A stretch of 49,759 nucleotides of DNA from Streptomyces celluloflavus (GTDB taxonomy: Bacteria > Actinomycetota > Actinomycetes > Streptomycetales > Streptomycetaceae): positions 1-49,759 of the forward strand of contig JOEL01000049.1 in assembly GCA_000720995.1 (NCBI GenBank), given 5' to 3'. The first letter of the stretch is position 1; each line of letters starts with the position of its first letter. The translations under genes and the position numbers were made by a program. The notes under the pieces were generated by a model. The model was not told the DNA's origin, did not search any database, and saw only the letters and a list, made by a program, of their open reading frames with translations. Positions 1 through 49,759 of this stretch are shown here, piece by piece.

Positions 1-45
1 TCGCATGGTCACTATGGCGAAGAAAGACCCAAGCACGAGCCCGCA

Positions 46-396
46 TCAGCCATTACCAACGCAGAGGGCATCACGGAGTGTCGTTGCAGTACTAGGGCCG
101 GGAAGACGGGGGTAGGCGGCGGTCGGCCCGATCACGCGCCCATGTCGAACGTCTGGCTGAGGGGTCAGACCGAGCGCCTGGGGCGCGATGCCGAGCGCGT
201 CTGCAAAGCGCCGCAGTACCACCACGTCCGTCAGCGGCGAGACGCCCCGCTCGTATCGCGAGACCTGGGCCGCCGAGTAGCCGGTCACCGCCCCGAGCTG
301 GGCCAGCGTCAGCCGCTGTTCCTTGCGCGCACTGCGGACCAGCTCACCGGGAGTCACGTTCACCGCAGGCACCGCCCGCGCTCCGACCGCATCCAT
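46..396 (-). pseudogene. Short XRE-family helix-turn-helix regulator, probably truncated
   Basis: This 116-residue protein carries an XRE/Cro-type DNA-binding domain at about residues 16-72, with the recognition-helix stretch YSAAQVSRYERG. After the HTH it has the segment GPTAAYPRLPG, which I associate with much longer Streptomyces XRE regulators that continue into a TPR-like sensor region. Here the frame stops shortly afterwards at a TGA (46-48), so the protein looks like only the N-terminal quarter of such a regulator. It could instead be a functional stand-alone HTH protein, because the window edge hides what lies further left. It is divergent from the Gfo/DegT/Nudix trio, and a TTGCA-N5-TGCAA dyad in the shared upstream region is a candidate autoregulatory site. 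Confidence 0.55.
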
Positions 397-469
397 ACCG
401 TCCCCGCTCGTAGCCGAGAGGCGCGCCGCCTCTCACCGTAGCGGCGCCCACCGGGGCGGGACAGGTGGT

Positions 470-484
470 TTGCACCGGATGCAA
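470..484. promoter_or_regulatory. Inverted repeat TTGCA-N5-TGCAA in divergent upstream region
   Basis: The sequence TTGCAccggaTGCAA has perfect 5-bp arms around a 5-bp spacer. It lies between the divergent XRE gene and the oxidoreductase operon. XRE regulators commonly bind short dyads near their own promoter, so this is a candidate operator. That role is inferred from position only. Confidence 0.35.
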
Positions 485-601
485 GCGGCTTTGCGTTCGC
501 CGCCGGCGCCCCTGCCGCGCAGGTGGCGGGCGCGGTGTCCTCGAAGCGCAGGCGGTCCGCAGTCGGCGGGTCGCCGCCTCGCAGTCGAAGAGGTGTGAGC
601 A

Positions 602-1603
602 ATGAGTGTGACCAAGAGGGCCGCCGTGGTGGGACTGGGCAGTCAAGCCCACAAAGACCACCTTCCCGCTCTGGCCGACTGCCGGCTCGCCGAGCTCGTC
701 GCCGTGTGCGACGTCGACGCGGACCGGACCGAAGCCACCGCGAAGGCGCACCAGGTGCCCGGCTTCGCCGATCTGACGCGCCTGCTGGAGGAGGTGCGGC
801 CGGACTTCGTCATTGCCGCGGTGCCGCATCACGTCGGCCGGGAGGTCATCGAGGTCTGCGCCAGGGCGGGGACGCACGTGATGAAGGAGAAGCCGTTCGC
901 CACCGACCCGCACGAGGCCGCCGAGCTGGCCTCTCTGTGCGCGAAGACGGGGATCGAGCTGATGGTCACCGTCCAGCGCCGCCTTCACCCCCTCTACGCC
1001 GCCGCAGCCGGGCTGTTGGCACAGATCGGCACCCCGTACCTGGTCGAAGGCCGGTACACCTTCCACTGCCCCGACCCGGCCGCCGGCTGGCGTGGCCGGG
1101 CCGACCTCGCCGGAGGCGGATGCCTGGCCGACATGGGCTACCACCTGATCGACCTGCTCATCTGGTACCTCGGACTGCCCGACCGCATCCTGGCCGACAC
1201 CTCGGCCGCCGCCGCACCGGGTGCGGACTACGACGCCGAGGACACCGCACTGGTCCATCTCGCCTACGACTCGGGCCTGTACGGCTCGCTGCTGGTGTCC
1301 CGCTCGGCAGGTCCCAGGACCGAGCGCCTGGCCGTCACCGGTCCGCACGGCACCGTGACCGTCGAGCGCGGCACCCTGCGGCGTCTGGACCCGGCCGGGC
1401 AGGTGATCGAGTCGCTGGTGCGCGAACCGGCCTGGCCGTGCGCGCCCGCCACGCAGATCGACCATTTCTGCCGCGTCCTGGACGGCACCAGCCCCAACCC
1501 GTCGGGCCCGGCCGCGCACCTGCCGCACGCCGCGTTCCTGGCCGCCGCCTATGCCTCACAGGCCGCCAACCGCCCGGTGGACCCGAAGGAGTTCCTGGTA
1601 TGA
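602..1603 (+). CDS. Gfo/Idh/MocA family NAD(P)-dependent oxidoreductase
   Basis: The 333-residue protein opens with a Rossmann dinucleotide-binding fold containing GLGSQA at about residues 10-15, a variant of GxGxxG. The family hallmark MKEKP is at about residues 94-98, with Lys97 the usual catalytic lysine. The rest is the alpha/beta substrate domain of this family, including GGGCLADMGYHLIDLL. Relatives oxidise or reduce hydroxyls on sugars, inositols or nucleotide sugars; the substrate here cannot be read. The start is ATG 602 behind GAGGTG. The stop overlaps the next start by 4 bp (ATGA), so the two genes are translationally coupled. The following aminotransferase suggests a dehydrogenation-then-transamination pair acting on a sugar or cyclitol, which is inference. 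Confidence 0.85.
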   Translation: MSVTKRAAVVGLGSQAHKDHLPALADCRLAELVAVCDVDADRTEATAKAHQVPGFADLTRLLEEVRPDFVIAAVPHHVGREVIEVCARAGTHVMKEKPFATDPHEAAELASLCAKTGIELMVTVQRRLHPLYAAAAGLLAQIGTPYLVEGRYTFHCPDPAAGWRGRADLAGGGCLADMGYHLIDLLIWYLGLPDRILADTSAAAAPGADYDAEDTALVHLAYDSGLYGSLLVSRSAGPRTERLAVTGPHGTVTVERGTLRRLDPAGQVIESLVREPAWPCAPATQIDHFCRVLDGTSPNPSGPAAHLPHAAFLAAAYASQAANRPVDPKEFLV

Positions 1604-2853
1604 ACGACTCACCGCTCGCCCTGCTCGGCGGCGCCCCCGCCCTCACCGTCCCGGGCCCGCACTTCGCGTGGCCGCCGATCGAGGAGGCCGACCGCCGTGC
1701 GGTCGCCGCCCAGTTGGAGACGGCCGTCTCGATCCCGGACCGCTCCGGCATCGTCGCCGAGCTGGAGGACGCGCTCGCCTCGTACCTCGGCGTCCGGCAC
1801 ACCGTGACGACCTGCACCGGCACCGCCGCGCTGCATTCCCTGTACACCGCGGCCGGCATCGGTCCGGGGGACGAGGTGATCGTGCCCGCGCTCACCTTCC
1901 ATGCGACTGCCACGCCCCTGTTCCACCTCGGCGCCCGCCCGGTCCTCGCCGACGTCGACGACGGCGGACAGCTCGACCTCGACGACGCCGCCCGCCGGAT
2001 CACGGCCCGCACGAAGGCCGTGGTGGCCGTGCATCTGTGGGGGCTGCCCGAGGACATGGATGCGCTGGTCTCCTTCGCCCACGAGCACGGTCTGATGCTG
2101 CTGGAGGACGGCTCTCACGCGCACGGCGCCACCTGGAACGGCCGGCGCACCGGCACATTCGGTGCCGCCTCCGCGTTCAGCCTCAATGGCCCCAAGCCGC
2201 TGTCCGCCGGCGAAGGCGGGGTCGTCGCCACGGACGACAGCGAGCTGTACTACCGGGTGCTGCTGCACGGCCAGTACAACAAGCGGTGCCGCCGCGAGAT
2301 CCCCGCCTCCCATCCGCTCGCCCGGTTCGCCGTCACCGGCATGGGCCTGAAACTGCGTATCCACCCGCTGGCCGCCGCCCTCGCGCACTCCCAGCTCCCC
2401 CGGCTGGACGGCTACCTGGCCGGGCGCCGGGCCATCGCGGCACGGATGTGCGCGGCCCTGGACGAGGTGCCCGGTGTCCGCGTGCCGCATGTGTCCGCCT
2501 CGGCCGGGCCGTCCTGGTACGCGCTGCCGCTGCGGTACGAACCGGCGGAATTCGAAGGGCTCCCGCTCCGGCGGTTCCTCGACGCGGTACACGCCGAAGG
2601 CGCTGTCGAGGCGGACCGGCCAGGATCCACCCGCCCCCTCACCTCTCACGCCCTCTTCCGGCACCCCGGGGCCCTGCTGCCCGGCTACGCTGAACGCCGG
2701 GGCCCCGCGCCTGGGGACTTCCCCGCCGCCGAGCACGTGCACGCCACAACCCTCAAGCTGCCGGTGTGGCACCGCGAGGAGGACATCCCCCTCGTCGACG
2801 CCTATACCGAGGCCATCGCCAAAGTCGCCGCCCACCACAAGGACTTGCTGTGA
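1600..2853 (+). CDS. DegT/DnrJ/EryC1/StrS family PLP-dependent aminotransferase
   Basis: This 417-residue protein is the usual length for sugar aminotransferases of this fold. The cofactor site is recognisable: TGTAALHSLYTAAGIGPGDE binds the PLP phosphate, Asp170 in EDGSHAHGA would contact the pyridine nitrogen, and Lys199 in NGPKPLSAGEGG is the Schiff-base lysine. Relatives convert keto-sugars or keto-cyclitols to amino forms, normally using glutamate or glutamine. The ATG at 1600 is chosen because it overlaps the oxidoreductase stop as ATGA and begins the conserved N-terminus. The stop overlaps the Nudix start in the same way. The preceding dehydrogenase would plausibly make the keto substrate. 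Confidence 0.88.
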   Translation: MNDSPLALLGGAPALTVPGPHFAWPPIEEADRRAVAAQLETAVSIPDRSGIVAELEDALASYLGVRHTVTTCTGTAALHSLYTAAGIGPGDEVIVPALTFHATATPLFHLGARPVLADVDDGGQLDLDDAARRITARTKAVVAVHLWGLPEDMDALVSFAHEHGLMLLEDGSHAHGATWNGRRTGTFGAASAFSLNGPKPLSAGEGGVVATDDSELYYRVLLHGQYNKRCRREIPASHPLARFAVTGMGLKLRIHPLAAALAHSQLPRLDGYLAGRRAIAARMCAALDEVPGVRVPHVSASAGPSWYALPLRYEPAEFEGLPLRRFLDAVHAEGAVEADRPGSTRPLTSHALFRHPGALLPGYAERRGPAPGDFPAAEHVHATTLKLPVWHREEDIPLVDAYTEAIAKVAAHHKDLL

Positions 2854-3311
2854 TGTCAACCGTCGATGCCGCCCTTCTCGAAGACCTGACCCGCGCCGCT
2901 GAAGGCGATGGCATCGACAAGCTGGTCGTCGGTGCCATCATCACGGACGGGGCCGGGAAGGTGCTGCTGCTGCACCGCGCCGCCGACGAATACCTCGGCG
3001 GCCTGTGGGAGTTGCCCTCCGGCGGTGTCGACGACGGTGAGAGCCTGACCGAGGCCCTGCGGCGCGAGGTCGCCGAGGAGACCGGGCTGACCGTCGCGGC
3101 CGTCGGCAGCTATCTCGGCCACTTCGACTACCGCTCCGCCGGCGGGCGCGAGACCCGGCAGTTCAACTTCACCGCCACGGTCGACGAGGCCGGCGAAACG
3201 GTGAAGCTCACCGAGCACGACGCCCATCTGTGGGCCGACCGAAGCCGGCAGGACCAGGTCTCCAGCGCCGTTCAGGCCGTCCTCGGCACCTGGCGCAGCC
3301 AGGCAGCCTGA
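2853..3311 (+). CDS. Nudix hydrolase
   Basis: The 152-residue protein has a complete Nudix box (G-x5-E-x7-RE-V-x-EE-x-G-L) spanning about residues 57-79, with Glu72, Glu75 and Glu76 as the expected metal ligands. Nudix enzymes hydrolyse nucleoside diphosphates linked to another moiety. In this context a nucleotide-sugar, or a damaged nucleotide in housecleaning, is possible; the substrate is not readable. The start at 2853 overlaps the aminotransferase stop (TGATG), making it the third coupled gene of the operon. No strong hairpin follows it closely. Confidence 0.88.
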   Translation: MSTVDAALLEDLTRAAEGDGIDKLVVGAIITDGAGKVLLLHRAADEYLGGLWELPSGGVDDGESLTEALRREVAEETGLTVAAVGSYLGHFDYRSAGGRETRQFNFTATVDEAGETVKLTEHDAHLWADRSRQDQVSSAVQAVLGTWRSQAA

Positions 3312-3329
3312 CCGGCCGGGCCACCCGGG

Positions 3330-3590
3330 TCCCGACCGCCCCTCCTCGGAGGTGGTGCGGCCGGGGCCCGACGGCGTGCGGAGCAGCAGCCCGCTCCTGC
3401 CGACCGCGACCGACAGCACCTTCCCTTCCTGAGTGAAGTGATACGTCGTCCCGGCCCCACCCTCCATCAGACCTGAGTCGATCGCCCTGTTCCCCGCATG
3501 CCGGATGCGCTCGATCCCTGCCTCCGGAAACGACGGCACCCCACACCCCCACTCACCCTCCCGTGGTCTTGACGCGCACCGGACAAGCGT
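3330..3590 (-). pseudogene. Possible remnant of an unrecognised coding sequence
   Basis: The 380-bp gap between the Nudix gene and the GH92 gene contains a minus-strand frame that reads like protein between about 3330 and 3590. It includes stretches such as FPEAGIERIRHAGNRAIDS and GTTYHFTQEGKVLSVAVG. Codon choice is plausible but less GC-biased than in neighbouring genes. The frame has no convincing start and runs on antisense through the Nudix gene instead of stopping. I read it as a decayed fragment, perhaps of a secreted or toxin-like protein, but I do not recognise the family. Confidence 0.25.
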
Positions 3591-3597
3591 CAAGAAT
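3567..3597 (+). promoter_or_regulatory. Candidate promoter with overlapping 9-bp inverted repeat, upstream of GH92
   Basis: TTGACG at 3569-3574 followed after 17 bp by AAGAAT at 3592-3597 resembles a vegetative promoter. The same bases form a perfect dyad, TCTTGACGC (3567-3575) and GCGTCAAGA (3587-3595), with an 11-bp spacer. A protein bound there would cover the -35 and -10 boxes, so this may be a second operator. Confidence 0.4.
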
Positions 3598-3610
3598 GAA
3601 TCACCCGTCT

Positions 3611-3622
3611 GACAACGTTGTC
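3611..3622. promoter_or_regulatory. 12-bp palindrome GACAACGTTGTC, LacI-type operator candidate
   Basis: GACAACGTTGTC is a perfect palindrome with the central CG typical of LacI/GalR-family operators. It sits just downstream of the proposed GH92 promoter, where a bound repressor would block transcription. Sugar-responsive LacI regulators often control secreted glycosidases in actinomycetes. No LacI gene is in the window, so the regulator would act from elsewhere. Confidence 0.55.
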
Positions 3623-3691
3623 GATCGGCCGGGGCGCATCCGCCGCCCGGTCGGCCGTCCGCTCAGCGATGAGTCTCCGGAGGTCCCGACC

Positions 3692-6070
3692 ATGCCATGG
3701 CTCCGTCGTATCCGGCTGCGTACCGCGGGGGCGGTGCTGGCGGCCGTGCTCCTCGGGGGTGCGCTCGGCGTCCCCGGCGCGCGGGCCGCGCAGCCGGCCG
3801 GCCCGCTCACCGACCTGGTCAACCCGTTCATCGGCAGTCAGCACGAAGGCAACACCTTTCCCGGCGCCGCCGTCCCCTTCGGGATGGTGCAGCTCTCCCC
3901 CGACACCGGTCACAACACCGGCTACGACTACGACGACGACCACATCCGCGGTTTCGGCTCGGTGCATCTGTCCGGCGTCGGCTGCGGGCTGGGCGGCGAT
4001 CTGCCCGTGCTGCCCACCACGGGCGACATCACCGAGACCGACTACGCGAAGTACGCGGCCGCCTACCGCCACGACGACGAGTCCGCCCGCCCCGGCTACT
4101 ACCGCGTCGGCCTGTCCTCGTACGGCGGGATCACCGCGGAGCTGACCGCCACCGCCCGTACCGGCAAGCAGCGTTACACCTTCCCGGCCACCGACAAGGC
4201 CAATGTGCTGCTCAACGCGGGCCAGTCGCTGCACAAGACGGTCACCACCCGGGTCGAGGTGCTGGACTCGCGCACCGTTCGCACCACCCTCACCGGCCGC
4301 GGCTTCTGCCAGGACACCGAGCCGTACACCGTGCACACCCTCACCCGCTTCGACCGGCCGTTCGCGTCCTACGGGATCTGGGACGGCGACACGGTGACGC
4401 CCGGCGCCCGGAGCTCCACCGCCAGCGGCCGGCACGGTGCGTATGTCCGCTTCGACACCCGCGCGCACCGTACCGTCGAGGCCACCACTGCCCTCAGCTA
4501 CGTGGACGCGGCGGGTGCGGCCCGCAATCTGCGGGCCGAGGGCGGCCGTTCCTTCGACGCGACGAAGACCGCGGCCGACGCCGCCTGGGAGCGGCGGCTG
4601 GGCGTGGTGCGGGCGACGGGCGGCGACACCACCCTGCGCCGGACCTTCTACTCCTCGCTCTACCGGTCCTTCCTCGCGCCGAACACCGGCAGCGACGTGG
4701 ACGGCCGCTACACCGGGTGGGACAAGCGCACACACCGCGCCCGGGGGTTCACCTACTACCAGAACTGGTCCCTGTGGGACACCTACCGCACCCAGGCACC
4801 GCTGCTGGCGCTGCTGGCGCCGCGCGAGTCCCGGGACATGGCGCTGTCGGTGCTGCGGATCGGCAAGGAGAGCGGCTGGCTGCCCAAGTGGGGCTACGGA
4901 ACGGTCGAAACGAACATCATGACCGGCGATCCGGTCACGCCGTACCTCACCAACGCCTATCAGCAGGGGCTGCTGACCGGCCACGAGGAGGAGGCGTACG
5001 CGGCGCTGCGCAAGAACGCCGACGGGGTGCCGCCCGCCGCCTCCCCCGCCGTGGGCCGGGAGGCCAACGCGGAGTACCTGGCGGGTGGGTTCGCCCCGTA
5101 CATCAAGGGCCGCACGCACTCCAAGCCCGGCGATTCCGACTTCGACCACGGCGCTTCGGCGACCCTCGAATACGCCCTGTCGGACGCGATGCTGGCCCAG
5201 ATGGCGCGCGATCTGGGCCACCGCGCGGACGCCGACCGGTACGCGGCGCGGGCCCGCAACTACCGCAGCATCTTCGACCCCTCGACGGGGTTCTTCCGGG
5301 CCCGTGACGAGCACGGCGCCTTCACCGGGCCCGCCGACCCGGCCCGGAGCGAGGGGTTCCACGAAGGCACCGCCTGGCAGTACCAGTGGCTGGTCCCGCA
5401 GGACCTGCCGGGGATGCTGGACCTGATCGGCGGCAAGGCGGCCGCCGACCGGCGCCTGGACTCCTTCTTCGCCTACCCCGAGCTGCTCCAGGACCCGGGG
5501 CGGACCGCCCGCCAGGTATGGGTCAACGGGCCGTACGACTACGACAACGCGGACAAGTACAACCCGCAGAACGAGCCCGACCTCATCTCGCCGTACACCT
5601 ATCTCTCCACCGGCCGGCCCTGGAAGACGACGGATGTGGTGCACGCGGCGCTGACGCTCTTCACCGACACCCCGGCCGGGATGACTGGCAACGACGATCT
5701 GGGGACCATGTCGGCGTGGATGGTGCTCTCCTCGATCGGGGTGTTCCCCGTGCAGCCGGGCACCGGCACCTGGGGACTGAGCACTCCGGTCTTCGACCGG
5801 GTCGACCTGACCCTGGACCGGCGCTACTACCCGGCGGGCCACTTCACCGTCACGGCGCCCGGCACCTCGGCCACCGACCGCTATGTGCAGTCGGTCCGCC
5901 TGGGCGGCGCCGCGCACGACCGGACCTATCTGACCACCGCCGATCTCCGCACGGCCCGCGAACTGGCCTTCTCGGTGGGCCCGGAACCGTCCGCCTGGGG
6001 CACCGGCGACGGCGCCGCGCCACCGCCGGTGGGCCGCTCGGCACACCCGCGGCCCGACGGCCGGAGCTGA
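3692..6070 (+). CDS. Secreted GH92 family alpha-mannosidase
   Basis: This 792-residue protein starts with a Sec-type signal peptide (basic MPWLRRIRLR, then a hydrophobic stretch ending near ARAAQ, residue 33). The GH92 signature NPFIGSQHEGNTFPGA follows, then PFGMVQLSPDT. The C-terminal half carries the expected active-site elements: Glu628 in NPQNEPDL as probable general acid, and Asp668/Asp669 in TGNDDLGTMSAW as probable base/calcium region. GH92 enzymes are calcium-dependent inverting exo-alpha-mannosidases acting on N-glycans or fungal mannan. The NEPSH form common in characterised members is NEPDL here, so linkage preference should not be assumed. ATG 3692 is preceded by GGAGG at good distance. 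Two dyads upstream suggest repression by a sugar-responsive regulator. Confidence 0.92.
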   Translation: MPWLRRIRLRTAGAVLAAVLLGGALGVPGARAAQPAGPLTDLVNPFIGSQHEGNTFPGAAVPFGMVQLSPDTGHNTGYDYDDDHIRGFGSVHLSGVGCGLGGDLPVLPTTGDITETDYAKYAAAYRHDDESARPGYYRVGLSSYGGITAELTATARTGKQRYTFPATDKANVLLNAGQSLHKTVTTRVEVLDSRTVRTTLTGRGFCQDTEPYTVHTLTRFDRPFASYGIWDGDTVTPGARSSTASGRHGAYVRFDTRAHRTVEATTALSYVDAAGAARNLRAEGGRSFDATKTAADAAWERRLGVVRATGGDTTLRRTFYSSLYRSFLAPNTGSDVDGRYTGWDKRTHRARGFTYYQNWSLWDTYRTQAPLLALLAPRESRDMALSVLRIGKESGWLPKWGYGTVETNIMTGDPVTPYLTNAYQQGLLTGHEEEAYAALRKNADGVPPAASPAVGREANAEYLAGGFAPYIKGRTHSKPGDSDFDHGASATLEYALSDAMLAQMARDLGHRADADRYAARARNYRSIFDPSTGFFRARDEHGAFTGPADPARSEGFHEGTAWQYQWLVPQDLPGMLDLIGGKAAADRRLDSFFAYPELLQDPGRTARQVWVNGPYDYDNADKYNPQNEPDLISPYTYLSTGRPWKTTDVVHAALTLFTDTPAGMTGNDDLGTMSAWMVLSSIGVFPVQPGTGTWGLSTPVFDRVDLTLDRRYYPAGHFTVTAPGTSATDRYVQSVRLGGAAHDRTYLTTADLRTARELAFSVGPEPSAWGTGDGAAPPPVGRSAHPRPDGRS

Positions 6071-6085
6071 GCACACCACCCGCCG

Positions 6086-6117
6086 GGACCGGCACCGTAC
6101 CGACGCGGTGCCGGTCC
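6086..6117. terminator. Bidirectional hairpin between GH92 and the UvrA-like gene
   Basis: A perfect 12-bp stem (6086-6097 with 6106-6117) closes an 8-base loop. It lies in the 76-bp gap between two convergent genes. There is no U-run, as is usual for high-GC actinomycete terminators. Confidence 0.75.
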
Positions 6118-6146
6118 ACCCTTCCGGGGCCGCCCCGGGTCCGGCC

Positions 6147-8624
6147 TCACGCCTCCGTACCGGACAGGCGCCGGGCCAGGTAGGGCGCGGTGCGGCTGTG
6201 CGGCGCGGCCGCGACCTCGGCCGGGGTTCCCGCGGCGACGATCCGGCCGCCGTCCGCGCCGCCGCCCGGTCCCAGGTCGATGACGTGGTCCGCGCCCGCG
6301 GCCACCCCCATGTCGTGCTCCACGACGACCACGGTGTGGCCCGCGTCCACCAGTCCGTGCAGCTGGCGCAGCAGCACCTCGGTGTCGGCGGGGTGCAGTC
6401 CGGTGGTGGGCTCGTCGAGGAGGTAGAGGGTGTGGCCGCGGCGGGTCCGCTGGAGTTCGGTGGCCAGTTTGATGCGCTGTGCCTCGCCGCCGGAGAGTTC
6501 GGTCGCCGGCTGGCCGAGCCGCAGATAGCCCAGGCCCACGTCCTGGAGGGTGCGCAGGCTGCGGGCGGCCGCGGGGAGGTCGGCGAGGAAGCCGGCGGCG
6601 GTGTCGACGGTCATCGCCAGCACGTCGGCGACGGTCCGGTCCCGGTAGGTGATCTCCAGCGTCTCGGGGCGGTAGCGGGCACCGTGGCAGTCGGTGCAGG
6701 GCACGTACGTACCGGGCAGGAAGAGGAGTTCAACGGCGACAAAGCCCTCTCCCCGGCAGGTCTCGCAGCGGCCGCCGGCGACATTGAACGAGAACCGGCC
6801 CGCCGAGTAGCCGCGGGCACGGGCCGCGTCGGTGGCGGCGAAGACCTTGCGGACGGCGTCGAACAGCCCGGTGTAGGTGGCGAGGTTGGAGCGCGGGGTG
6901 CGGCCGATCGGCTTCTGGTCGACCCGTACCAGCCGGTCGACCGCCGCCAGGCCCCGGGCGCCGGTGAGCTGGGCCCGTGCCGTAGGACCGGCGTCGGCCC
7001 CGGTGTCCGCGTCGGCGTCCGGGCCGGATTCCGCGGTCCGTTCCTCGGCCGTGGTGCCGAGGTGCTCCCGCACGGCCTCGGCCAGGACGCGGGTGACCAG
7101 CGTCGATTTGCCCGATCCGGAGACGCCGGTGACGGCGGTGAAGACGCCGAGCGGGAAGACGGCGTCCAGACCGCGCAGATTGTGCAGGGTGACGCCGTAC
7201 AGGGCCAGCGTGCCCGACGGGCGGCGCGGCGTCCGGTCGGCGGGCGGTTCGGCGGCGAAGAGGAACCGGCGGGTGGCGGAGGCCGGGACGTCCGCGAGGG
7301 CGGCGACCGGGCCGCTGTGCAGCACCTGGCCGCCGTGCTCCCCGGCCCGCGGGCCGACGTCCACGATCCAGTCGGCGCGCCGCACCACGTCCATGTCGTG
7401 CTCCACGACGAACAGCGAGTTGCCGGCCTCCTTGAGTCGGCCCAGCACCGTGAGCAGCGAGCGCGTATCGGCCGGGTGGAGTCCGGCGGACGGCTCGTCC
7501 AGGACGTAGACGACGCCGAAGAGGCCGGACCGCAGCTGGGTGGCGAGCCGCAGCCGCTGGAGCTCGCCCGCGGAGAGGGTGGGCGAGGGCCGGTCCATGC
7601 TGAGGTAGCCCAGGCCCAGTTCGGTGAGCACCTCGATGCGGGCCACCAGGTCCCGGGCGAGCGTCGGGGCCACCCCGTCGTCGGGGCGCCCGGCCGTGGG
7701 GCGCAGCAGACCGGCGAGGGCGCTCAGCGGCAGACCGGCGAGGGTGGCGATGTCGTGGCCCTCGAAGGTGACGGCCAGTGCCTCGGGGCGGAGCCGCCGC
7801 CCGGCGCAGACCGGGCACGGTTCGGCGACGAGGAAGCCCCGTACGCGCTTGCGCAGCGTCTCGCTCTTGGAGTCGGCGAAGGTGTGCAGCACATAGCGCC
7901 GGGCGCTCATGTACTGCCCCTGGTAGGGGCGTTGGATGCGGCCGGCGGCGCGGACCGGCTCGACGGTGACGACGGGCTGTTCGTCGGTGAACAGGATCCA
8001 CTCGCGGTCGGCCCGCGGCAGCTCGCGCCAGGGGCGGTCGATGTCGTGGCCGAGGGTGGCGAGGATGTCGCGGAGGTTCTTGCCCTGCCAGGCGCCGGGC
8101 CAGGCCGCGACGGCGCCGTCGCGGATGGAGCGCGCCGGGTCGGGGACGAGGGAGTCCTCGGTGACCCGGTGGACCCGGCCCAGGCCGTGGCATTCGGGGC
8201 AGGCGCCGGCGGCGGTGTTGGGCGAGAACGCGTCCGAGTCGAGCCGTTCGGGCGCGTCCGCCGGATAGTCGCCGGCCCGCGAGAACAGCATGCGCAGGAA
8301 GTTGGAGAGGGTGGTGACGGTGCCGACCGAGGAGCGTGCGGTGGGCGCGGAGCGCCGCTGCTCCAGTGCGACGGCGGGCGGCAGACCGGTGATGTCCTCG
8401 ACCTTGGGGGCGCCGACCTGGTGGATCAGGCGGCGGGCGTACGGGGCCACCGACTCGAAGTAGCGGCGCTGCGCCTCGGCGTAGAGCGTGCCGAAGGCGA
8501 GGGAGGATTTGCCCGATCCGGACACCCCGGTGAACGCGACCAGCGCGTCCCTCGGGATGTCCACATCGATCGTGCGGAGGTTGTGCTCACGGGCTCCGCG
8601 CACCCGTACGTACGAGTCGGTCAT
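6147..8624 (-). CDS. UvrA-like ABC-ATPase (excinuclease subunit A paralogue)
   Basis: The 825-residue protein has two ABC ATPase halves. Walker A motifs are GVSGSGKSS (about residues 33-41) and GVSGSGKST in the second half, with signature motifs [12 protein letters not shown] and [12 protein letters not shown]. Zinc-binding CxxC modules are visible ([17 protein letters not shown] with CTDCHG). At 825 residues it is shorter than housekeeping UvrA (about 950-1000), matching the UvrA2 or drug-resistance-associated subgroup that may lack the UvrB-binding region. An Ala/Asp-rich linker near the start of the second half looks disordered. ATG 8624 begins the conserved [20 protein letters not shown] sits unusually close, so a GTG at 8642 is an alternative start. 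It begins 20 bp after the ferredoxin reductase stop, suggesting cotranscription with the P450 set. Confidence 0.88.
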
Positions 8625-8644
8625 CCCTCCATGATCGGGCACGG

Positions 8645-10015
8645 TCAGCCGGTGGTGACGGCACGGACCGTGGCGCGCGCCTCCTCCCACGGGACGGGGG
8701 TGGCGACGACCGCGCGCAGGGCCCGCAGCTGGCGGGGCGGGAGCCCGGCGGCCAGCACGCCGACGGCGGTGCCGCCCCGGCCGAAGAGGGCGACGGTACG
8801 GCGCTCGGCCCGGTCCAGGACGGTGGTCTCGACCTGGTCGGCGCCGTCGGTCAGCCCGTACGCCTGGATCTTGATGTCGTACTGGTCGGACCAGAAGTAC
8901 GGCACGGGGGCGAAGGGGCGGCGCTCCTGGGCGGGCGCGGGGGCCTCGTCCGCGGTGGTGGTCGCCGCGGTGTCCGTGGCCGGGTCGGTCCCGGCGGCCG
9001 CCCGGGTCTCCTCGGCCAGTTCGGCCAGCAGGTTGCGGGCGGCGGCCATGCCCTGCTCGGTGGCGTTCAGCCGGTGCTCGAAGCGGAGCGGCAGGCCGTG
9101 CGCCGGATGGTCCCAGCGGGCCACGTCGCCCGCGGCGTAGATGCCGGGGGCGGCGGCGCAGTACGCGTCGCAGCGCAGCCCGTCGGTGGTGTCCAGCGCC
9201 GGGTCGCCGCGCAGCCAGCCGACGGCGGGCTCGGAACCGATGGCGAGCAGCACGGTGTCGGCGGGCAGCCGGGTGCCGTCGGTCAGCCGCACGGCGGTGA
9301 CCGCCGGTCCGCCCGGTGCGTCGCCGGTCCCGGCCGCCGCCCCTTCCGCCGCCGCTGCCCCCTCTGCGGACGTCGTCTCGAATCCGTCCACGGCGCCGGT
9401 GACCAGCCGTACGCCCCGCGCGCGGTGTTCCTCGGCGAGCAGTGCGCCGACCTCGGCGCCGACGGTCCGGGCCATCGGCACCGGGCCGCGGCCGACGAGG
9501 GTGACGTCATGGCCCAACTCCCGTGCCACCGCGGCGGCTTCGCAGCCGAGTACGCCGTTGCCGACGACCACCAGCCGCCGGCCGGGGCCCGCCAGCCGGG
9601 CGCGCAGGGCCAGCGCGTCGTCGAGGGTACGCAGGGTGTGCACCCCGGCGATCCGGTCGGCGCCGGGCAGGGTGCGGGCCACGACACCGGTCGCGATGAT
9701 CACCCCGGCACAGTCGAGCCGCTCGCCGCTGTCGAGCGTGAGGGTGCGGGTGGCCGTGTCGAGGCCGGTCGCCCGGGTGCCGAGCCGCAGGTCCAGGCCG
9801 AGCGGGTCGAGCTGCTCGGTGGTGCGCAGCAGCAGCCGCTCGGACTCCCAGACGCCGTGCAGCAGCTGCTTGGACAACGGCGGCCGGTCGTAGGGCAGAT
9901 GGGGTTCGTCGCCGATGAGGGTCAGCGGGCCGCGCCAGCCGAAGCGGCGCAGCGCCTCGACGGCGGCGAGCCCGGCCGCGGCGGCGCCGACGACAGCGAT
10001 GGGCCGGGCGGTCAT
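8645..10015 (-). CDS. FAD-dependent ferredoxin reductase
   Basis: This 456-residue flavoprotein belongs to the rhodocoxin/putidaredoxin reductase family that passes electrons from NAD(P)H to a ferredoxin. The FAD-binding N-terminus reads IAVVGAAAAGLAAVEAL, then PYDRPPLSKQLL. The NAD(P)H site is VVVGNGVLGCEAAA, and the distal FAD motif is GIYAAGDVARWDH. The C-terminal reductase domain (VPYFWSDQYDIKIQAYG) is preceded by an Ala/Thr-rich low-complexity insert of about 30 residues. The start at 10015 overlaps the ferredoxin stop by 4 bp. The partner is therefore very likely the upstream ferredoxin, feeding the P450. Confidence 0.9.
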   Translation of the reverse strand: MTARPIAVVGAAAAGLAAVEALRRFGWRGPLTLIGDEPHLPYDRPPLSKQLLHGVWESERLLLRTTEQLDPLGLDLRLGTRATGLDTATRTLTLDSGERLDCAGVIIATGVVARTLPGADRIAGVHTLRTLDDALALRARLAGPGRRLVVVGNGVLGCEAAAVARELGHDVTLVGRGPVPMARTVGAEVGALLAEEHRARGVRLVTGAVDGFETTSAEGAAAAEGAAAGTGDAPGGPAVTAVRLTDGTRLPADTVLLAIGSEPAVGWLRGDPALDTTDGLRCDAYCAAAPGIYAAGDVARWDHPAHGLPLRFEHRLNATEQGMAAARNLLAELAEETRAAAGTDPATDTAATTTADEAPAPAQERRPFAPVPYFWSDQYDIKIQAYGLTDGADQVETTVLDRAERRTVALFGRGGTAVGVLAAGLPPRQLRALRAVVATPVPWEEARATVRAVTTG

Positions 10016-10206
10016 GCGTGGATCCCGATGACGGCGGCCGGGCAGATGGCGGCCGCCTCGCGGACCGCGTCGTGCCGCTCGGCGGGCGGTTCGGCGTCGA
10101 GGAGGACGACCACGCCGTCCTCGTCGCGCTGGTCGAAGACCTCGGGCGCGATCAGTACGCACTGGCCGGCGCCGCAGCACGCGTCGGCGTCAAGAGTGAT
10201 CTTCAT
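10012..10206 (-). CDS. Small [3Fe-4S] ferredoxin paired with CYP105-type P450
   Basis: The 64-residue protein is the size and pattern of actinomycete P450 ferredoxins. Cys10, Cys16 and Cys55 are the expected cluster ligands, in the motif CCGAGQC followed by LIAPEVFDQ and a C-terminal ICPAAVI. The neighbouring Cys11 occupies a position often held by another residue in [3Fe-4S] types. It is likely cytosolic and transfers electrons from the reductase encoded next to the P450. A GGGAG box precedes ATG 10206, and the stop overlaps the reductase start. Confidence 0.92.
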   Translation of the reverse strand: MKITLDADACCGAGQCVLIAPEVFDQRDEDGVVVLLDAEPPAERHDAVREAAAICPAAVIGIHA

Positions 10207-10264
10207 GGCGGAAAGCTCCCGTCGGAGGTGAGGTGGAAAGGTAACCGGGGTACGGGTGAGCCGC

Positions 10265-10311
10265 CCGGCGTCACGAGGTGACGCCGGTGTGTGCCCATGT
10301 CACCAGGTGAC
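10265..10311. repeat. Two GTCAC-based dyads between P450 and ferredoxin genes
   Basis: A perfect 10-bp stem (10265-10274 with 10278-10287) with a 3-base centre is followed by GTCACC-A-GGTGAC at 10299-10311, which overlaps the P450 stop codon. Both dyads share the GTCAC/GTGAC core. They could attenuate or stabilise the P450-ferredoxin message, or bind a regulator. There is no U-tract. Confidence 0.45.
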
Positions 10312-11565
10312 GGGCAGCGCGTGACAGCCATAGATCGACATATCGGTACGGAACGGAATCTCCTCGACCGGTACGGCGGGCCGCATCGCGGGGAACCGGC
10401 GCAGCAACGTATCGATGACCACCTGGAGTTCGACACGGGCGAGCGCCTGGCCCAGGCACTGGTGGATGCCGTAGCCGAACGCGACATGGTGCTGGGCGTT
10501 GGGGCGGCCGGGGTCGAACCGGTCGGCGTCGGCGAAGACGCGGTCGTCGCGGTTGGCGGAGGCGACGGCCACCACGACGCCCTCACCGGCCCGGATGAGG
10601 TGCCCGTCGATCTCGATATCGGCGGTGGCGGCCCGGCGCGGTCCGTTGCGGATGATGCTGTGGAAGCGCAGCAACTCCTCGACGGCGCCCCGGATCAGGG
10701 CGGGGTCCCGGCGGAGCCGGTCGGCGGCCTCCGGGTCGCGCATCAGGGTGAGGGCGCTGAGGCCGATCATGTTGGCGGTGGTCTCGTGCCCGGCGATCAG
10801 CAGCAGCGCGGCGAAGGCGGTCACATCGTCGTGGGTGATCTCGCCGGTCCGCTGCTGTTCGGTGATCAGCCGGCCGAGGATGTCGTCGCCGGGCGCCGCC
10901 CCCTTGGCGGTGACCAACCGGTCCAGATAGTCGCGGAGTTCGCCGCGGGCCGCCGCCCGCTCGGCGTCGGGCACGGCGCGGGCGAGCAGGGTGCCGGTGA
11001 GCCGCTGGAAGGTCTCGTGGTCGTCGTAGGGGACGCCCAGCAGCAGGCTGATGACCAGCGACGGGACGGGCAGTGCGAGCGCCTCGACGAGGTCCACCGG
11101 CCCGTCCGTCCGCTCCCGGGTCCGCTCCATCGCGTCGCACAGGTCATCCGTGAGGCGCTGGATCCGCGGGCGCAGCGCCTCGACGCGCTTGACCATGAAC
11201 TCCCGGGTGACCATCCGGCGCAGCCGGGTGTGCTCGGGCGGGTCCCGGCGGATGAACCCCCGGTTGTCGGTGTTGCCGCCGCCGGTCATACCACTGAGCG
11301 GGTAGCCGGGGACGGTGGGGTCGGAGCTGAAGCGGGTGTCGCCGAGAATCGCCCGGATGTCGGCGTAGCGGGTGGCCAGCCAGGCCCAGCTCCCGTCCGC
11401 GAGGGAGACCTTGGAGATCGGCTCCGTGGTGCGCAGCACGCCGAACGCGGTGTGCGGGTCGCCCCGGTCGAGCAGGTCCGCGTGCGGGGGCGGACCTGCG
11501 GGGCAGCCGCTCGGGGGCCGGACGGGCAGCGGTGCCGCGGCGGTGGGACGGGTCATTTCGCTCAT
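10300..11565 (-). CDS. Cytochrome P450, CYP105-like
   Basis: The 421-residue monooxygenase shows all P450 hallmarks: the oxygen-binding I-helix AGHETT at about residues 257-262, EELLR (ExxR) in the K-helix, and the haem loop FGYGIHQCLGQ with Cys370 as haem thiolate. The C-terminus SIYGCHALPVTW is characteristic of the CYP105 family, which oxidises macrolides, xenobiotics, terpenoids and fatty acids. Start ATG 11565 is chosen because GAGGAG lies a few bases upstream; in-frame ATGs at 11604 and 11556 are less supported. Ferredoxin and reductase genes follow on the same strand, giving a complete electron chain. A TetR gene lies upstream and a TGTAA-N2-TTACA dyad lies in the promoter region. Confidence 0.93.
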   Translation of the reverse strand: MSEMTRPTAAAPLPVRPPSGCPAGPPPHADLLDRGDPHTAFGVLRTTEPISKVSLADGSWAWLATRYADIRAILGDTRFSSDPTVPGYPLSGMTGGGNTDNRGFIRRDPPEHTRLRRMVTREFMVKRVEALRPRIQRLTDDLCDAMERTRERTDGPVDLVEALALPVPSLVISLLLGVPYDDHETFQRLTGTLLARAVPDAERAAARGELRDYLDRLVTAKGAAPGDDILGRLITEQQRTGEITHDDVTAFAALLLIAGHETTANMIGLSALTLMRDPEAADRLRRDPALIRGAVEELLRFHSIIRNGPRRAATADIEIDGHLIRAGEGVVVAVASANRDDRVFADADRFDPGRPNAQHHVAFGYGIHQCLGQALARVELQVVIDTLLRRFPAMRPAVPVEEIPFRTDMSIYGCHALPVTW

Positions 11566-11627
11566 CACGCTCCTCGCGCGCACACCGGCAGGGGCGTGCG
11601 CCATGGGTCGGACGTTCGCCTAACGCT

Positions 11628-11639
11628 TGTAAACTTACA
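11628..11639. promoter_or_regulatory. Operator candidate TGTAA-N2-TTACA upstream of the P450 gene
   Basis: TGTAAacTTACA is an AT-rich perfect dyad in otherwise very GC-rich DNA, about 60 bp upstream of the P450 start. The adjacent TetR-family gene makes it the obvious candidate binding site. The role is inferred. Confidence 0.5.
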
Positions 11640-11765
11640 CATGTATCGACCACCTAAACGGGTCGGGGTACGGGAAATGACGTTGCTTCAGTGCGCCGGT
11701 GGGTGACGGCGGGGCAGGGAGCGGGCCGGAGCCGACGGCACCCGGGGCTCGGCGTCCGGGGCCCG

Positions 11766-12432
<667 letters not shown>

Positions 12433-12530
12433 TGCCCTCCGGTCCCTTCCCTGGCCTGGTCGCCGTGGTGCGTCACCAGGGTTTCACACCGGGGCGGCCG
12501 GGCATACGCGCGCACCGGCCGGGCCCGTGG

Positions 12531-13676
12531 TCATCTCCCCATCGTCAGCCCGTCCGCCGCGGCGCCCCGGCTGAGGACCGCCTTCTTGATCTTCTTGCGG
12601 ACGTCGGCGTGGCCGCGGGTCCTGGTGAGATCGACCACCCGCACCTTCGGCCGCTGCACGACGAGTTGCGGGAAGTACTCGGCCTCGGTGACCTGCCAGC
12701 GTTCGCCCTCCTCGTCGGGCGGGACGAACCGGAAGCGGGCGATGGTGCCCCAGTTGCCCTGCGGTTTCCGCATGGCGCCGGAGAGCTGGTCGCCCAGACC
12801 GTAGACGACCCAGGTGCCGTTGACCTTCTCGTACGGCTGCGGGGTGTGCGCATGGGCGCCGATGACCAGGTCGATATCGGGGCGGCCGTCGGTCTGTGAG
12901 GCGGTCAGCGCGTGGGCGAGCCTGATCTGCTGCTCGTTGGGGGCGGTCCGGTACTCGGTGCCCCAGTGCGGGCTGACCACCACGACATCGGCACCGGCCC
13001 GGCGGGCCGCCCGCGCGTCCGCGATGATCTTCTGCTCGTCGAGGAGGTTCACCGTCCACGGGGCGGCCGCCGGGCGCTGCGCGCCGCCGGTGCCATAGGT
13101 GTACGAGAGCTGGGCCACCCGCGCACCGTGGGTCCGCAGCAGCGCGGGGCGGGCGCCCTCGGCGGCGCTGCGGGCCGAGCCGGCGTGCCGCAGCCCGACC
13201 GTCTCCAGGACCTTCAGGGTGTGGCGTACGCCGGGGACGCCGCGGTCCAGGGCGTGTTCGGAGGCGGTGGCGCAGGAGTCGAAGCCGGTCGCCTTGAGGG
13301 CGGTGGCGAGCTGCGGCGGCGCCTGGGCGGTGAACGGTCCGGACAGCGGGCCGATCGGGGTCTCCAGCTGGCACAGTGCGAGATCCGCGGCGGAGATCAC
13401 CGGCCGCACGCCCGCCAGGATCGGCCGGTAGTCGTACTCGGCGTCCTGGTCCGGTACGTCGTCATGTGCCGTGCGGAGTACGGCGGGGTGCGACGCGATG
13501 ATGTCCCCGGAGGCGACCAGGGTGAACGGCCGCTGGTGGGCGACACGGGACACGGGGGCGCCCGCGTTGCCGCGCGGCCTGGGCGCCGGGGGCGGCGGGG
13601 CGAGGTGCGGGCCGCCGCAGGCCACGGCGAGTGCGGCGAGCACGGCGAGGGCCGCACAGCGGGGGTACGCGCTCAT
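12531..13676 (-). CDS. CapA-family lipoprotein (poly-gamma-glutamate synthesis type metallophosphatase fold)
   Basis: This 381-residue protein has an N-terminal lipoprotein signal (hydrophobic stretch ending AVAC, Cys about residue 20) followed by a Pro-rich linker. The CapA-type domain shows the calcineurin-like metal-site motifs SGDIIA, SEHALDRG, SPHWGTEY and GAHAHTPQPYE. CapA proteins are cell-surface factors associated with poly-gamma-glutamate or other wall-linked polymers; many Streptomyces copies stand alone, as here, without CapBC. The start was set at ATG 13676 to leave a compact signal peptide. ATG 13700 is a possible alternative, and neither has a clear ribosome site. It is divergent from the APH-type gene. 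Confidence 0.82.
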   Translation of the reverse strand: MSAYPRCAALAVLAALAVACGGPHLAPPPPAPRPRGNAGAPVSRVAHQRPFTLVASGDIIASHPAVLRTAHDDVPDQDAEYDYRPILAGVRPVISAADLALCQLETPIGPLSGPFTAQAPPQLATALKATGFDSCATASEHALDRGVPGVRHTLKVLETVGLRHAGSARSAAEGARPALLRTHGARVAQLSYTYGTGGAQRPAAAPWTVNLLDEQKIIADARAARRAGADVVVVSPHWGTEYRTAPNEQQIRLAHALTASQTDGRPDIDLVIGAHAHTPQPYEKVNGTWVVYGLGDQLSGAMRKPQGNWGTIARFRFVPPDEEGERWQVTEAEYFPQLVVQRPKVRVVDLTRTRGHADVRKKIKKAVLSRGAAADGLTMGR

Positions 13677-13873
13677 GCCCGAACACTTACCAGCAGTCAT
13701 ACGTATGAAGAGCGATCTCGCGGCGGTGTCCGGGACGATCCCCTCGTACGGCCCTGCGCGGGCCGGGGGTCCGGCCGCCGCGGCCCCGGCACATCGCCGC
13801 GCGCCCGGCCGTCCCCGTACCCGCCGCCGGGCCCGGCGCCGCAGCCCCGGCGGCCCGTCGCTACGCTGCCCCG

Positions 13874-14821
13874 ATGGCCCGCACCCCGCACGACGAAGAC
13901 CGCTTCCCCGCCCAACTGCCCGTGGTCGCACAGCTGGGGCGGTCCCCGTCCGGGCGGGCCTGGCTCGACCGGCTGCCGGGGATCGTCCGGGAGGTCGAGG
14001 AGCGGTGGGAGCTGCGGCTCGGCGCCCCGTTCCACGGCGGCAGTTGCTCCTGGGTGGCGCCGTGCGAACGGCCCGACGGCTCGCCCGCGGTGCTCAAGGT
14101 GACCTGGCCGCACCGCGAGGCCGAGGGGGAGGCACCCGGACTGCGCGCCTGGGACGGCGCGGGCGCCGTACGGCTGCACCGCTGGGACCGCGAGCGCGGC
14201 GCGCTGCTGATCGAACGGTGCACACCGGGCACCCCGCTCACCGGCCACCCGCTGCCGCCCGCCGAGCGGCTGGCGCTCGCCGCCGGTCTGCTGCGCGACC
14301 TGTGGGCCGCGCCCGCGCCGCCGGAGGGCGAGCTGGAGCGGGTGGATCTGGTGTGCGCCGAGTGGGCCGATGTGCTCCAGGAGCGGATGATCCGGCTGCG
14401 GCCCGGCTACGATCCGGGGCTGGTCGCGCTCGGCGCGGACCTGCTGCGCACCCTCCCGGCGACGGCCGCCCGCGAGGTCGTGGTGCACGGCGACTTCAAC
14501 CCCGGCAATGTGCTGGCGGCCGAGCGCCTGCCGTGGCTGGCGATCGACCCCAAACCGATGGCCGGCGACCCGGCGTACGACCCGTGGCCGCTGCTGATGC
14601 AGATCGACGACCCGTTCGCGCACCCGGACCCGCGGCCGGTGCTCCGCGACCGCTACGCGCTGGTCGCCGAGGTGCTGGACGAGGATCCGGCGCGGCTGCT
14701 GGCCTGGTCGGTGGCGCGGGGCGTGGAGAGCGCACTGTGGTACGCGGACACGGACGATCCCGAGGCCGGGGCAGGGGAGTTGGCGCGGGCGCGGGTGCTC
14801 GCGGAGCTGGCCGGATACTGA
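13874..14821 (+). CDS. Aminoglycoside phosphotransferase (APH(6)-like) family kinase
   Basis: The 315-residue protein carries the APH catalytic loop VVHGDFNPGN with Asp207 as catalytic base, and the metal-binding segment AIDPKPMAGDPAYD. The nucleotide-binding lysine is in PAVLKVTW. The overall layout resembles streptomycin 6-phosphotransferases, which detoxify streptomycin by ATP-dependent phosphorylation. Chromosomal Streptomyces homologues often act on unknown small molecules, so resistance should not be assumed. ATG 13874 fits the conserved N-terminus; no strong ribosome site is visible. No antibiotic cluster adjoins it. Confidence 0.82.
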   Translation: MARTPHDEDRFPAQLPVVAQLGRSPSGRAWLDRLPGIVREVEERWELRLGAPFHGGSCSWVAPCERPDGSPAVLKVTWPHREAEGEAPGLRAWDGAGAVRLHRWDRERGALLIERCTPGTPLTGHPLPPAERLALAAGLLRDLWAAPAPPEGELERVDLVCAEWADVLQERMIRLRPGYDPGLVALGADLLRTLPATAAREVVVHGDFNPGNVLAAERLPWLAIDPKPMAGDPAYDPWPLLMQIDDPFAHPDPRPVLRDRYALVAEVLDEDPARLLAWSVARGVESALWYADTDDPEAGAGELARARVLAELAGY

Positions 14822-14964
14822 CCGGCGGGGGTGGGAGCCGGGGCGGCTCGGCGGACCGCCCCGCCCCGCACCAGGAGCGTCCCGACGTGGTGAACGAGGT
14901 CCTCGCCCGGCTGTGGCAGGGCTGACCCGGGCCGCGCCCTGTATCGGACACCCACCCTCTTGAC

Positions 14965-15099
14965 ATCCGAGGTATCCGCCTGAAGGAGGCGCAACGGCCG
15001 CCAATTAGGCATCCCCCTCGCCCTGTTGGCGTGAGTTCATCCGATGTTTGTGGTGCCGGAGGTCTTCCGGAACCCCGGGGCTGCCTGCACTATGCGGGG
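14965..15099 (+). promoter_or_regulatory. Promoter module shared with the GH29 gene, upstream of the GH95-like operon
   Basis: The 310-bp gap before the GH95-like gene contains four blocks also found, in the same order and spacing to within a base or two, before the GH29 gene. They are ATCCGAGGT (14965-14973), ATCCGATGTTT (15039-15049), CCGGAGGTCTTCCGG (15056-15070) and CCTGCACTATGCGGGG (15084-15099). CACTAT in the last block, 17 bp after TTCCGG, is a plausible -10/-35 pair. The TCCGAGGT/TCCGATGT words look like repeated operator half-sites. Confidence 0.65.
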
Positions 15100-15131
15100 G
15101 GAGTTCAGGGACGAGACCCGGAGGCGCCGCC

Positions 15132-17450
15132 ATGACCGATCTCTCGCGAAGAGCTTTCACCGGTGCGGCGGTCGCCGGCACCGCCGGCGCCTGGGCCGCC
15201 GGATCCGGCGCCACCTGGGCCGCCACCGGCCGGGGCACCACCGCGGCCCCGCACCCGGACCCGTACGAATCCGCCGTCCGCGCCGCCGCCATGACGTGGC
15301 GCAGGCTGCCGGACGGCTGGCAGCAGGCGCCGTTCCTCGCCGACGGGCGGCTCGGCTGCCAGATCTACGCGGGCCCCACGCCCAACACCCTGAAGGTGAT
15401 GCTCAGCCATACCGAGGTCCAGGACCAGCGCGGCCAATGGCGGGCCGGGATCGGCTACTCGCGGCTGCCCATCGGGTACTTCACGCTCACCCTCGCCGGG
15501 ACCGTCACCGCCGTGGACTGGTCACTGGACCTGTGGGACGCGGAGCTGCGCGGCACCGTCACCACCACCCGCGGCAGTGTCCGCCTCGCCGCGCTGGTGC
15601 ACACCGCCCGTTCCGCGCTGCTGCTCTCGACGCGGCCGAGCGCGGGCGAGTCCGGCGCGGCCTGGTCGTTCACCTGGCTGACCGCGGCGACCACCCGCAC
15701 CTCCGGCAGACCGGCCGACTACACCCCCAACCCCGACCCCCGCACCGCCACCACGGACGCCACCCGGGTCGTCGAGCAGCCACTGCTGGCCGGCGGCGGC
15801 TGGAGCACCGCCTGGCGCGAGCGCCGGGTCGGCTCCGACCGGCTGCTCGCCGCCCATCTCGTCTACCGCTCCCCCGGCGACCCGGCCGCGACGACGCGGG
15901 AGGCCGTCCGGGCGGTCGCCGCGACCCTCGCCGCCGACCCGGACCGGCTGGTCGCCGAGCACCGCGCCTGGTGGCACGCCTACTACCGGCGCAGTCTGCT
16001 GTCGGTGCCGGACAAGCGGCTCCAGAGCTTCTACCTGATCCAGCTCTACAAGCTCGGCTCGGCCACCCGCGCCGACGGTCCCGCGCTGTCGGAGTGGGGT
16101 CCGTGGTTCCCGGAGACCGGCAACAACTGGACCGGGCTGTGGTGGAACCTCAACGTCCAGATCGCCTCCACCGGCTACCTCGGCACGAACCACCTCGAAC
16201 TCGACTCGGTGACCGCCGCGTTCCGCCGCTTCGAGGCGAACCTGCCGCTCTCCGTACCACCCGCCTACCGCGACGGGCAGAGCTACGCACTCGGCCATCC
16301 CTCCGACTGGCAGCTGCGGGCCGGGGAGTGGAACGTGGGCGTACCGGGCTCCGGCCGGATCTCCGACAACTTCGGCAATCTGACCTGGGGCCTGCACAAC
16401 GTCTGGCTGGCGTACCGCCACACCATGGACCGCGCGATCCTGCGCGATGTGCTCTTCCCCGTCCTCGCCAGGGCGCTGAACTTCTACGACCACTTCCTGC
16501 ACGAGGGCGGCGACGGCCGTCTGCACCTGCCCACCACCCGTTCCCCCGAGTACGCCGACGCCGCCGACTGCACCTACGACCTCTCCCTCATCCGCTGGGC
16601 GGCCCGCACCCTGCTCGACGCGGCGCGCACCCTGCGGATCGCGGACCCGCGCGCCGGGCGCCGGCGGGAGATCGCCACCCGCCTGGTCCCCTACGCACAG
16701 GATCCGGCCGACGGTGTGCTGATCGGCGCGGACGTCCCGCTCGCCGCCTCGCACCGCCACCACTCGCATCTGCTGTGGCTGTACCCGCTGCGCGAACGGG
16801 TCTGGGACCGGCCCGCCGACCGGGACCTGATGCGCCGGAGCTTCGCGCACTGGGCCGGGATGCGCGACAGCTGGCACGGCTACAGCTACGCCGTGTCCTC
16901 CTCGATGTCGTCGGTGATGGGCGCGCCGGAGCAGGCGCTGGACCTGCTGACGTATTTCACCGACCGGAACACCGCCGCGGACTGTCAGCTGACCGAGAAC
17001 ACGATGTACCGGGAGGGGAAGAACTTCGCGCTGGAGAGCCCGCTGACGGGGGTGCAGTCGATGCTCGACATGGTGCTCCAGGGGCACGGCGGGGTACTGA
17101 AGGTCTTTCCCTCGGTCTCCCGCCGGTGGCCCGATGTCTCCTTCGCGTCGCTGCGCACACAGGGCGCGTTCCTGGTGGACGCCGACCGGTCCGCGGGGCG
17201 GACCCGCTGGGTACGGGTGCACAGCGAGGCGGGTGCGCCGCTGGTGCTGGAGCACGGTATCGAGGGCGCGTGCACGGTGTCCGACGGCCGGGGCCGGCCG
17301 CTGCCGTGGCGCTCCGCCGGGCCGGGCCGGATCGCCGTCGGCCTGCCGCGCGGCGGTACGGCGTTCGTCGCGCCGCGGGGCACCGACCCGGATGCCGGTC
17401 CGCGCGAGGTGCCGGCCACGGGCCCGGCCCGGCCCTGGGGCCTGCCGTGA
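15132..17450 (+). CDS. Tat-exported GH95-like glycoside hydrolase (probable alpha-fucosidase type), copy A
   Basis: This 772-residue protein has a twin-arginine signal (LSRRAFTGAAVAG) and an Ala-rich cleavage region near residue 30. The core resembles GH95, inverting enzymes that remove alpha-1,2-fucose or alpha-galactose. It has an N-x-N pair in WWNLNVQ (Asn339, Asn341), SPEY with Glu473 as candidate general acid, and ASHRHHSHLLWLYPL. At the position where I expect QSHDG in GH95 it reads QGHGG, so a catalytic aspartate appears to be glycine. Activity may differ from classic GH95. ATG 15132 follows GGAGG by 7 bases. It is the first gene of a three-gene rightward operon and shares a promoter module with the GH29 fucosidase gene. 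Confidence 0.72.
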   Translation: MTDLSRRAFTGAAVAGTAGAWAAGSGATWAATGRGTTAAPHPDPYESAVRAAAMTWRRLPDGWQQAPFLADGRLGCQIYAGPTPNTLKVMLSHTEVQDQRGQWRAGIGYSRLPIGYFTLTLAGTVTAVDWSLDLWDAELRGTVTTTRGSVRLAALVHTARSALLLSTRPSAGESGAAWSFTWLTAATTRTSGRPADYTPNPDPRTATTDATRVVEQPLLAGGGWSTAWRERRVGSDRLLAAHLVYRSPGDPAATTREAVRAVAATLAADPDRLVAEHRAWWHAYYRRSLLSVPDKRLQSFYLIQLYKLGSATRADGPALSEWGPWFPETGNNWTGLWWNLNVQIASTGYLGTNHLELDSVTAAFRRFEANLPLSVPPAYRDGQSYALGHPSDWQLRAGEWNVGVPGSGRISDNFGNLTWGLHNVWLAYRHTMDRAILRDVLFPVLARALNFYDHFLHEGGDGRLHLPTTRSPEYADAADCTYDLSLIRWAARTLLDAARTLRIADPRAGRRREIATRLVPYAQDPADGVLIGADVPLAASHRHHSHLLWLYPLRERVWDRPADRDLMRRSFAHWAGMRDSWHGYSYAVSSSMSSVMGAPEQALDLLTYFTDRNTAADCQLTENTMYREGKNFALESPLTGVQSMLDMVLQGHGGVLKVFPSVSRRWPDVSFASLRTQGAFLVDADRSAGRTRWVRVHSEAGAPLVLEHGIEGACTVSDGRGRPLPWRSAGPGRIAVGLPRGGTAFVAPRGTDPDAGPREVPATGPARPWGLP

Positions 17451-17544
17451 CCCCGCCCCGGCCGCCCCTCCCGTGCACCTGCTGCCGCCGTCTCGCCTCC
17501 GCCGCTCCTGCCTCCCCCGTCCCCCGCGCCGATGGAGAGTTCCG

Positions 17545-19884
17545 ATGACCGGCTCCGCCTCCCCCGCTCCGTCCCCGTCCCGGCGGAGCGTCCTCGGCGC
17601 CGCCGCGCTGGCCGCCGGTGCGGCGGGTACCGCCGGACTCGTCGCGGCCGCGCCCGACGCGGCCGCCGCACCCCCGGCCCACTCGGCGGACGCCGACCCC
17701 TGGGTGACCGTCCTCGCCGACGCGGACCTGGTGTGGCAGCGGCTGCCGAAGACCTGGTACGAGGGCCCCTTCCTCGGCAACGCCCTCCTCGGGTCGGGGA
17801 TCTACGCGGAACCGGACGCCAACGCCATCCGTTTCACCGTCCAGCACAGCGAAGTCCAGGACCACCGGCTGGAGTTCGGCTCCCTCTTCGGTCTCGCCCG
17901 GCTACCGGTCGGCCATTTCACCCTCGAACCGGCCGGCACGATCACCGGCGTCGACTGGCGGCTGCGGCTGCGCGACGCCGAGCTGACCGGCACCCTGACC
18001 ACCGACCGGGGCACCCTGGAGCTGCGCGCCCATGTCCACAACTCCCGTTCCGTGCTGGCGGTCGAGGTCCGGCCGAGCGCGGGTGAGCGCGCCTTCCGCT
18101 GGGTCTTCCATCCGGCCGAGGCGATCAGCCCCCGCGCCGCCTTCAAACCGCTGCCCGCGGGGTACACCGCCAATCCGCCGGCGCAGGTCGCCGACCACGG
18201 CGGGGTGCGGGCCGCGGTCCAGCCGCTGCTGGCGGGCGGGCAGCATGTGACGGCCTGGCGCGAGCGGACGGACCGGGGCGGTGCCCGCACGCTGTACGCG
18301 GCCGTCGCGCATTCGCACCCCGCCACCACCGCCCTCGGCCGCGCCCTGCGCTCCGTACGCACGGTGGCCGCGCTGCCGTACGGGGCGGTGGCCCCCGGTC
18401 ACCGCGCCTGGTGGCACGCCTACTACCGGCGCGGTTTCCTGTCCTTCCCGGACGCCAGGCTCCAGCGCTTCTACTGGATCCAGCTCTACAAGGTGGCCGC
18501 CGCGGCCCGCGCCGACGCACCGGTCATGGCGACCTGCGGCCCCTGGCTGGAGCCGACGCCGTGGCCCGCGACCTGGTGGAACCTCAACGTGCAGCTGGAG
18601 TACTGGCTGATCCACGGCGCCAACCATCTCGAACTCGACGCGGTGACCCGGGCGCTCGGCGAGTTCCGGGACGGGCTGTCGGACCAGTTGGACGCCCCGT
18701 ACCGCAAGGACTCGGCGGGCATTGCGCGCACCACCGACACCCGGCTGCGCAACGGCGGTGACGCGGCGAACGGCGGCTACGCGGTCGGCATACCGGGCCA
18801 GGACCCGCCGACACCGGAGGTCGGCAACCTCACCTGGGCGCTGCACAACGTCTGGCTGACCTACCGTCACACCATGGACCGGCGGGTGCTGCGCGAGGTC
18901 CTCTTCCCGCTGCTGCGCCGGGCCGTCGCCTACTATCTGCACTTCCTGGAGCCCGGCCCCGACGGCAGGCTGCATCTGCCCGCGACCTTCTCCCCCGAGT
19001 ACGGCGTGAACGCCCCCGACTGCAACTACGACCTGATGCTGCTGCGCTGGGGCTGTGCCACCCTGCTGGACGCGGCCGACACCCTGGGCGTGCGCGACCC
19101 GTCGGCCGGCCGCTGGCGCGAGGTGCTGGCCAGGCTGGCACCGTACCCGGTGGACGGCAACGGCTTCATGATCGGCGCCGGGGTCCCGTTCGCCAAGTCC
19201 CACCGGCACTACTCACATCTCCTCGCGGTCTATCCGCTGTACGAGGTGAACTGGGAGCAGCCCGCCCAACGGGACCTGATCGAGCGGTCGTTGCGCCACT
19301 GGGTGGGCTTCGAGGGCGCCTTGCAGGGCTACACCTTCACCGGCGCGGCCTCCATCGCGGCGCAGATGGGCCGGGGCGAGGAGGCGCTGGGGTACCTGGG
19401 CGAGCTGCTGACGCGCTTCATCCGGCCGAACACGATGTACCAGGAGTCGGGGCCGGTCATCGAGACACCGCTGTCCGCGGCGCAGTCGCTGCACGACATG
19501 GTGTGCCAGAGCTGGGGCGGGGTGATCCGGGTGTTCCCGGCGCTGCCGCGGGCGTGGCGGTCGGTGACGGTGCACGACTTCCGCACCCAGGGCGCGTTCC
19601 TGCTCGGCGCCGCCCGCGAGGACGGCCGCACCCGCTGGGTCCGGCTGCGCAGCGAGGCGGGCGCGCCCTGCGTCCTGCGGCATTCGCTGCCGGCCGGCCC
19701 GGTCGAGGTGCGGGACGGACGGGGCCGCCCGTTGCCGTACGAGGAGGTGGCGGCCGGCACGGTCCGGATCGCGCTGGACAAGGGCGGTACGGCGGTGGTC
19801 ACCGCGCGCGGCGACCGGCCGCCGATGCGGATCGCGCCGGTCGCGCCGAACGAACCGGCGCCGCGCTGGGGGCTGCCCGCGTGA
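17545..19884 (+). CDS. Tat-exported GH95-like glycoside hydrolase, copy B
   Basis: The 779-residue protein is a clear paralogue of the upstream gene. Shared landmarks include the HRAWWHAYYRR segment, WWNLNVQ (Asn346, Asn348), the NLTWxLHNVWLxYRHTMD stretch, SPEY (Glu485) and SHRHYSHLLAVYPLY. It has its own twin-arginine signal (PSRRSVLGAAALAAG). As in copy A, the expected Asp in the QSHDG region is replaced, here as QSWGG. It starts 94 bp after copy A with GGAG spaced 7 bases from ATG 17545, so cotranscription is likely. Divergence between the copies suggests an old duplication with different substrates or linkages. Confidence 0.72.
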   Translation: MTGSASPAPSPSRRSVLGAAALAAGAAGTAGLVAAAPDAAAAPPAHSADADPWVTVLADADLVWQRLPKTWYEGPFLGNALLGSGIYAEPDANAIRFTVQHSEVQDHRLEFGSLFGLARLPVGHFTLEPAGTITGVDWRLRLRDAELTGTLTTDRGTLELRAHVHNSRSVLAVEVRPSAGERAFRWVFHPAEAISPRAAFKPLPAGYTANPPAQVADHGGVRAAVQPLLAGGQHVTAWRERTDRGGARTLYAAVAHSHPATTALGRALRSVRTVAALPYGAVAPGHRAWWHAYYRRGFLSFPDARLQRFYWIQLYKVAAAARADAPVMATCGPWLEPTPWPATWWNLNVQLEYWLIHGANHLELDAVTRALGEFRDGLSDQLDAPYRKDSAGIARTTDTRLRNGGDAANGGYAVGIPGQDPPTPEVGNLTWALHNVWLTYRHTMDRRVLREVLFPLLRRAVAYYLHFLEPGPDGRLHLPATFSPEYGVNAPDCNYDLMLLRWGCATLLDAADTLGVRDPSAGRWREVLARLAPYPVDGNGFMIGAGVPFAKSHRHYSHLLAVYPLYEVNWEQPAQRDLIERSLRHWVGFEGALQGYTFTGAASIAAQMGRGEEALGYLGELLTRFIRPNTMYQESGPVIETPLSAAQSLHDMVCQSWGGVIRVFPALPRAWRSVTVHDFRTQGAFLLGAAREDGRTRWVRLRSEAGAPCVLRHSLPAGPVEVRDGRGRPLPYEEVAAGTVRIALDKGGTAVVTARGDRPPMRIAPVAPNEPAPRWGLPA

Positions 19885-19928
19885 GCGGCGCCGCCGGGCC
19901 CGGTACGCCCGCCACGAAGGGATCCCCC

Positions 19929-22052
19929 ATGGCCGATCTGCTGCACTTCCGGGCCGCCGGTACGAGTCTGGTGCTGGATCTGTCCGGTACCGGTCTGCCG
20001 CGCGTCCCGCACTGGGGCGCGGACCTCGGCGAGCTGTCGCCCGGCCGGCTCGCCGCACTCGTCGCCGCCGAGGCCGCGCCGGCCGTCGCCGGTGACCTGG
20101 ACGAGCCGTTCGCGCTGAGCGTGCTGCCGCAGGCGTCGGCGGGCTGGCCCGGCACCCCGGGGCTGAGCGGCCACCGCGACAGTTGCGCGGCCGCGCCCGC
20201 GTTCACGGTGCGCGGCCGTTCCGTGGTGGCCGGGCAGCGTCGGCTGCGGGTCGAGGCGGCGGACGCGGACGTCGGACTCACGCTCACGCTGGAGATCGAA
20301 CTCACCGATGCCGGGCTGGTGCGGCTGCGCGCCGAGGTCACCAACACCGGGCCCGGTCCGTACCACCTCGGCGAGCTGACGCCGGCGCTGCCGGTCCCGC
20401 CGCAGGCCACCGAGATCCTCGACCTGACCGGCCGGCATCTGCGCGAACGCGCCCCGCAGCGGCACGCGTTCACCCTCGGCACCCATCTGCGGGAGAACCG
20501 GCGCGGGCGCACCGGCAGTGACGCGACGCTGCTGCAGATCGCCGGTGAGCCGGGCTTCGGCTTCCGGTCCGGCGAGGTGTGGGGGCTGCATGTGGCGTGG
20601 AGCGGCAACCACCGCTCGCTCGCCGAACGCACCCCGGCGGGCCATGCCGTACTGGCCGGCGGCGAACTCCTGCTGCCCGGCGAGATCCGGCTCGCCCCCG
20701 GGGACTCGTACACCTCGCCTTGGCTCCACGGCTCCTACGGGCGGCACGGCCTGGACGAGCTGTCCGGCCGCTTCCACCGCCACCTGCGGGCCCGCGCGCG
20801 GCACCCGGTCTCCCCGCGCCCGGTCACCCTCAACACCTGGGAGGCCGTCTACTTCGACCAGGACCCGGCGACGCTGGAGCGGCTGGCGCGGGTGGCGGCC
20901 GAGGCGGGCGCGGAGCGGTTCGTACTGGACGACGGGTGGTTCCGGGGGCGGCGGGACGACCGGGCCGGGCTCGGCGACTGGTATATGGACGAGCGGGTGT
21001 GGCCGGCCGGGCTGTCGCCGCTGATCGAGACCGTGCACGGGCTGGGGATGCGGTTCGGCCTGTGGGTGGAGCCGGAGATGATCAGCCCGGACTCCGGGCT
21101 GGCCCGTGCGCACCCCGACTGGATCCTGGCCGCCACCCCCGCCAGGACGCCGCCCGCCGCCCGCCATCAGCAGGTCCTCGATCTGGCCCGCCCGGACGCG
21201 TACAGGTACGTCCTCGGCCGCCTGGACGCCCTGCTGCGCGCGGACCGTATCGACTACCTCAAGTGGGACCACAACCGCGATCTGGTGGACGCCCCGGCGC
21301 ACCGTCAGACCGCGGCCGTCTACCGGCTGATGGACGCGCTGCGCGCCCGGCACCCGCACCTGGAGATCGAGTCCTGCTCCTCGGGCGGCGGCCGGGTGGA
21401 CCTCGGGATACTGGAGCGCACCGACCGGGTGTGGACCAGCGACTGCATCGACGCGCTGGAGCGCCAGCGGATCCAGCGCTGGACGGGGCTGCTGCTGCCG
21501 CCCGAACTGCTCGGCGCGCACGTCGGGGCGCCGCTCTCCCATACGACGGGACGCACTCACAGCCTCGACTTCCGCGCGGGCACGGCGCTGTTCGGGCACT
21601 TCGGGATCGAGTGGGACCTGACGGCCGCGAGCGCGGCGGAGCGGGCGCGGCTGGCCGAGTGGGTGGCGCTGTACCGCGCGCTGCGGCCGCTGCTGCACAC
21701 CGGGACGGTGGTCCGCGCCGACCACCCCGATCCGGCGCTGTGGGTACACGGCGTGGTGGCCGCCGACGGCGCGCGGGCGGTGTTCGCCCTCGTGCAGACC
21801 GCGACGGGCGTGCACTCCCCGGCGGGCCGGGTCCGGTTGCCGGGTCTCCCGCCCGAGGACGAGTACCGCGTACTGCCGCTCCCGCCGGGCGACCGCCCCG
21901 AGGGGCCGTTCACCGCGCCGCCGCCCTGGTGGGAGCGGGGGGTGACGCTCTCCGGCCGGGTACTGGCCGAGGCGGGGGTACGGGCGCCGACGCTCTTTCC
22001 GGAGCGGCTGGTCCTGCTGGAGGCGGTGCGGGTGGCGGACGGTCCGCGGTGA
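19929..22052 (+). CDS. GH36 family alpha-galactosidase
   Basis: This 707-residue protein has the GH36 layout: an N-terminal beta-sandwich (about 1-300), a TIM barrel (about 300-620) and a C-terminal beta domain. Asp447 in YLKWDHNRD is the expected nucleophile and Asp505 in WTSDCIDALERQR the acid/base. FVLDDGWF and GLWVEPEMI are further barrel signatures. GH36 enzymes are retaining and remove terminal alpha-galactose from oligosaccharides or glycans. No signal peptide is visible, so it probably acts in the cytoplasm on imported sugars. It starts 44 bp after GH95-like copy B behind AAGGGA, as the third gene of that operon. Confidence 0.9.
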   Translation: MADLLHFRAAGTSLVLDLSGTGLPRVPHWGADLGELSPGRLAALVAAEAAPAVAGDLDEPFALSVLPQASAGWPGTPGLSGHRDSCAAAPAFTVRGRSVVAGQRRLRVEAADADVGLTLTLEIELTDAGLVRLRAEVTNTGPGPYHLGELTPALPVPPQATEILDLTGRHLRERAPQRHAFTLGTHLRENRRGRTGSDATLLQIAGEPGFGFRSGEVWGLHVAWSGNHRSLAERTPAGHAVLAGGELLLPGEIRLAPGDSYTSPWLHGSYGRHGLDELSGRFHRHLRARARHPVSPRPVTLNTWEAVYFDQDPATLERLARVAAEAGAERFVLDDGWFRGRRDDRAGLGDWYMDERVWPAGLSPLIETVHGLGMRFGLWVEPEMISPDSGLARAHPDWILAATPARTPPAARHQQVLDLARPDAYRYVLGRLDALLRADRIDYLKWDHNRDLVDAPAHRQTAAVYRLMDALRARHPHLEIESCSSGGGRVDLGILERTDRVWTSDCIDALERQRIQRWTGLLLPPELLGAHVGAPLSHTTGRTHSLDFRAGTALFGHFGIEWDLTAASAAERARLAEWVALYRALRPLLHTGTVVRADHPDPALWVHGVVAADGARAVFALVQTATGVHSPAGRVRLPGLPPEDEYRVLPLPPGDRPEGPFTAPPPWWERGVTLSGRVLAEAGVRAPTLFPERLVLLEAVRVADGPR

Positions 22053-22145
22053 GCCGGGCGCTGCGTCCGTGACCGTCGACGCGGGGTGCCGCCGGGCCGG
22101 TCGGCTTCCGGATGCGGGCGTACGGGTGACGCGGCGCGCGCCGGG

Positions 22146-22177
22146 CCGCCGCCGGCCGTGGTGCGGTCCGGCGGCGG
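22146..22177. terminator. Hairpin between the GH36 and acyl-CoA synthetase genes
   Basis: A perfect 10-bp GC stem (22146-22155 with 22168-22177) with a 12-base loop lies between two convergent genes. It can serve both strands. There is no U-run. Confidence 0.65.
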
Positions 22178-22183
22178 GGTGGC

Positions 22184-23731
22184 TCAGATCGCGCGGTCGC
22201 GGCCGGCCCAGTACGGGTCCCGCAGCCGCCGTTTGAAGAGCTTGCCGGACTCGTCGCGCGGCAGCCGTTCCTCGAAGACCACGGCCCTGGGCACCTTGTG
22301 TCCGGCGAGGCGCGCCGCGACATGGGCGCGTACCTCCTCGGCGCCGAGGTGTACGCCCGGTTCGGTCTGGATGTGTGCGGCGAGCACCTCGCCGTACTCC
22401 TCGTCGGGGATGCCGAAGACCGCCGCGTCCCGTACGCCGTCGAGGGCGAGCAGCGCGCCCTCGATCTCCGCCGGATAGATGTTGACGCCGCCGGAGATCA
22501 CCATGTCGTTGCGGCGGTCGCTGAGGTAGAGGTAGCCGTCCGCGTCGAGATGGCCGATATCGCCGAGGGTGACGTATCCGGGCAGGCCCGGTGTCTCCAT
22601 CGCGGTGCGTGCGGCGGGGTTGCCGAGATAGGTGAACCGCGGCCAGTTGTCATCGGGCCGGAGGTAGACCTCGCCGGTCTCCCCGGCCGGCAGGACCCGC
22701 CCGCCGGGGCCGAGGACCGCTACCGCGCAGGTCCCTTCGGCCCGTCCGACGGTGCCCGGGTGGGCGAGCCAGGCCGCGCTGTCGCACCAGGTCACCGCGC
22801 CGGTCTCGCTGCCGCCGTAGTACTCCCGGACGATCGGTCCCAGCCAGTCGATCATGGCTTGTTTGATATGCGGCGGACAGGGCGCGGCGGCGTGCACGAC
22901 CGAGGTGAGCGAGGACAGGTCGTAGCGCTCGCGCACCTCCCCGGGCAGCCGCAGCAGCCGGACGAACATCGTGGGCACGACCTGGGTCTGCTCGATGCGG
23001 TGGCGTTCGATCAGCCGCAGGAACTCCTCGGCGTCGAAGCGCGGCATCAGCGTGATGTCCAGTCCGGCGGCGAGCGCGAGGGCGGCGTGCCCGCTGGGCG
23101 CGGCGTGGTAGAGCGGTGCGGGGATGAGCGTCCGCCCGCCGGGGGCGATGGCGAAGTGCTCCAGGAACGACCGCACCGTTTCGGTCAGTTGCTCGGAGGC
23201 GACCGGTGCGCGCAGAACTCCCTTGGGGCGTCCGGTCGTTCCGGAGCTGTAGATGACGGTGGACGGCCGTTCACCGGCCGCCGAGGTCAGCGGCGGGTAC
23301 CCGGCCAGCCAGCGGTCCAGGAGGGGATGCGCCCCGGTGGCGGGCGGTGCGGCGATCCCGCAGGCGGCGGCGACCCCGGCGGGGACGGGCGCCTCGATGA
23401 CCCGTACGCCGTCGGGGAGTGCGGCCATCACCGCGGCCAGCAGGTCGGTGTGCGCGAAGACGACCGTGCTGCCGCTGTCGGTGAGCACATGGCGTAACTC
23501 GTCTTGCCGGAAATGCCAGTTGACGGGCACCGCCGCGGCGCCGAGGAGGGCGGCCGCGGCGGTGATCTCCAGATGGGCGGGCTCGTTGCGCAGTACGAGG
23601 GCGATCCGGTCGCCCGGCCCGACGCCCAGGTCCCGCAGACCGGTGGCGATCCGCGCGGCGCGGTCGAGGAATTCGGGATAGCCGCGCGCGTGCCCGGCCG
23701 AGCGGATGGCGGGTGGTCGGACGGTGTCCAT
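22184..23731 (-). CDS. AMP-binding acyl-CoA synthetase/ligase
   Basis: The 515-residue protein is an ANL-superfamily adenylating enzyme. It has the P-loop-like YSSGTTGRPKGV, the motif YYGGSETGAVT, the ATP-contacting YLSDRRNDMVISGG, and the C-terminal catalytic lysine in DESGKLFKRRLR. Members activate a carboxylic acid as acyl-AMP and then form the CoA thioester; chain length and type cannot be read. ATG 23731 is preceded by GGGGAGG at about 6 bases. It sits on the opposite strand between the glycosidase units, with no obvious functional link to them, and is convergent with GH36. Confidence 0.87.
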   Translation of the reverse strand: MDTVRPPAIRSAGHARGYPEFLDRAARIATGLRDLGVGPGDRIALVLRNEPAHLEITAAAALLGAAAVPVNWHFRQDELRHVLTDSGSTVVFAHTDLLAAVMAALPDGVRVIEAPVPAGVAAACGIAAPPATGAHPLLDRWLAGYPPLTSAAGERPSTVIYSSGTTGRPKGVLRAPVASEQLTETVRSFLEHFAIAPGGRTLIPAPLYHAAPSGHAALALAAGLDITLMPRFDAEEFLRLIERHRIEQTQVVPTMFVRLLRLPGEVRERYDLSSLTSVVHAAAPCPPHIKQAMIDWLGPIVREYYGGSETGAVTWCDSAAWLAHPGTVGRAEGTCAVAVLGPGGRVLPAGETGEVYLRPDDNWPRFTYLGNPAARTAMETPGLPGYVTLGDIGHLDADGYLYLSDRRNDMVISGGVNIYPAEIEGALLALDGVRDAAVFGIPDEEYGEVLAAHIQTEPGVHLGAEEVRAHVAARLAGHKVPRAVVFEERLPRDESGKLFKRRLRDPYWAGRDRAI

Positions 23732-23878
23732 GGTGCCTCCCCTGGGGTACGGCCGCGCCCATTGAACAGGTATCCGGGCCCCCTTTGAAGAGCGCCGCGG
23801 CGGCACCGGCACGGACCGGACACCCGCCGCGCCCCGGCCGGGCGCGCTTCTCGGCCACCCGCCCCGCCCTCCCCTGAG

Positions 23879-24015
23879 ATCCGAGGTCTGACCACCTCAA
23901 CTCCCCCGACTCCCCCAACTTCGGCCTCCGTTACGGAAGATACGCGGCAGGTGCTCCGATGTTTATCGCGTCCGAGGTCTTCCGGTACGGGCGGGTGCGC
24001 CTGCACCATGCGGGG
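23879..24015 (+). promoter_or_regulatory. Promoter module shared with the GH95-like operon, upstream of GH29
   Basis: The 330-bp gap between the acyl-CoA synthetase start and the GH29 start holds the second copy of the four-block module. The blocks are ATCCGAGGT (23879-23887), CTCCGATGTTT (23954-23964), TCCGAGGTCTTCCGG (23971-23985) and CCTGCACCATGCGGGG (24000-24015). Block spacings match the other copy to within a base or two, while the sequence between blocks has diverged. A common regulator for both fucosidase-type loci is the simplest reading. Confidence 0.65.
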
Positions 24016-24061
24016 TGCACGGGAGGCACGGACGTGACCGACGGACCGAAGGAGCACGCGC

Positions 24062-25900
24062 ATGCTGCGATGGCACAGCCGCTCGAGACCACCCCAGCTG
24101 CTGGGAGTGCTGGGACTGCTCAGCGCCCTGCTGCTGACCACCGGCGGGCCCGCGGCCGCGGCGAAGCCCGCGCCGCGGCCCGCCACGGGGCCGGGCACCA
24201 ACCACGCGACCGACGATCCCTTCACCGCCGACCGCACATCCTGGTGGCGGCAGGACCGCTTCGGGATGTTCATCCACTTCGGCGCGTACTCGAACCTGGA
24301 GGGCGAGTACACCCGGCCCGACGGCACGGTCTGCCGCGACGCCGAGTGGATCAAGCGCGAATGCAAGATCCCGAACGATGCCTACGAGAAGCAGGCCGCC
24401 ACCTTCAACCCGGCCGATTTCGATGCCCAGGCGATCGTCCGGGCCGCCAAGGACGCCGGCCAGCGCTATATCGTCATCACCTCCAAGCACCACGACGGCT
24501 ACGCGATGTGGCCGACGAAGCAGAACTCCTGGAATCTGCGTGACCACTCCGCCTTCGATCCGCACCGCGACATCCTCGCCGAGCTGAAGCGGGCCGCCGA
24601 CGCCGCCGGGATCAAACTCGGCTTCTACTACTCGATCTGGGACTGGCACGACCCGGACTTCGCCGACCCGGCGACCTTCCCGCGCTACAAGAAGCGGATG
24701 TACGCCCAGCTCAAGGAGCTGGTGGACAACTACGACCCGGCCCTGCTCTGGTTCGACGGCGAATGGGACGCGGTCGATCCCGTCAACACCTGGTCCCGCA
24801 AGGACGGCGCCGAACTCCAGACGTATCTGCACGGTCTGAACCCGGAGCTGATCGTCAACAACCGCGTCGGCAAACGCGGTGTGGTCGACGGCGACTTCGG
24901 CACCCCGGAGCAGGAGATTCCCGCGGCGCCGGTCGACGGGCAGCTGTGGGAGAGCTGCATGACGCTCAACGACCACTGGGGGTTCGCCCGCTACGACACC
25001 CACTGGAAGTCTCCGGCGACCATCGTCCGCAACCTCCTGGACGTCGCGAGCCGCGGCGGCAACTACCTGCTGAACGTCGGACCGGACAAGCGCGGCCGCG
25101 TGCCGCAGCCGTCCGTGGACCGGCTGCGCGAGGCCGGCCGGTGGCTGCGCGCGCACGGCCAGGGCGACGCGGTGTACGGGGCCGGGTACACCGGGCTGGT
25201 CGCGACCCCCTCCTGGGGCGCGGTCGCCCGGCGCGGCAACGACCTGTACGCGTCCGTGACCGCCTGGCCCGCGGCCGGCCGGCCGCTGCACCTGACGGCC
25301 AGGGAAGCCTTCACGATCACCTCGGCCCGGGTACTGGGCAGCGGCCAACGGGTGACGGTCACACCGGCCGGCGACGGCTTCGACCTCACCCCGTCCGGCG
25401 CGGCCACCGGCCCCGTCGCGAGCGTCATCCGGCTCACCATCAAGCCCCCGGCGGCGGCGCCACCCGGCACCGGGCGGGGGCTGACGGCACGGAGCTGGGC
25501 CAACGACACGTTCACCGGCCCGCCCGCGGTGACCACCGTCGATCCGACCGTGAACAAGTCCTACCGCTTCGACGGCTCGCCCGACCCGTCGATCCCCGCC
25601 GAACACTTCAGCACCCGCTGGACCGGCAGCATCCAGCCGCGCTTCAGCGAGACGTACACCCTCACGACCGTCTCGGACGACACCGTCCGGCTCTGGATCG
25701 ACGGCAGGCTGGTGATCGACAGCGCCACCCCGCACGGCCCGCAGACCGACAAGGGGACCGTCACCCTGACGGCCGGGCACCGGCACGACATCCGGATCGA
25801 CTACACCCAGCAGACCGGCGAGGCGTATATGAAGCTGTTCTGGTCGAGCCCGAGCCAGTCCCAGCAGATCGTGCCGCGGCGTCAGCTGTACGCCGGCTGA
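24062..25900 (+). CDS. Secreted GH29 alpha-L-fucosidase with C-terminal PA14 domain
   Basis: This 612-residue protein has a signal peptide (about residues 1-33, ending AAAA). The GH29 barrel contains FGMFIHFGAYS, ITSKHHDGYAMW and LLWFDGEWD, in which Asp232 is the expected retaining nucleophile. SRGGNYLLNVGPDKRG marks the end of the barrel. A beta domain follows, and a PA14 domain covers about residues 475-608 (SYRFDGSPDPSIPAEHFSTR to LFWSSPS), a module that often binds glycans. The enzyme removes alpha-1,3/1,4/1,6-fucose outside the cell. ATG 24062 follows AAGGAG. The upstream region repeats the promoter module of the GH95-like operon, so the two are probably co-regulated. Confidence 0.92.
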   Translation: MLRWHSRSRPPQLLGVLGLLSALLLTTGGPAAAAKPAPRPATGPGTNHATDDPFTADRTSWWRQDRFGMFIHFGAYSNLEGEYTRPDGTVCRDAEWIKRECKIPNDAYEKQAATFNPADFDAQAIVRAAKDAGQRYIVITSKHHDGYAMWPTKQNSWNLRDHSAFDPHRDILAELKRAADAAGIKLGFYYSIWDWHDPDFADPATFPRYKKRMYAQLKELVDNYDPALLWFDGEWDAVDPVNTWSRKDGAELQTYLHGLNPELIVNNRVGKRGVVDGDFGTPEQEIPAAPVDGQLWESCMTLNDHWGFARYDTHWKSPATIVRNLLDVASRGGNYLLNVGPDKRGRVPQPSVDRLREAGRWLRAHGQGDAVYGAGYTGLVATPSWGAVARRGNDLYASVTAWPAAGRPLHLTAREAFTITSARVLGSGQRVTVTPAGDGFDLTPSGAATGPVASVIRLTIKPPAAAPPGTGRGLTARSWANDTFTGPPAVTTVDPTVNKSYRFDGSPDPSIPAEHFSTRWTGSIQPRFSETYTLTTVSDDTVRLWIDGRLVIDSATPHGPQTDKGTVTLTAGHRHDIRIDYTQQTGEAYMKLFWSSPSQSQQIVPRRQLYAG

Positions 25901-25901
25901 C

Positions 25902-25935
25902 CGCGGACCGTCCGTACGGTGCCGGCCGGTCCGCG
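25902..25935 (+). terminator. Hairpin after the GH29 gene
   Basis: A perfect 9-bp stem (25902-25910 with 25927-25935) and 16-base GC-rich loop begin 2 bp after the stop codon. It is a likely factor-assisted or U-less terminator. Confidence 0.6.
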
Positions 25936-26138
25936 CCCCGCGGCCGGCCGGCACCCGGGTCCCGGCACCCCGCGCGGCGAAATCCTTTGCCCGCATTGCG
26001 CCGTACGGGCCGGCGGCGCGGGCCGGGACGGCGGCAGCGGCCGGACGGCGTACCCGGGGGTCTCGCGCGAGGCGTGATCCGGGGGTCCGCCGTGCGTCGG
26101 GGCGCGGCGCTCCGGGCCCGCTCCTATCCTCGGGGAGC

Positions 26139-26714
26139 ATGAGCCACGACGACATCCTGCGCGCCCACGGCGAGGCGCTGAAACTCTTCGGCACCCGGGT
26201 CCACGCCGTCCGCGACGACCAGTGGGACGCCCCGACACCGTGCACGGAGTGGTCGGTGCGCGATCTGGTGAACCATCTGACCGCCGAGCAGCTCTGGGTG
26301 CCCCGTCTGGTGCGGGACGGCGCGACGATCGCGGACGTGGGCTCGGATTTCGACGGCGACCGGCTGGGCGACGATCCGGCCGCGGTCTGGGACCGGGCGG
26401 CGGTGGCCGCCGTGGCCGCGTTCGCCGCGCCGGGTGCGTTGGACCGCACGGTCCAGCTGTCCTACGGATCGAGTCCGGCCGACGCGTACTGCGCCCAGAT
26501 GATGGCCGATGCGGTGGTGCACGCCTGGGACCTGTCACGGGCGATCGGCGCCGAGGAGAAACTGCCCGGTCGGCTGGCGACCGCGGCGCTGCGCGAGGTG
26601 GAGCCGTACGCGGCGGGACTCGACGGGTCGGGCCTGTTCGCTTCTCCGGTCGAGCCGCCGGCGGACGCCGACGACCAGACCCGGCTGCTCTGCCTGCTGG
26701 GGCGCCGCCCCTGA
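26139..26714 (+). CDS. TIGR03086-type DinB-fold metal-binding protein
   Basis: The 191-residue protein matches the actinobacterial TIGR03086 family: a DinB/maleylpyruvate-isomerase-like four-helix bundle with PCTEWSVRDLVNHLTAE near the N-terminus and VHAWDLSRAIG in the last third. The histidines of NHL (His46) and VHAWDL are the likely metal ligands. Relatives use mycothiol or bacillithiol as thiol cofactor in some cases, but the reaction of this subfamily is not established. ATG 26139 has GGGGAG very close upstream. It appears monocistronic, with a hairpin-bounded gap on each side. Confidence 0.8.
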   Translation: MSHDDILRAHGEALKLFGTRVHAVRDDQWDAPTPCTEWSVRDLVNHLTAEQLWVPRLVRDGATIADVGSDFDGDRLGDDPAAVWDRAAVAAVAAFAAPGALDRTVQLSYGSSPADAYCAQMMADAVVHAWDLSRAIGAEEKLPGRLATAALREVEPYAAGLDGSGLFASPVEPPADADDQTRLLCLLGRRP

Positions 26715-26778
26715 TCACCCGGGGCCGGTCCGGCCGGCCGGGGGCGGCTGCCCTCGCCCGGCCGCTTCCGCCGACGGG

Positions 26779-26800
26779 CCGCGCCGGGCGAACGGCGCGG
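26779..26800. terminator. Hairpin between convergent genes
   Basis: A perfect 8-bp stem (26779-26786 with 26793-26800) with a 6-base loop separates the DinB-fold gene from the small leftward gene. It fits a bidirectional U-less terminator. Confidence 0.6.
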
Positions 26801-26818
26801 TCCGGTCGGCCGGCGGGA

Positions 26819-27004
26819 TCAGTCGATGCCGCGGAAGATATACGGTTCGGCCGGATCGTCGTCACAGCCGGCGAGACGCACCGGAACGCAGCGGCCCCAG
26901 ACCTCCAGGTTGCGGACCTCCTTGATCCGGCCCGGCCGGTCCACCTGCTTCAAGCGGGGCTGCTTGTACTGAACCTTGTGCACTGCCACCACGTACTCCT
27001 TCAT
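26819..27004 (-). CDS. Small basic protein of unknown function
   Basis: This 61-residue protein from ATG 27004, or 73 residues from GTG 27040, begins MKEYVVAVHKVQYKQPRLK and ends with an acidic segment CDDDPAEPYIFRG. Codon use is that of a real gene and no other frame competes. It has no signal peptide, membrane helix or metal motif. The even charge split (basic N-terminal two-thirds, acidic tail) could suit a nucleic-acid or partner-binding role, but I do not recognise the family. Neither start has a clear ribosome site. Its upstream region contains the long inverted repeat at 27236-27282. Confidence 0.55.
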   Translation of the reverse strand: MKEYVVAVHKVQYKQPRLKQVDRPGRIKEVRNLEVWGRCVPVRLAGCDDDPAEPYIFRGID

Positions 27005-27235
27005 CGAGGTATTGGTCCGACGCGGTGGCGCCTTCTTCACGAACCGGGAGGTCGGCCAAGGATTGTGGCGTTCCCGCGACGGGCCAATGGTGTTGGCGTC
27101 TCCCGTAAAGGTCGTCCGTCGTACCCCAGACTAACGACTTCACACCCGGAGCGCGCGATTTTTTCCGGCGACAGGGGCATCCGTCCGGACGGCCGAAAAT
27201 CCACCCCGCCGCGCCGAGCCGCTGGTGGGCGCACC

Positions 27236-27282
27236 GATGACCGGCCGCCGGCCGCTCCGCACCCGCCCGGCGGCCGGTCATC
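27236..27282. repeat. Perfect 16-bp inverted repeat in an unassigned 438-bp gap
   Basis: The 438 bp between the small gene (leftward) and the LMF gene (rightward) contains no recognisable gene. Near its middle, 27236-27251 is the exact reverse complement of 27267-27282, with a 15-base loop. Neither flanking gene reads into it, so it is not an ordinary terminator for either. A run of six T at about 27161-27166 lies further left. It could end an unannotated short transcript or be a regulator site. Confidence 0.8.
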
Positions 27283-27478
27283 TTCCGCTACGCACTCTTA
27301 ATGGTCGTCCGGCAGCCGGATGACCGCGCCGCCCGCCCGCCGGGGCCGCCGGCACCGGGGCACGGCCGCCGCCCGGTCCCACTGCGGGCGCCCGCCCACC
27401 CCGCCGATCCGCCCGCCCGGGTCCCCGCCGCGCGCGCCTGTCACCCGGGCCCATGGCCGCGGTGCTACCCATGGGCGG

Positions 27479-29047
27479 GTGGACTGGTTCACGGATACCG
27501 ACTACGGGCTCGGCCGGCTGATCTTCCAGCGGATGCTGGCCGTGCTCTACCTGACCGCGTTCGTCGCGGCGGCGCGGCAGTTCCGGGCGCTGATCGGGGC
27601 GCGCGGGATGCTCCCGGTGCCCGAGTTCGTGGCGCGGGTGCCGTTCCGTGCCGCCCCCTCGGTCTTCCAGCTGCGCTACTCCGACCGCTTCTTCGCGGCC
27701 TGGACATGGTGCGGGGCGCTGCTGGCGGCGGCCGTCGCGGCGGGCGCCGCCGATGCCGTACCGCTGTGGGCGTCGATGGTGATGTGGGCGGCACTGTGGG
27801 TGATGTATCTGTCCGTCGTCAACGTCGGGCAGACCTGGTACGGCTTCGGCTGGGAGTCGCTGCTGCTGGAGGCGGGCTTTCTCGCCGTCTTTCTCGGCAA
27901 TGCCACGATCGCGCCCCCGGTGCTGGTCATGTGGCTGCTGCGCTGGCTGCTCTTCCGGGTGGAGTTCGGGGCCGGGCTGATCAAAATGCGCGGCGACCGC
28001 TGCTGGCGGGATCTGACCTGCCTCTACTACCACCACGAGACCCAGCCGATGCCGGGCCCGCTGAGCTGGTTCTTCCACCATCTGCCCAGACCGCTGCACC
28101 GGGCCGAGGTGGCCGCCAACCATGTGGCGCAACTCGGCCTGCCCGTCCTGCTGTTCACCCCGCAGCCGGTGGCCGGCTGGGCCGCCCTGGCGATGGCCGC
28201 CACCCAGTTGTGGCTGGTGTTCTCCGGCAACTTCGCCTGGCTGAACTGGCTGACCATCGCGCTGGCGCTGTCGGCGGTCGGCCCCTTGTGGACGGCCGGA
28301 CCACAGGCCCCGGCTTCGCCTCCCGTCTGGTTCACGGTCCTCGTCATCGCCGTCACCGCCCTCGTCGCCGCGCTCAGCTACCGGCCGGCGCGCAATCTGC
28401 TCACCCGGCAGCAACGGATGAACACGTCCTACGAGCCGCTGCATCTGGTCAATTCCTACGGCGCCTTCGGCAGCATCACCCGCGTGCGCCGGGAGATCGT
28501 CATCGAGGGCACCACGGACGCCGCGACCGGGCCCGGCACCGTCCGGCCGGCGCACGAGCTCCACGGCGAGCCGCTGGACCGGCACCACGTGGATTGGTAC
28601 CGGCGGCGCAGCGGCCAGGGGCGCCCGGTGCTCGAACGCGCCGACCGGGAGGTTCCGGCCGACGCGGGGTGGCAGGAGTACGGCTTCCATGGCAAGCCCG
28701 ACGACCCCCGGCGCTGGCCGCGCCAGTTCGCGCCCTTCCATTTGAGGCTCGACTGGCTGCTCTGGTTCGTGGCCCTCTCCCCGGCCTACGGCCTGCCGTG
28801 GTTCGAGGGCTTCCTCCTGCGGCTGCTGCTGAACGACCGCGACACGCTCGGACTGCTGCGGCACAACCCGTTCCCGGACCGTCCGCCGCGGTACGTCCGC
28901 GCCCGCGTGTTCCGGTACCGCTTCACCACCTGGCGAGAACTGCGCGAAACCGGGGCCTGCTGGCATCGCGAGTACGTACGCGAACTGCTCCCTCCGGTAC
29001 GCCTCACCGCACCGCCGGTCTCACGCACTCCGGCTTCGGGCGAATGA
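27479..29047 (+). CDS. Lipase maturation factor family membrane protein
   Basis: This 522-residue protein matches the LMF family: VDWFTDTDYGLGRLIFQRML at the N-terminus, about six membrane segments over the first 350 residues, the LLRWLLFRVEFGAGLIKMRG motif, then a soluble C-terminal domain with YEPLHLVNSYGAFGSI and RHNPFPDRPPRYVRARVF. The animal homologue LMF1 helps lipases fold; the bacterial role is not established. The start is placed at GTG 27479 because family members begin with this residue pattern. A longer frame from ATG 27320 would add 53 low-complexity residues. A decayed copy of this gene's 3' end lies at 31030-31178. Confidence 0.88.
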   Translation: MDWFTDTDYGLGRLIFQRMLAVLYLTAFVAAARQFRALIGARGMLPVPEFVARVPFRAAPSVFQLRYSDRFFAAWTWCGALLAAAVAAGAADAVPLWASMVMWAALWVMYLSVVNVGQTWYGFGWESLLLEAGFLAVFLGNATIAPPVLVMWLLRWLLFRVEFGAGLIKMRGDRCWRDLTCLYYHHETQPMPGPLSWFFHHLPRPLHRAEVAANHVAQLGLPVLLFTPQPVAGWAALAMAATQLWLVFSGNFAWLNWLTIALALSAVGPLWTAGPQAPASPPVWFTVLVIAVTALVAALSYRPARNLLTRQQRMNTSYEPLHLVNSYGAFGSITRVRREIVIEGTTDAATGPGTVRPAHELHGEPLDRHHVDWYRRRSGQGRPVLERADREVPADAGWQEYGFHGKPDDPRRWPRQFAPFHLRLDWLLWFVALSPAYGLPWFEGFLLRLLLNDRDTLGLLRHNPFPDRPPRYVRARVFRYRFTTWRELRETGACWHREYVRELLPPVRLTAPPVSRTPASGE

Positions 29048-29086
29048 AGCGGCTCCGGCAGCCTCGCCAGGGCCGGGATTTCGCGA

Positions 29087-29521
29087 TCAGCAGCTCACCT
29101 CGTCAGTACCGCCGCCAAGGCAGCCCTCCAGGATCATCGCGAGCCGCATGACCTGTCCGATCGACAGTGACGGAGGGATGAGCTTGTTTTCCCTGCGGGT
29201 GAGCAGAGTGGTCACCACGACTTCCGACGGCTGCGCGATGACACCGGCTGCGCGCAGGGCCCCGTCCAGTTCTTTCCGCACCACGCTCGCTGTCGGCTGC
29301 GCCGTTCCACTCACCTGGCCGCCCAGCTTCCCGGCAAGCCACCGGGCCTGCGAGAGCGACAGCGCCGGAATACGCACTCGGTTGATCTTGACGCCCTCCA
29401 CTTCGCCGACCGTCACCACCGACGGTTCGGCGTCGAACCCGGCTCGGCGCAGAGCATCGTCCAGGCGTAGACGTATGTCACTTGTGACCTGATGAGGCGT
29501 CCGGATCAGCGGGGCAGCCAT
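29087..29521 (-). CDS. Two-repeat protein of unknown family
   Basis: This 144-residue protein consists of two homologous units of about 53 residues. Unit one (about 14-66) contains RLRLDDALRRAGFDAEPSVV and ends ALSLSQARWLAGKL. Unit two (about 78-131) contains VRKELDGALRAAGVIAQPSE and ends SLSIGQVMRLAMIL. Each unit looks like helix, short strands, then a helix containing an L-S-x-x-Q-x-x-x-L-A pattern. I do not recognise the family; a DNA-binding or dimeric scaffold fold is possible. ATG 29521 follows GAGGAG/GAGG. It is divergent from an XRE-TPR regulator across 140 bp, in DNA of lower GC content than the flanks, suggesting the pair arrived together. Confidence 0.7.
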   Translation of the reverse strand: MAAPLIRTPHQVTSDIRLRLDDALRRAGFDAEPSVVTVGEVEGVKINRVRIPALSLSQARWLAGKLGGQVSGTAQPTASVVRKELDGALRAAGVIAQPSEVVVTTLLTRRENKLIPPSLSIGQVMRLAMILEGCLGGGTDEVSC

Positions 29522-29582
29522 TGTCCTCACTCCTCGGTTGCGATGCCAATACATGGAGTGAACCGGAGAGGGCCAAGATCAG

Positions 29583-29609
29583 TTGACACATAAGTGCCAC
29601 AACTACTGT
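29583..29609 (+). promoter_or_regulatory. Candidate promoter of the XRE-TPR gene
   Basis: A consensus TTGACA (29583-29588) is followed after 15 bp by TACTGT (29604-29609). The spacing is short, but both boxes are strong for this genome. It points toward the XRE-TPR gene at 29662. Confidence 0.5.
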
Positions 29610-29661
29610 TCGAGGGAAGGAACTTGTTGGCGCCCACATATCCGCCGGGCAGAGTGACCAT

Positions 29662-30849
29662 ATGGACAGCACGCGCACGCCCGCCGCAGGTGAGAACATT
29701 CAGGTACTCCGTAAGGCGAGGGGACTCGGGCAGACAAAGGTGGCCCGCGCTGCGGGCATCTCCGTCTCTCTCCTCCGCAAGATCGAGAGTGGCGAGAGGG
29801 CGGCCACGCCACCCAACGTGGCGTCCATCGCCAAGGCCCTTCGCGTCAGTACTGCGAGGATCTACGGGCAGCCCTTCCTGGGCCCGTCCGAGCAGAGTGA
29901 CCTTCTTGAGGACGTGCGAAACGCTGTCCGGCGTCACACCCTCCCCAAGGAAGATGTGCCACCGCTCGACGAATTGCGAGAAGACCTCCGCAAGGCTGCC
30001 GAACTGAGGTCCAACACAAATTACCTCGAACTGCTCAGGATGCTTCCCGAGCTTCTGGGACGGGTGACCGCCACAGCCATGACAGCCGGCGGCGATGCCG
30101 TCGCTTGGGGCGATGTGGCTGACGTATACGGATGCGCCTACGCCGTCGCTCATCGGCTGGTTCAGCCAGACCTGGCAGAAATGATCGTGTCCCGCCAGCA
30201 ATGGGCTGCCCGACAGACATGGAATCCGGTGGCAGAGGCGGCTACCGCCTGGAACGAGGCCGGAACGTACCAATCCGCAGGTCAATATGACGATGGGTTG
30301 GCAATTATCGACCGGGCCATCGTTCAGTTCGAACGCGTGATGGCTGACGAGATGATCTCCGTCGTCGCACTGGGTTCACTCCATCTTCGTGGAGTGGTGC
30401 TTGCTTCCAGGTACAAGGACAAGGCGGCCACGGAAGCGCATTCACAAAAGGCGAATGCGCTCGCCGGACGGATTCCCCGTGGGGACGTCCTCGCCCACAA
30501 CCTTACGTTCGGATCGGGGAACACCGCCCTGTACGATCTCGCCGCGCTCGTGGAGCTGGACAAACCTGATAAGGCTTCCCGAATGGCTCAGCCCCTGATC
30601 AAGACTCACCCGTCCGGGCTCCGCCCTTCGAGACTGGGCCGGCTCTATATCGACACAGCGCGTGCCCGCATGGCACTCAAGGACTACGCCGGAGCCGAGG
30701 AAGCACTCAAAGCGGCCTTCGCGGTCGCTCCTCAGATGGCGGAGGTACACCCCATGAGCCGGGAAGTTCTTCGAGTTCTTTTCATCCTTCACCAGCGAAG
30801 CAGGCCGGACCTGACGGACATGGCGAAGAAGGCCGGACTGGCTGCCTGA
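29662..30849 (+). CDS. XRE-family regulator with TPR-like C-terminal domain
   Basis: The 395-residue protein has an XRE HTH at about residues 12-65 (VARAAGISVSLLRKIESGER). A long alpha-helical region follows with tetratricopeptide-like pairs, for example AWNEAGTYQSAGQYDDGLAI and ARMALKDYAGAEEALKAAF. This architecture is widespread in Streptomyces regulators that sense a peptide or partner protein through the TPR part. Its partner is plausibly the divergent two-repeat protein. Base composition is visibly less GC-biased than in surrounding genes, with many A/T-ending codons such as GAA and CCA. A strong intrinsic terminator follows at 30909-30942. No consensus ribosome site precedes ATG 29662. 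Confidence 0.87.
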   Translation: MDSTRTPAAGENIQVLRKARGLGQTKVARAAGISVSLLRKIESGERAATPPNVASIAKALRVSTARIYGQPFLGPSEQSDLLEDVRNAVRRHTLPKEDVPPLDELREDLRKAAELRSNTNYLELLRMLPELLGRVTATAMTAGGDAVAWGDVADVYGCAYAVAHRLVQPDLAEMIVSRQQWAARQTWNPVAEAATAWNEAGTYQSAGQYDDGLAIIDRAIVQFERVMADEMISVVALGSLHLRGVVLASRYKDKAATEAHSQKANALAGRIPRGDVLAHNLTFGSGNTALYDLAALVELDKPDKASRMAQPLIKTHPSGLRPSRLGRLYIDTARARMALKDYAGAEEALKAAFAVAPQMAEVHPMSREVLRVLFILHQRSRPDLTDMAKKAGLAA

Positions 30850-30908
30850 ATGTGTGAGGTGAGCCCTGCGACCCGGCATACGGAGATATCAGGTAGCGGA
30901 AATGGGAG

Positions 30909-30942
30909 GACCCGTTGGCGTGGACCAACGGGTCTTTCTGTT
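30909..30942 (+). terminator. Intrinsic terminator with U-tract after the XRE-TPR gene
   Basis: A perfect 10-bp stem (30909-30918 with 30925-30934), loop CGTGGA and then TTTCTGTT form a classical rho-independent terminator. A G-T pair and an A-T pair can extend the stem. A U-tracted terminator is unusual in this window and supports a foreign origin for the islet. Confidence 0.88.
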
Positions 30943-31029
30943 ACTCACACCAGGATCTCAGGACCCTTCACGGCGGCATGGAAACCTTCTTCGCGTTTGG
31001 TCTTTCCGTCAAAGGGCTGTCACTGCGGC

Positions 31030-31178
31030 CGCCGCGCCACGATCCGTTCCCCGATCCGCCGCCCGCGCGGGTGCGGGCCGGGTCTTGCGGTACCGCTTCG
31101 CTATCTGGCGGGAGTTGCGGGCGACCGGGGTGTGGTGGTGGCGCAGCTCGGTACGGGAGTCTCTGCCGTCGGCGCCCC
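31030..31178 (+). pseudogene. Decayed 3' fragment of a second lipase maturation factor gene
   Basis: Read on the plus strand, this stretch gives RHDPFPDPPPARVRAG and then, after a frameshift, VLRYRFAIWRELRATGVWWW. These match RHNPFPDRPPRYVRARVF and FRYRFTTWRELRETGACWH at the end of the intact LMF gene (28860-28975). The nucleotide match is clear but imperfect, so it is an old paralogue and not a recent duplication. Only the last 50 or so codons survive. It overlaps the 3' end of the leftward TPR gene. Confidence 0.75.
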
Positions 31179-32186
31179 TGTCACCTCGGTGCGGAAGGCG
31201 ATGACCATGTCGTGGGCGTGGCGCAGTCCGATGCGGCCGAAGTCGCGCTCCAGCTCGGCGAGTTCGGCGAGTGTTTCGTCGCGGTCGCGGCCCAGCCGGG
31301 CGCGGGACTTGGCCAGGCCCAGGCGGGACAGGGCCACACCGCGCGGTTCGTGCATCTCGCGGAACTCCCGGAGCGCGACGGTGTACATGTCCCGGGCCGC
31401 CTCGTAACGTCCGGCCCGGTAGAGGACGTTCCCGCGCATCTTGTGGTTGTAGGCGAGCGCGCTCGCCAGGTCCATCTCGCGGCAGACGGCTTCCGCCTCG
31501 GACAGCAGCGCCAGCGCCCGGTCCGGTTCCCCCTGGACGGACAGGACGTCGGCTATACCGCGCAGCGACCAGGCGCGGCCCCGGGCGTCGTCGGCCTCGG
31601 TGGCTATTCGGGCGGACTCCTCGAACAGCTCCAGCGCCTTGGCGTGGTCGCCGGTGTTGCGGTGCATCTGGGCGATACCGGACATCGCCCACACCATGTG
31701 GCGGGCCTCGCCGTGGGCCCGGCCCTGTTCGAGCAGTTGCTCGTGGAGTGCGGCGACCGCGGGGTAGTCGCCCTGTATGCGGCCGGTCTCGGCGAGACCG
31801 GCGAGAGCGTAGCCGTGAGCGAGGCGGTCGCCGCTCCCGTCGGCCAGTGCGACGGCCCGGGTGAGCAGCCGGCGGGCGAGCGGCAGCGTTCCGCACTGGC
31901 GGGCCAGGGTGCCGCCGCTCCACAGGGCCCAGGACATCGCGCCGGCGTCACCCGCGGTGCGTGCGCTGCGGTAGCTCTCGCGCCAGGCGGCGCCGGCGTC
32001 CGCCACCCGGCCCAGCCGCCGGTTGGCCTCGGCGACCGCGAGCGCGGCGCGCGCCCGCTCCAGCGCCGTACCGGCTTCCGACCGCGCACGGCTCGCGATG
32101 GTCAGCACCTCCTCGTACGAGGAGTTCACCCCCAGGGCCGCCCCCAGCTCACCCTGGTACTCGGGCGCGAATGCCTTGTCGTACAT
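31101..32186 (-). CDS. Tetratricopeptide repeat protein
   Basis: This 361-residue protein is almost entirely helical TPR-type repeats, for example HGYALAGLAETGRIQGDYPA, GIAQMHRNTGDHAKALELFE and GNVLYRAGRYEAARDMYTVA, each with the small/large spacing of TPR helices. It lacks an HTH domain and a signal peptide, so it is probably a cytosolic protein-interaction factor. ATG 32186 follows GGAGAG closely. The last 25-30 residues (TPVPSCATTTPRSPATPAR) are unlike the repeats and are encoded antisense to the LMF remnant. The original stop may therefore have been lost when the locus was rearranged. Confidence 0.82.
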   Translation of the reverse strand: MYDKAFAPEYQGELGAALGVNSSYEEVLTIASRARSEAGTALERARAALAVAEANRRLGRVADAGAAWRESYRSARTAGDAGAMSWALWSGGTLARQCGTLPLARRLLTRAVALADGSGDRLAHGYALAGLAETGRIQGDYPAVAALHEQLLEQGRAHGEARHMVWAMSGIAQMHRNTGDHAKALELFEESARIATEADDARGRAWSLRGIADVLSVQGEPDRALALLSEAEAVCREMDLASALAYNHKMRGNVLYRAGRYEAARDMYTVALREFREMHEPRGVALSRLGLAKSRARLGRDRDETLAELAELERDFGRIGLRHAHDMVIAFRTEVTGAPTAETPVPSCATTTPRSPATPAR

Positions 32187-32215
32187 CTCTCCATGGCCTC
32201 TCGGTCATCCCCGTG

Positions 32216-32227
32216 TCTTGATCAAGA
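32216..32227. promoter_or_regulatory. 12-bp palindrome TCTTGATCAAGA upstream of the TPR gene
   Basis: TCTTGATCAAGA is a perfect AT-rich palindrome 30 bp upstream of the TPR start. The whole 346-bp gap up to the lactonase gene otherwise shows no gene or clear structure. It is a candidate operator near the TPR promoter. Confidence 0.4.
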
Positions 32228-32532
32228 AACTATGGGCCGCCGACCCCGCGGCGAATCCGTCGGCGTGGGGGTTATGGCGTACAACTCCAGTGCTACGGGA
32301 GGGCCGAGGCTCATCATCGGGATGTACGGGTATGCCGGGCCGGACGGCCATCGGCGGACGCCGGTCCGGACACCGCACGGGACGGTGGCGGCGGTGCGGG
32401 AGCCCAACCGGCCGGGCCCTCGCCCCAGTTCCCCCGCGCACCACGCGTCGTCGCCCGCCCCTCTTGCCGTCGCGTACCGGCGCACGCCACCCTGACTGCC
32501 ACAGCCGAGATCGCCGGACGCCGAGGGGTGAC

Positions 32533-33738
32533 ATGAGCGCGGTACGGACAAGGACCGGCAGGGGCGGAGAGCCAGGGGCCGAAACCGGGATCGCCCGGCG
32601 GCGGTTCGTCGGGACGGTCGCGGCGGGGCTGGCCGCGACGGCCGGTGCGGCGGTGGTCACGGTCGGGGACGCGGCCCCCGCGCAGGCCCGGCACCGCCCC
32701 GGCCGGCCGCTCTTCCTGGGGACGTACACCTCCGTGCCGGGCGGCGGCACCGGCATCGGCCTGGGCAGATACGACACCGGGACCGGCCGGATCACCGCCA
32801 CCGGCGTCGTGCGGGGCGTCGCCGACCCCTCCTATCTCGCGCTCGCCCCGGACGGCCGCACCCTCTACGCGGTCGACGAGCGGCAGCGGGGCGGGGTGAC
32901 GGCCATCGCGCTGCGGCCGGGCCGCGCGCCCAGGGTGCTGGGCAGCCGGCCGACCGGCGGCGCCGGGCCCTGCCATCTGTCGGTGCACCCCGGCGGCCGC
33001 TGGCTGCTCAGCGCCAACTACCTCTCCGGCAGTGTGGCCGTGCACCCGATCGACCCGGACAGCGGTGCGCTGGGGGCGCGTACCGATCTGGTCGCGCACA
33101 CCGCCCCGCCGCCCGGCCCCGGCCAGGACGGCCCGCACGCGCACCAGATCGCCACCAGCCCGGACGGCCGCCATGTACTCGCCGTCGACCTCGGCAACGA
33201 CACCGTCTACACCTACCGGCTGGACACCTCCGCCGGGAAACTGACCCAGGTGTCATACGCGGCGCTGCGGCCCGGCGCGGGCCCCCGGCATCTGACGTTC
33301 CACCCCTCGGGCGTCTTCGCCTATCTGGCGAACGAGGTGGACAACACCGTGGTGGTCTGCGGCTACGACCCGCGCAGCGGACGGCTCACGCCCGGCGCAC
33401 CGCAGTCCACCGGCACCGGCGCGGGCACCAGTTACCCGGCGCAGATACTGGTCACCGGGGACGGCCGCTTCGCGTATCTCGCCAATCGCGGCGACAACAG
33501 CCTCACCCGCTATGCCGTGGCGGCGGGCGGGGCGCGGCTGCGGCTGCTGGACACCGTGCCGGTCGGCGGGGACTTCCCCCGGCAGCTCGCGTTCTCGCCG
33601 GACGGGCGGCTGCTGTTCGCGGCGAACCAGAAGTCGGCGTCGGTGACGGTGTTCTCGGTGGACGCCCGGACGGGGGCGCTGCGGCGCGCGGGCGCGCCCT
33701 TCACGACCCCGATGCCGGTGTGCGTACTGCCGCTGTGA
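32533..33738 (+). CDS. Tat-exported lactonase-family beta-propeller protein
   Basis: The 401-residue protein has a twin-arginine signal (IARRRFVGTVAAG) and an Ala-rich export segment to about residue 57. The rest is a seven-bladed propeller of the lactonase/6-phosphogluconolactonase (YkgB-type) family. Repeated blade motifs include LALAPDGRTLYAVDE, LSVHPGGRWLLSANYLSGS, IATSPDGRHVLAVDLGND and LAFSPDGRLLFAANQKSAS. Because it is exported, a role in the cytosolic pentose phosphate pathway is unlikely; extracellular lactone hydrolysis or ligand binding fits better. ATG 32533 lies 3 bp after GAGGGGTG. Confidence 0.85.
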   Translation: MSAVRTRTGRGGEPGAETGIARRRFVGTVAAGLAATAGAAVVTVGDAAPAQARHRPGRPLFLGTYTSVPGGGTGIGLGRYDTGTGRITATGVVRGVADPSYLALAPDGRTLYAVDERQRGGVTAIALRPGRAPRVLGSRPTGGAGPCHLSVHPGGRWLLSANYLSGSVAVHPIDPDSGALGARTDLVAHTAPPPGPGQDGPHAHQIATSPDGRHVLAVDLGNDTVYTYRLDTSAGKLTQVSYAALRPGAGPRHLTFHPSGVFAYLANEVDNTVVVCGYDPRSGRLTPGAPQSTGTGAGTSYPAQILVTGDGRFAYLANRGDNSLTRYAVAAGGARLRLLDTVPVGGDFPRQLAFSPDGRLLFAANQKSASVTVFSVDARTGALRRAGAPFTTPMPVCVLPL

Positions 33739-33825
33739 CCGGGCGGCGGTCCCGCGCCGGGCCGCCACACCGGTGCAACACTGCGGCAACGGCGCCGCAC
33801 GATTGGCCCGTTAGCGTCGGCCCCC

Positions 33826-35244
33826 ATGAGTACCGGAACGTCGCAGCACAGCACCCAGGGCTCCGCGGCACCGTCCGGAGCGGCCGCGGAGTCCGGCGGT
33901 CTCCAGCAGGGGCTCAAGCCGCGCCATATGCGGCTGATCGCGCTGGGCGGGGTCATCGGGGCCGGTCTGTTCGTCGGCAGCGGGGTGGTCGTACGGGCCA
34001 CCGGGCCGGCCGCCGTGCTGTCGTTCCTGGCGGCCGGCACGCTCACCGTGCTGATCATGCGGATGCTGGCCGAGATGACCGTCGCCCGCCCGGCGCTCGG
34101 CTCCTTCTACGCCCATGTCCGCGAGGCGCTCGGGCCCCGGGCGGGGTTCACGGTCGGCTGGCTGTACTGGTACTTCTTCGTGATCGTGGTGGCCGTGGAG
34201 GCGGTGGCGGGCGGCCGGATCGTCCAGCTGTGGCTGCCCGGGGCCCCGTTGTGGGCGGTCAGCCTGGTCCTGCTGGCGCTGCTGACGGCGACCAACATGG
34301 TCTCGGCCCGTTCCTTCGGTGAGTTCGAGTTCTGGTTCTCGTCGGTCAAGGTCGTGGCGATCGTCGTCTTCCTCTTCCTCGGCACGCTGTATGTACTGGG
34401 CCTGTGGCCGGACGCCCGGGGCGGGCTGGACCAGCTGACAGCGCACGGCGGGTTCGCCCCGCAGGGCGTCGGCGCGGTCCTGGCGGCCGTGGTGCCCTGC
34501 ACGGGGTTCTTCACCGGTGCGGAGATCGTGACCGTCGCGGCCGCCGAATCGGCCGAACCGGAGCGGGCGGTGGCGGGGGCGATCCGCTCGATCGTGCTGC
34601 GGGTGGTGGCCTTCTACGTGCTGTCGGTCTTTCTGGTGGTCGCCGTGGTGCCGTGGACGTCGAAGGCGATCGAGGTCAGTCCGTACGCGGCGGTGCTGGA
34701 CCGGCTGGCGGTACCGGCGGCCGGCACGGTGATGAACGCCATCGTGCTGATCGCCGTGCTGTCCTGCCTGAACTCGGCGCTCTACACGTCCTCCCGGATG
34801 CTCTTCGCGCTCACCCGCAACGGGGACGCGCCGCGCGGTTTCACCCGGGTCAGCCGCGGCGGGGTGCCCCGCCGGGCGCTGCTCGCCGGGACCTCGGCCG
34901 GCTATCTGTCGGTCATCGCGGCCTGGGCCTCCCCCGATGTCGTCTTCGAGTTCCTCATCAACTCCTATGGCGCCATCGCCCTGTTCGTCTATCTGGCGAT
35001 CGCCGTCGCCCAGGTGCGGATGCGGCGGAAGCTGGAGCGCACGGCGCCCGAGCGGCTGACCCTGAAGATGTGGCTCTTCCCGTGGCTGAGCTGGGTGACC
35101 ATCGCACTGATGGGCACGGTGACCGGCGCGATGGCCTTTCTGCCCGGCAGCCGCCCGCAGTTCTGGCTGGGCCTGCTGACGGTGGCCGTGGTGCTGACCG
35201 CGTACGAGATCCGCCGCCGCAGGGCCCCGCTCGACGCGGGGTGA
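33826..35244 (+). CDS. Amino acid permease (APC superfamily, AAT/GABA-permease type)
   Basis: This 472-residue integral membrane protein has about 12 hydrophobic segments. The first helix carries the APC substrate motif GVIGAGLFVGSG (about residues 42-53), followed by AAGTLTVLIMRMLAEM. Other AAT-family features are the ALTRNGDAPRGFTRVSRGGVP loop and the NSALYTSSRMLFAL segment. These transporters are proton-coupled importers of amino acids or GABA; the substrate is not readable. The succinic semialdehyde dehydrogenase at 48205-49602 is a GABA-pathway enzyme but is too distant to imply a link. The N-terminal 30 residues are hydrophilic and Ser/Ala-rich. It is convergent with the PaaX gene. Confidence 0.9.
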   Translation: MSTGTSQHSTQGSAAPSGAAAESGGLQQGLKPRHMRLIALGGVIGAGLFVGSGVVVRATGPAAVLSFLAAGTLTVLIMRMLAEMTVARPALGSFYAHVREALGPRAGFTVGWLYWYFFVIVVAVEAVAGGRIVQLWLPGAPLWAVSLVLLALLTATNMVSARSFGEFEFWFSSVKVVAIVVFLFLGTLYVLGLWPDARGGLDQLTAHGGFAPQGVGAVLAAVVPCTGFFTGAEIVTVAAAESAEPERAVAGAIRSIVLRVVAFYVLSVFLVVAVVPWTSKAIEVSPYAAVLDRLAVPAAGTVMNAIVLIAVLSCLNSALYTSSRMLFALTRNGDAPRGFTRVSRGGVPRRALLAGTSAGYLSVIAAWASPDVVFEFLINSYGAIALFVYLAIAVAQVRMRRKLERTAPERLTLKMWLFPWLSWVTIALMGTVTGAMAFLPGSRPQFWLGLLTVAVVLTAYEIRRRRAPLDAG

Positions 35245-35370
35245 GCGGGGGCGGGGCCGGCGTCGGGCGGGGTGCGCCGGGCAAGCGGCCGGAGTGCGGG
35301 GCGTCGCGCACCGCCCGCCGGGGCCGGTGAGTACGTGCGGTGCGTCGGCGAGGGACGCGCGTACAGGGTG

Positions 35371-36195
35371 TCAGCGAGTCGGGCCCGGTTCGACGAACTG
35401 CCGCAGCAGCTCCCGCAGTTCGGTCTCGAACGCGGCGTAGCGGAGCCGGAGGGCGTCGCCCGGCCAGTCCGGTGGCAGCAGTCCGCCGGGGAGCAGGGGA
35501 TCGGCGAGAAGGTGGCGGAGCACCGCCGCCGCGACCGTGAAGCGGTCGGCGGGGGTGCCGGCGCGGTCCAGCGCGGCCAGCAGAGCGCGCGCCCGCTCCG
35601 CCCAGCCGTCGAGGTCCCACAGCCGCCGGACCAGTGCGGCCGGGTCGCCGTCCGGGGTGCCGGTGAACCAGGTGCACTGCTCGGTGGCGACGGGCGGGCG
35701 GGGCCGGTCGAGGTTGGCGGGGCGCAGCCAGCTGCCCTCGCGGAGTTCGGCCAGCCGCAGGTCGGCCATCGCCTGGCGGAGTGCGGTGCGCTCGGCCGCG
35801 GGCCGGCGTTCGGCGGTGGCGACCACGGCGATCTCCCACTCCTCGCCCCGGCCGCCGCCCCAGGGCCGGGTCCGGGGCGACCGGCTCGCGTCCTGCCGGG
35901 TCTGGCGCGCCAGCAGCCGGGCGGTGAGTCCGTACGAGCCGTCGCGCTGGAGCAGGTCGCCCGCGGCCACCATCCGGGAGAGCGCGACGCGGACCGTGCC
36001 CTCGGCGATGCCGAAGAGCTCCCCGACCCGGACCAGGGCGCGGGCGGGCAGCCGGGGCGGATGGTGGCCGAGGAGGGTGCTCAGCACGATGGAGCGGGCG
36101 GTGAGCGGCCGCAGCGCGAGGGCGCCCGCCCCTGCGTCGCGGCCGGCGCCGGCTTCGGTCTCGGTTGCGGTGTCGGTTGCGGTGTCGTCGTTCAT
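35371..36195 (-). CDS. PaaX-family transcriptional repressor
   Basis: The 274-residue protein has a PaaX N-terminal winged helix (SIVLSTLLGHHPPRLPARALV with GIAEGTVRVALSRMVAAGDL) and a PaaX C-terminal domain (LLADPLLPGGLLPPDWPG). PaaX proteins repress aromatic or acyl-CoA catabolism and respond to a CoA thioester. It is divergent from an acyl-CoA dehydrogenase and enoyl-CoA hydratase pair across only 83 bp, so it very likely controls that pair and itself. The first 25 residues are a Thr/Ala/Glu-rich tail. It ends in convergence with the permease gene. Confidence 0.88.
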   Translation of the reverse strand: MNDDTATDTATETEAGAGRDAGAGALALRPLTARSIVLSTLLGHHPPRLPARALVRVGELFGIAEGTVRVALSRMVAAGDLLQRDGSYGLTARLLARQTRQDASRSPRTRPWGGGRGEEWEIAVVATAERRPAAERTALRQAMADLRLAELREGSWLRPANLDRPRPPVATEQCTWFTGTPDGDPAALVRRLWDLDGWAERARALLAALDRAGTPADRFTVAAAVLRHLLADPLLPGGLLPPDWPGDALRLRYAAFETELRELLRQFVEPGPTR

Positions 36196-36234
36196 GTGTG
36201 CAGAAATCCTAGCCGCGCCCGGCCTCCCCGGCTC

Positions 36235-36268
36235 TTACAGTCTTCCCACAGCTGTTCGTAATCTGTAA
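36235..36268 (+). promoter_or_regulatory. Promoter and TTACAG/CTGTAA dyad between paaX-type and acyl-CoA dehydrogenase genes
   Basis: TTACAG (36235-36240), an 18-bp spacer and TAATCT (36259-36264) form a good promoter for the dehydrogenase gene, whose ATG lies only 15 bp after the -10. The arms TTACAG (36235-36240) and CTGTAA (36263-36268) are also inverted repeats spanning the promoter, a likely PaaX-type operator. Confidence 0.5.
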
Positions 36269-36278
36269 CGTCGGTGCC

Positions 36279-37937
36279 ATGACCGTCACCCATGAAGTCG
36301 TGAATCAGGCACCGCCGCTGACCGGGTTCAGTACGGCGGACGAACCGGCCCTGCTGGAGGCGCTGCAGCGCGAGGGCGCCGGCTGGGGCGTGCGGGAGGT
36401 GGCCGAGCTGGGGGCGCTGGCCGGTTCCGAGCCGGTGCAGGAGCAGGCCCGGTGGGCGGAGGAGCAGCCGCCCCGGCTGCGCACCCACGACCGGTTCGGG
36501 CACCGGGTGGACGAGGTCGAGTTCCATCCGGCCTGGCACCAGCTGATGACCGTCGCGGTGGAGCACGGGCTGCACGCCGCGCCCTGGGCCGACGACCGCC
36601 CCGGCGCCCATCTCGTCCGCGCCGCGAAGTTCTACGTCTGGTCGCAGGCCGAGGCGGGGCACGGCTGCCCGGTCTCGATGACGTACGCCGCCGTCCCCGC
36701 GCTGCGGGCCGCGCCGGATCTCGCCGCCCGGTACGAGCCGCTGCTCACCGCCCGCAGCTACGACTTCGGGCTGCGCGCGCCGCTGGGCAAGGCGGGGCTG
36801 ATCGCGGGCATGTCGATGACGGAGAAGCAGGGCGGCTCCGACGTCCGCACGAACACCTCGCGCGCGGTACCGGCCGGTGACGGCACGTACCGGATCACCG
36901 GCCACAAGTGGTTCACCTCGGCGCCGATGAGCGATCTGTTCCTGGCGCTGGCGCGGACCGAGGAGGGGCTGAGCTGCTTCCTGCTGCCCCGGGTGCTGCC
37001 CGACGGCACCCGCAACGGCATGCGGCTGATGCGGCTCAAGGACAAGCTGGGCAACCGCTCGAACGCGTCCGCCGAGATCGAGTACGACGAGGCGGTGGCC
37101 TGGCCGGTCGGCGAGCCGGGCCGCGGGGTGCGGACCATCGTCGAGATGGTGAACATGACCCGCCTGGACTGTGTGCTCGGCTCCGCCGCCGGGATGCGGG
37201 CCGGGCTGCGGCAGGCGCTGCACCACACCGCGCACCGGCGGGCGTTCGGGCGGGAGCTGGACCAGCAGCCGCTGATGCGCTCGGTACTCGCCGACCTCGC
37301 GGTCGAGTCCGAGGCGGCGACGGTGCTGGCGATGCGGCTGGCGGCGGCGGTGGACCGGTCGCACGCCGGGGACGCGGCGGAGGCGGCGCTGCGCAGGCTG
37401 GCGCTGGCGGCCGGCAAGTACTGGGTGTGCAAGCGGGGCAGTACGCACGCGGCCGAGGCGCTGGAGTGCCTGGGCGGCAACGGCTATGTCGAGGAGTCCG
37501 GTATGCCGCGGCTGTACCGGGAGGCGCCGCTGATGTCGATCTGGGAGGGCTCGGGGAACGTCGCCGCCCTCGACGTACTGCGGGCGCTCACCAAGGAACC
37601 GGCCTCGCTGGACGCGTTCTTCGCGGAGGTGGACGCCGCCGCGGGCGCCGACCGGCGGCTGGACGCGGCGGTGGCCGGGGTGCGCACGATGCTGGCCGGG
37701 GCGGCCGATCCGGAGCGGGCGCAGCTGATGGCGCGTTCGCTGGCGGAGCGGATGGCGCTGGTGCTCCAGGGGTCGCTGCTGGTGCGCCACAGTCATCCCG
37801 CGGTCGCCGACGCGTTCTGCGCCTCGCGGCTCGGCGGGGAGTGGGGCAACGCCTTCGGCACCCTGCCGGCCGGTGCCGATCTGGCGTCGATCCTGGAGCG
37901 CGCCCGGCTCAAGTCCCCTGCCGGGGGCGCGGAATGA
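36279..37937 (+). CDS. Acyl-CoA dehydrogenase, AidB-like subfamily
   Basis: The 552-residue flavoprotein is longer than ordinary acyl-CoA dehydrogenases (about 380) and matches the AidB-type form with an extra N-terminal domain. FAD-binding motifs SMTEKQGGSDVRTNTS and YRITGHKWFTSAP are clear. The C-terminal ALECLGGNGYVEESGMPRLYREAPL and IWEGSGNV are typical of the subgroup. AidB of E. coli protects DNA from alkylation, but the pairing with a crotonase under PaaX control favours acyl-CoA breakdown. ATG 36279 has no ribosome site and lies about 8 bases after the predicted transcription start, so the message may be nearly leaderless. Confidence 0.88.
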   Translation: MTVTHEVVNQAPPLTGFSTADEPALLEALQREGAGWGVREVAELGALAGSEPVQEQARWAEEQPPRLRTHDRFGHRVDEVEFHPAWHQLMTVAVEHGLHAAPWADDRPGAHLVRAAKFYVWSQAEAGHGCPVSMTYAAVPALRAAPDLAARYEPLLTARSYDFGLRAPLGKAGLIAGMSMTEKQGGSDVRTNTSRAVPAGDGTYRITGHKWFTSAPMSDLFLALARTEEGLSCFLLPRVLPDGTRNGMRLMRLKDKLGNRSNASAEIEYDEAVAWPVGEPGRGVRTIVEMVNMTRLDCVLGSAAGMRAGLRQALHHTAHRRAFGRELDQQPLMRSVLADLAVESEAATVLAMRLAAAVDRSHAGDAAEAALRRLALAAGKYWVCKRGSTHAAEALECLGGNGYVEESGMPRLYREAPLMSIWEGSGNVAALDVLRALTKEPASLDAFFAEVDAAAGADRRLDAAVAGVRTMLAGAADPERAQLMARSLAERMALVLQGSLLVRHSHPAVADAFCASRLGGEWGNAFGTLPAGADLASILERARLKSPAGGAE

Positions 37938-38007
37938 GGCGTGGCGTGAACGGCGCGGGTGCCGCGCGGGGACATGGCATGGGTGCGCGCGGGGCGGGTG
38001 CGGGCCG

Positions 38008-38769
38008 ATGACCGTACGGGTGGAACGCGCCGGGCCGGTGACGACGGTGGCGCTGTCCCGGCCGGCGGCCCGGAACGCCGTGGACGGCCCGACGGCCACG
38101 GAACTGGCCGATGCTTTCCGGGAGTTCGAGGCCGATGACGGTGCGCGCGTCGCGGTGCTGTGGGGCGAGGGCGGGACGTTCTGCGCCGGTGCGGATCTCA
38201 AGGCGATCGGCACCGAGCGCGGCAACCGCGTCGCGCCGGACGGTGACGGTCCGATGGGGCCGACCCGGATGCGGCTGTCCAAGCCGGTGATCGCGGCGGT
38301 CGCCGGGTACGCGGTCGCCGGTGGGCTGGAGCTGGCGCTCTGGTGCGATCTGCGGGTGGCGGAGGAGGACGCGGTCTTCGGGGTGTTCTGCCGCCGCTGG
38401 GGAGTGCCGCTGATCGACGGCGGTACGGTGCGGCTGCCCCGGCTGATCGGGGCGAGCCGGGCGAGGGACCTGGTGCTGACGGGGCGTCCGGTGCCGGCCG
38501 CCGAGGCGCTGGACATCGGGCTGGTCCACCGTCTGGTGCCGGCCGGTACGGCGCGCGCGGCGGCGGAGCGGCTGGCGGCGGAGCTCGCTCGGCTCCCGCA
38601 GGCGTGCCTGCGCAGCGACCGCGCCGCCCTGCTGGACCAGGAGGGGTGCTCCGAGGAGGCCGCGATGGCGGCCGAACTCCGCCACGGGCAGGCCGTACTG
38701 GCGGAGTCGCTGACGGGCGCCGCCCGGTTCGCGGCGGGGGCGGGGCGGCACGGGGAGGCGGACCGGTAG
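38008..38769 (+). CDS. Enoyl-CoA hydratase/isomerase (crotonase) family protein
   Basis: The 253-residue protein has the crotonase oxyanion-hole segments GTFCAGADLKAI (about residues 54-65) and AVAGGLELALWCDLR (about 99-113). The PRLIGASRARDLVLTGRP helix typical of hydratases follows. The second catalytic Glu of classic enoyl-CoA hydratase is not obvious at the expected GVPLIDGGT site, where an Asp is seen, so hydratase, isomerase or hydrolase activity remains open. It starts 70 bp after the acyl-CoA dehydrogenase and would act on that enzyme's product. ATG 38008 has only weak ribosome-site support. Confidence 0.85.
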   Translation: MTVRVERAGPVTTVALSRPAARNAVDGPTATELADAFREFEADDGARVAVLWGEGGTFCAGADLKAIGTERGNRVAPDGDGPMGPTRMRLSKPVIAAVAGYAVAGGLELALWCDLRVAEEDAVFGVFCRRWGVPLIDGGTVRLPRLIGASRARDLVLTGRPVPAAEALDIGLVHRLVPAGTARAAAERLAAELARLPQACLRSDRAALLDQEGCSEEAAMAAELRHGQAVLAESLTGAARFAAGAGRHGEADR

Positions 38770-38917
38770 GCGGCGGAACGGCGGACGAGGGGCGAGCGGC
38801 GGTGGCCGGAGGGGCGCGGTGGTCGCAGGGCCGGACGGCGGAGCCGGACCGGTGCGGGGAAGCGGGCCGTCGGTGGCGGGGGCCGGGCGCGCCGCACCCG
38901 TGAGCGAAGAGATCGAG

Positions 38918-38935
38918 CGATCGTTTCGATCGTTT
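38918..38935. promoter_or_regulatory. Operator candidate upstream of the PL8 gene
   Basis: CGATCGTTTCGATCG (38918-38932) is a dyad with 6-bp arms, and CGATCGTTT is directly repeated (38918-38926, 38927-38935). The same 15-bp dyad in inverse orientation occurs inside the PL8 gene at 40808-40822. The arrangement suggests a LacI-type repressor site with an internal auxiliary operator. Confidence 0.55.
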
Positions 38936-39057
38936 GATGTGAACCTCTTGAGCGTTTGACGGCCCTCGTGTTTCATACGGGCACACCGCACCGCCGACGC
39001 TCTCCCCCTCCCTCTGCGGCGTTCCGCCGTCTTCCGCCTCCCGGCCACGGAGCCCCC

Positions 39058-41523
39058 ATGACGCACCCATGGACCCGTCGTTCCCTGCTCATCACGGCAG
39101 GCGGTGTCTCCCTCGCCGCCGGGCTGCCCGCCGCCACCGCCGCTGCCGCCGCCCGCACGGGAACCGGCACCGGCCCGGCCCGGCCCGCCGCGTCCGCCGC
39201 CGACTTCGCCGCGCTGCGCACCACTTGGCGCGAGCTGACCCTCGGCACCGGATTCAGCCCCACCGCCCAGCCGTTCAAGGACCGCCTCGCCACCCTCGGC
39301 GCCGACGCCGGGAGACTGCTCGCGAGCATGGCACCGGCCGACGGGTCGCTGTGGCCGGACGCGGTGTACGCCGACCCCGATCCGAACACGGACCCCGAGT
39401 CGTTCGGCTACTCGGAGCGGCTGCAGACCAGTTACGTCCGGCTGCGGACGATGGCCCAGGCGTACGCGCAGCCCGGCACCGGGCTCACCGGCGACCAGGC
39501 CCTCGCCACGGCCCTGCGGACCGGCCTCGACCACCTCTACGAGCAGGTCTACAACGAGCGGACCACCCGCTACGGCAACTGGTACAACTGGCAGATCGGC
39601 GCCCCGCAGGCCCTCCTGGACAGCTGCGTCCTCCTGTACGACCAGCTGGCCGCGGACCGGATCACCCGCTATCTCGCGGCGGTCGACCACTTCGTCCCGG
39701 ACTCCGCGGTGGGCTCGTACACCGGTACCAGCACCGGCGCCAACCGCGTCGACCTCTGCCGCGTCCTGGCGCTGCGCGGGGTCGTGGGCGCGGACGCCGG
39801 CAAGATCGCGCTGGCCCGGGACGCCCTGACCCCCGTCTTCCCGTACGTCACCTCGGGCGACGGCATCTACGCCGACGGCTCCATCGTCCAGCACACCTAC
39901 GTGCCCTACACCGGCTCCTACGGCGCCGTGCTGATCGACGGCCTCAGCAGGCTCTTCGCGCTGCTCAGCGGCTCCCCCTGGGCGGTCGTCGACCCGAAGC
40001 GCCAGCAGTTCCTGGACTCGGTCGAGCACTCCTACGCGCCGTTCCTCTTCAACGGCCTGATGATGGACGGCGTTTCGGGCCGGGCGATCAGCCGCGGGGT
40101 CGCCGCGGGCGACCCCGCCGGGACCGAGGCCAACGACCACCTCCGGGGCCACCCGGTCATCGCCTCGATACTGCTGCTCGGCGAGGGCGCGAGCGCGGCG
40201 GAGCGGGACCGCTGGCGCGGGCTGGCCAAGGGGTGGTGCCAACGTGACTACTACTCCCCCGTACTGAGCGATCCGAGCCTGTCGGTCGGCGCGCTGGCCC
40301 GGCTCAAGAACGTCCTGGACGACACCTCGGTGACCCCCGTCCCGGAGCCGTCCGGCCACCGGCAGTTCCCCGGTATGGACCGGGTGGTGCACCGGCGCCC
40401 CGGCTGGGCCGCCGCCCTCTCCATGGCGTCCCGGCGCATCACGTACTACGAGAACGGCAACGGCGAGAACGTCCGCGGCTGGCACACCGGCTCGGGGATG
40501 CTCTCGTGGTGGGGCGACACCTTCGCCAACGGCCAGTACAGCGACTCCTTCTGGCCCACCGTGGACCCGACCCGGCTGCCCGGCACCACCGCCTCGCGCA
40601 AGAAGCTCGCCGACGGCCAGGGCGGTGCGTGGGGCGCGGCCCGGCCGGACGTGTCCTGGGTCGGCGGCAGCGAGGCCGACGGCTACGCCACCGCGGGCCA
40701 GTACCTCAAGGGGCTTGCCAGCACTCTGCTCGCGAAGAAGTCCTGGTTCTTCCTCGACGACGCGGTGGTCTGCCTGGGCGCGGGCATCACCGCCAAGGAC
40801 GGCCAATCGATCGAAACGATCGTCGACAACCGCAACCTGGGCGCCGCAGGTGGCGCGCCCCTCACCGTCGACGACCGTCCGCAGCCCACCGCCTACCCCT
40901 GGTCGGCGACGCTGCCCGGCGCCCGCTGGGCGCATCTCGCCGGGCACGCGGGCTATGTGTTCCCGGGCGGGACGACGCTCAAGGCGCTGCGCGAAGCGCG
41001 CACCGGCGCCTGGCGGGACATCAACGCGGGCGGCTCCCCCACCCCGGTCGAACGCCGCTATCTGACCCTGCTCACCGACCACGGCACCGATCCGGCCGGT
41101 GCCGGTTACGCCTATGTCCTGCTGCCCGGCGCGAGCGCGGCCCGTACCGCGCAGCGGGCGGCGGACGAGGGCTGGCTGCGGATCCTGGTCAACACCGATG
41201 ACATCCAGGGGGTTTCGGTTCCCTCGCTCGGGTTCACCGGGGTGAACTTCTGGTTCGGCGGGACGGCGGGGCCGCTCACCGCCGACGCGCCCGCGAGCGT
41301 GACGGTGCACGAGAGGTCCGACGGCACCGCCGTCATCGGGGTCAGCGACCCGATGCGGGCCCGGACCGCGCTGACGCTGACCTGGGCCCGGCCGGTCGCG
41401 GCCGTACTGTCCCGGCCCGCGACACTCACCGCCGCCACCACCGGTTCCTCCCTCACCCTCACCTTCGGCGACCTCCGCGGGACAGGAGGGGTCACCCAGC
41501 GGGCAGTGGTACGGCTGGGGTGA
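39058..41523 (+). CDS. Secreted polysaccharide lyase family 8 (hyaluronate/xanthan/chondroitin-type lyase)
   Basis: This 821-residue protein has an export signal (TRRSLLITAGGVSLAAG, Tat-like, cleavage near residue 33). The PL8 alpha/alpha-toroid follows, with aromatic patch NWYNWQIGAP (174-183), and then the large beta-sandwich domains. The catalytic triad is intact: Asn229 in GANRVDL, His279 in VQHTYVPYTG and Tyr288 nine residues later, the same His-Tyr spacing as in streptococcal hyaluronate lyase. The enzyme cleaves uronic-acid-containing polysaccharide by beta-elimination; hyaluronate, chondroitin or xanthan are all possible. ATG 39058 follows CGGAG. Regulation by a repressor at the CGATCG dyads is likely. 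Confidence 0.92.
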   Translation: MTHPWTRRSLLITAGGVSLAAGLPAATAAAAARTGTGTGPARPAASAADFAALRTTWRELTLGTGFSPTAQPFKDRLATLGADAGRLLASMAPADGSLWPDAVYADPDPNTDPESFGYSERLQTSYVRLRTMAQAYAQPGTGLTGDQALATALRTGLDHLYEQVYNERTTRYGNWYNWQIGAPQALLDSCVLLYDQLAADRITRYLAAVDHFVPDSAVGSYTGTSTGANRVDLCRVLALRGVVGADAGKIALARDALTPVFPYVTSGDGIYADGSIVQHTYVPYTGSYGAVLIDGLSRLFALLSGSPWAVVDPKRQQFLDSVEHSYAPFLFNGLMMDGVSGRAISRGVAAGDPAGTEANDHLRGHPVIASILLLGEGASAAERDRWRGLAKGWCQRDYYSPVLSDPSLSVGALARLKNVLDDTSVTPVPEPSGHRQFPGMDRVVHRRPGWAAALSMASRRITYYENGNGENVRGWHTGSGMLSWWGDTFANGQYSDSFWPTVDPTRLPGTTASRKKLADGQGGAWGAARPDVSWVGGSEADGYATAGQYLKGLASTLLAKKSWFFLDDAVVCLGAGITAKDGQSIETIVDNRNLGAAGGAPLTVDDRPQPTAYPWSATLPGARWAHLAGHAGYVFPGGTTLKALREARTGAWRDINAGGSPTPVERRYLTLLTDHGTDPAGAGYAYVLLPGASAARTAQRAADEGWLRILVNTDDIQGVSVPSLGFTGVNFWFGGTAGPLTADAPASVTVHERSDGTAVIGVSDPMRARTALTLTWARPVAAVLSRPATLTAATTGSSLTLTFGDLRGTGGVTQRAVVRLG
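40808..40822. promoter_or_regulatory. Intragenic copy of the PL8 operator dyad
   Basis: CGATCGAAACGATCG inside the PL8 coding region is the exact reverse complement of the 15-bp dyad upstream of the gene, about 1.9 kb away. It encodes part of the peptide SIETIVDN. It may be an auxiliary operator, or a coincidence driven by codon choice. Confidence 0.4.
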
Positions 41524-41680
41524 AACGGGCCGCCAGGCCGTGCGACGGGGGCGCCCTCGCCCGCCGCGCGGCCCGCCGGCCGAGCCCCGCATCCGCGCCT
41601 CGGGTGGCGGGGCCACCTGCTGACGCGGCACCGCCCCAGCCGCCGCCGCGCCCTTCCGCGTGGCCGCCGGACGGGCATTC

Positions 41681-41709
41681 TTGAACGCGTTCAATTCTCC
41701 GCGTACCGT
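41681..41709 (+). promoter_or_regulatory. Promoter with 14-bp palindrome on the -35 box, upstream of the YndJ-like gene
   Basis: TTGAAC (41681-41686), a 17-bp spacer and TACCGT (41704-41709) form a convincing promoter. The -35 box is half of the perfect palindrome TTGAACGCGTTCAA (41681-41694), the shape of a TetR-family operator. A repressor there would block polymerase directly. Confidence 0.65.
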
Positions 41710-41739
41710 GTCGGACACCCGGTCACGGAAGGGGACACG

Positions 41740-42648
41740 GTGTCCGCAGCAGCGCACGTCCTGGTCACGCTCCTCGTCATGCTCGGCATGTTCGTCGTGA
41801 TCCCGATGGGCCTCTCGCTCATCGGCGGGCGGCGGCTCACCCGTATCCGCCGGCGCTGGCCGCTCGCCGCCCTCGCGGGCTCGGCCGCGCTCTGGCTGCC
41901 GCGCGGTCCGGTCGCCGTCCTCTGCGCGGCCGGGTACACGGCGGCCACCCTGGTACTCGCCGCGCAGGCCCCGCGGCGGCTCGCCCGCACCCGCTCGCTC
42001 GCGCCGTCCGAGATCGCGGTGCTGACCGCGCTGGCCACTCCGGCCGTCGCCGGGATCGCGCTGGTCGCCGAGCGCGCGGGGCACCGGCTGCTCGGTTTCG
42101 ACCTCGACACCCTGGCACTGACCGTGGCGCACTTCCACTTCGCCGGATTCGCCGCGGCGCTGGTCGCAGGGCTGGTCTGCCGCGGTGCGGGCACCGGCCG
42201 GGCGGGCCGGACCGCGGCGTACAGCGTGCCGGCGGGCACCCTGCTGGTGCTCGCCGGATACTTCGTCAACGACTGGGCCGAGCTGGCCGGCGCGCTCGTA
42301 CTGACCGGCGGCATGTGGCTGGTGGCGCTGCTGACCTGGCGCGAGCTGCGGCCGCGCGGGCGGGACCGGACGACCCGCGCGCTGCTCGGCTGCTCCGCGG
42401 TCGTCCTCGTCGCGACCATGCTGCTCGCCCTGAGCTGGGCGGTCGGCGAGGCGACGGGGCTGCCGCACCTCTCGCTCGGCTGGACGGCCGCCACCCACGG
42501 CCTCGGCAACGCCCTCGGGTTCGCCCTGTGCGCCGTGGTCGCCCAGCAACGACTGCGGGCCGGGGCGAGCCCGTCCCCGAGCGCCCGCGGTCCGGCCCGC
42601 GGCCTCCCGGCACCGGCCGTCCCCGCCCCGAAGGAGCGCACCGCATGA
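41740..42648 (+). CDS. YndJ-like integral membrane protein
   Basis: The 302-residue protein has about eight hydrophobic segments and the His-containing motifs LTVAHFHFAGFAAAL (mid-protein) and ATHGLGNALGFALC (C-terminal), which resemble the YndJ family of unknown function. The histidines within membrane helices could bind a metal or haem, but this is inference. The start is GTG 41740 behind AAGGGGAC. The stop overlaps the DUF1990 start as ATGA, forming an operon. The C-terminal 30 residues are Pro/Ala-rich. A palindrome over the -35 box implies repression. Confidence 0.75.
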   Translation: MSAAAHVLVTLLVMLGMFVVIPMGLSLIGGRRLTRIRRRWPLAALAGSAALWLPRGPVAVLCAAGYTAATLVLAAQAPRRLARTRSLAPSEIAVLTALATPAVAGIALVAERAGHRLLGFDLDTLALTVAHFHFAGFAAALVAGLVCRGAGTGRAGRTAAYSVPAGTLLVLAGYFVNDWAELAGALVLTGGMWLVALLTWRELRPRGRDRTTRALLGCSAVVLVATMLLALSWAVGEATGLPHLSLGWTAATHGLGNALGFALCAVVAQQRLRAGASPSPSARGPARGLPAPAVPAPKERTA

Positions 42649-43168
42649 CCGACGTCAACTACCCCGAAGTGGGCGGCACTCGGCACACCCCGCTGCCGCC
42701 CGGCTATCACCATCTCCACCAGGAGATGCCGATCGGCCACGGCCGCGCCGTGCTGGCGGCGGCCGGTGAGGCGGTCACCACCTTCCGGATGCACCGCGCG
42801 GCGGGCGTCGGCATCCGGGCCGACGCGCCGCGGGCCGCCCCGGGGGGGCCGTCGAGGTCTCGCTGGGCATCGGCCCGCTGCGGCTGCGGGCACCGTGCCG
42901 GGTGGTGTGGAGCGTGGCCGAGGAGGACCGCGTCGGCTTCGCGTACGGCACCCGCGACGGGCACCCCGAGCGCGGCGAGGAGGCGTTCACGGTCACCCTG
43001 CGGGCGGACGGCTCGGTGTGGTTCACCGTCACCGCCTTCAGCCGGCCGGACCGGTTCTGGACCCGCCTCGCGGGCCCCCTGGTCCCCGTTCTGCAGCGCG
43101 CGTACGCCCGGCATTGCGGCCGGACCCTGCGCCGGCTGGCGAACCGCCCCCGCCCCGGCGGCCGTTGA
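42645..43168 (+). pseudogene. DUF1990 family protein, interrupted by a frameshift in a G-tract
   Basis: The first part reads MTDVNYPEVGGTRHTPLPPG and continues to about residue 67. The second part, in another frame, reads VEVSLGIGPLRLRAPCRVVW and runs to the stop at 43168. Together they give a normal-length DUF1990 protein of about 174 residues. The switch falls at seven consecutive G (42842-42848); eight G would restore one frame. Either the gene is truly broken or phase-variable, or the tract was miscounted during sequencing. It overlaps the YndJ-like stop and has AAGGAG upstream, so the operon architecture is otherwise intact. DUF1990 has no established function. Confidence 0.8.
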
Positions 43169-43202
43169 GGCGCTCCGACGGGCCGTCGGGGGCGGCGCGG
43201 CC

Positions 43203-43241
43203 GGGACTTTGGTCCCCCGGCGGCCGGGACCACCCGGTCCC
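43203..43241 (+). promoter_or_regulatory. Two DosR/DevR-like boxes upstream of the WhiA-like gene
   Basis: GGGACTTTGGTCCC (43203-43216) and GGGAC-N6-GTCCC (43226-43241) closely resemble the dyad bound by NarL-type DosR/DevR hypoxia regulators. A TAGCCT (43273-43278) downstream could be the -10, which would place the boxes at activator positions. Alternatively they are two small hairpins ending the DUF1990 transcript. Confidence 0.45.
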
Positions 43242-43411
43242 TGAGGAGGACGCCGGCGCCCGGCCGCGGGACTAGCCTCGACAACGGGCCGCCGCCGGCG
43301 GCCGGCGACAGCCGGCCGGAGCGGTGTACGCGAGGGGGCGGCCCGAAGTGCGGTGAGAACGAGGCGTCCGCACGGGTCCCCGGACCGGTACGGACGCGCA
43401 GAGGAGCGGAG

Positions 43412-44470
43412 ATGGCCGACGCGAGGATCCCGGACCGGCACACCGCGTTCTTGGACCAGGACGCCGCGGAGGTGGTCGCGGACGCACTGGCCCGGACCCC
43501 GTACGCGGCCGGCTGCTGTGCCCGGACCGAAGCCGCGGTACTGCTGCACGGGCCGGACCCCGCCGAGGGCACCGGCGGCGTGGCCGGCCACCCCCGGTAC
43601 GTCGTACGCGGCGAGGCGGTCGCGCGGCGGCTGGAGGAGCTGCTGCGGTCGTTGTGGGGGATCTCCTGCCGGACGTATGTGGTACCGGCTCCCGGCGCGG
43701 ACGACGGCCGGCGGGCAGCGGCCGCGCACGGTCCGGACGGCGTCCCCCGCCCGCTCCACCACCCCGTGTCGCGCGCCTACGCGGTGGAGCCCGATCCGTC
43801 CGGCCCCCGGCCGCCCGTCGCGGAGCTCCACGGTCCGGACGAGCTGCCGCGACCGCTGCTGCTCGCTCGCGCCCGGGAGTGCTGCCGGCGGGCCGCGCTG
43901 CGGGCGGCGTTCCTGGCCGGCGGGACGGTCGTGCCGGGGGTGCGCACCGCGCACGGGATGGAGGACCGCCGGATCGAGATCGTCTGCGCCTCACCCGCCG
44001 TCGCGGACACCGTGGCCGCGCTGACCGGGGCGGTGGCGCTGCGCCCCGCCGAGATCCGGCCGGACGGACCGGCTCCGCTCGTGGTGCTGCACGGGCTGGA
44101 CGCCACCCGCCGGCTGCTCTCCGCCGCCGGGCTGGCCTGGACGCCGGAGATCCAGCGGCTGCTGCGCAACACGTACAGCAGCGGGCCCACGGCCCAGGAC
44201 GTCCGCGACGCGGTGGCGCGGGTCGGCGGCGCCGCACCGTCCGAGGTCCTGGAGGCCGCCCGGCTGCGCCTGGCCGCGCCCGCCGTCTCGCTGACCGCGC
44301 TGAGCAGGCTGAACGGCGGCCGGCCGTCGGTACGCACCCTCACCCTGCGCCTCAACCGGCTGATGGCACTGGCCCAGGCGCGTCCGGCCCCCGCCGCACC
44401 CGCACCGTCACCCCCGCCCGCATCGGCACCGGCTTCCGCGTCCGCTCCCGGTTCCGGAGCCCCCGGCTGA
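43412..44470 (+). CDS. Divergent WhiA-like protein
   Basis: This 352-residue protein has the layout of WhiA, the sporulation regulator with a degenerate LAGLIDADG homing-endonuclease fold plus a C-terminal helix-turn-helix. Matching features are YVVRGEAVARRLEELLRSLW (about 63-82), the WhiA core ECCRRAALRAAFLAGGTV (156-173), and a terminal HTH EAARLRLAAPAVSLTALSRL (281-300) with VRTLTLRLNRLMAL (307-320). A Pro/Ala-rich tail follows. It is more divergent than housekeeping WhiA and lacks the usual rapZ/yvcK/uvrC neighbours, so it is probably a paralogue. ATG 43412 follows GAGGAG. It lies upstream of a SpoIIE-type phosphatase, suggesting developmental or stress signalling; two DosR-like dyads precede it. 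Confidence 0.7.
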   Translation: MADARIPDRHTAFLDQDAAEVVADALARTPYAAGCCARTEAAVLLHGPDPAEGTGGVAGHPRYVVRGEAVARRLEELLRSLWGISCRTYVVPAPGADDGRRAAAAHGPDGVPRPLHHPVSRAYAVEPDPSGPRPPVAELHGPDELPRPLLLARARECCRRAALRAAFLAGGTVVPGVRTAHGMEDRRIEIVCASPAVADTVAALTGAVALRPAEIRPDGPAPLVVLHGLDATRRLLSAAGLAWTPEIQRLLRNTYSSGPTAQDVRDAVARVGGAAPSEVLEAARLRLAAPAVSLTALSRLNGGRPSVRTLTLRLNRLMALAQARPAPAAPAPSPPPASAPASASAPGSGAPG

Positions 44471-44596
44471 TTGCCCGCCCCGTTCACCGGCTCGCCGCCC
44501 GCTCGGGAGCGGTCGCCGCGGGGGCGCGTACGGCTGTGGGCCGGGCTACGCCGTTCCGGGAATGCGCGGGTCACCGCCCCGGCCTAAGGTGAGCGC

Positions 44597-44692
44597 ATGG
44601 CCGCGTTCCGGTGGATATCGGCCCCGGTCCGCGGCGCGCGACCGAGGGCAGGGGGCGCGCCTGTCCCGGGGCCGGGGCGCCGCACGCCATGA
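44597..44692 (+). CDS. Small upstream ORF coupled to the SpoIIE-type phosphatase gene
   Basis: A 31-codon reading frame begins at ATG 44597 behind AAGGTGAG, a good ribosome site, and reads MAAFRWISAPVRGARP and onward. Its TGA (44690-44692) overlaps the ATG at 44689 as ATGA. It is Arg/Pro-rich and resembles no known protein. It could be a leader peptide that gates translation of the phosphatase, or a chance frame. Confidence 0.4.
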   Translation: MAAFRWISAPVRGARPRAGGAPVPGPGRRTP

Positions 44693-46899
44693 CCGGACAG
44701 CACCGGCCACGGCGCGACGGGTACGACCCGCGTACCGGCCGGGATCCGCGCCGGGGCACGGAGGACGCGCCCGCGATGTACCGCCATGAGCCCGTCGGCC
44801 TGCACACCCGGCTCTCGCTCAACCGGATGGGCACCTTCGACTGGGACCTGGACAGCGGGCGCATGATCCTGGACTCCGGCGCGCTGGCCGTCTTCGATCT
44901 GCGCGCGGACGAGTACGACGGCAGACCGCAGTCGCTGTCCGCACGGGTACCGGCCGACGAGGGTCGGCGGATGGACTCGACGCTCGCCCAGGCCCTCCAG
45001 GACGGCAGCTCGTCCTACGGCGTGTACTTCCGCGTCCGGTGCCGCGGCGGGGCGCTGCGCTGGACGCACACCCAGGGCCGCATCCTGCACGACGGCAGCG
45101 GGCTGCCGTACCGCATCATCGGCATCGTCCGGGAGGCGACCGGTGAGCTGGCGGACTCCGCGCTGCTGCGCTCGCGCCAGCAGGAGCGGCAGCGGCAGAC
45201 CGTGATGGTGCAGCACGCCACGGCGGCGCTGGCCCGCGCGCTGTCGGTCGAGGACGTCACGCGGGTGCTCGCCGACACCGAGGGCGCCCAGCGGTTCGGG
45301 GCCGACGCGCTGCTCCTGGGGCTGGTGACGGAAGGCAGGTTCGAGGTCATCACGACCGCCGGGCTGGCGGGCGAGGTGCCCGAGGGGATGACGCACTCCT
45401 GGGTGGACGACACCCTGCCGCTGTCCCATGTGGTGCGCTCGCGGCGGCCCACGTTTCTCAGCACCCGGGGCGAGCTGATCGCCCGCTACCCGCGGCTGCG
45501 CCGGTACGCCGAGATGCTGCCGGCCGGCAGTTCGGCGTTCCTGCCGCTGGTCGCCCAGGACACCGTCATCGGGTCGCTGGGGCTGTTCAACGCCGAACCG
45601 TCGGTGCAGTCGGCGGAGGCCCGGAACCTGGCGCTGGCGCTGGCCGGGGTCGTCGCGCAGTCGCTCCAGCGGGCCACCCTCTTCGACCAGGAGCGGGAGT
45701 TCGCGACGCAGCTCCAGGCGACGATGCTGCCCCGCGGGGTGCCGTCCATCACCGGCGGCGAGCTCATCGTCCGCTACCACCCGGCGAGCGTCGGGCGGGA
45801 CATCGGCGGCGACTGGTACGACGTGATCCCGCTGCCGCAGGGCCAAACCGGGCTGGTCGTCGGCGATGTGCAGGGCCACGACACCCATGCGGCGGCCGTG
45901 ATGGGCCAGTTGCGCATCGCCCTGCGCGCCTATGCCAGCGAGGGGCACACACCGGAGACCGTGCTGGTGCGGGCCTCCCGTTTCCTGGCCGAGCTGGAGA
46001 CCGAGCGGTTCGCGACCTGTACGTACATCCAGGCCGATCTGGAGTCCGGGGCGCTGCACGTGGCGCGGGCCGGGCACCTGGGTCCGCTGATCAGTGACAG
46101 TTCCCGGCACATCGACTGGCCGGAGATCCCGGGCGGTCTGCCGCTGGGCCTGGCCACGGTCTTCGGGCACGACCACTTCCCGGAGACCCAGCTGTTCCTG
46201 GAGCCGGGATCGACGCTGCTGCTGTGCACCGACGGTCTGGTGGAGCAGCCGGGCCAGGACATCTCGGCGGGCATCGACGCGCTGTCCGAGGCGGTCCGCA
46301 CCGGGCCCGCGGAGCTGGAGACCCTCGCCGACCAGCTCTCGGACCAGCTGTGGGCCGAGCCCGGTTCGGAGGACGACATGGCCCTCCTGCTGCTGCACCG
46401 GCTGCCGGGCCCGGGACCGGCCACCACACCGCGGCTGCGGCTCCACATCCACCAGGCGGATCCCGCCGGGACGGCGCAGGTCCGCTCGGCGCTGCGCCGC
46501 ACCCTCGACCAGTGGCGGGCGGGCGCCGTGACGCACGATGTGGAGGTCGCCGCCACCGAGCTGATCGTCAACGCGCTGACGCACACCGAGAGCGGCGCCC
46601 TGGTCTGCGTGGAGCTGCTGCCCGGCACCCCGCGGCGGATCCGGCTGGAGGTCGAGGACCGCTCCAGCCAGTGGCCACGACGGCGCAGCCCCGGCGAGAC
46701 CGCCACCTCCGGCCGCGGGCTGATGCTGGTCGAGGCGCTCGCGGACCGCTGGGGCGCCGAACCGCGCGGCTCCGGCAAGGCGCTGTGGTGCGAGTTCGAC
46801 GTACCGGACGCGGGGGACGGGGCGGAGAAGGGGCACGCGGCGGACGCTCCGGGGGCTCCGGGGGCTCCGCACGCTCCCGGCCCGGAGCCCGGACGCTGA
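44689..46899 (+). CDS. SpoIIE-type PP2C phosphatase with PAS, GAF and anti-sigma-like ATPase domains
   Basis: The 736-residue protein combines a PAS sensor (about 45-140; MGTFDWDLDSGRMILDSGAL), a GAF-like domain (about 150-320), a PP2C/SpoIIE phosphatase (about 325-540) and a HATPase_c domain (about 550-680). Phosphatase metal residues are in DIGGDWYD, GDVQGHD, CTDGLVEQ and SEDDMALL. The ATPase has the N-box ELIVNALTHTESG and G-box GRGLMLVEALADRWG. Such proteins dephosphorylate anti-anti-sigma factors and may also act as anti-sigma kinases in stress or developmental signalling. ATG 44689 is chosen because it overlaps the small upstream ORF; ATG 44776 (with GGAGG) and GTG 44611 are alternatives. 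The C-terminus has GAP-type repeats. Confidence 0.88.
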   Translation: MTGQHRPRRDGYDPRTGRDPRRGTEDAPAMYRHEPVGLHTRLSLNRMGTFDWDLDSGRMILDSGALAVFDLRADEYDGRPQSLSARVPADEGRRMDSTLAQALQDGSSSYGVYFRVRCRGGALRWTHTQGRILHDGSGLPYRIIGIVREATGELADSALLRSRQQERQRQTVMVQHATAALARALSVEDVTRVLADTEGAQRFGADALLLGLVTEGRFEVITTAGLAGEVPEGMTHSWVDDTLPLSHVVRSRRPTFLSTRGELIARYPRLRRYAEMLPAGSSAFLPLVAQDTVIGSLGLFNAEPSVQSAEARNLALALAGVVAQSLQRATLFDQEREFATQLQATMLPRGVPSITGGELIVRYHPASVGRDIGGDWYDVIPLPQGQTGLVVGDVQGHDTHAAAVMGQLRIALRAYASEGHTPETVLVRASRFLAELETERFATCTYIQADLESGALHVARAGHLGPLISDSSRHIDWPEIPGGLPLGLATVFGHDHFPETQLFLEPGSTLLLCTDGLVEQPGQDISAGIDALSEAVRTGPAELETLADQLSDQLWAEPGSEDDMALLLLHRLPGPGPATTPRLRLHIHQADPAGTAQVRSALRRTLDQWRAGAVTHDVEVAATELIVNALTHTESGALVCVELLPGTPRRIRLEVEDRSSQWPRRRSPGETATSGRGLMLVEALADRWGAEPRGSGKALWCEFDVPDAGDGAEKGHAADAPGAPGAPHAPGPEPGR

Positions 46900-46937
46900 A
46901 CTCCCTCACGGGCGGCGTGCGGTGGCCGGCCGTCTGT

Positions 46938-47001
46938 CCTTCGGGGTGCGCCCGGCCGGGAACCCCGAAGGGCCGACCTCTTTGCGTAGACGGCAAAGAG
47001 G
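46938..47001 (+). terminator. Tandem hairpins after the phosphatase gene
   Basis: Two stems follow each other: 46938-46947 with 46962-46971 (10 bp, 14-base loop), and 46977-46985 with 46993-47001 (9 bp, 7-base loop; arm CCTCTTTGC). They form a probable tandem terminator. The second, AT-richer stem could also be an operator for the hydrolase gene downstream. Confidence 0.65.
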
Positions 47002-47116
47002 CCATGGCGACCGCCGCCCGCCGATGGATCATGGCTCGGACGGCGGACCGCATCCGGTTCCGGAACCGGCCTGCCGCCGCGCTCGGCCAAGAACAGCTCG
47101 ACGCCCCGGAGGATTC

Positions 47117-48103
47117 ATGTCGCAACCCGCCCAGGCCACGGAACGCACCCACCGTCTGGTCCCCTCTCCCGCCGGCCGGATCCATCTGGTGGAGCAGGGC
47201 ACCGGGCCGCTGGTCCTGCTGCTCCACGGGTTCCCGGAGTCCTGGTACTCCTGGCGCCACCAGCTGCCGGCACTGGCCGCCGCCGGGTACCGCGCGGTCG
47301 CCGTCGACGTCCGCGGCTACGGCCGCTCCGCCAAACCCGAGGACACGGCCGCGTACCGGATGCTCGACCTGGTCGAGGACAACGTCGCCGTGGTGCACGC
47401 CCTGGGCGAGCGGTCGGCGGTGGTCGTGGGCCACGACTGGGGCGCGACCACAGCCGCCAACACCGCCCTGCTCAGGCCCGATGTCTTCCGCGCAGTCGGC
47501 CTGCTGAGCGTGCCCTACGCCCCGCGCGGCGGACCGCGGCCCGGTGAGATCTTCGCGCGGATGGGCGGGGACGAGGAGTTCTACGTCTCCTACTTCCAGG
47601 AGCCCGGACGGGCCGAGAGCGAGATGGAACCCGACATCCGCGGCTGGCTCGCGGGTTTCTACGCCGCCTTCTCGGGCGACACCATGCCCGCACCCGGCGC
47701 ACCGGACCCGCACTTCATCGGCCGGGGCGGACAGCTCCGCGACCGGTTCCCGGCCGGCAAGCTGCCCGGCTGGCTCGGCGAGGACGATCTCGACGTCTAT
47801 GCCGGGGAGTTCGAGCGGACCGGGATGCGCGGGGCGCTCAACCGCTACCGGAACATGGACCGCGACTGGGCGGATCTCGCCGACTTCGACGGCGCCCCCA
47901 TCCCCCAGCCGTCCCTGTTCATCGGCGGCGCTCTGGACGCCTCCACGACCTGGCTGGCCGACGCGATCGAGGCGTACCCCACCACGTTGCCCGGTCTGGT
48001 CTCCTCGCACGTCCTCGACGGCTGCGGCCACTGGATCCAGCAGGAGCGCCCCGACGAGGTGAACCGGCTGCTGACCGGCTGGCTCGCCGCGCTGCCCGCC
48101 TGA
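47117..48103 (+). CDS. Alpha/beta hydrolase, epoxide hydrolase-like
   Basis: The 328-residue protein has the epoxide-hydrolase oxyanion motif LLHGFPESWYSW (about residues 35-46), the nucleophile Asp107 in VVGHDWGAT and His305 in GCGHWIQQERP. An Asp rather than Ser nucleophile supports epoxide hydrolase or haloalkane dehalogenase chemistry. HGFPESW favours epoxide hydrolase, and the cap contains plausible tyrosines (GALNRYRNMDRDW). ATG 47117 is preceded by GGAGG. No signal peptide is present, so it is likely cytosolic. It is flanked by hairpins and appears monocistronic. Confidence 0.87.
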   Translation: MSQPAQATERTHRLVPSPAGRIHLVEQGTGPLVLLLHGFPESWYSWRHQLPALAAAGYRAVAVDVRGYGRSAKPEDTAAYRMLDLVEDNVAVVHALGERSAVVVGHDWGATTAANTALLRPDVFRAVGLLSVPYAPRGGPRPGEIFARMGGDEEFYVSYFQEPGRAESEMEPDIRGWLAGFYAAFSGDTMPAPGAPDPHFIGRGGQLRDRFPAGKLPGWLGEDDLDVYAGEFERTGMRGALNRYRNMDRDWADLADFDGAPIPQPSLFIGGALDASTTWLADAIEAYPTTLPGLVSSHVLDGCGHWIQQERPDEVNRLLTGWLAALPA

Positions 48104-48111
48104 AGGGGCTC

Positions 48112-48143
48112 CCCGGGATCCGCCCATGTCCGCGGATCCCGGG
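48112..48143. terminator. Bidirectional hairpin between convergent hydrolase and dehydrogenase genes
   Basis: A perfect 12-bp stem (48112-48123 with 48132-48143) with an 8-base loop begins 9 bp after the hydrolase stop and precedes the convergent dehydrogenase stop. It is a strong U-less terminator. Confidence 0.78.
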
Positions 48144-48204
48144 AACCGGGCCGGTCCCCGTCCCGCCACCGGACCCCGATCGGCCGACGTTCGCCCACGT
48201 ACGC

Positions 48205-49602
48205 TCAGTCCTGGGGCCCGTACCACACCGTGGTGATGTTGCAGAACTCGCGGATGCCGTGCCCGGAGAGCTCGCGTCCGTAGCCGGAGCGTTTGGCGCC
48301 GCCGAACGGCAGTCCCGGGTGCGAGGCCGTCATACCGTTGAAGAACACGCCGCCGGCCTGCAAGTCCCGTACCAGCCGCTCCTGTTCGGCCGCGTCGCGG
48401 GTCCAGGCGTTGGAACTCAGCCCGAACGGCGAGTCGTTGGCGACCGCCACCGCCTCGTCCAGGTCGGCGACCCGGTAGAGGGTGGCGACCGGACCGAACG
48501 CCTCCTCGTGGTGGATGCGCATCCCGGGGGTGACGCCGGTGAGCACCGTCGGCTCGTAGAACCAGCCCGCGGGGTGCCGGGGCGGGCGCCGGCCGCCGCA
48601 CATCGCCCGCGCGCCCCGGTGGACCGCGTCGTCGACCAGTTCCTCCAGGTCGGAGCGGCCCTGCTCGCTGACGAGCGGCCCGACATCGGTGCCCTCGTCC
48701 ATCGGGTCACCGACCGTCAGCGCGGCCATCCCCGCGGTGAACCGCTCCGCGAACGCGTCGTAGACATCGGTGTGGACGATGAACCGCTTGGCGGCGATAC
48801 AGGACTGACCGTTGTTCTGGACCCGCGCGCGCACGCCGGTGGCGGCCGCCTTGTCGAGGTCGGCGGAGGGCAGGACGAGGTACGGGTCGCTGCCGCCGAG
48901 TTCCAGCACCGTCTTCTTGACCTCGTCACCGGCGATGGCGGCGACCGAGCGGCCGGCCGGTTCGCTGCCGGTCAGTGTGGCGGCGGCGATCCGCGGGTCA
49001 CGCAGCACGTCCTCGACGGCGCCGGAGCCGATCAGCAGGGTCTGGAAGCAGCCCCGGGGAAAGCCCGCCCGGCGGAAGAGCTCCTCCAGGTAGAGGGCGG
49101 TCTGCGGGACGTTCGACGCGTGTTTGAGCAGCCCGGTGTTGCCCGCCATCAGGGCGGGCGCGGCGAACCGCACGACCTGCCAGAGCGGGAAGTTCCACGG
49201 CATCACCGCGAGGACGGTGCCCAGCGGGCGGTAGCGCACCAGGGCGCGGGCGGCTCCGGAGTCGCGCACGTCGGCGGGGTCGGGGGCCTCGTCGGCGAGG
49301 AGTTCCTCGGCGCGGGTCGCGTACCAGCGCATGGCCTTGACACATTTGGCGGCCTCGGCGCGCGCCGCGGCCAGCGGTTTGCCCATCTCGGTGGTCATGG
49401 TGCGGGCGATGGACTCCTGGTCGGCTTCGAGCAGTTCGGCGGCCTTGTGCAGCAGCTCGGCCCGGTGGGCGAACGATGTCGTGCGGTGCTCCTGGAAGGC
49501 CCGCTCGGCCAGGACCAGACGGTCTTCGAGCTCGCCCGCGTTGAGGGCGTCGAAGGTCTTGAGGGTCTCGCCGGTGGCCGGATTGACCGTGGCGATCGCC
49601 AT
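48205..49602 (-). CDS. gabD: NAD(P)-dependent succinic semialdehyde dehydrogenase-type aldehyde dehydrogenase
   Basis: The 465-residue enzyme has ALDH catalytic residues Cys268 in NNGQSCIAAKRF and Glu234 in LELGGSDPYLVL, spaced 34 residues apart as in the family. Other motifs are PWNFPLWQ and the C-terminal FGGAKRSGYGRELSGHGIREF. The short SSADH form and QSC motif match actinobacterial succinic semialdehyde dehydrogenases, which convert succinic semialdehyde to succinate at the end of GABA catabolism. Broader aldehyde use is possible. ATG 49602 is chosen over 49611 because GAGGAGG is better spaced. A Pro-rich protein ends 33 bp upstream on the same strand, so the gene may be second in an operon. 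Confidence 0.85.
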   Translation of the reverse strand: MAIATVNPATGETLKTFDALNAGELEDRLVLAERAFQEHRTTSFAHRAELLHKAAELLEADQESIARTMTTEMGKPLAAARAEAAKCVKAMRWYATRAEELLADEAPDPADVRDSGAARALVRYRPLGTVLAVMPWNFPLWQVVRFAAPALMAGNTGLLKHASNVPQTALYLEELFRRAGFPRGCFQTLLIGSGAVEDVLRDPRIAAATLTGSEPAGRSVAAIAGDEVKKTVLELGGSDPYLVLPSADLDKAAATGVRARVQNNGQSCIAAKRFIVHTDVYDAFAERFTAGMAALTVGDPMDEGTDVGPLVSEQGRSDLEELVDDAVHRGARAMCGGRRPPRHPAGWFYEPTVLTGVTPGMRIHHEEAFGPVATLYRVADLDEAVAVANDSPFGLSSNAWTRDAAEQERLVRDLQAGGVFFNGMTASHPGLPFGGAKRSGYGRELSGHGIREFCNITTVWYGPQD

Positions 49603-49635
49603 GATCAGCACCTCCTCGGTGGTGCGGGGCCGCCC

Positions 49636-49759
49636 CTAACGGAGCGGGGTGGGGGCCGGGGACGGCTCGGGGACCGGGTCCGGGCCGGGGCCGGGCGGGC
49701 GCGGTACCGGGGAGGGCGGTACCGGGTCGGGCGGTCCAGGCGGGGGCGGTGGTCCGGGG
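49636..49759 (-). CDS. C-terminal end of a Pro-rich protein, cut by the window edge
   Basis: Reading leftward from the window end, an open frame encodes a Pro-rich tail (for example PPGPGPDPVPEPSPAPTPLR) ending at TAG 49636-49638. No start or domain is inside the window. The composition suits a flexible C-terminal tail or linker. Because the bases are so C-rich, an open frame could also be fortuitous. It would lie 33 bp upstream of the semialdehyde dehydrogenase gene. Confidence 0.4.
   Translation of the reverse strand, partial: PGPPPPPGPPDPVPPSPVPRPPGPGPDPVPEPSPAPTPLR

Follow-up and report, generated by a model that had tools for sequence, protein, structure and literature searches.

A shared promoter module upstream of predicted GH29 and GH95-like fucosidase genes suggests a small regulon in Streptomyces

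Sigma-70 promoters of class II that depend on an activator and have distal sites, such as those of the AraC/RhaS or MalT type, form a known class, and in Escherichia coli fucose utilisation is regulated by FucR. DasR is a trans-acting regulator with dispersed operators. Published accounts describe DasR as governing a sugar regulon in Streptomyces (PMC4918961), FucR of Campylobacter jejuni as a regulator of fucose utilisation (PMC12566272), and FUR1 of Trichoderma reesei as exerting fucose-responsive control over carbohydrate-active enzymes (PMC12370193); passages of PMC4494728 contained nothing relevant to the promoter module described below. Among the matches listed, open-access titles and abstract openings mentioned neither this module nor a regulator of fucosidase genes in Streptomyces, and the module's site words fitted none of the Streptomyces sugar-regulator operators described there.

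The window, a 49,759-nucleotide stretch of Streptomyces celluloflavus DNA analysed at its full length, is contig C49 of an 8.68-Mb genome. Its gene at 24062..25900 on the forward strand is a predicted GH29 alpha-L-fucosidase with a PA14 domain, identified by its Pfam domain (PF01120, 292 bits) and by similarity to solved enzymes (best match E 3.6e-68). Divergent from it, on the reverse strand, is an AMP-binding ligase gene (22184..23731), an arrangement also present in seven of the eight named GH29 loci. Further upstream, two GH95-like genes lie on the forward strand, gene a (15132..17450; PF22124, E 1.4e-17), which has a Tat-type N-terminus by eye, and gene b (17545..19884; PF22124, E 1.2e-23, the longer frame 17134-19884 being scanned). 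The GH95 catalytic domain was matched in part by both (64 bits for the gene at 15132 and 84 bits for that at 17545, cutoff 27), the GH95 C-terminal domain scored below the cutoff in gene a and above it in gene b, and gene a bore a weak resemblance to solved GH95 fucosidases (best 2.2e-10); because the match covers part of the catalytic domain and the solved relatives of gene a are weak, we regard the fucosidase activity of both genes as putative. A GH36 gene of the melibiase type (19929..22052, forward strand; PF02065, E 1.8e-114, longer frame 19503-22052 scanned) is assigned to the GH95-like operon by position only, operon extents being predicted from gene order alone. Within the window there were no Rfam matches at gathering scores to indicate an RNA element.

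The initial annotation had described four sequence blocks common to the upstream regions of the GH95-like operon and the GH29 gene, in the same order and at nearly equal spacing, and all four were present in both, on the forward strand. The GH95-like promoter carries a distal site 1, ATCCGAGGT (14965..14973), whose TCCGAGG is 74 bp upstream of the core, followed by site 2, TCCGATGTTT (15040..15049), site 3, CGGAGGTCTTCCGG (15057..15070), which overlaps the presumed -35, TTCCGG (15065-15070), and a last block, CCTGCACTATGCGGGG (15084..15099), containing the presumed -10, CACTAT (15088..15093), 17 nt past TTCCGG; a GTTCAG leader block lies at 15103..15108. In the GH29 promoter, site 1 has the same sequence, ATCCGAGGT (23879..23887), with TCCGAGG 75 bp upstream of the core, and is followed by site 2, TCCGATGTTT (23955..23964), site 3, TCCGAGGTCTTCCGG (23971..23985), again overlapping the presumed -35, TTCCGG (23980-23985), and the last block, CCTGCACCATGCGGGG (24000..24015), with the presumed -10, CACCAT (24004..24009), 18 nt past TTCCGG. 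Site 2 was located in both promoters by genome search and by the R1 model described below. Matching start-to-start spacings of the blocks differed by no more than 1 bp between the two promoters. Local alignment of the two upstream regions scored 60, whereas 2000 dinucleotide-shuffled pairs reached at most 30, and 1000 comparisons with other segments of the window, covering both strands, at most 36. As had been proposed, a copy of the TCCGAKGT-type word lies over the presumed -35 in each promoter; the claim that the word itself occurs three times per promoter was exact for the GH29 promoter, whereas the third GH95-like copy reads CCGGAGGT.

The blocks are not randomly distributed in the genome. 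TCCGATGTTT occurs in three places in the 8.68 Mb, two of them in the window and the third inside an open frame resembling a methylmalonyl-CoA epimerase by eye, and the joint pattern TCCGATGTTT-N9-GAGGTCTTCCGG, with up to three mismatches, was found genome-wide only at the two window places. The last block is weak alone, since CCTGCACNATGCGGGG with up to two mismatches occurs in 74 places compared with 54 for a reversed control, and its exact matches are confined to the two window places. We also built a sequence-only model, R1, of the 65-position core from ten promoters, leaving out three of 14 matches (L007, L014 and L017) beside which the other blocks were not seen, and, from the ten-row alignment A3, L011, a near copy. 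In this genome R1 gave three matches with values of 1.5e-6 or lower; the next best stood at 0.012.

The third R1 match, on contig C3, was not among the promoters used to build the model, and combines a distal site and the core with a -10 that reads CAGTAT and a TTCAG leader block. Downstream, an unclassified gene comes first, followed by a second GH29 gene (PF01120, 4.7e-99) and then by the gene of a GDSL esterase. The unclassified protein is 597 residues long with a Tat-type N-terminus by eye, and searches against Pfam (E<=5), NCBIfam (0.001) and solved proteins (E<=1) each gave no match; its predicted fold, from a two-row alignment, has a mean pLDDT of 38. One module therefore stands before several operons, not all of them adjacent, of a single genome, in three places, and as the C3 operon carries its own GH29 gene, none of the three strong modules lacks a GH29 or GH95-like gene downstream. 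The suggestion that a dedicated regulator coordinates fucose-releasing enzymes gains from this third module before a predicted operon with GH29 as far as coordination is concerned, the regulator itself being a prediction. The company that this family of predicted secreted proteins keeps with fucosidases is a guilt-by-association lead to its function.

The same association was found in other species. Scanning named genomes for the pattern alone, without regard to genes, gave 22 loci. Of these, 19 are in Streptomyces, and in all 19 the module directly precedes GH29 (8 loci), GH95-like b (8 loci) or, in three loci, the unclassified gene with GH95-like a behind it, one of these three unclassified genes being broken. 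The loci in Planctomycetota (L101) and Polyangium (L107), and L111, had no fucosidase match and no -10 at 16-18 nt, and were taken as chance. A genus scan at E<=1e-4 gave 23 matches in 21 of 392 genomes, lying before GH29 (10), GH95-like genes (9), the unclassified gene (3) and, in L163, a GH95-like remnant to which the module is joined. At E<=1e-3 in 246 genomes, eight of 23 matches (E 1.6e-4 to 1.0e-3) were without module context by eye and resemble chance hits; L088 and L089 are weaker modules before GH95-like genes. The genus scans used stricter filters, by which weak matches were lost, and some genomes are common to the pattern scan and the scan at E<=1e-4: L096 and L114, for example, come from one S. 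rimosus contig. As the promoters are also related by descent, none of these counts represents independent cases. S. lydicus and S. nigrescens are among the species that carry the module. On plasmids, S. clavuligerus pSCL4 has a variant module at GH29, and a search of plasmids for GH95-like genes found only two Bacteroidales records. The expected conservation before orthologous fucosidase genes is thus borne out, in 19 of 19 Streptomyces pattern-scan loci and with 22 of 23 genus matches before the gene set; by sequence, the module is patchy, but where strong it is tied to GH29, GH95-like and unclassified genes.

Deduplication at two cut-offs left 36 or 35 promoters, of which the set of 35 was used. 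A CANYAT hexamer follows the TTCCGG-type box in every one of these, at 17 nt in 31, 18 nt in three and 16 nt in one. Judging by their sequence, all 35 therefore show the class II spacing, with a presumed -10 lying 16-18 nt past a -35 that departs from the consensus and is covered in part by a site. The constancy of this -10-like box would also suit an alternative sigma factor that directly reads conserved TTCCGG and GCANNATGC boxes, but such a factor would give no role to sites 1 and 2, and CANYAT resembles an ordinary Streptomyces -10; we consider this reading very improbable. Distal TCCGAGG was found upstream in 26 of the 35 promoters, compared with 4 of 1519 control windows, which were mostly coding, and nine modules are without site 1. 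Its 27 copies fall at -63 to -65 (22 copies), -74, -75, -86 and -97, with an extra copy at -89 in L090. These steps of about 11 bp suggest that the distal site may keep to one face of the helix, in a comparison with few independent cases and in which the -89 copy is a misfit.

Ungapped identity between GH29 and GH95-like promoters was 93% at site 2, 84% at site 3 and 62% in the -10 region. The two stretches that separate these elements reached 50% and 45%, the position usually taken by site 1 reached 44%, the DNA from site 1 to site 2 36%, and the leader and the DNA further upstream 31% each. The values for sites 2 and 3, and the fixed spacing between them, are partly a matter of construction, as loci were picked with these sites; the picking pattern included neither the -10 nor site 1. 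DNA inside the core (45-50%) is more alike than that outside it (31-36%). TTCAG follows the -10 in 20 of 20 promoters of GH95-like and unclassified genes and in none of 15 GH29 promoters. In the window, a GTGACC in the GH29 leader (24034..24039, forward strand) resembles the GH95-like start region and is out of frame with GH29, which makes it a possible relic start. Across species, this start-region word, NTGACC, occurs in 10 of 15 GH29 leaders compared with 193 of 1535 control windows, with the real GH29 start further down, from which we infer a relic of copying.

The recurrence of NTGACC makes copying of the cassette likely, and would favour an account with no special regulation at all, in which the promoters are alike solely because one of them was copied onto other genes. 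Against mere copying, identity falls to 31-36% outside the core compared with 84-93% at the sites, and the -10 and distal site persist; sites kept whilst their surroundings diverged make selection likely whatever the origin of the cassette, and copying without regulation appears to us barely credible.

As the -35 box is not TTGACA, an activator is favoured. Our preferred interpretation, held with somewhat better than even confidence, is that a small fucosidase regulon shares this module as its promoter cassette, of housekeeping type and dependent on an activator, whose sites cover and adjoin a poor -35, with a distal helper site upstream. A trans-acting regulator, presumably a single protein, would bind the TCCGAKGT-type sites, namely site 2 next to the promoter, site 3 (TTCCGG) over the poor -35 and site 1 far upstream at preferred distances. 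Together with its signal, which the gene set suggests is probably a fucose-containing sugar, it would recruit RNA polymerase to the CANYAT -10, acting by activation rather than repression, and would switch on the dispersed GH29 genes, GH95-like a and b, the GH36 gene, the unclassified Tat-type protein and the GDSL esterase.

Other GH29 genes have a related layout that bears on the direction of control. GH29 orthologues (E<=1e-80) were found in 18 of 246 genus genomes, at 20 loci, of which L138 and L140 were excluded from the upstream comparison as their contigs end there. TCCGATG occurs on either strand within 320 bp upstream in 17 of the 18 remaining loci, compared with 3 of 207 control segments; five of these 18 loci have the module and 13 do not, and 12 of the module-less loci contain TCCGATG. 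TTGACA or TTGACC stands at a promoter-like distance in 11 of the 13, and in four module-less promoters TCCGATGT comes right after TTGACA, several of these promoters also having an inverted site upstream and a site 30-31 bp further down. Within this layout CATCCGATG is a dyad, and exact TTGACATCCGATGTWTC was found twice in 159 genomes, both times before GH29. Sites inverted, downstream or directly behind TTGACA are a usual arrangement for a repressor, which on the same TCCGAKGT sites would block the promoter until released by a ligand; in the module itself, however, the -35 is poor and overlapped by site 3. TCCGATG is thus tied to GH29 in two promoter layouts, which is compatible with either activation or repression.

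We therefore also considered the DNA-binding genes nearby. For gene calling we applied a home-made GC-bias script to the window, to L068, to eleven module stretches (L121 and L122 having weaker modules) and to eleven stretches around other GH29 genes, taking from the last of these genes that start at 4000-16000; the script misses genes of unusual composition, such as the XRE gene below, so that uncalled frames were listed separately, and Pfam was run on selected proteins from the neighbourhoods. The window has two helix-turn-helix (HTH) genes, a TetR gene (11812-12432, reverse strand) and an XRE-TPR gene (29662-30849, forward strand), with relatives in one (L115) and none of 46 other loci, respectively, which makes both poor candidates. 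A different TetR gene (L118:9208-9804) lies just upstream of GH95-like-b modules in seven of eight named loci and in L117-L120, with identity of at least 79%; two of the named relatives and two of the others are partial, and some are from the same genomes. The absence of a regulator gene nearby consequently does not hold for every species.

This TetR, of a type that usually represses, could serve as the repressor in the GH95-like-b lineage, and is by its position the best lead there. It was not found in the window, in L068 or in the GH29 and unclassified-gene loci compared, and adjoins a divergent gene, oxygenase-like by eye, which it may serve instead. Weighing these points, we regard repression as possible though doubtful, and activation on the same sites as the more probable reading. 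Elsewhere, four of the eleven other GH29 loci (L143-L146) have an IclR-looking gene, in surroundings that by eye resemble a purine-breakdown cluster; the LysR gene of L114 and L096 represents one genome; and a TPR protein that accompanies GH29 in the window and also in L109 and L112-L115 had no HTH match. Among the 47 sources compared, no DNA-binding gene was common to all three module types.

More tentatively, the module may belong to a fucose-responsive regulon new to the literature, whose cassette, including the helically stepped distal site and the start region, would have been copied onto the unrelated GH29, GH95-like and no-match families, leaving a relic start codon in GH29 leaders. The proposal defines a regulon by which soil Streptomyces would harvest fucose, concrete enough to be tested, and the module provides a long and specific DNA bait with which to find its regulator.

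The module belongs to a familiar class, that of the sugar-related promoter module and regulon, within which it was not itself found described. Like class II promoters of the AraC/RhaS and MalT systems, it has direct-repeat sites that adjoin and cover a poor -35, an ordinary-looking -10 and a further upstream site at preferred distances, but its TCCGAKGT word and 16-bp step matched no described family. It resembles the FucR systems of C. jejuni and E. coli in the coordination of fucose-related genes; those systems control fucose utilisation genes, whereas the module stands mainly before glycosidases in scattered operons with no such regulator recognised beside them. FUR1, being fungal, is only an analogy, alike in the fucose-responsive control of carbohydrate-active enzymes. 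With DasR, the proposed system would share a trans-acting regulator and dispersed operators, whilst differing in operator sequence and gene set.

A TetR gene accompanies the module that precedes the b-type GH95-like gene in other Streptomyces. In L118 (9208–9804) it lies immediately upstream of this module and in the same direction, and relatives occur in L090, L092, L094, L099, L104, L106, L110, L117, L119 and L120, their position directly 5' of the module and co-directional with it being conserved. No gene of this type was found at the remaining module loci compared; it is a candidate regulator for the GH95-like-b lineage. L090, from Streptomyces sabulosicollis, carries two copies of the distal site (1260–1300), at -89 and -65.

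Within the window, an aminoglycoside/hydroxyurea-type phosphotransferase gene (13874–14821; PF04655) lies directly upstream of the GH95-like operon, and a minus-strand gene (31101–32186) encodes a TPR protein showing weak similarity to MalT-like TPR sequences. Of the module-bearing GH29 stretches, the five that were compared (L109, L112, L113, L114 and L115) all retain this protein close to GH29; it gave no HTH match.

GH29 or GH95-like genes also adjoin members of an unclassified family of ~597 residues (Tat-type by eye), found in the same genome on contig C3 (301862–303655; 8863–10656 of L068) and, on the minus strand, in L095 (383–2167) and L098 (1517–3307). Searches of Pfam, NCBIfam and solved structures returned no relative, and this is possibly a new glycosidase family. 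In L093, the unclassified gene between the module and GH95-like a (2437–2741, minus) looks broken, whereas the adjoining GH95-like a frame is open along its whole length.

In the fragmented assembly containing L163 (1–3047), a GH95-like frame is fused at its middle directly to the module, reflecting either a deletion or an assembly error. A variant module belongs to the GH29 gene on plasmid pSCL4 of S. clavuligerus (L166, 8530–8870): here TTCCGATG forms the -35 box itself.
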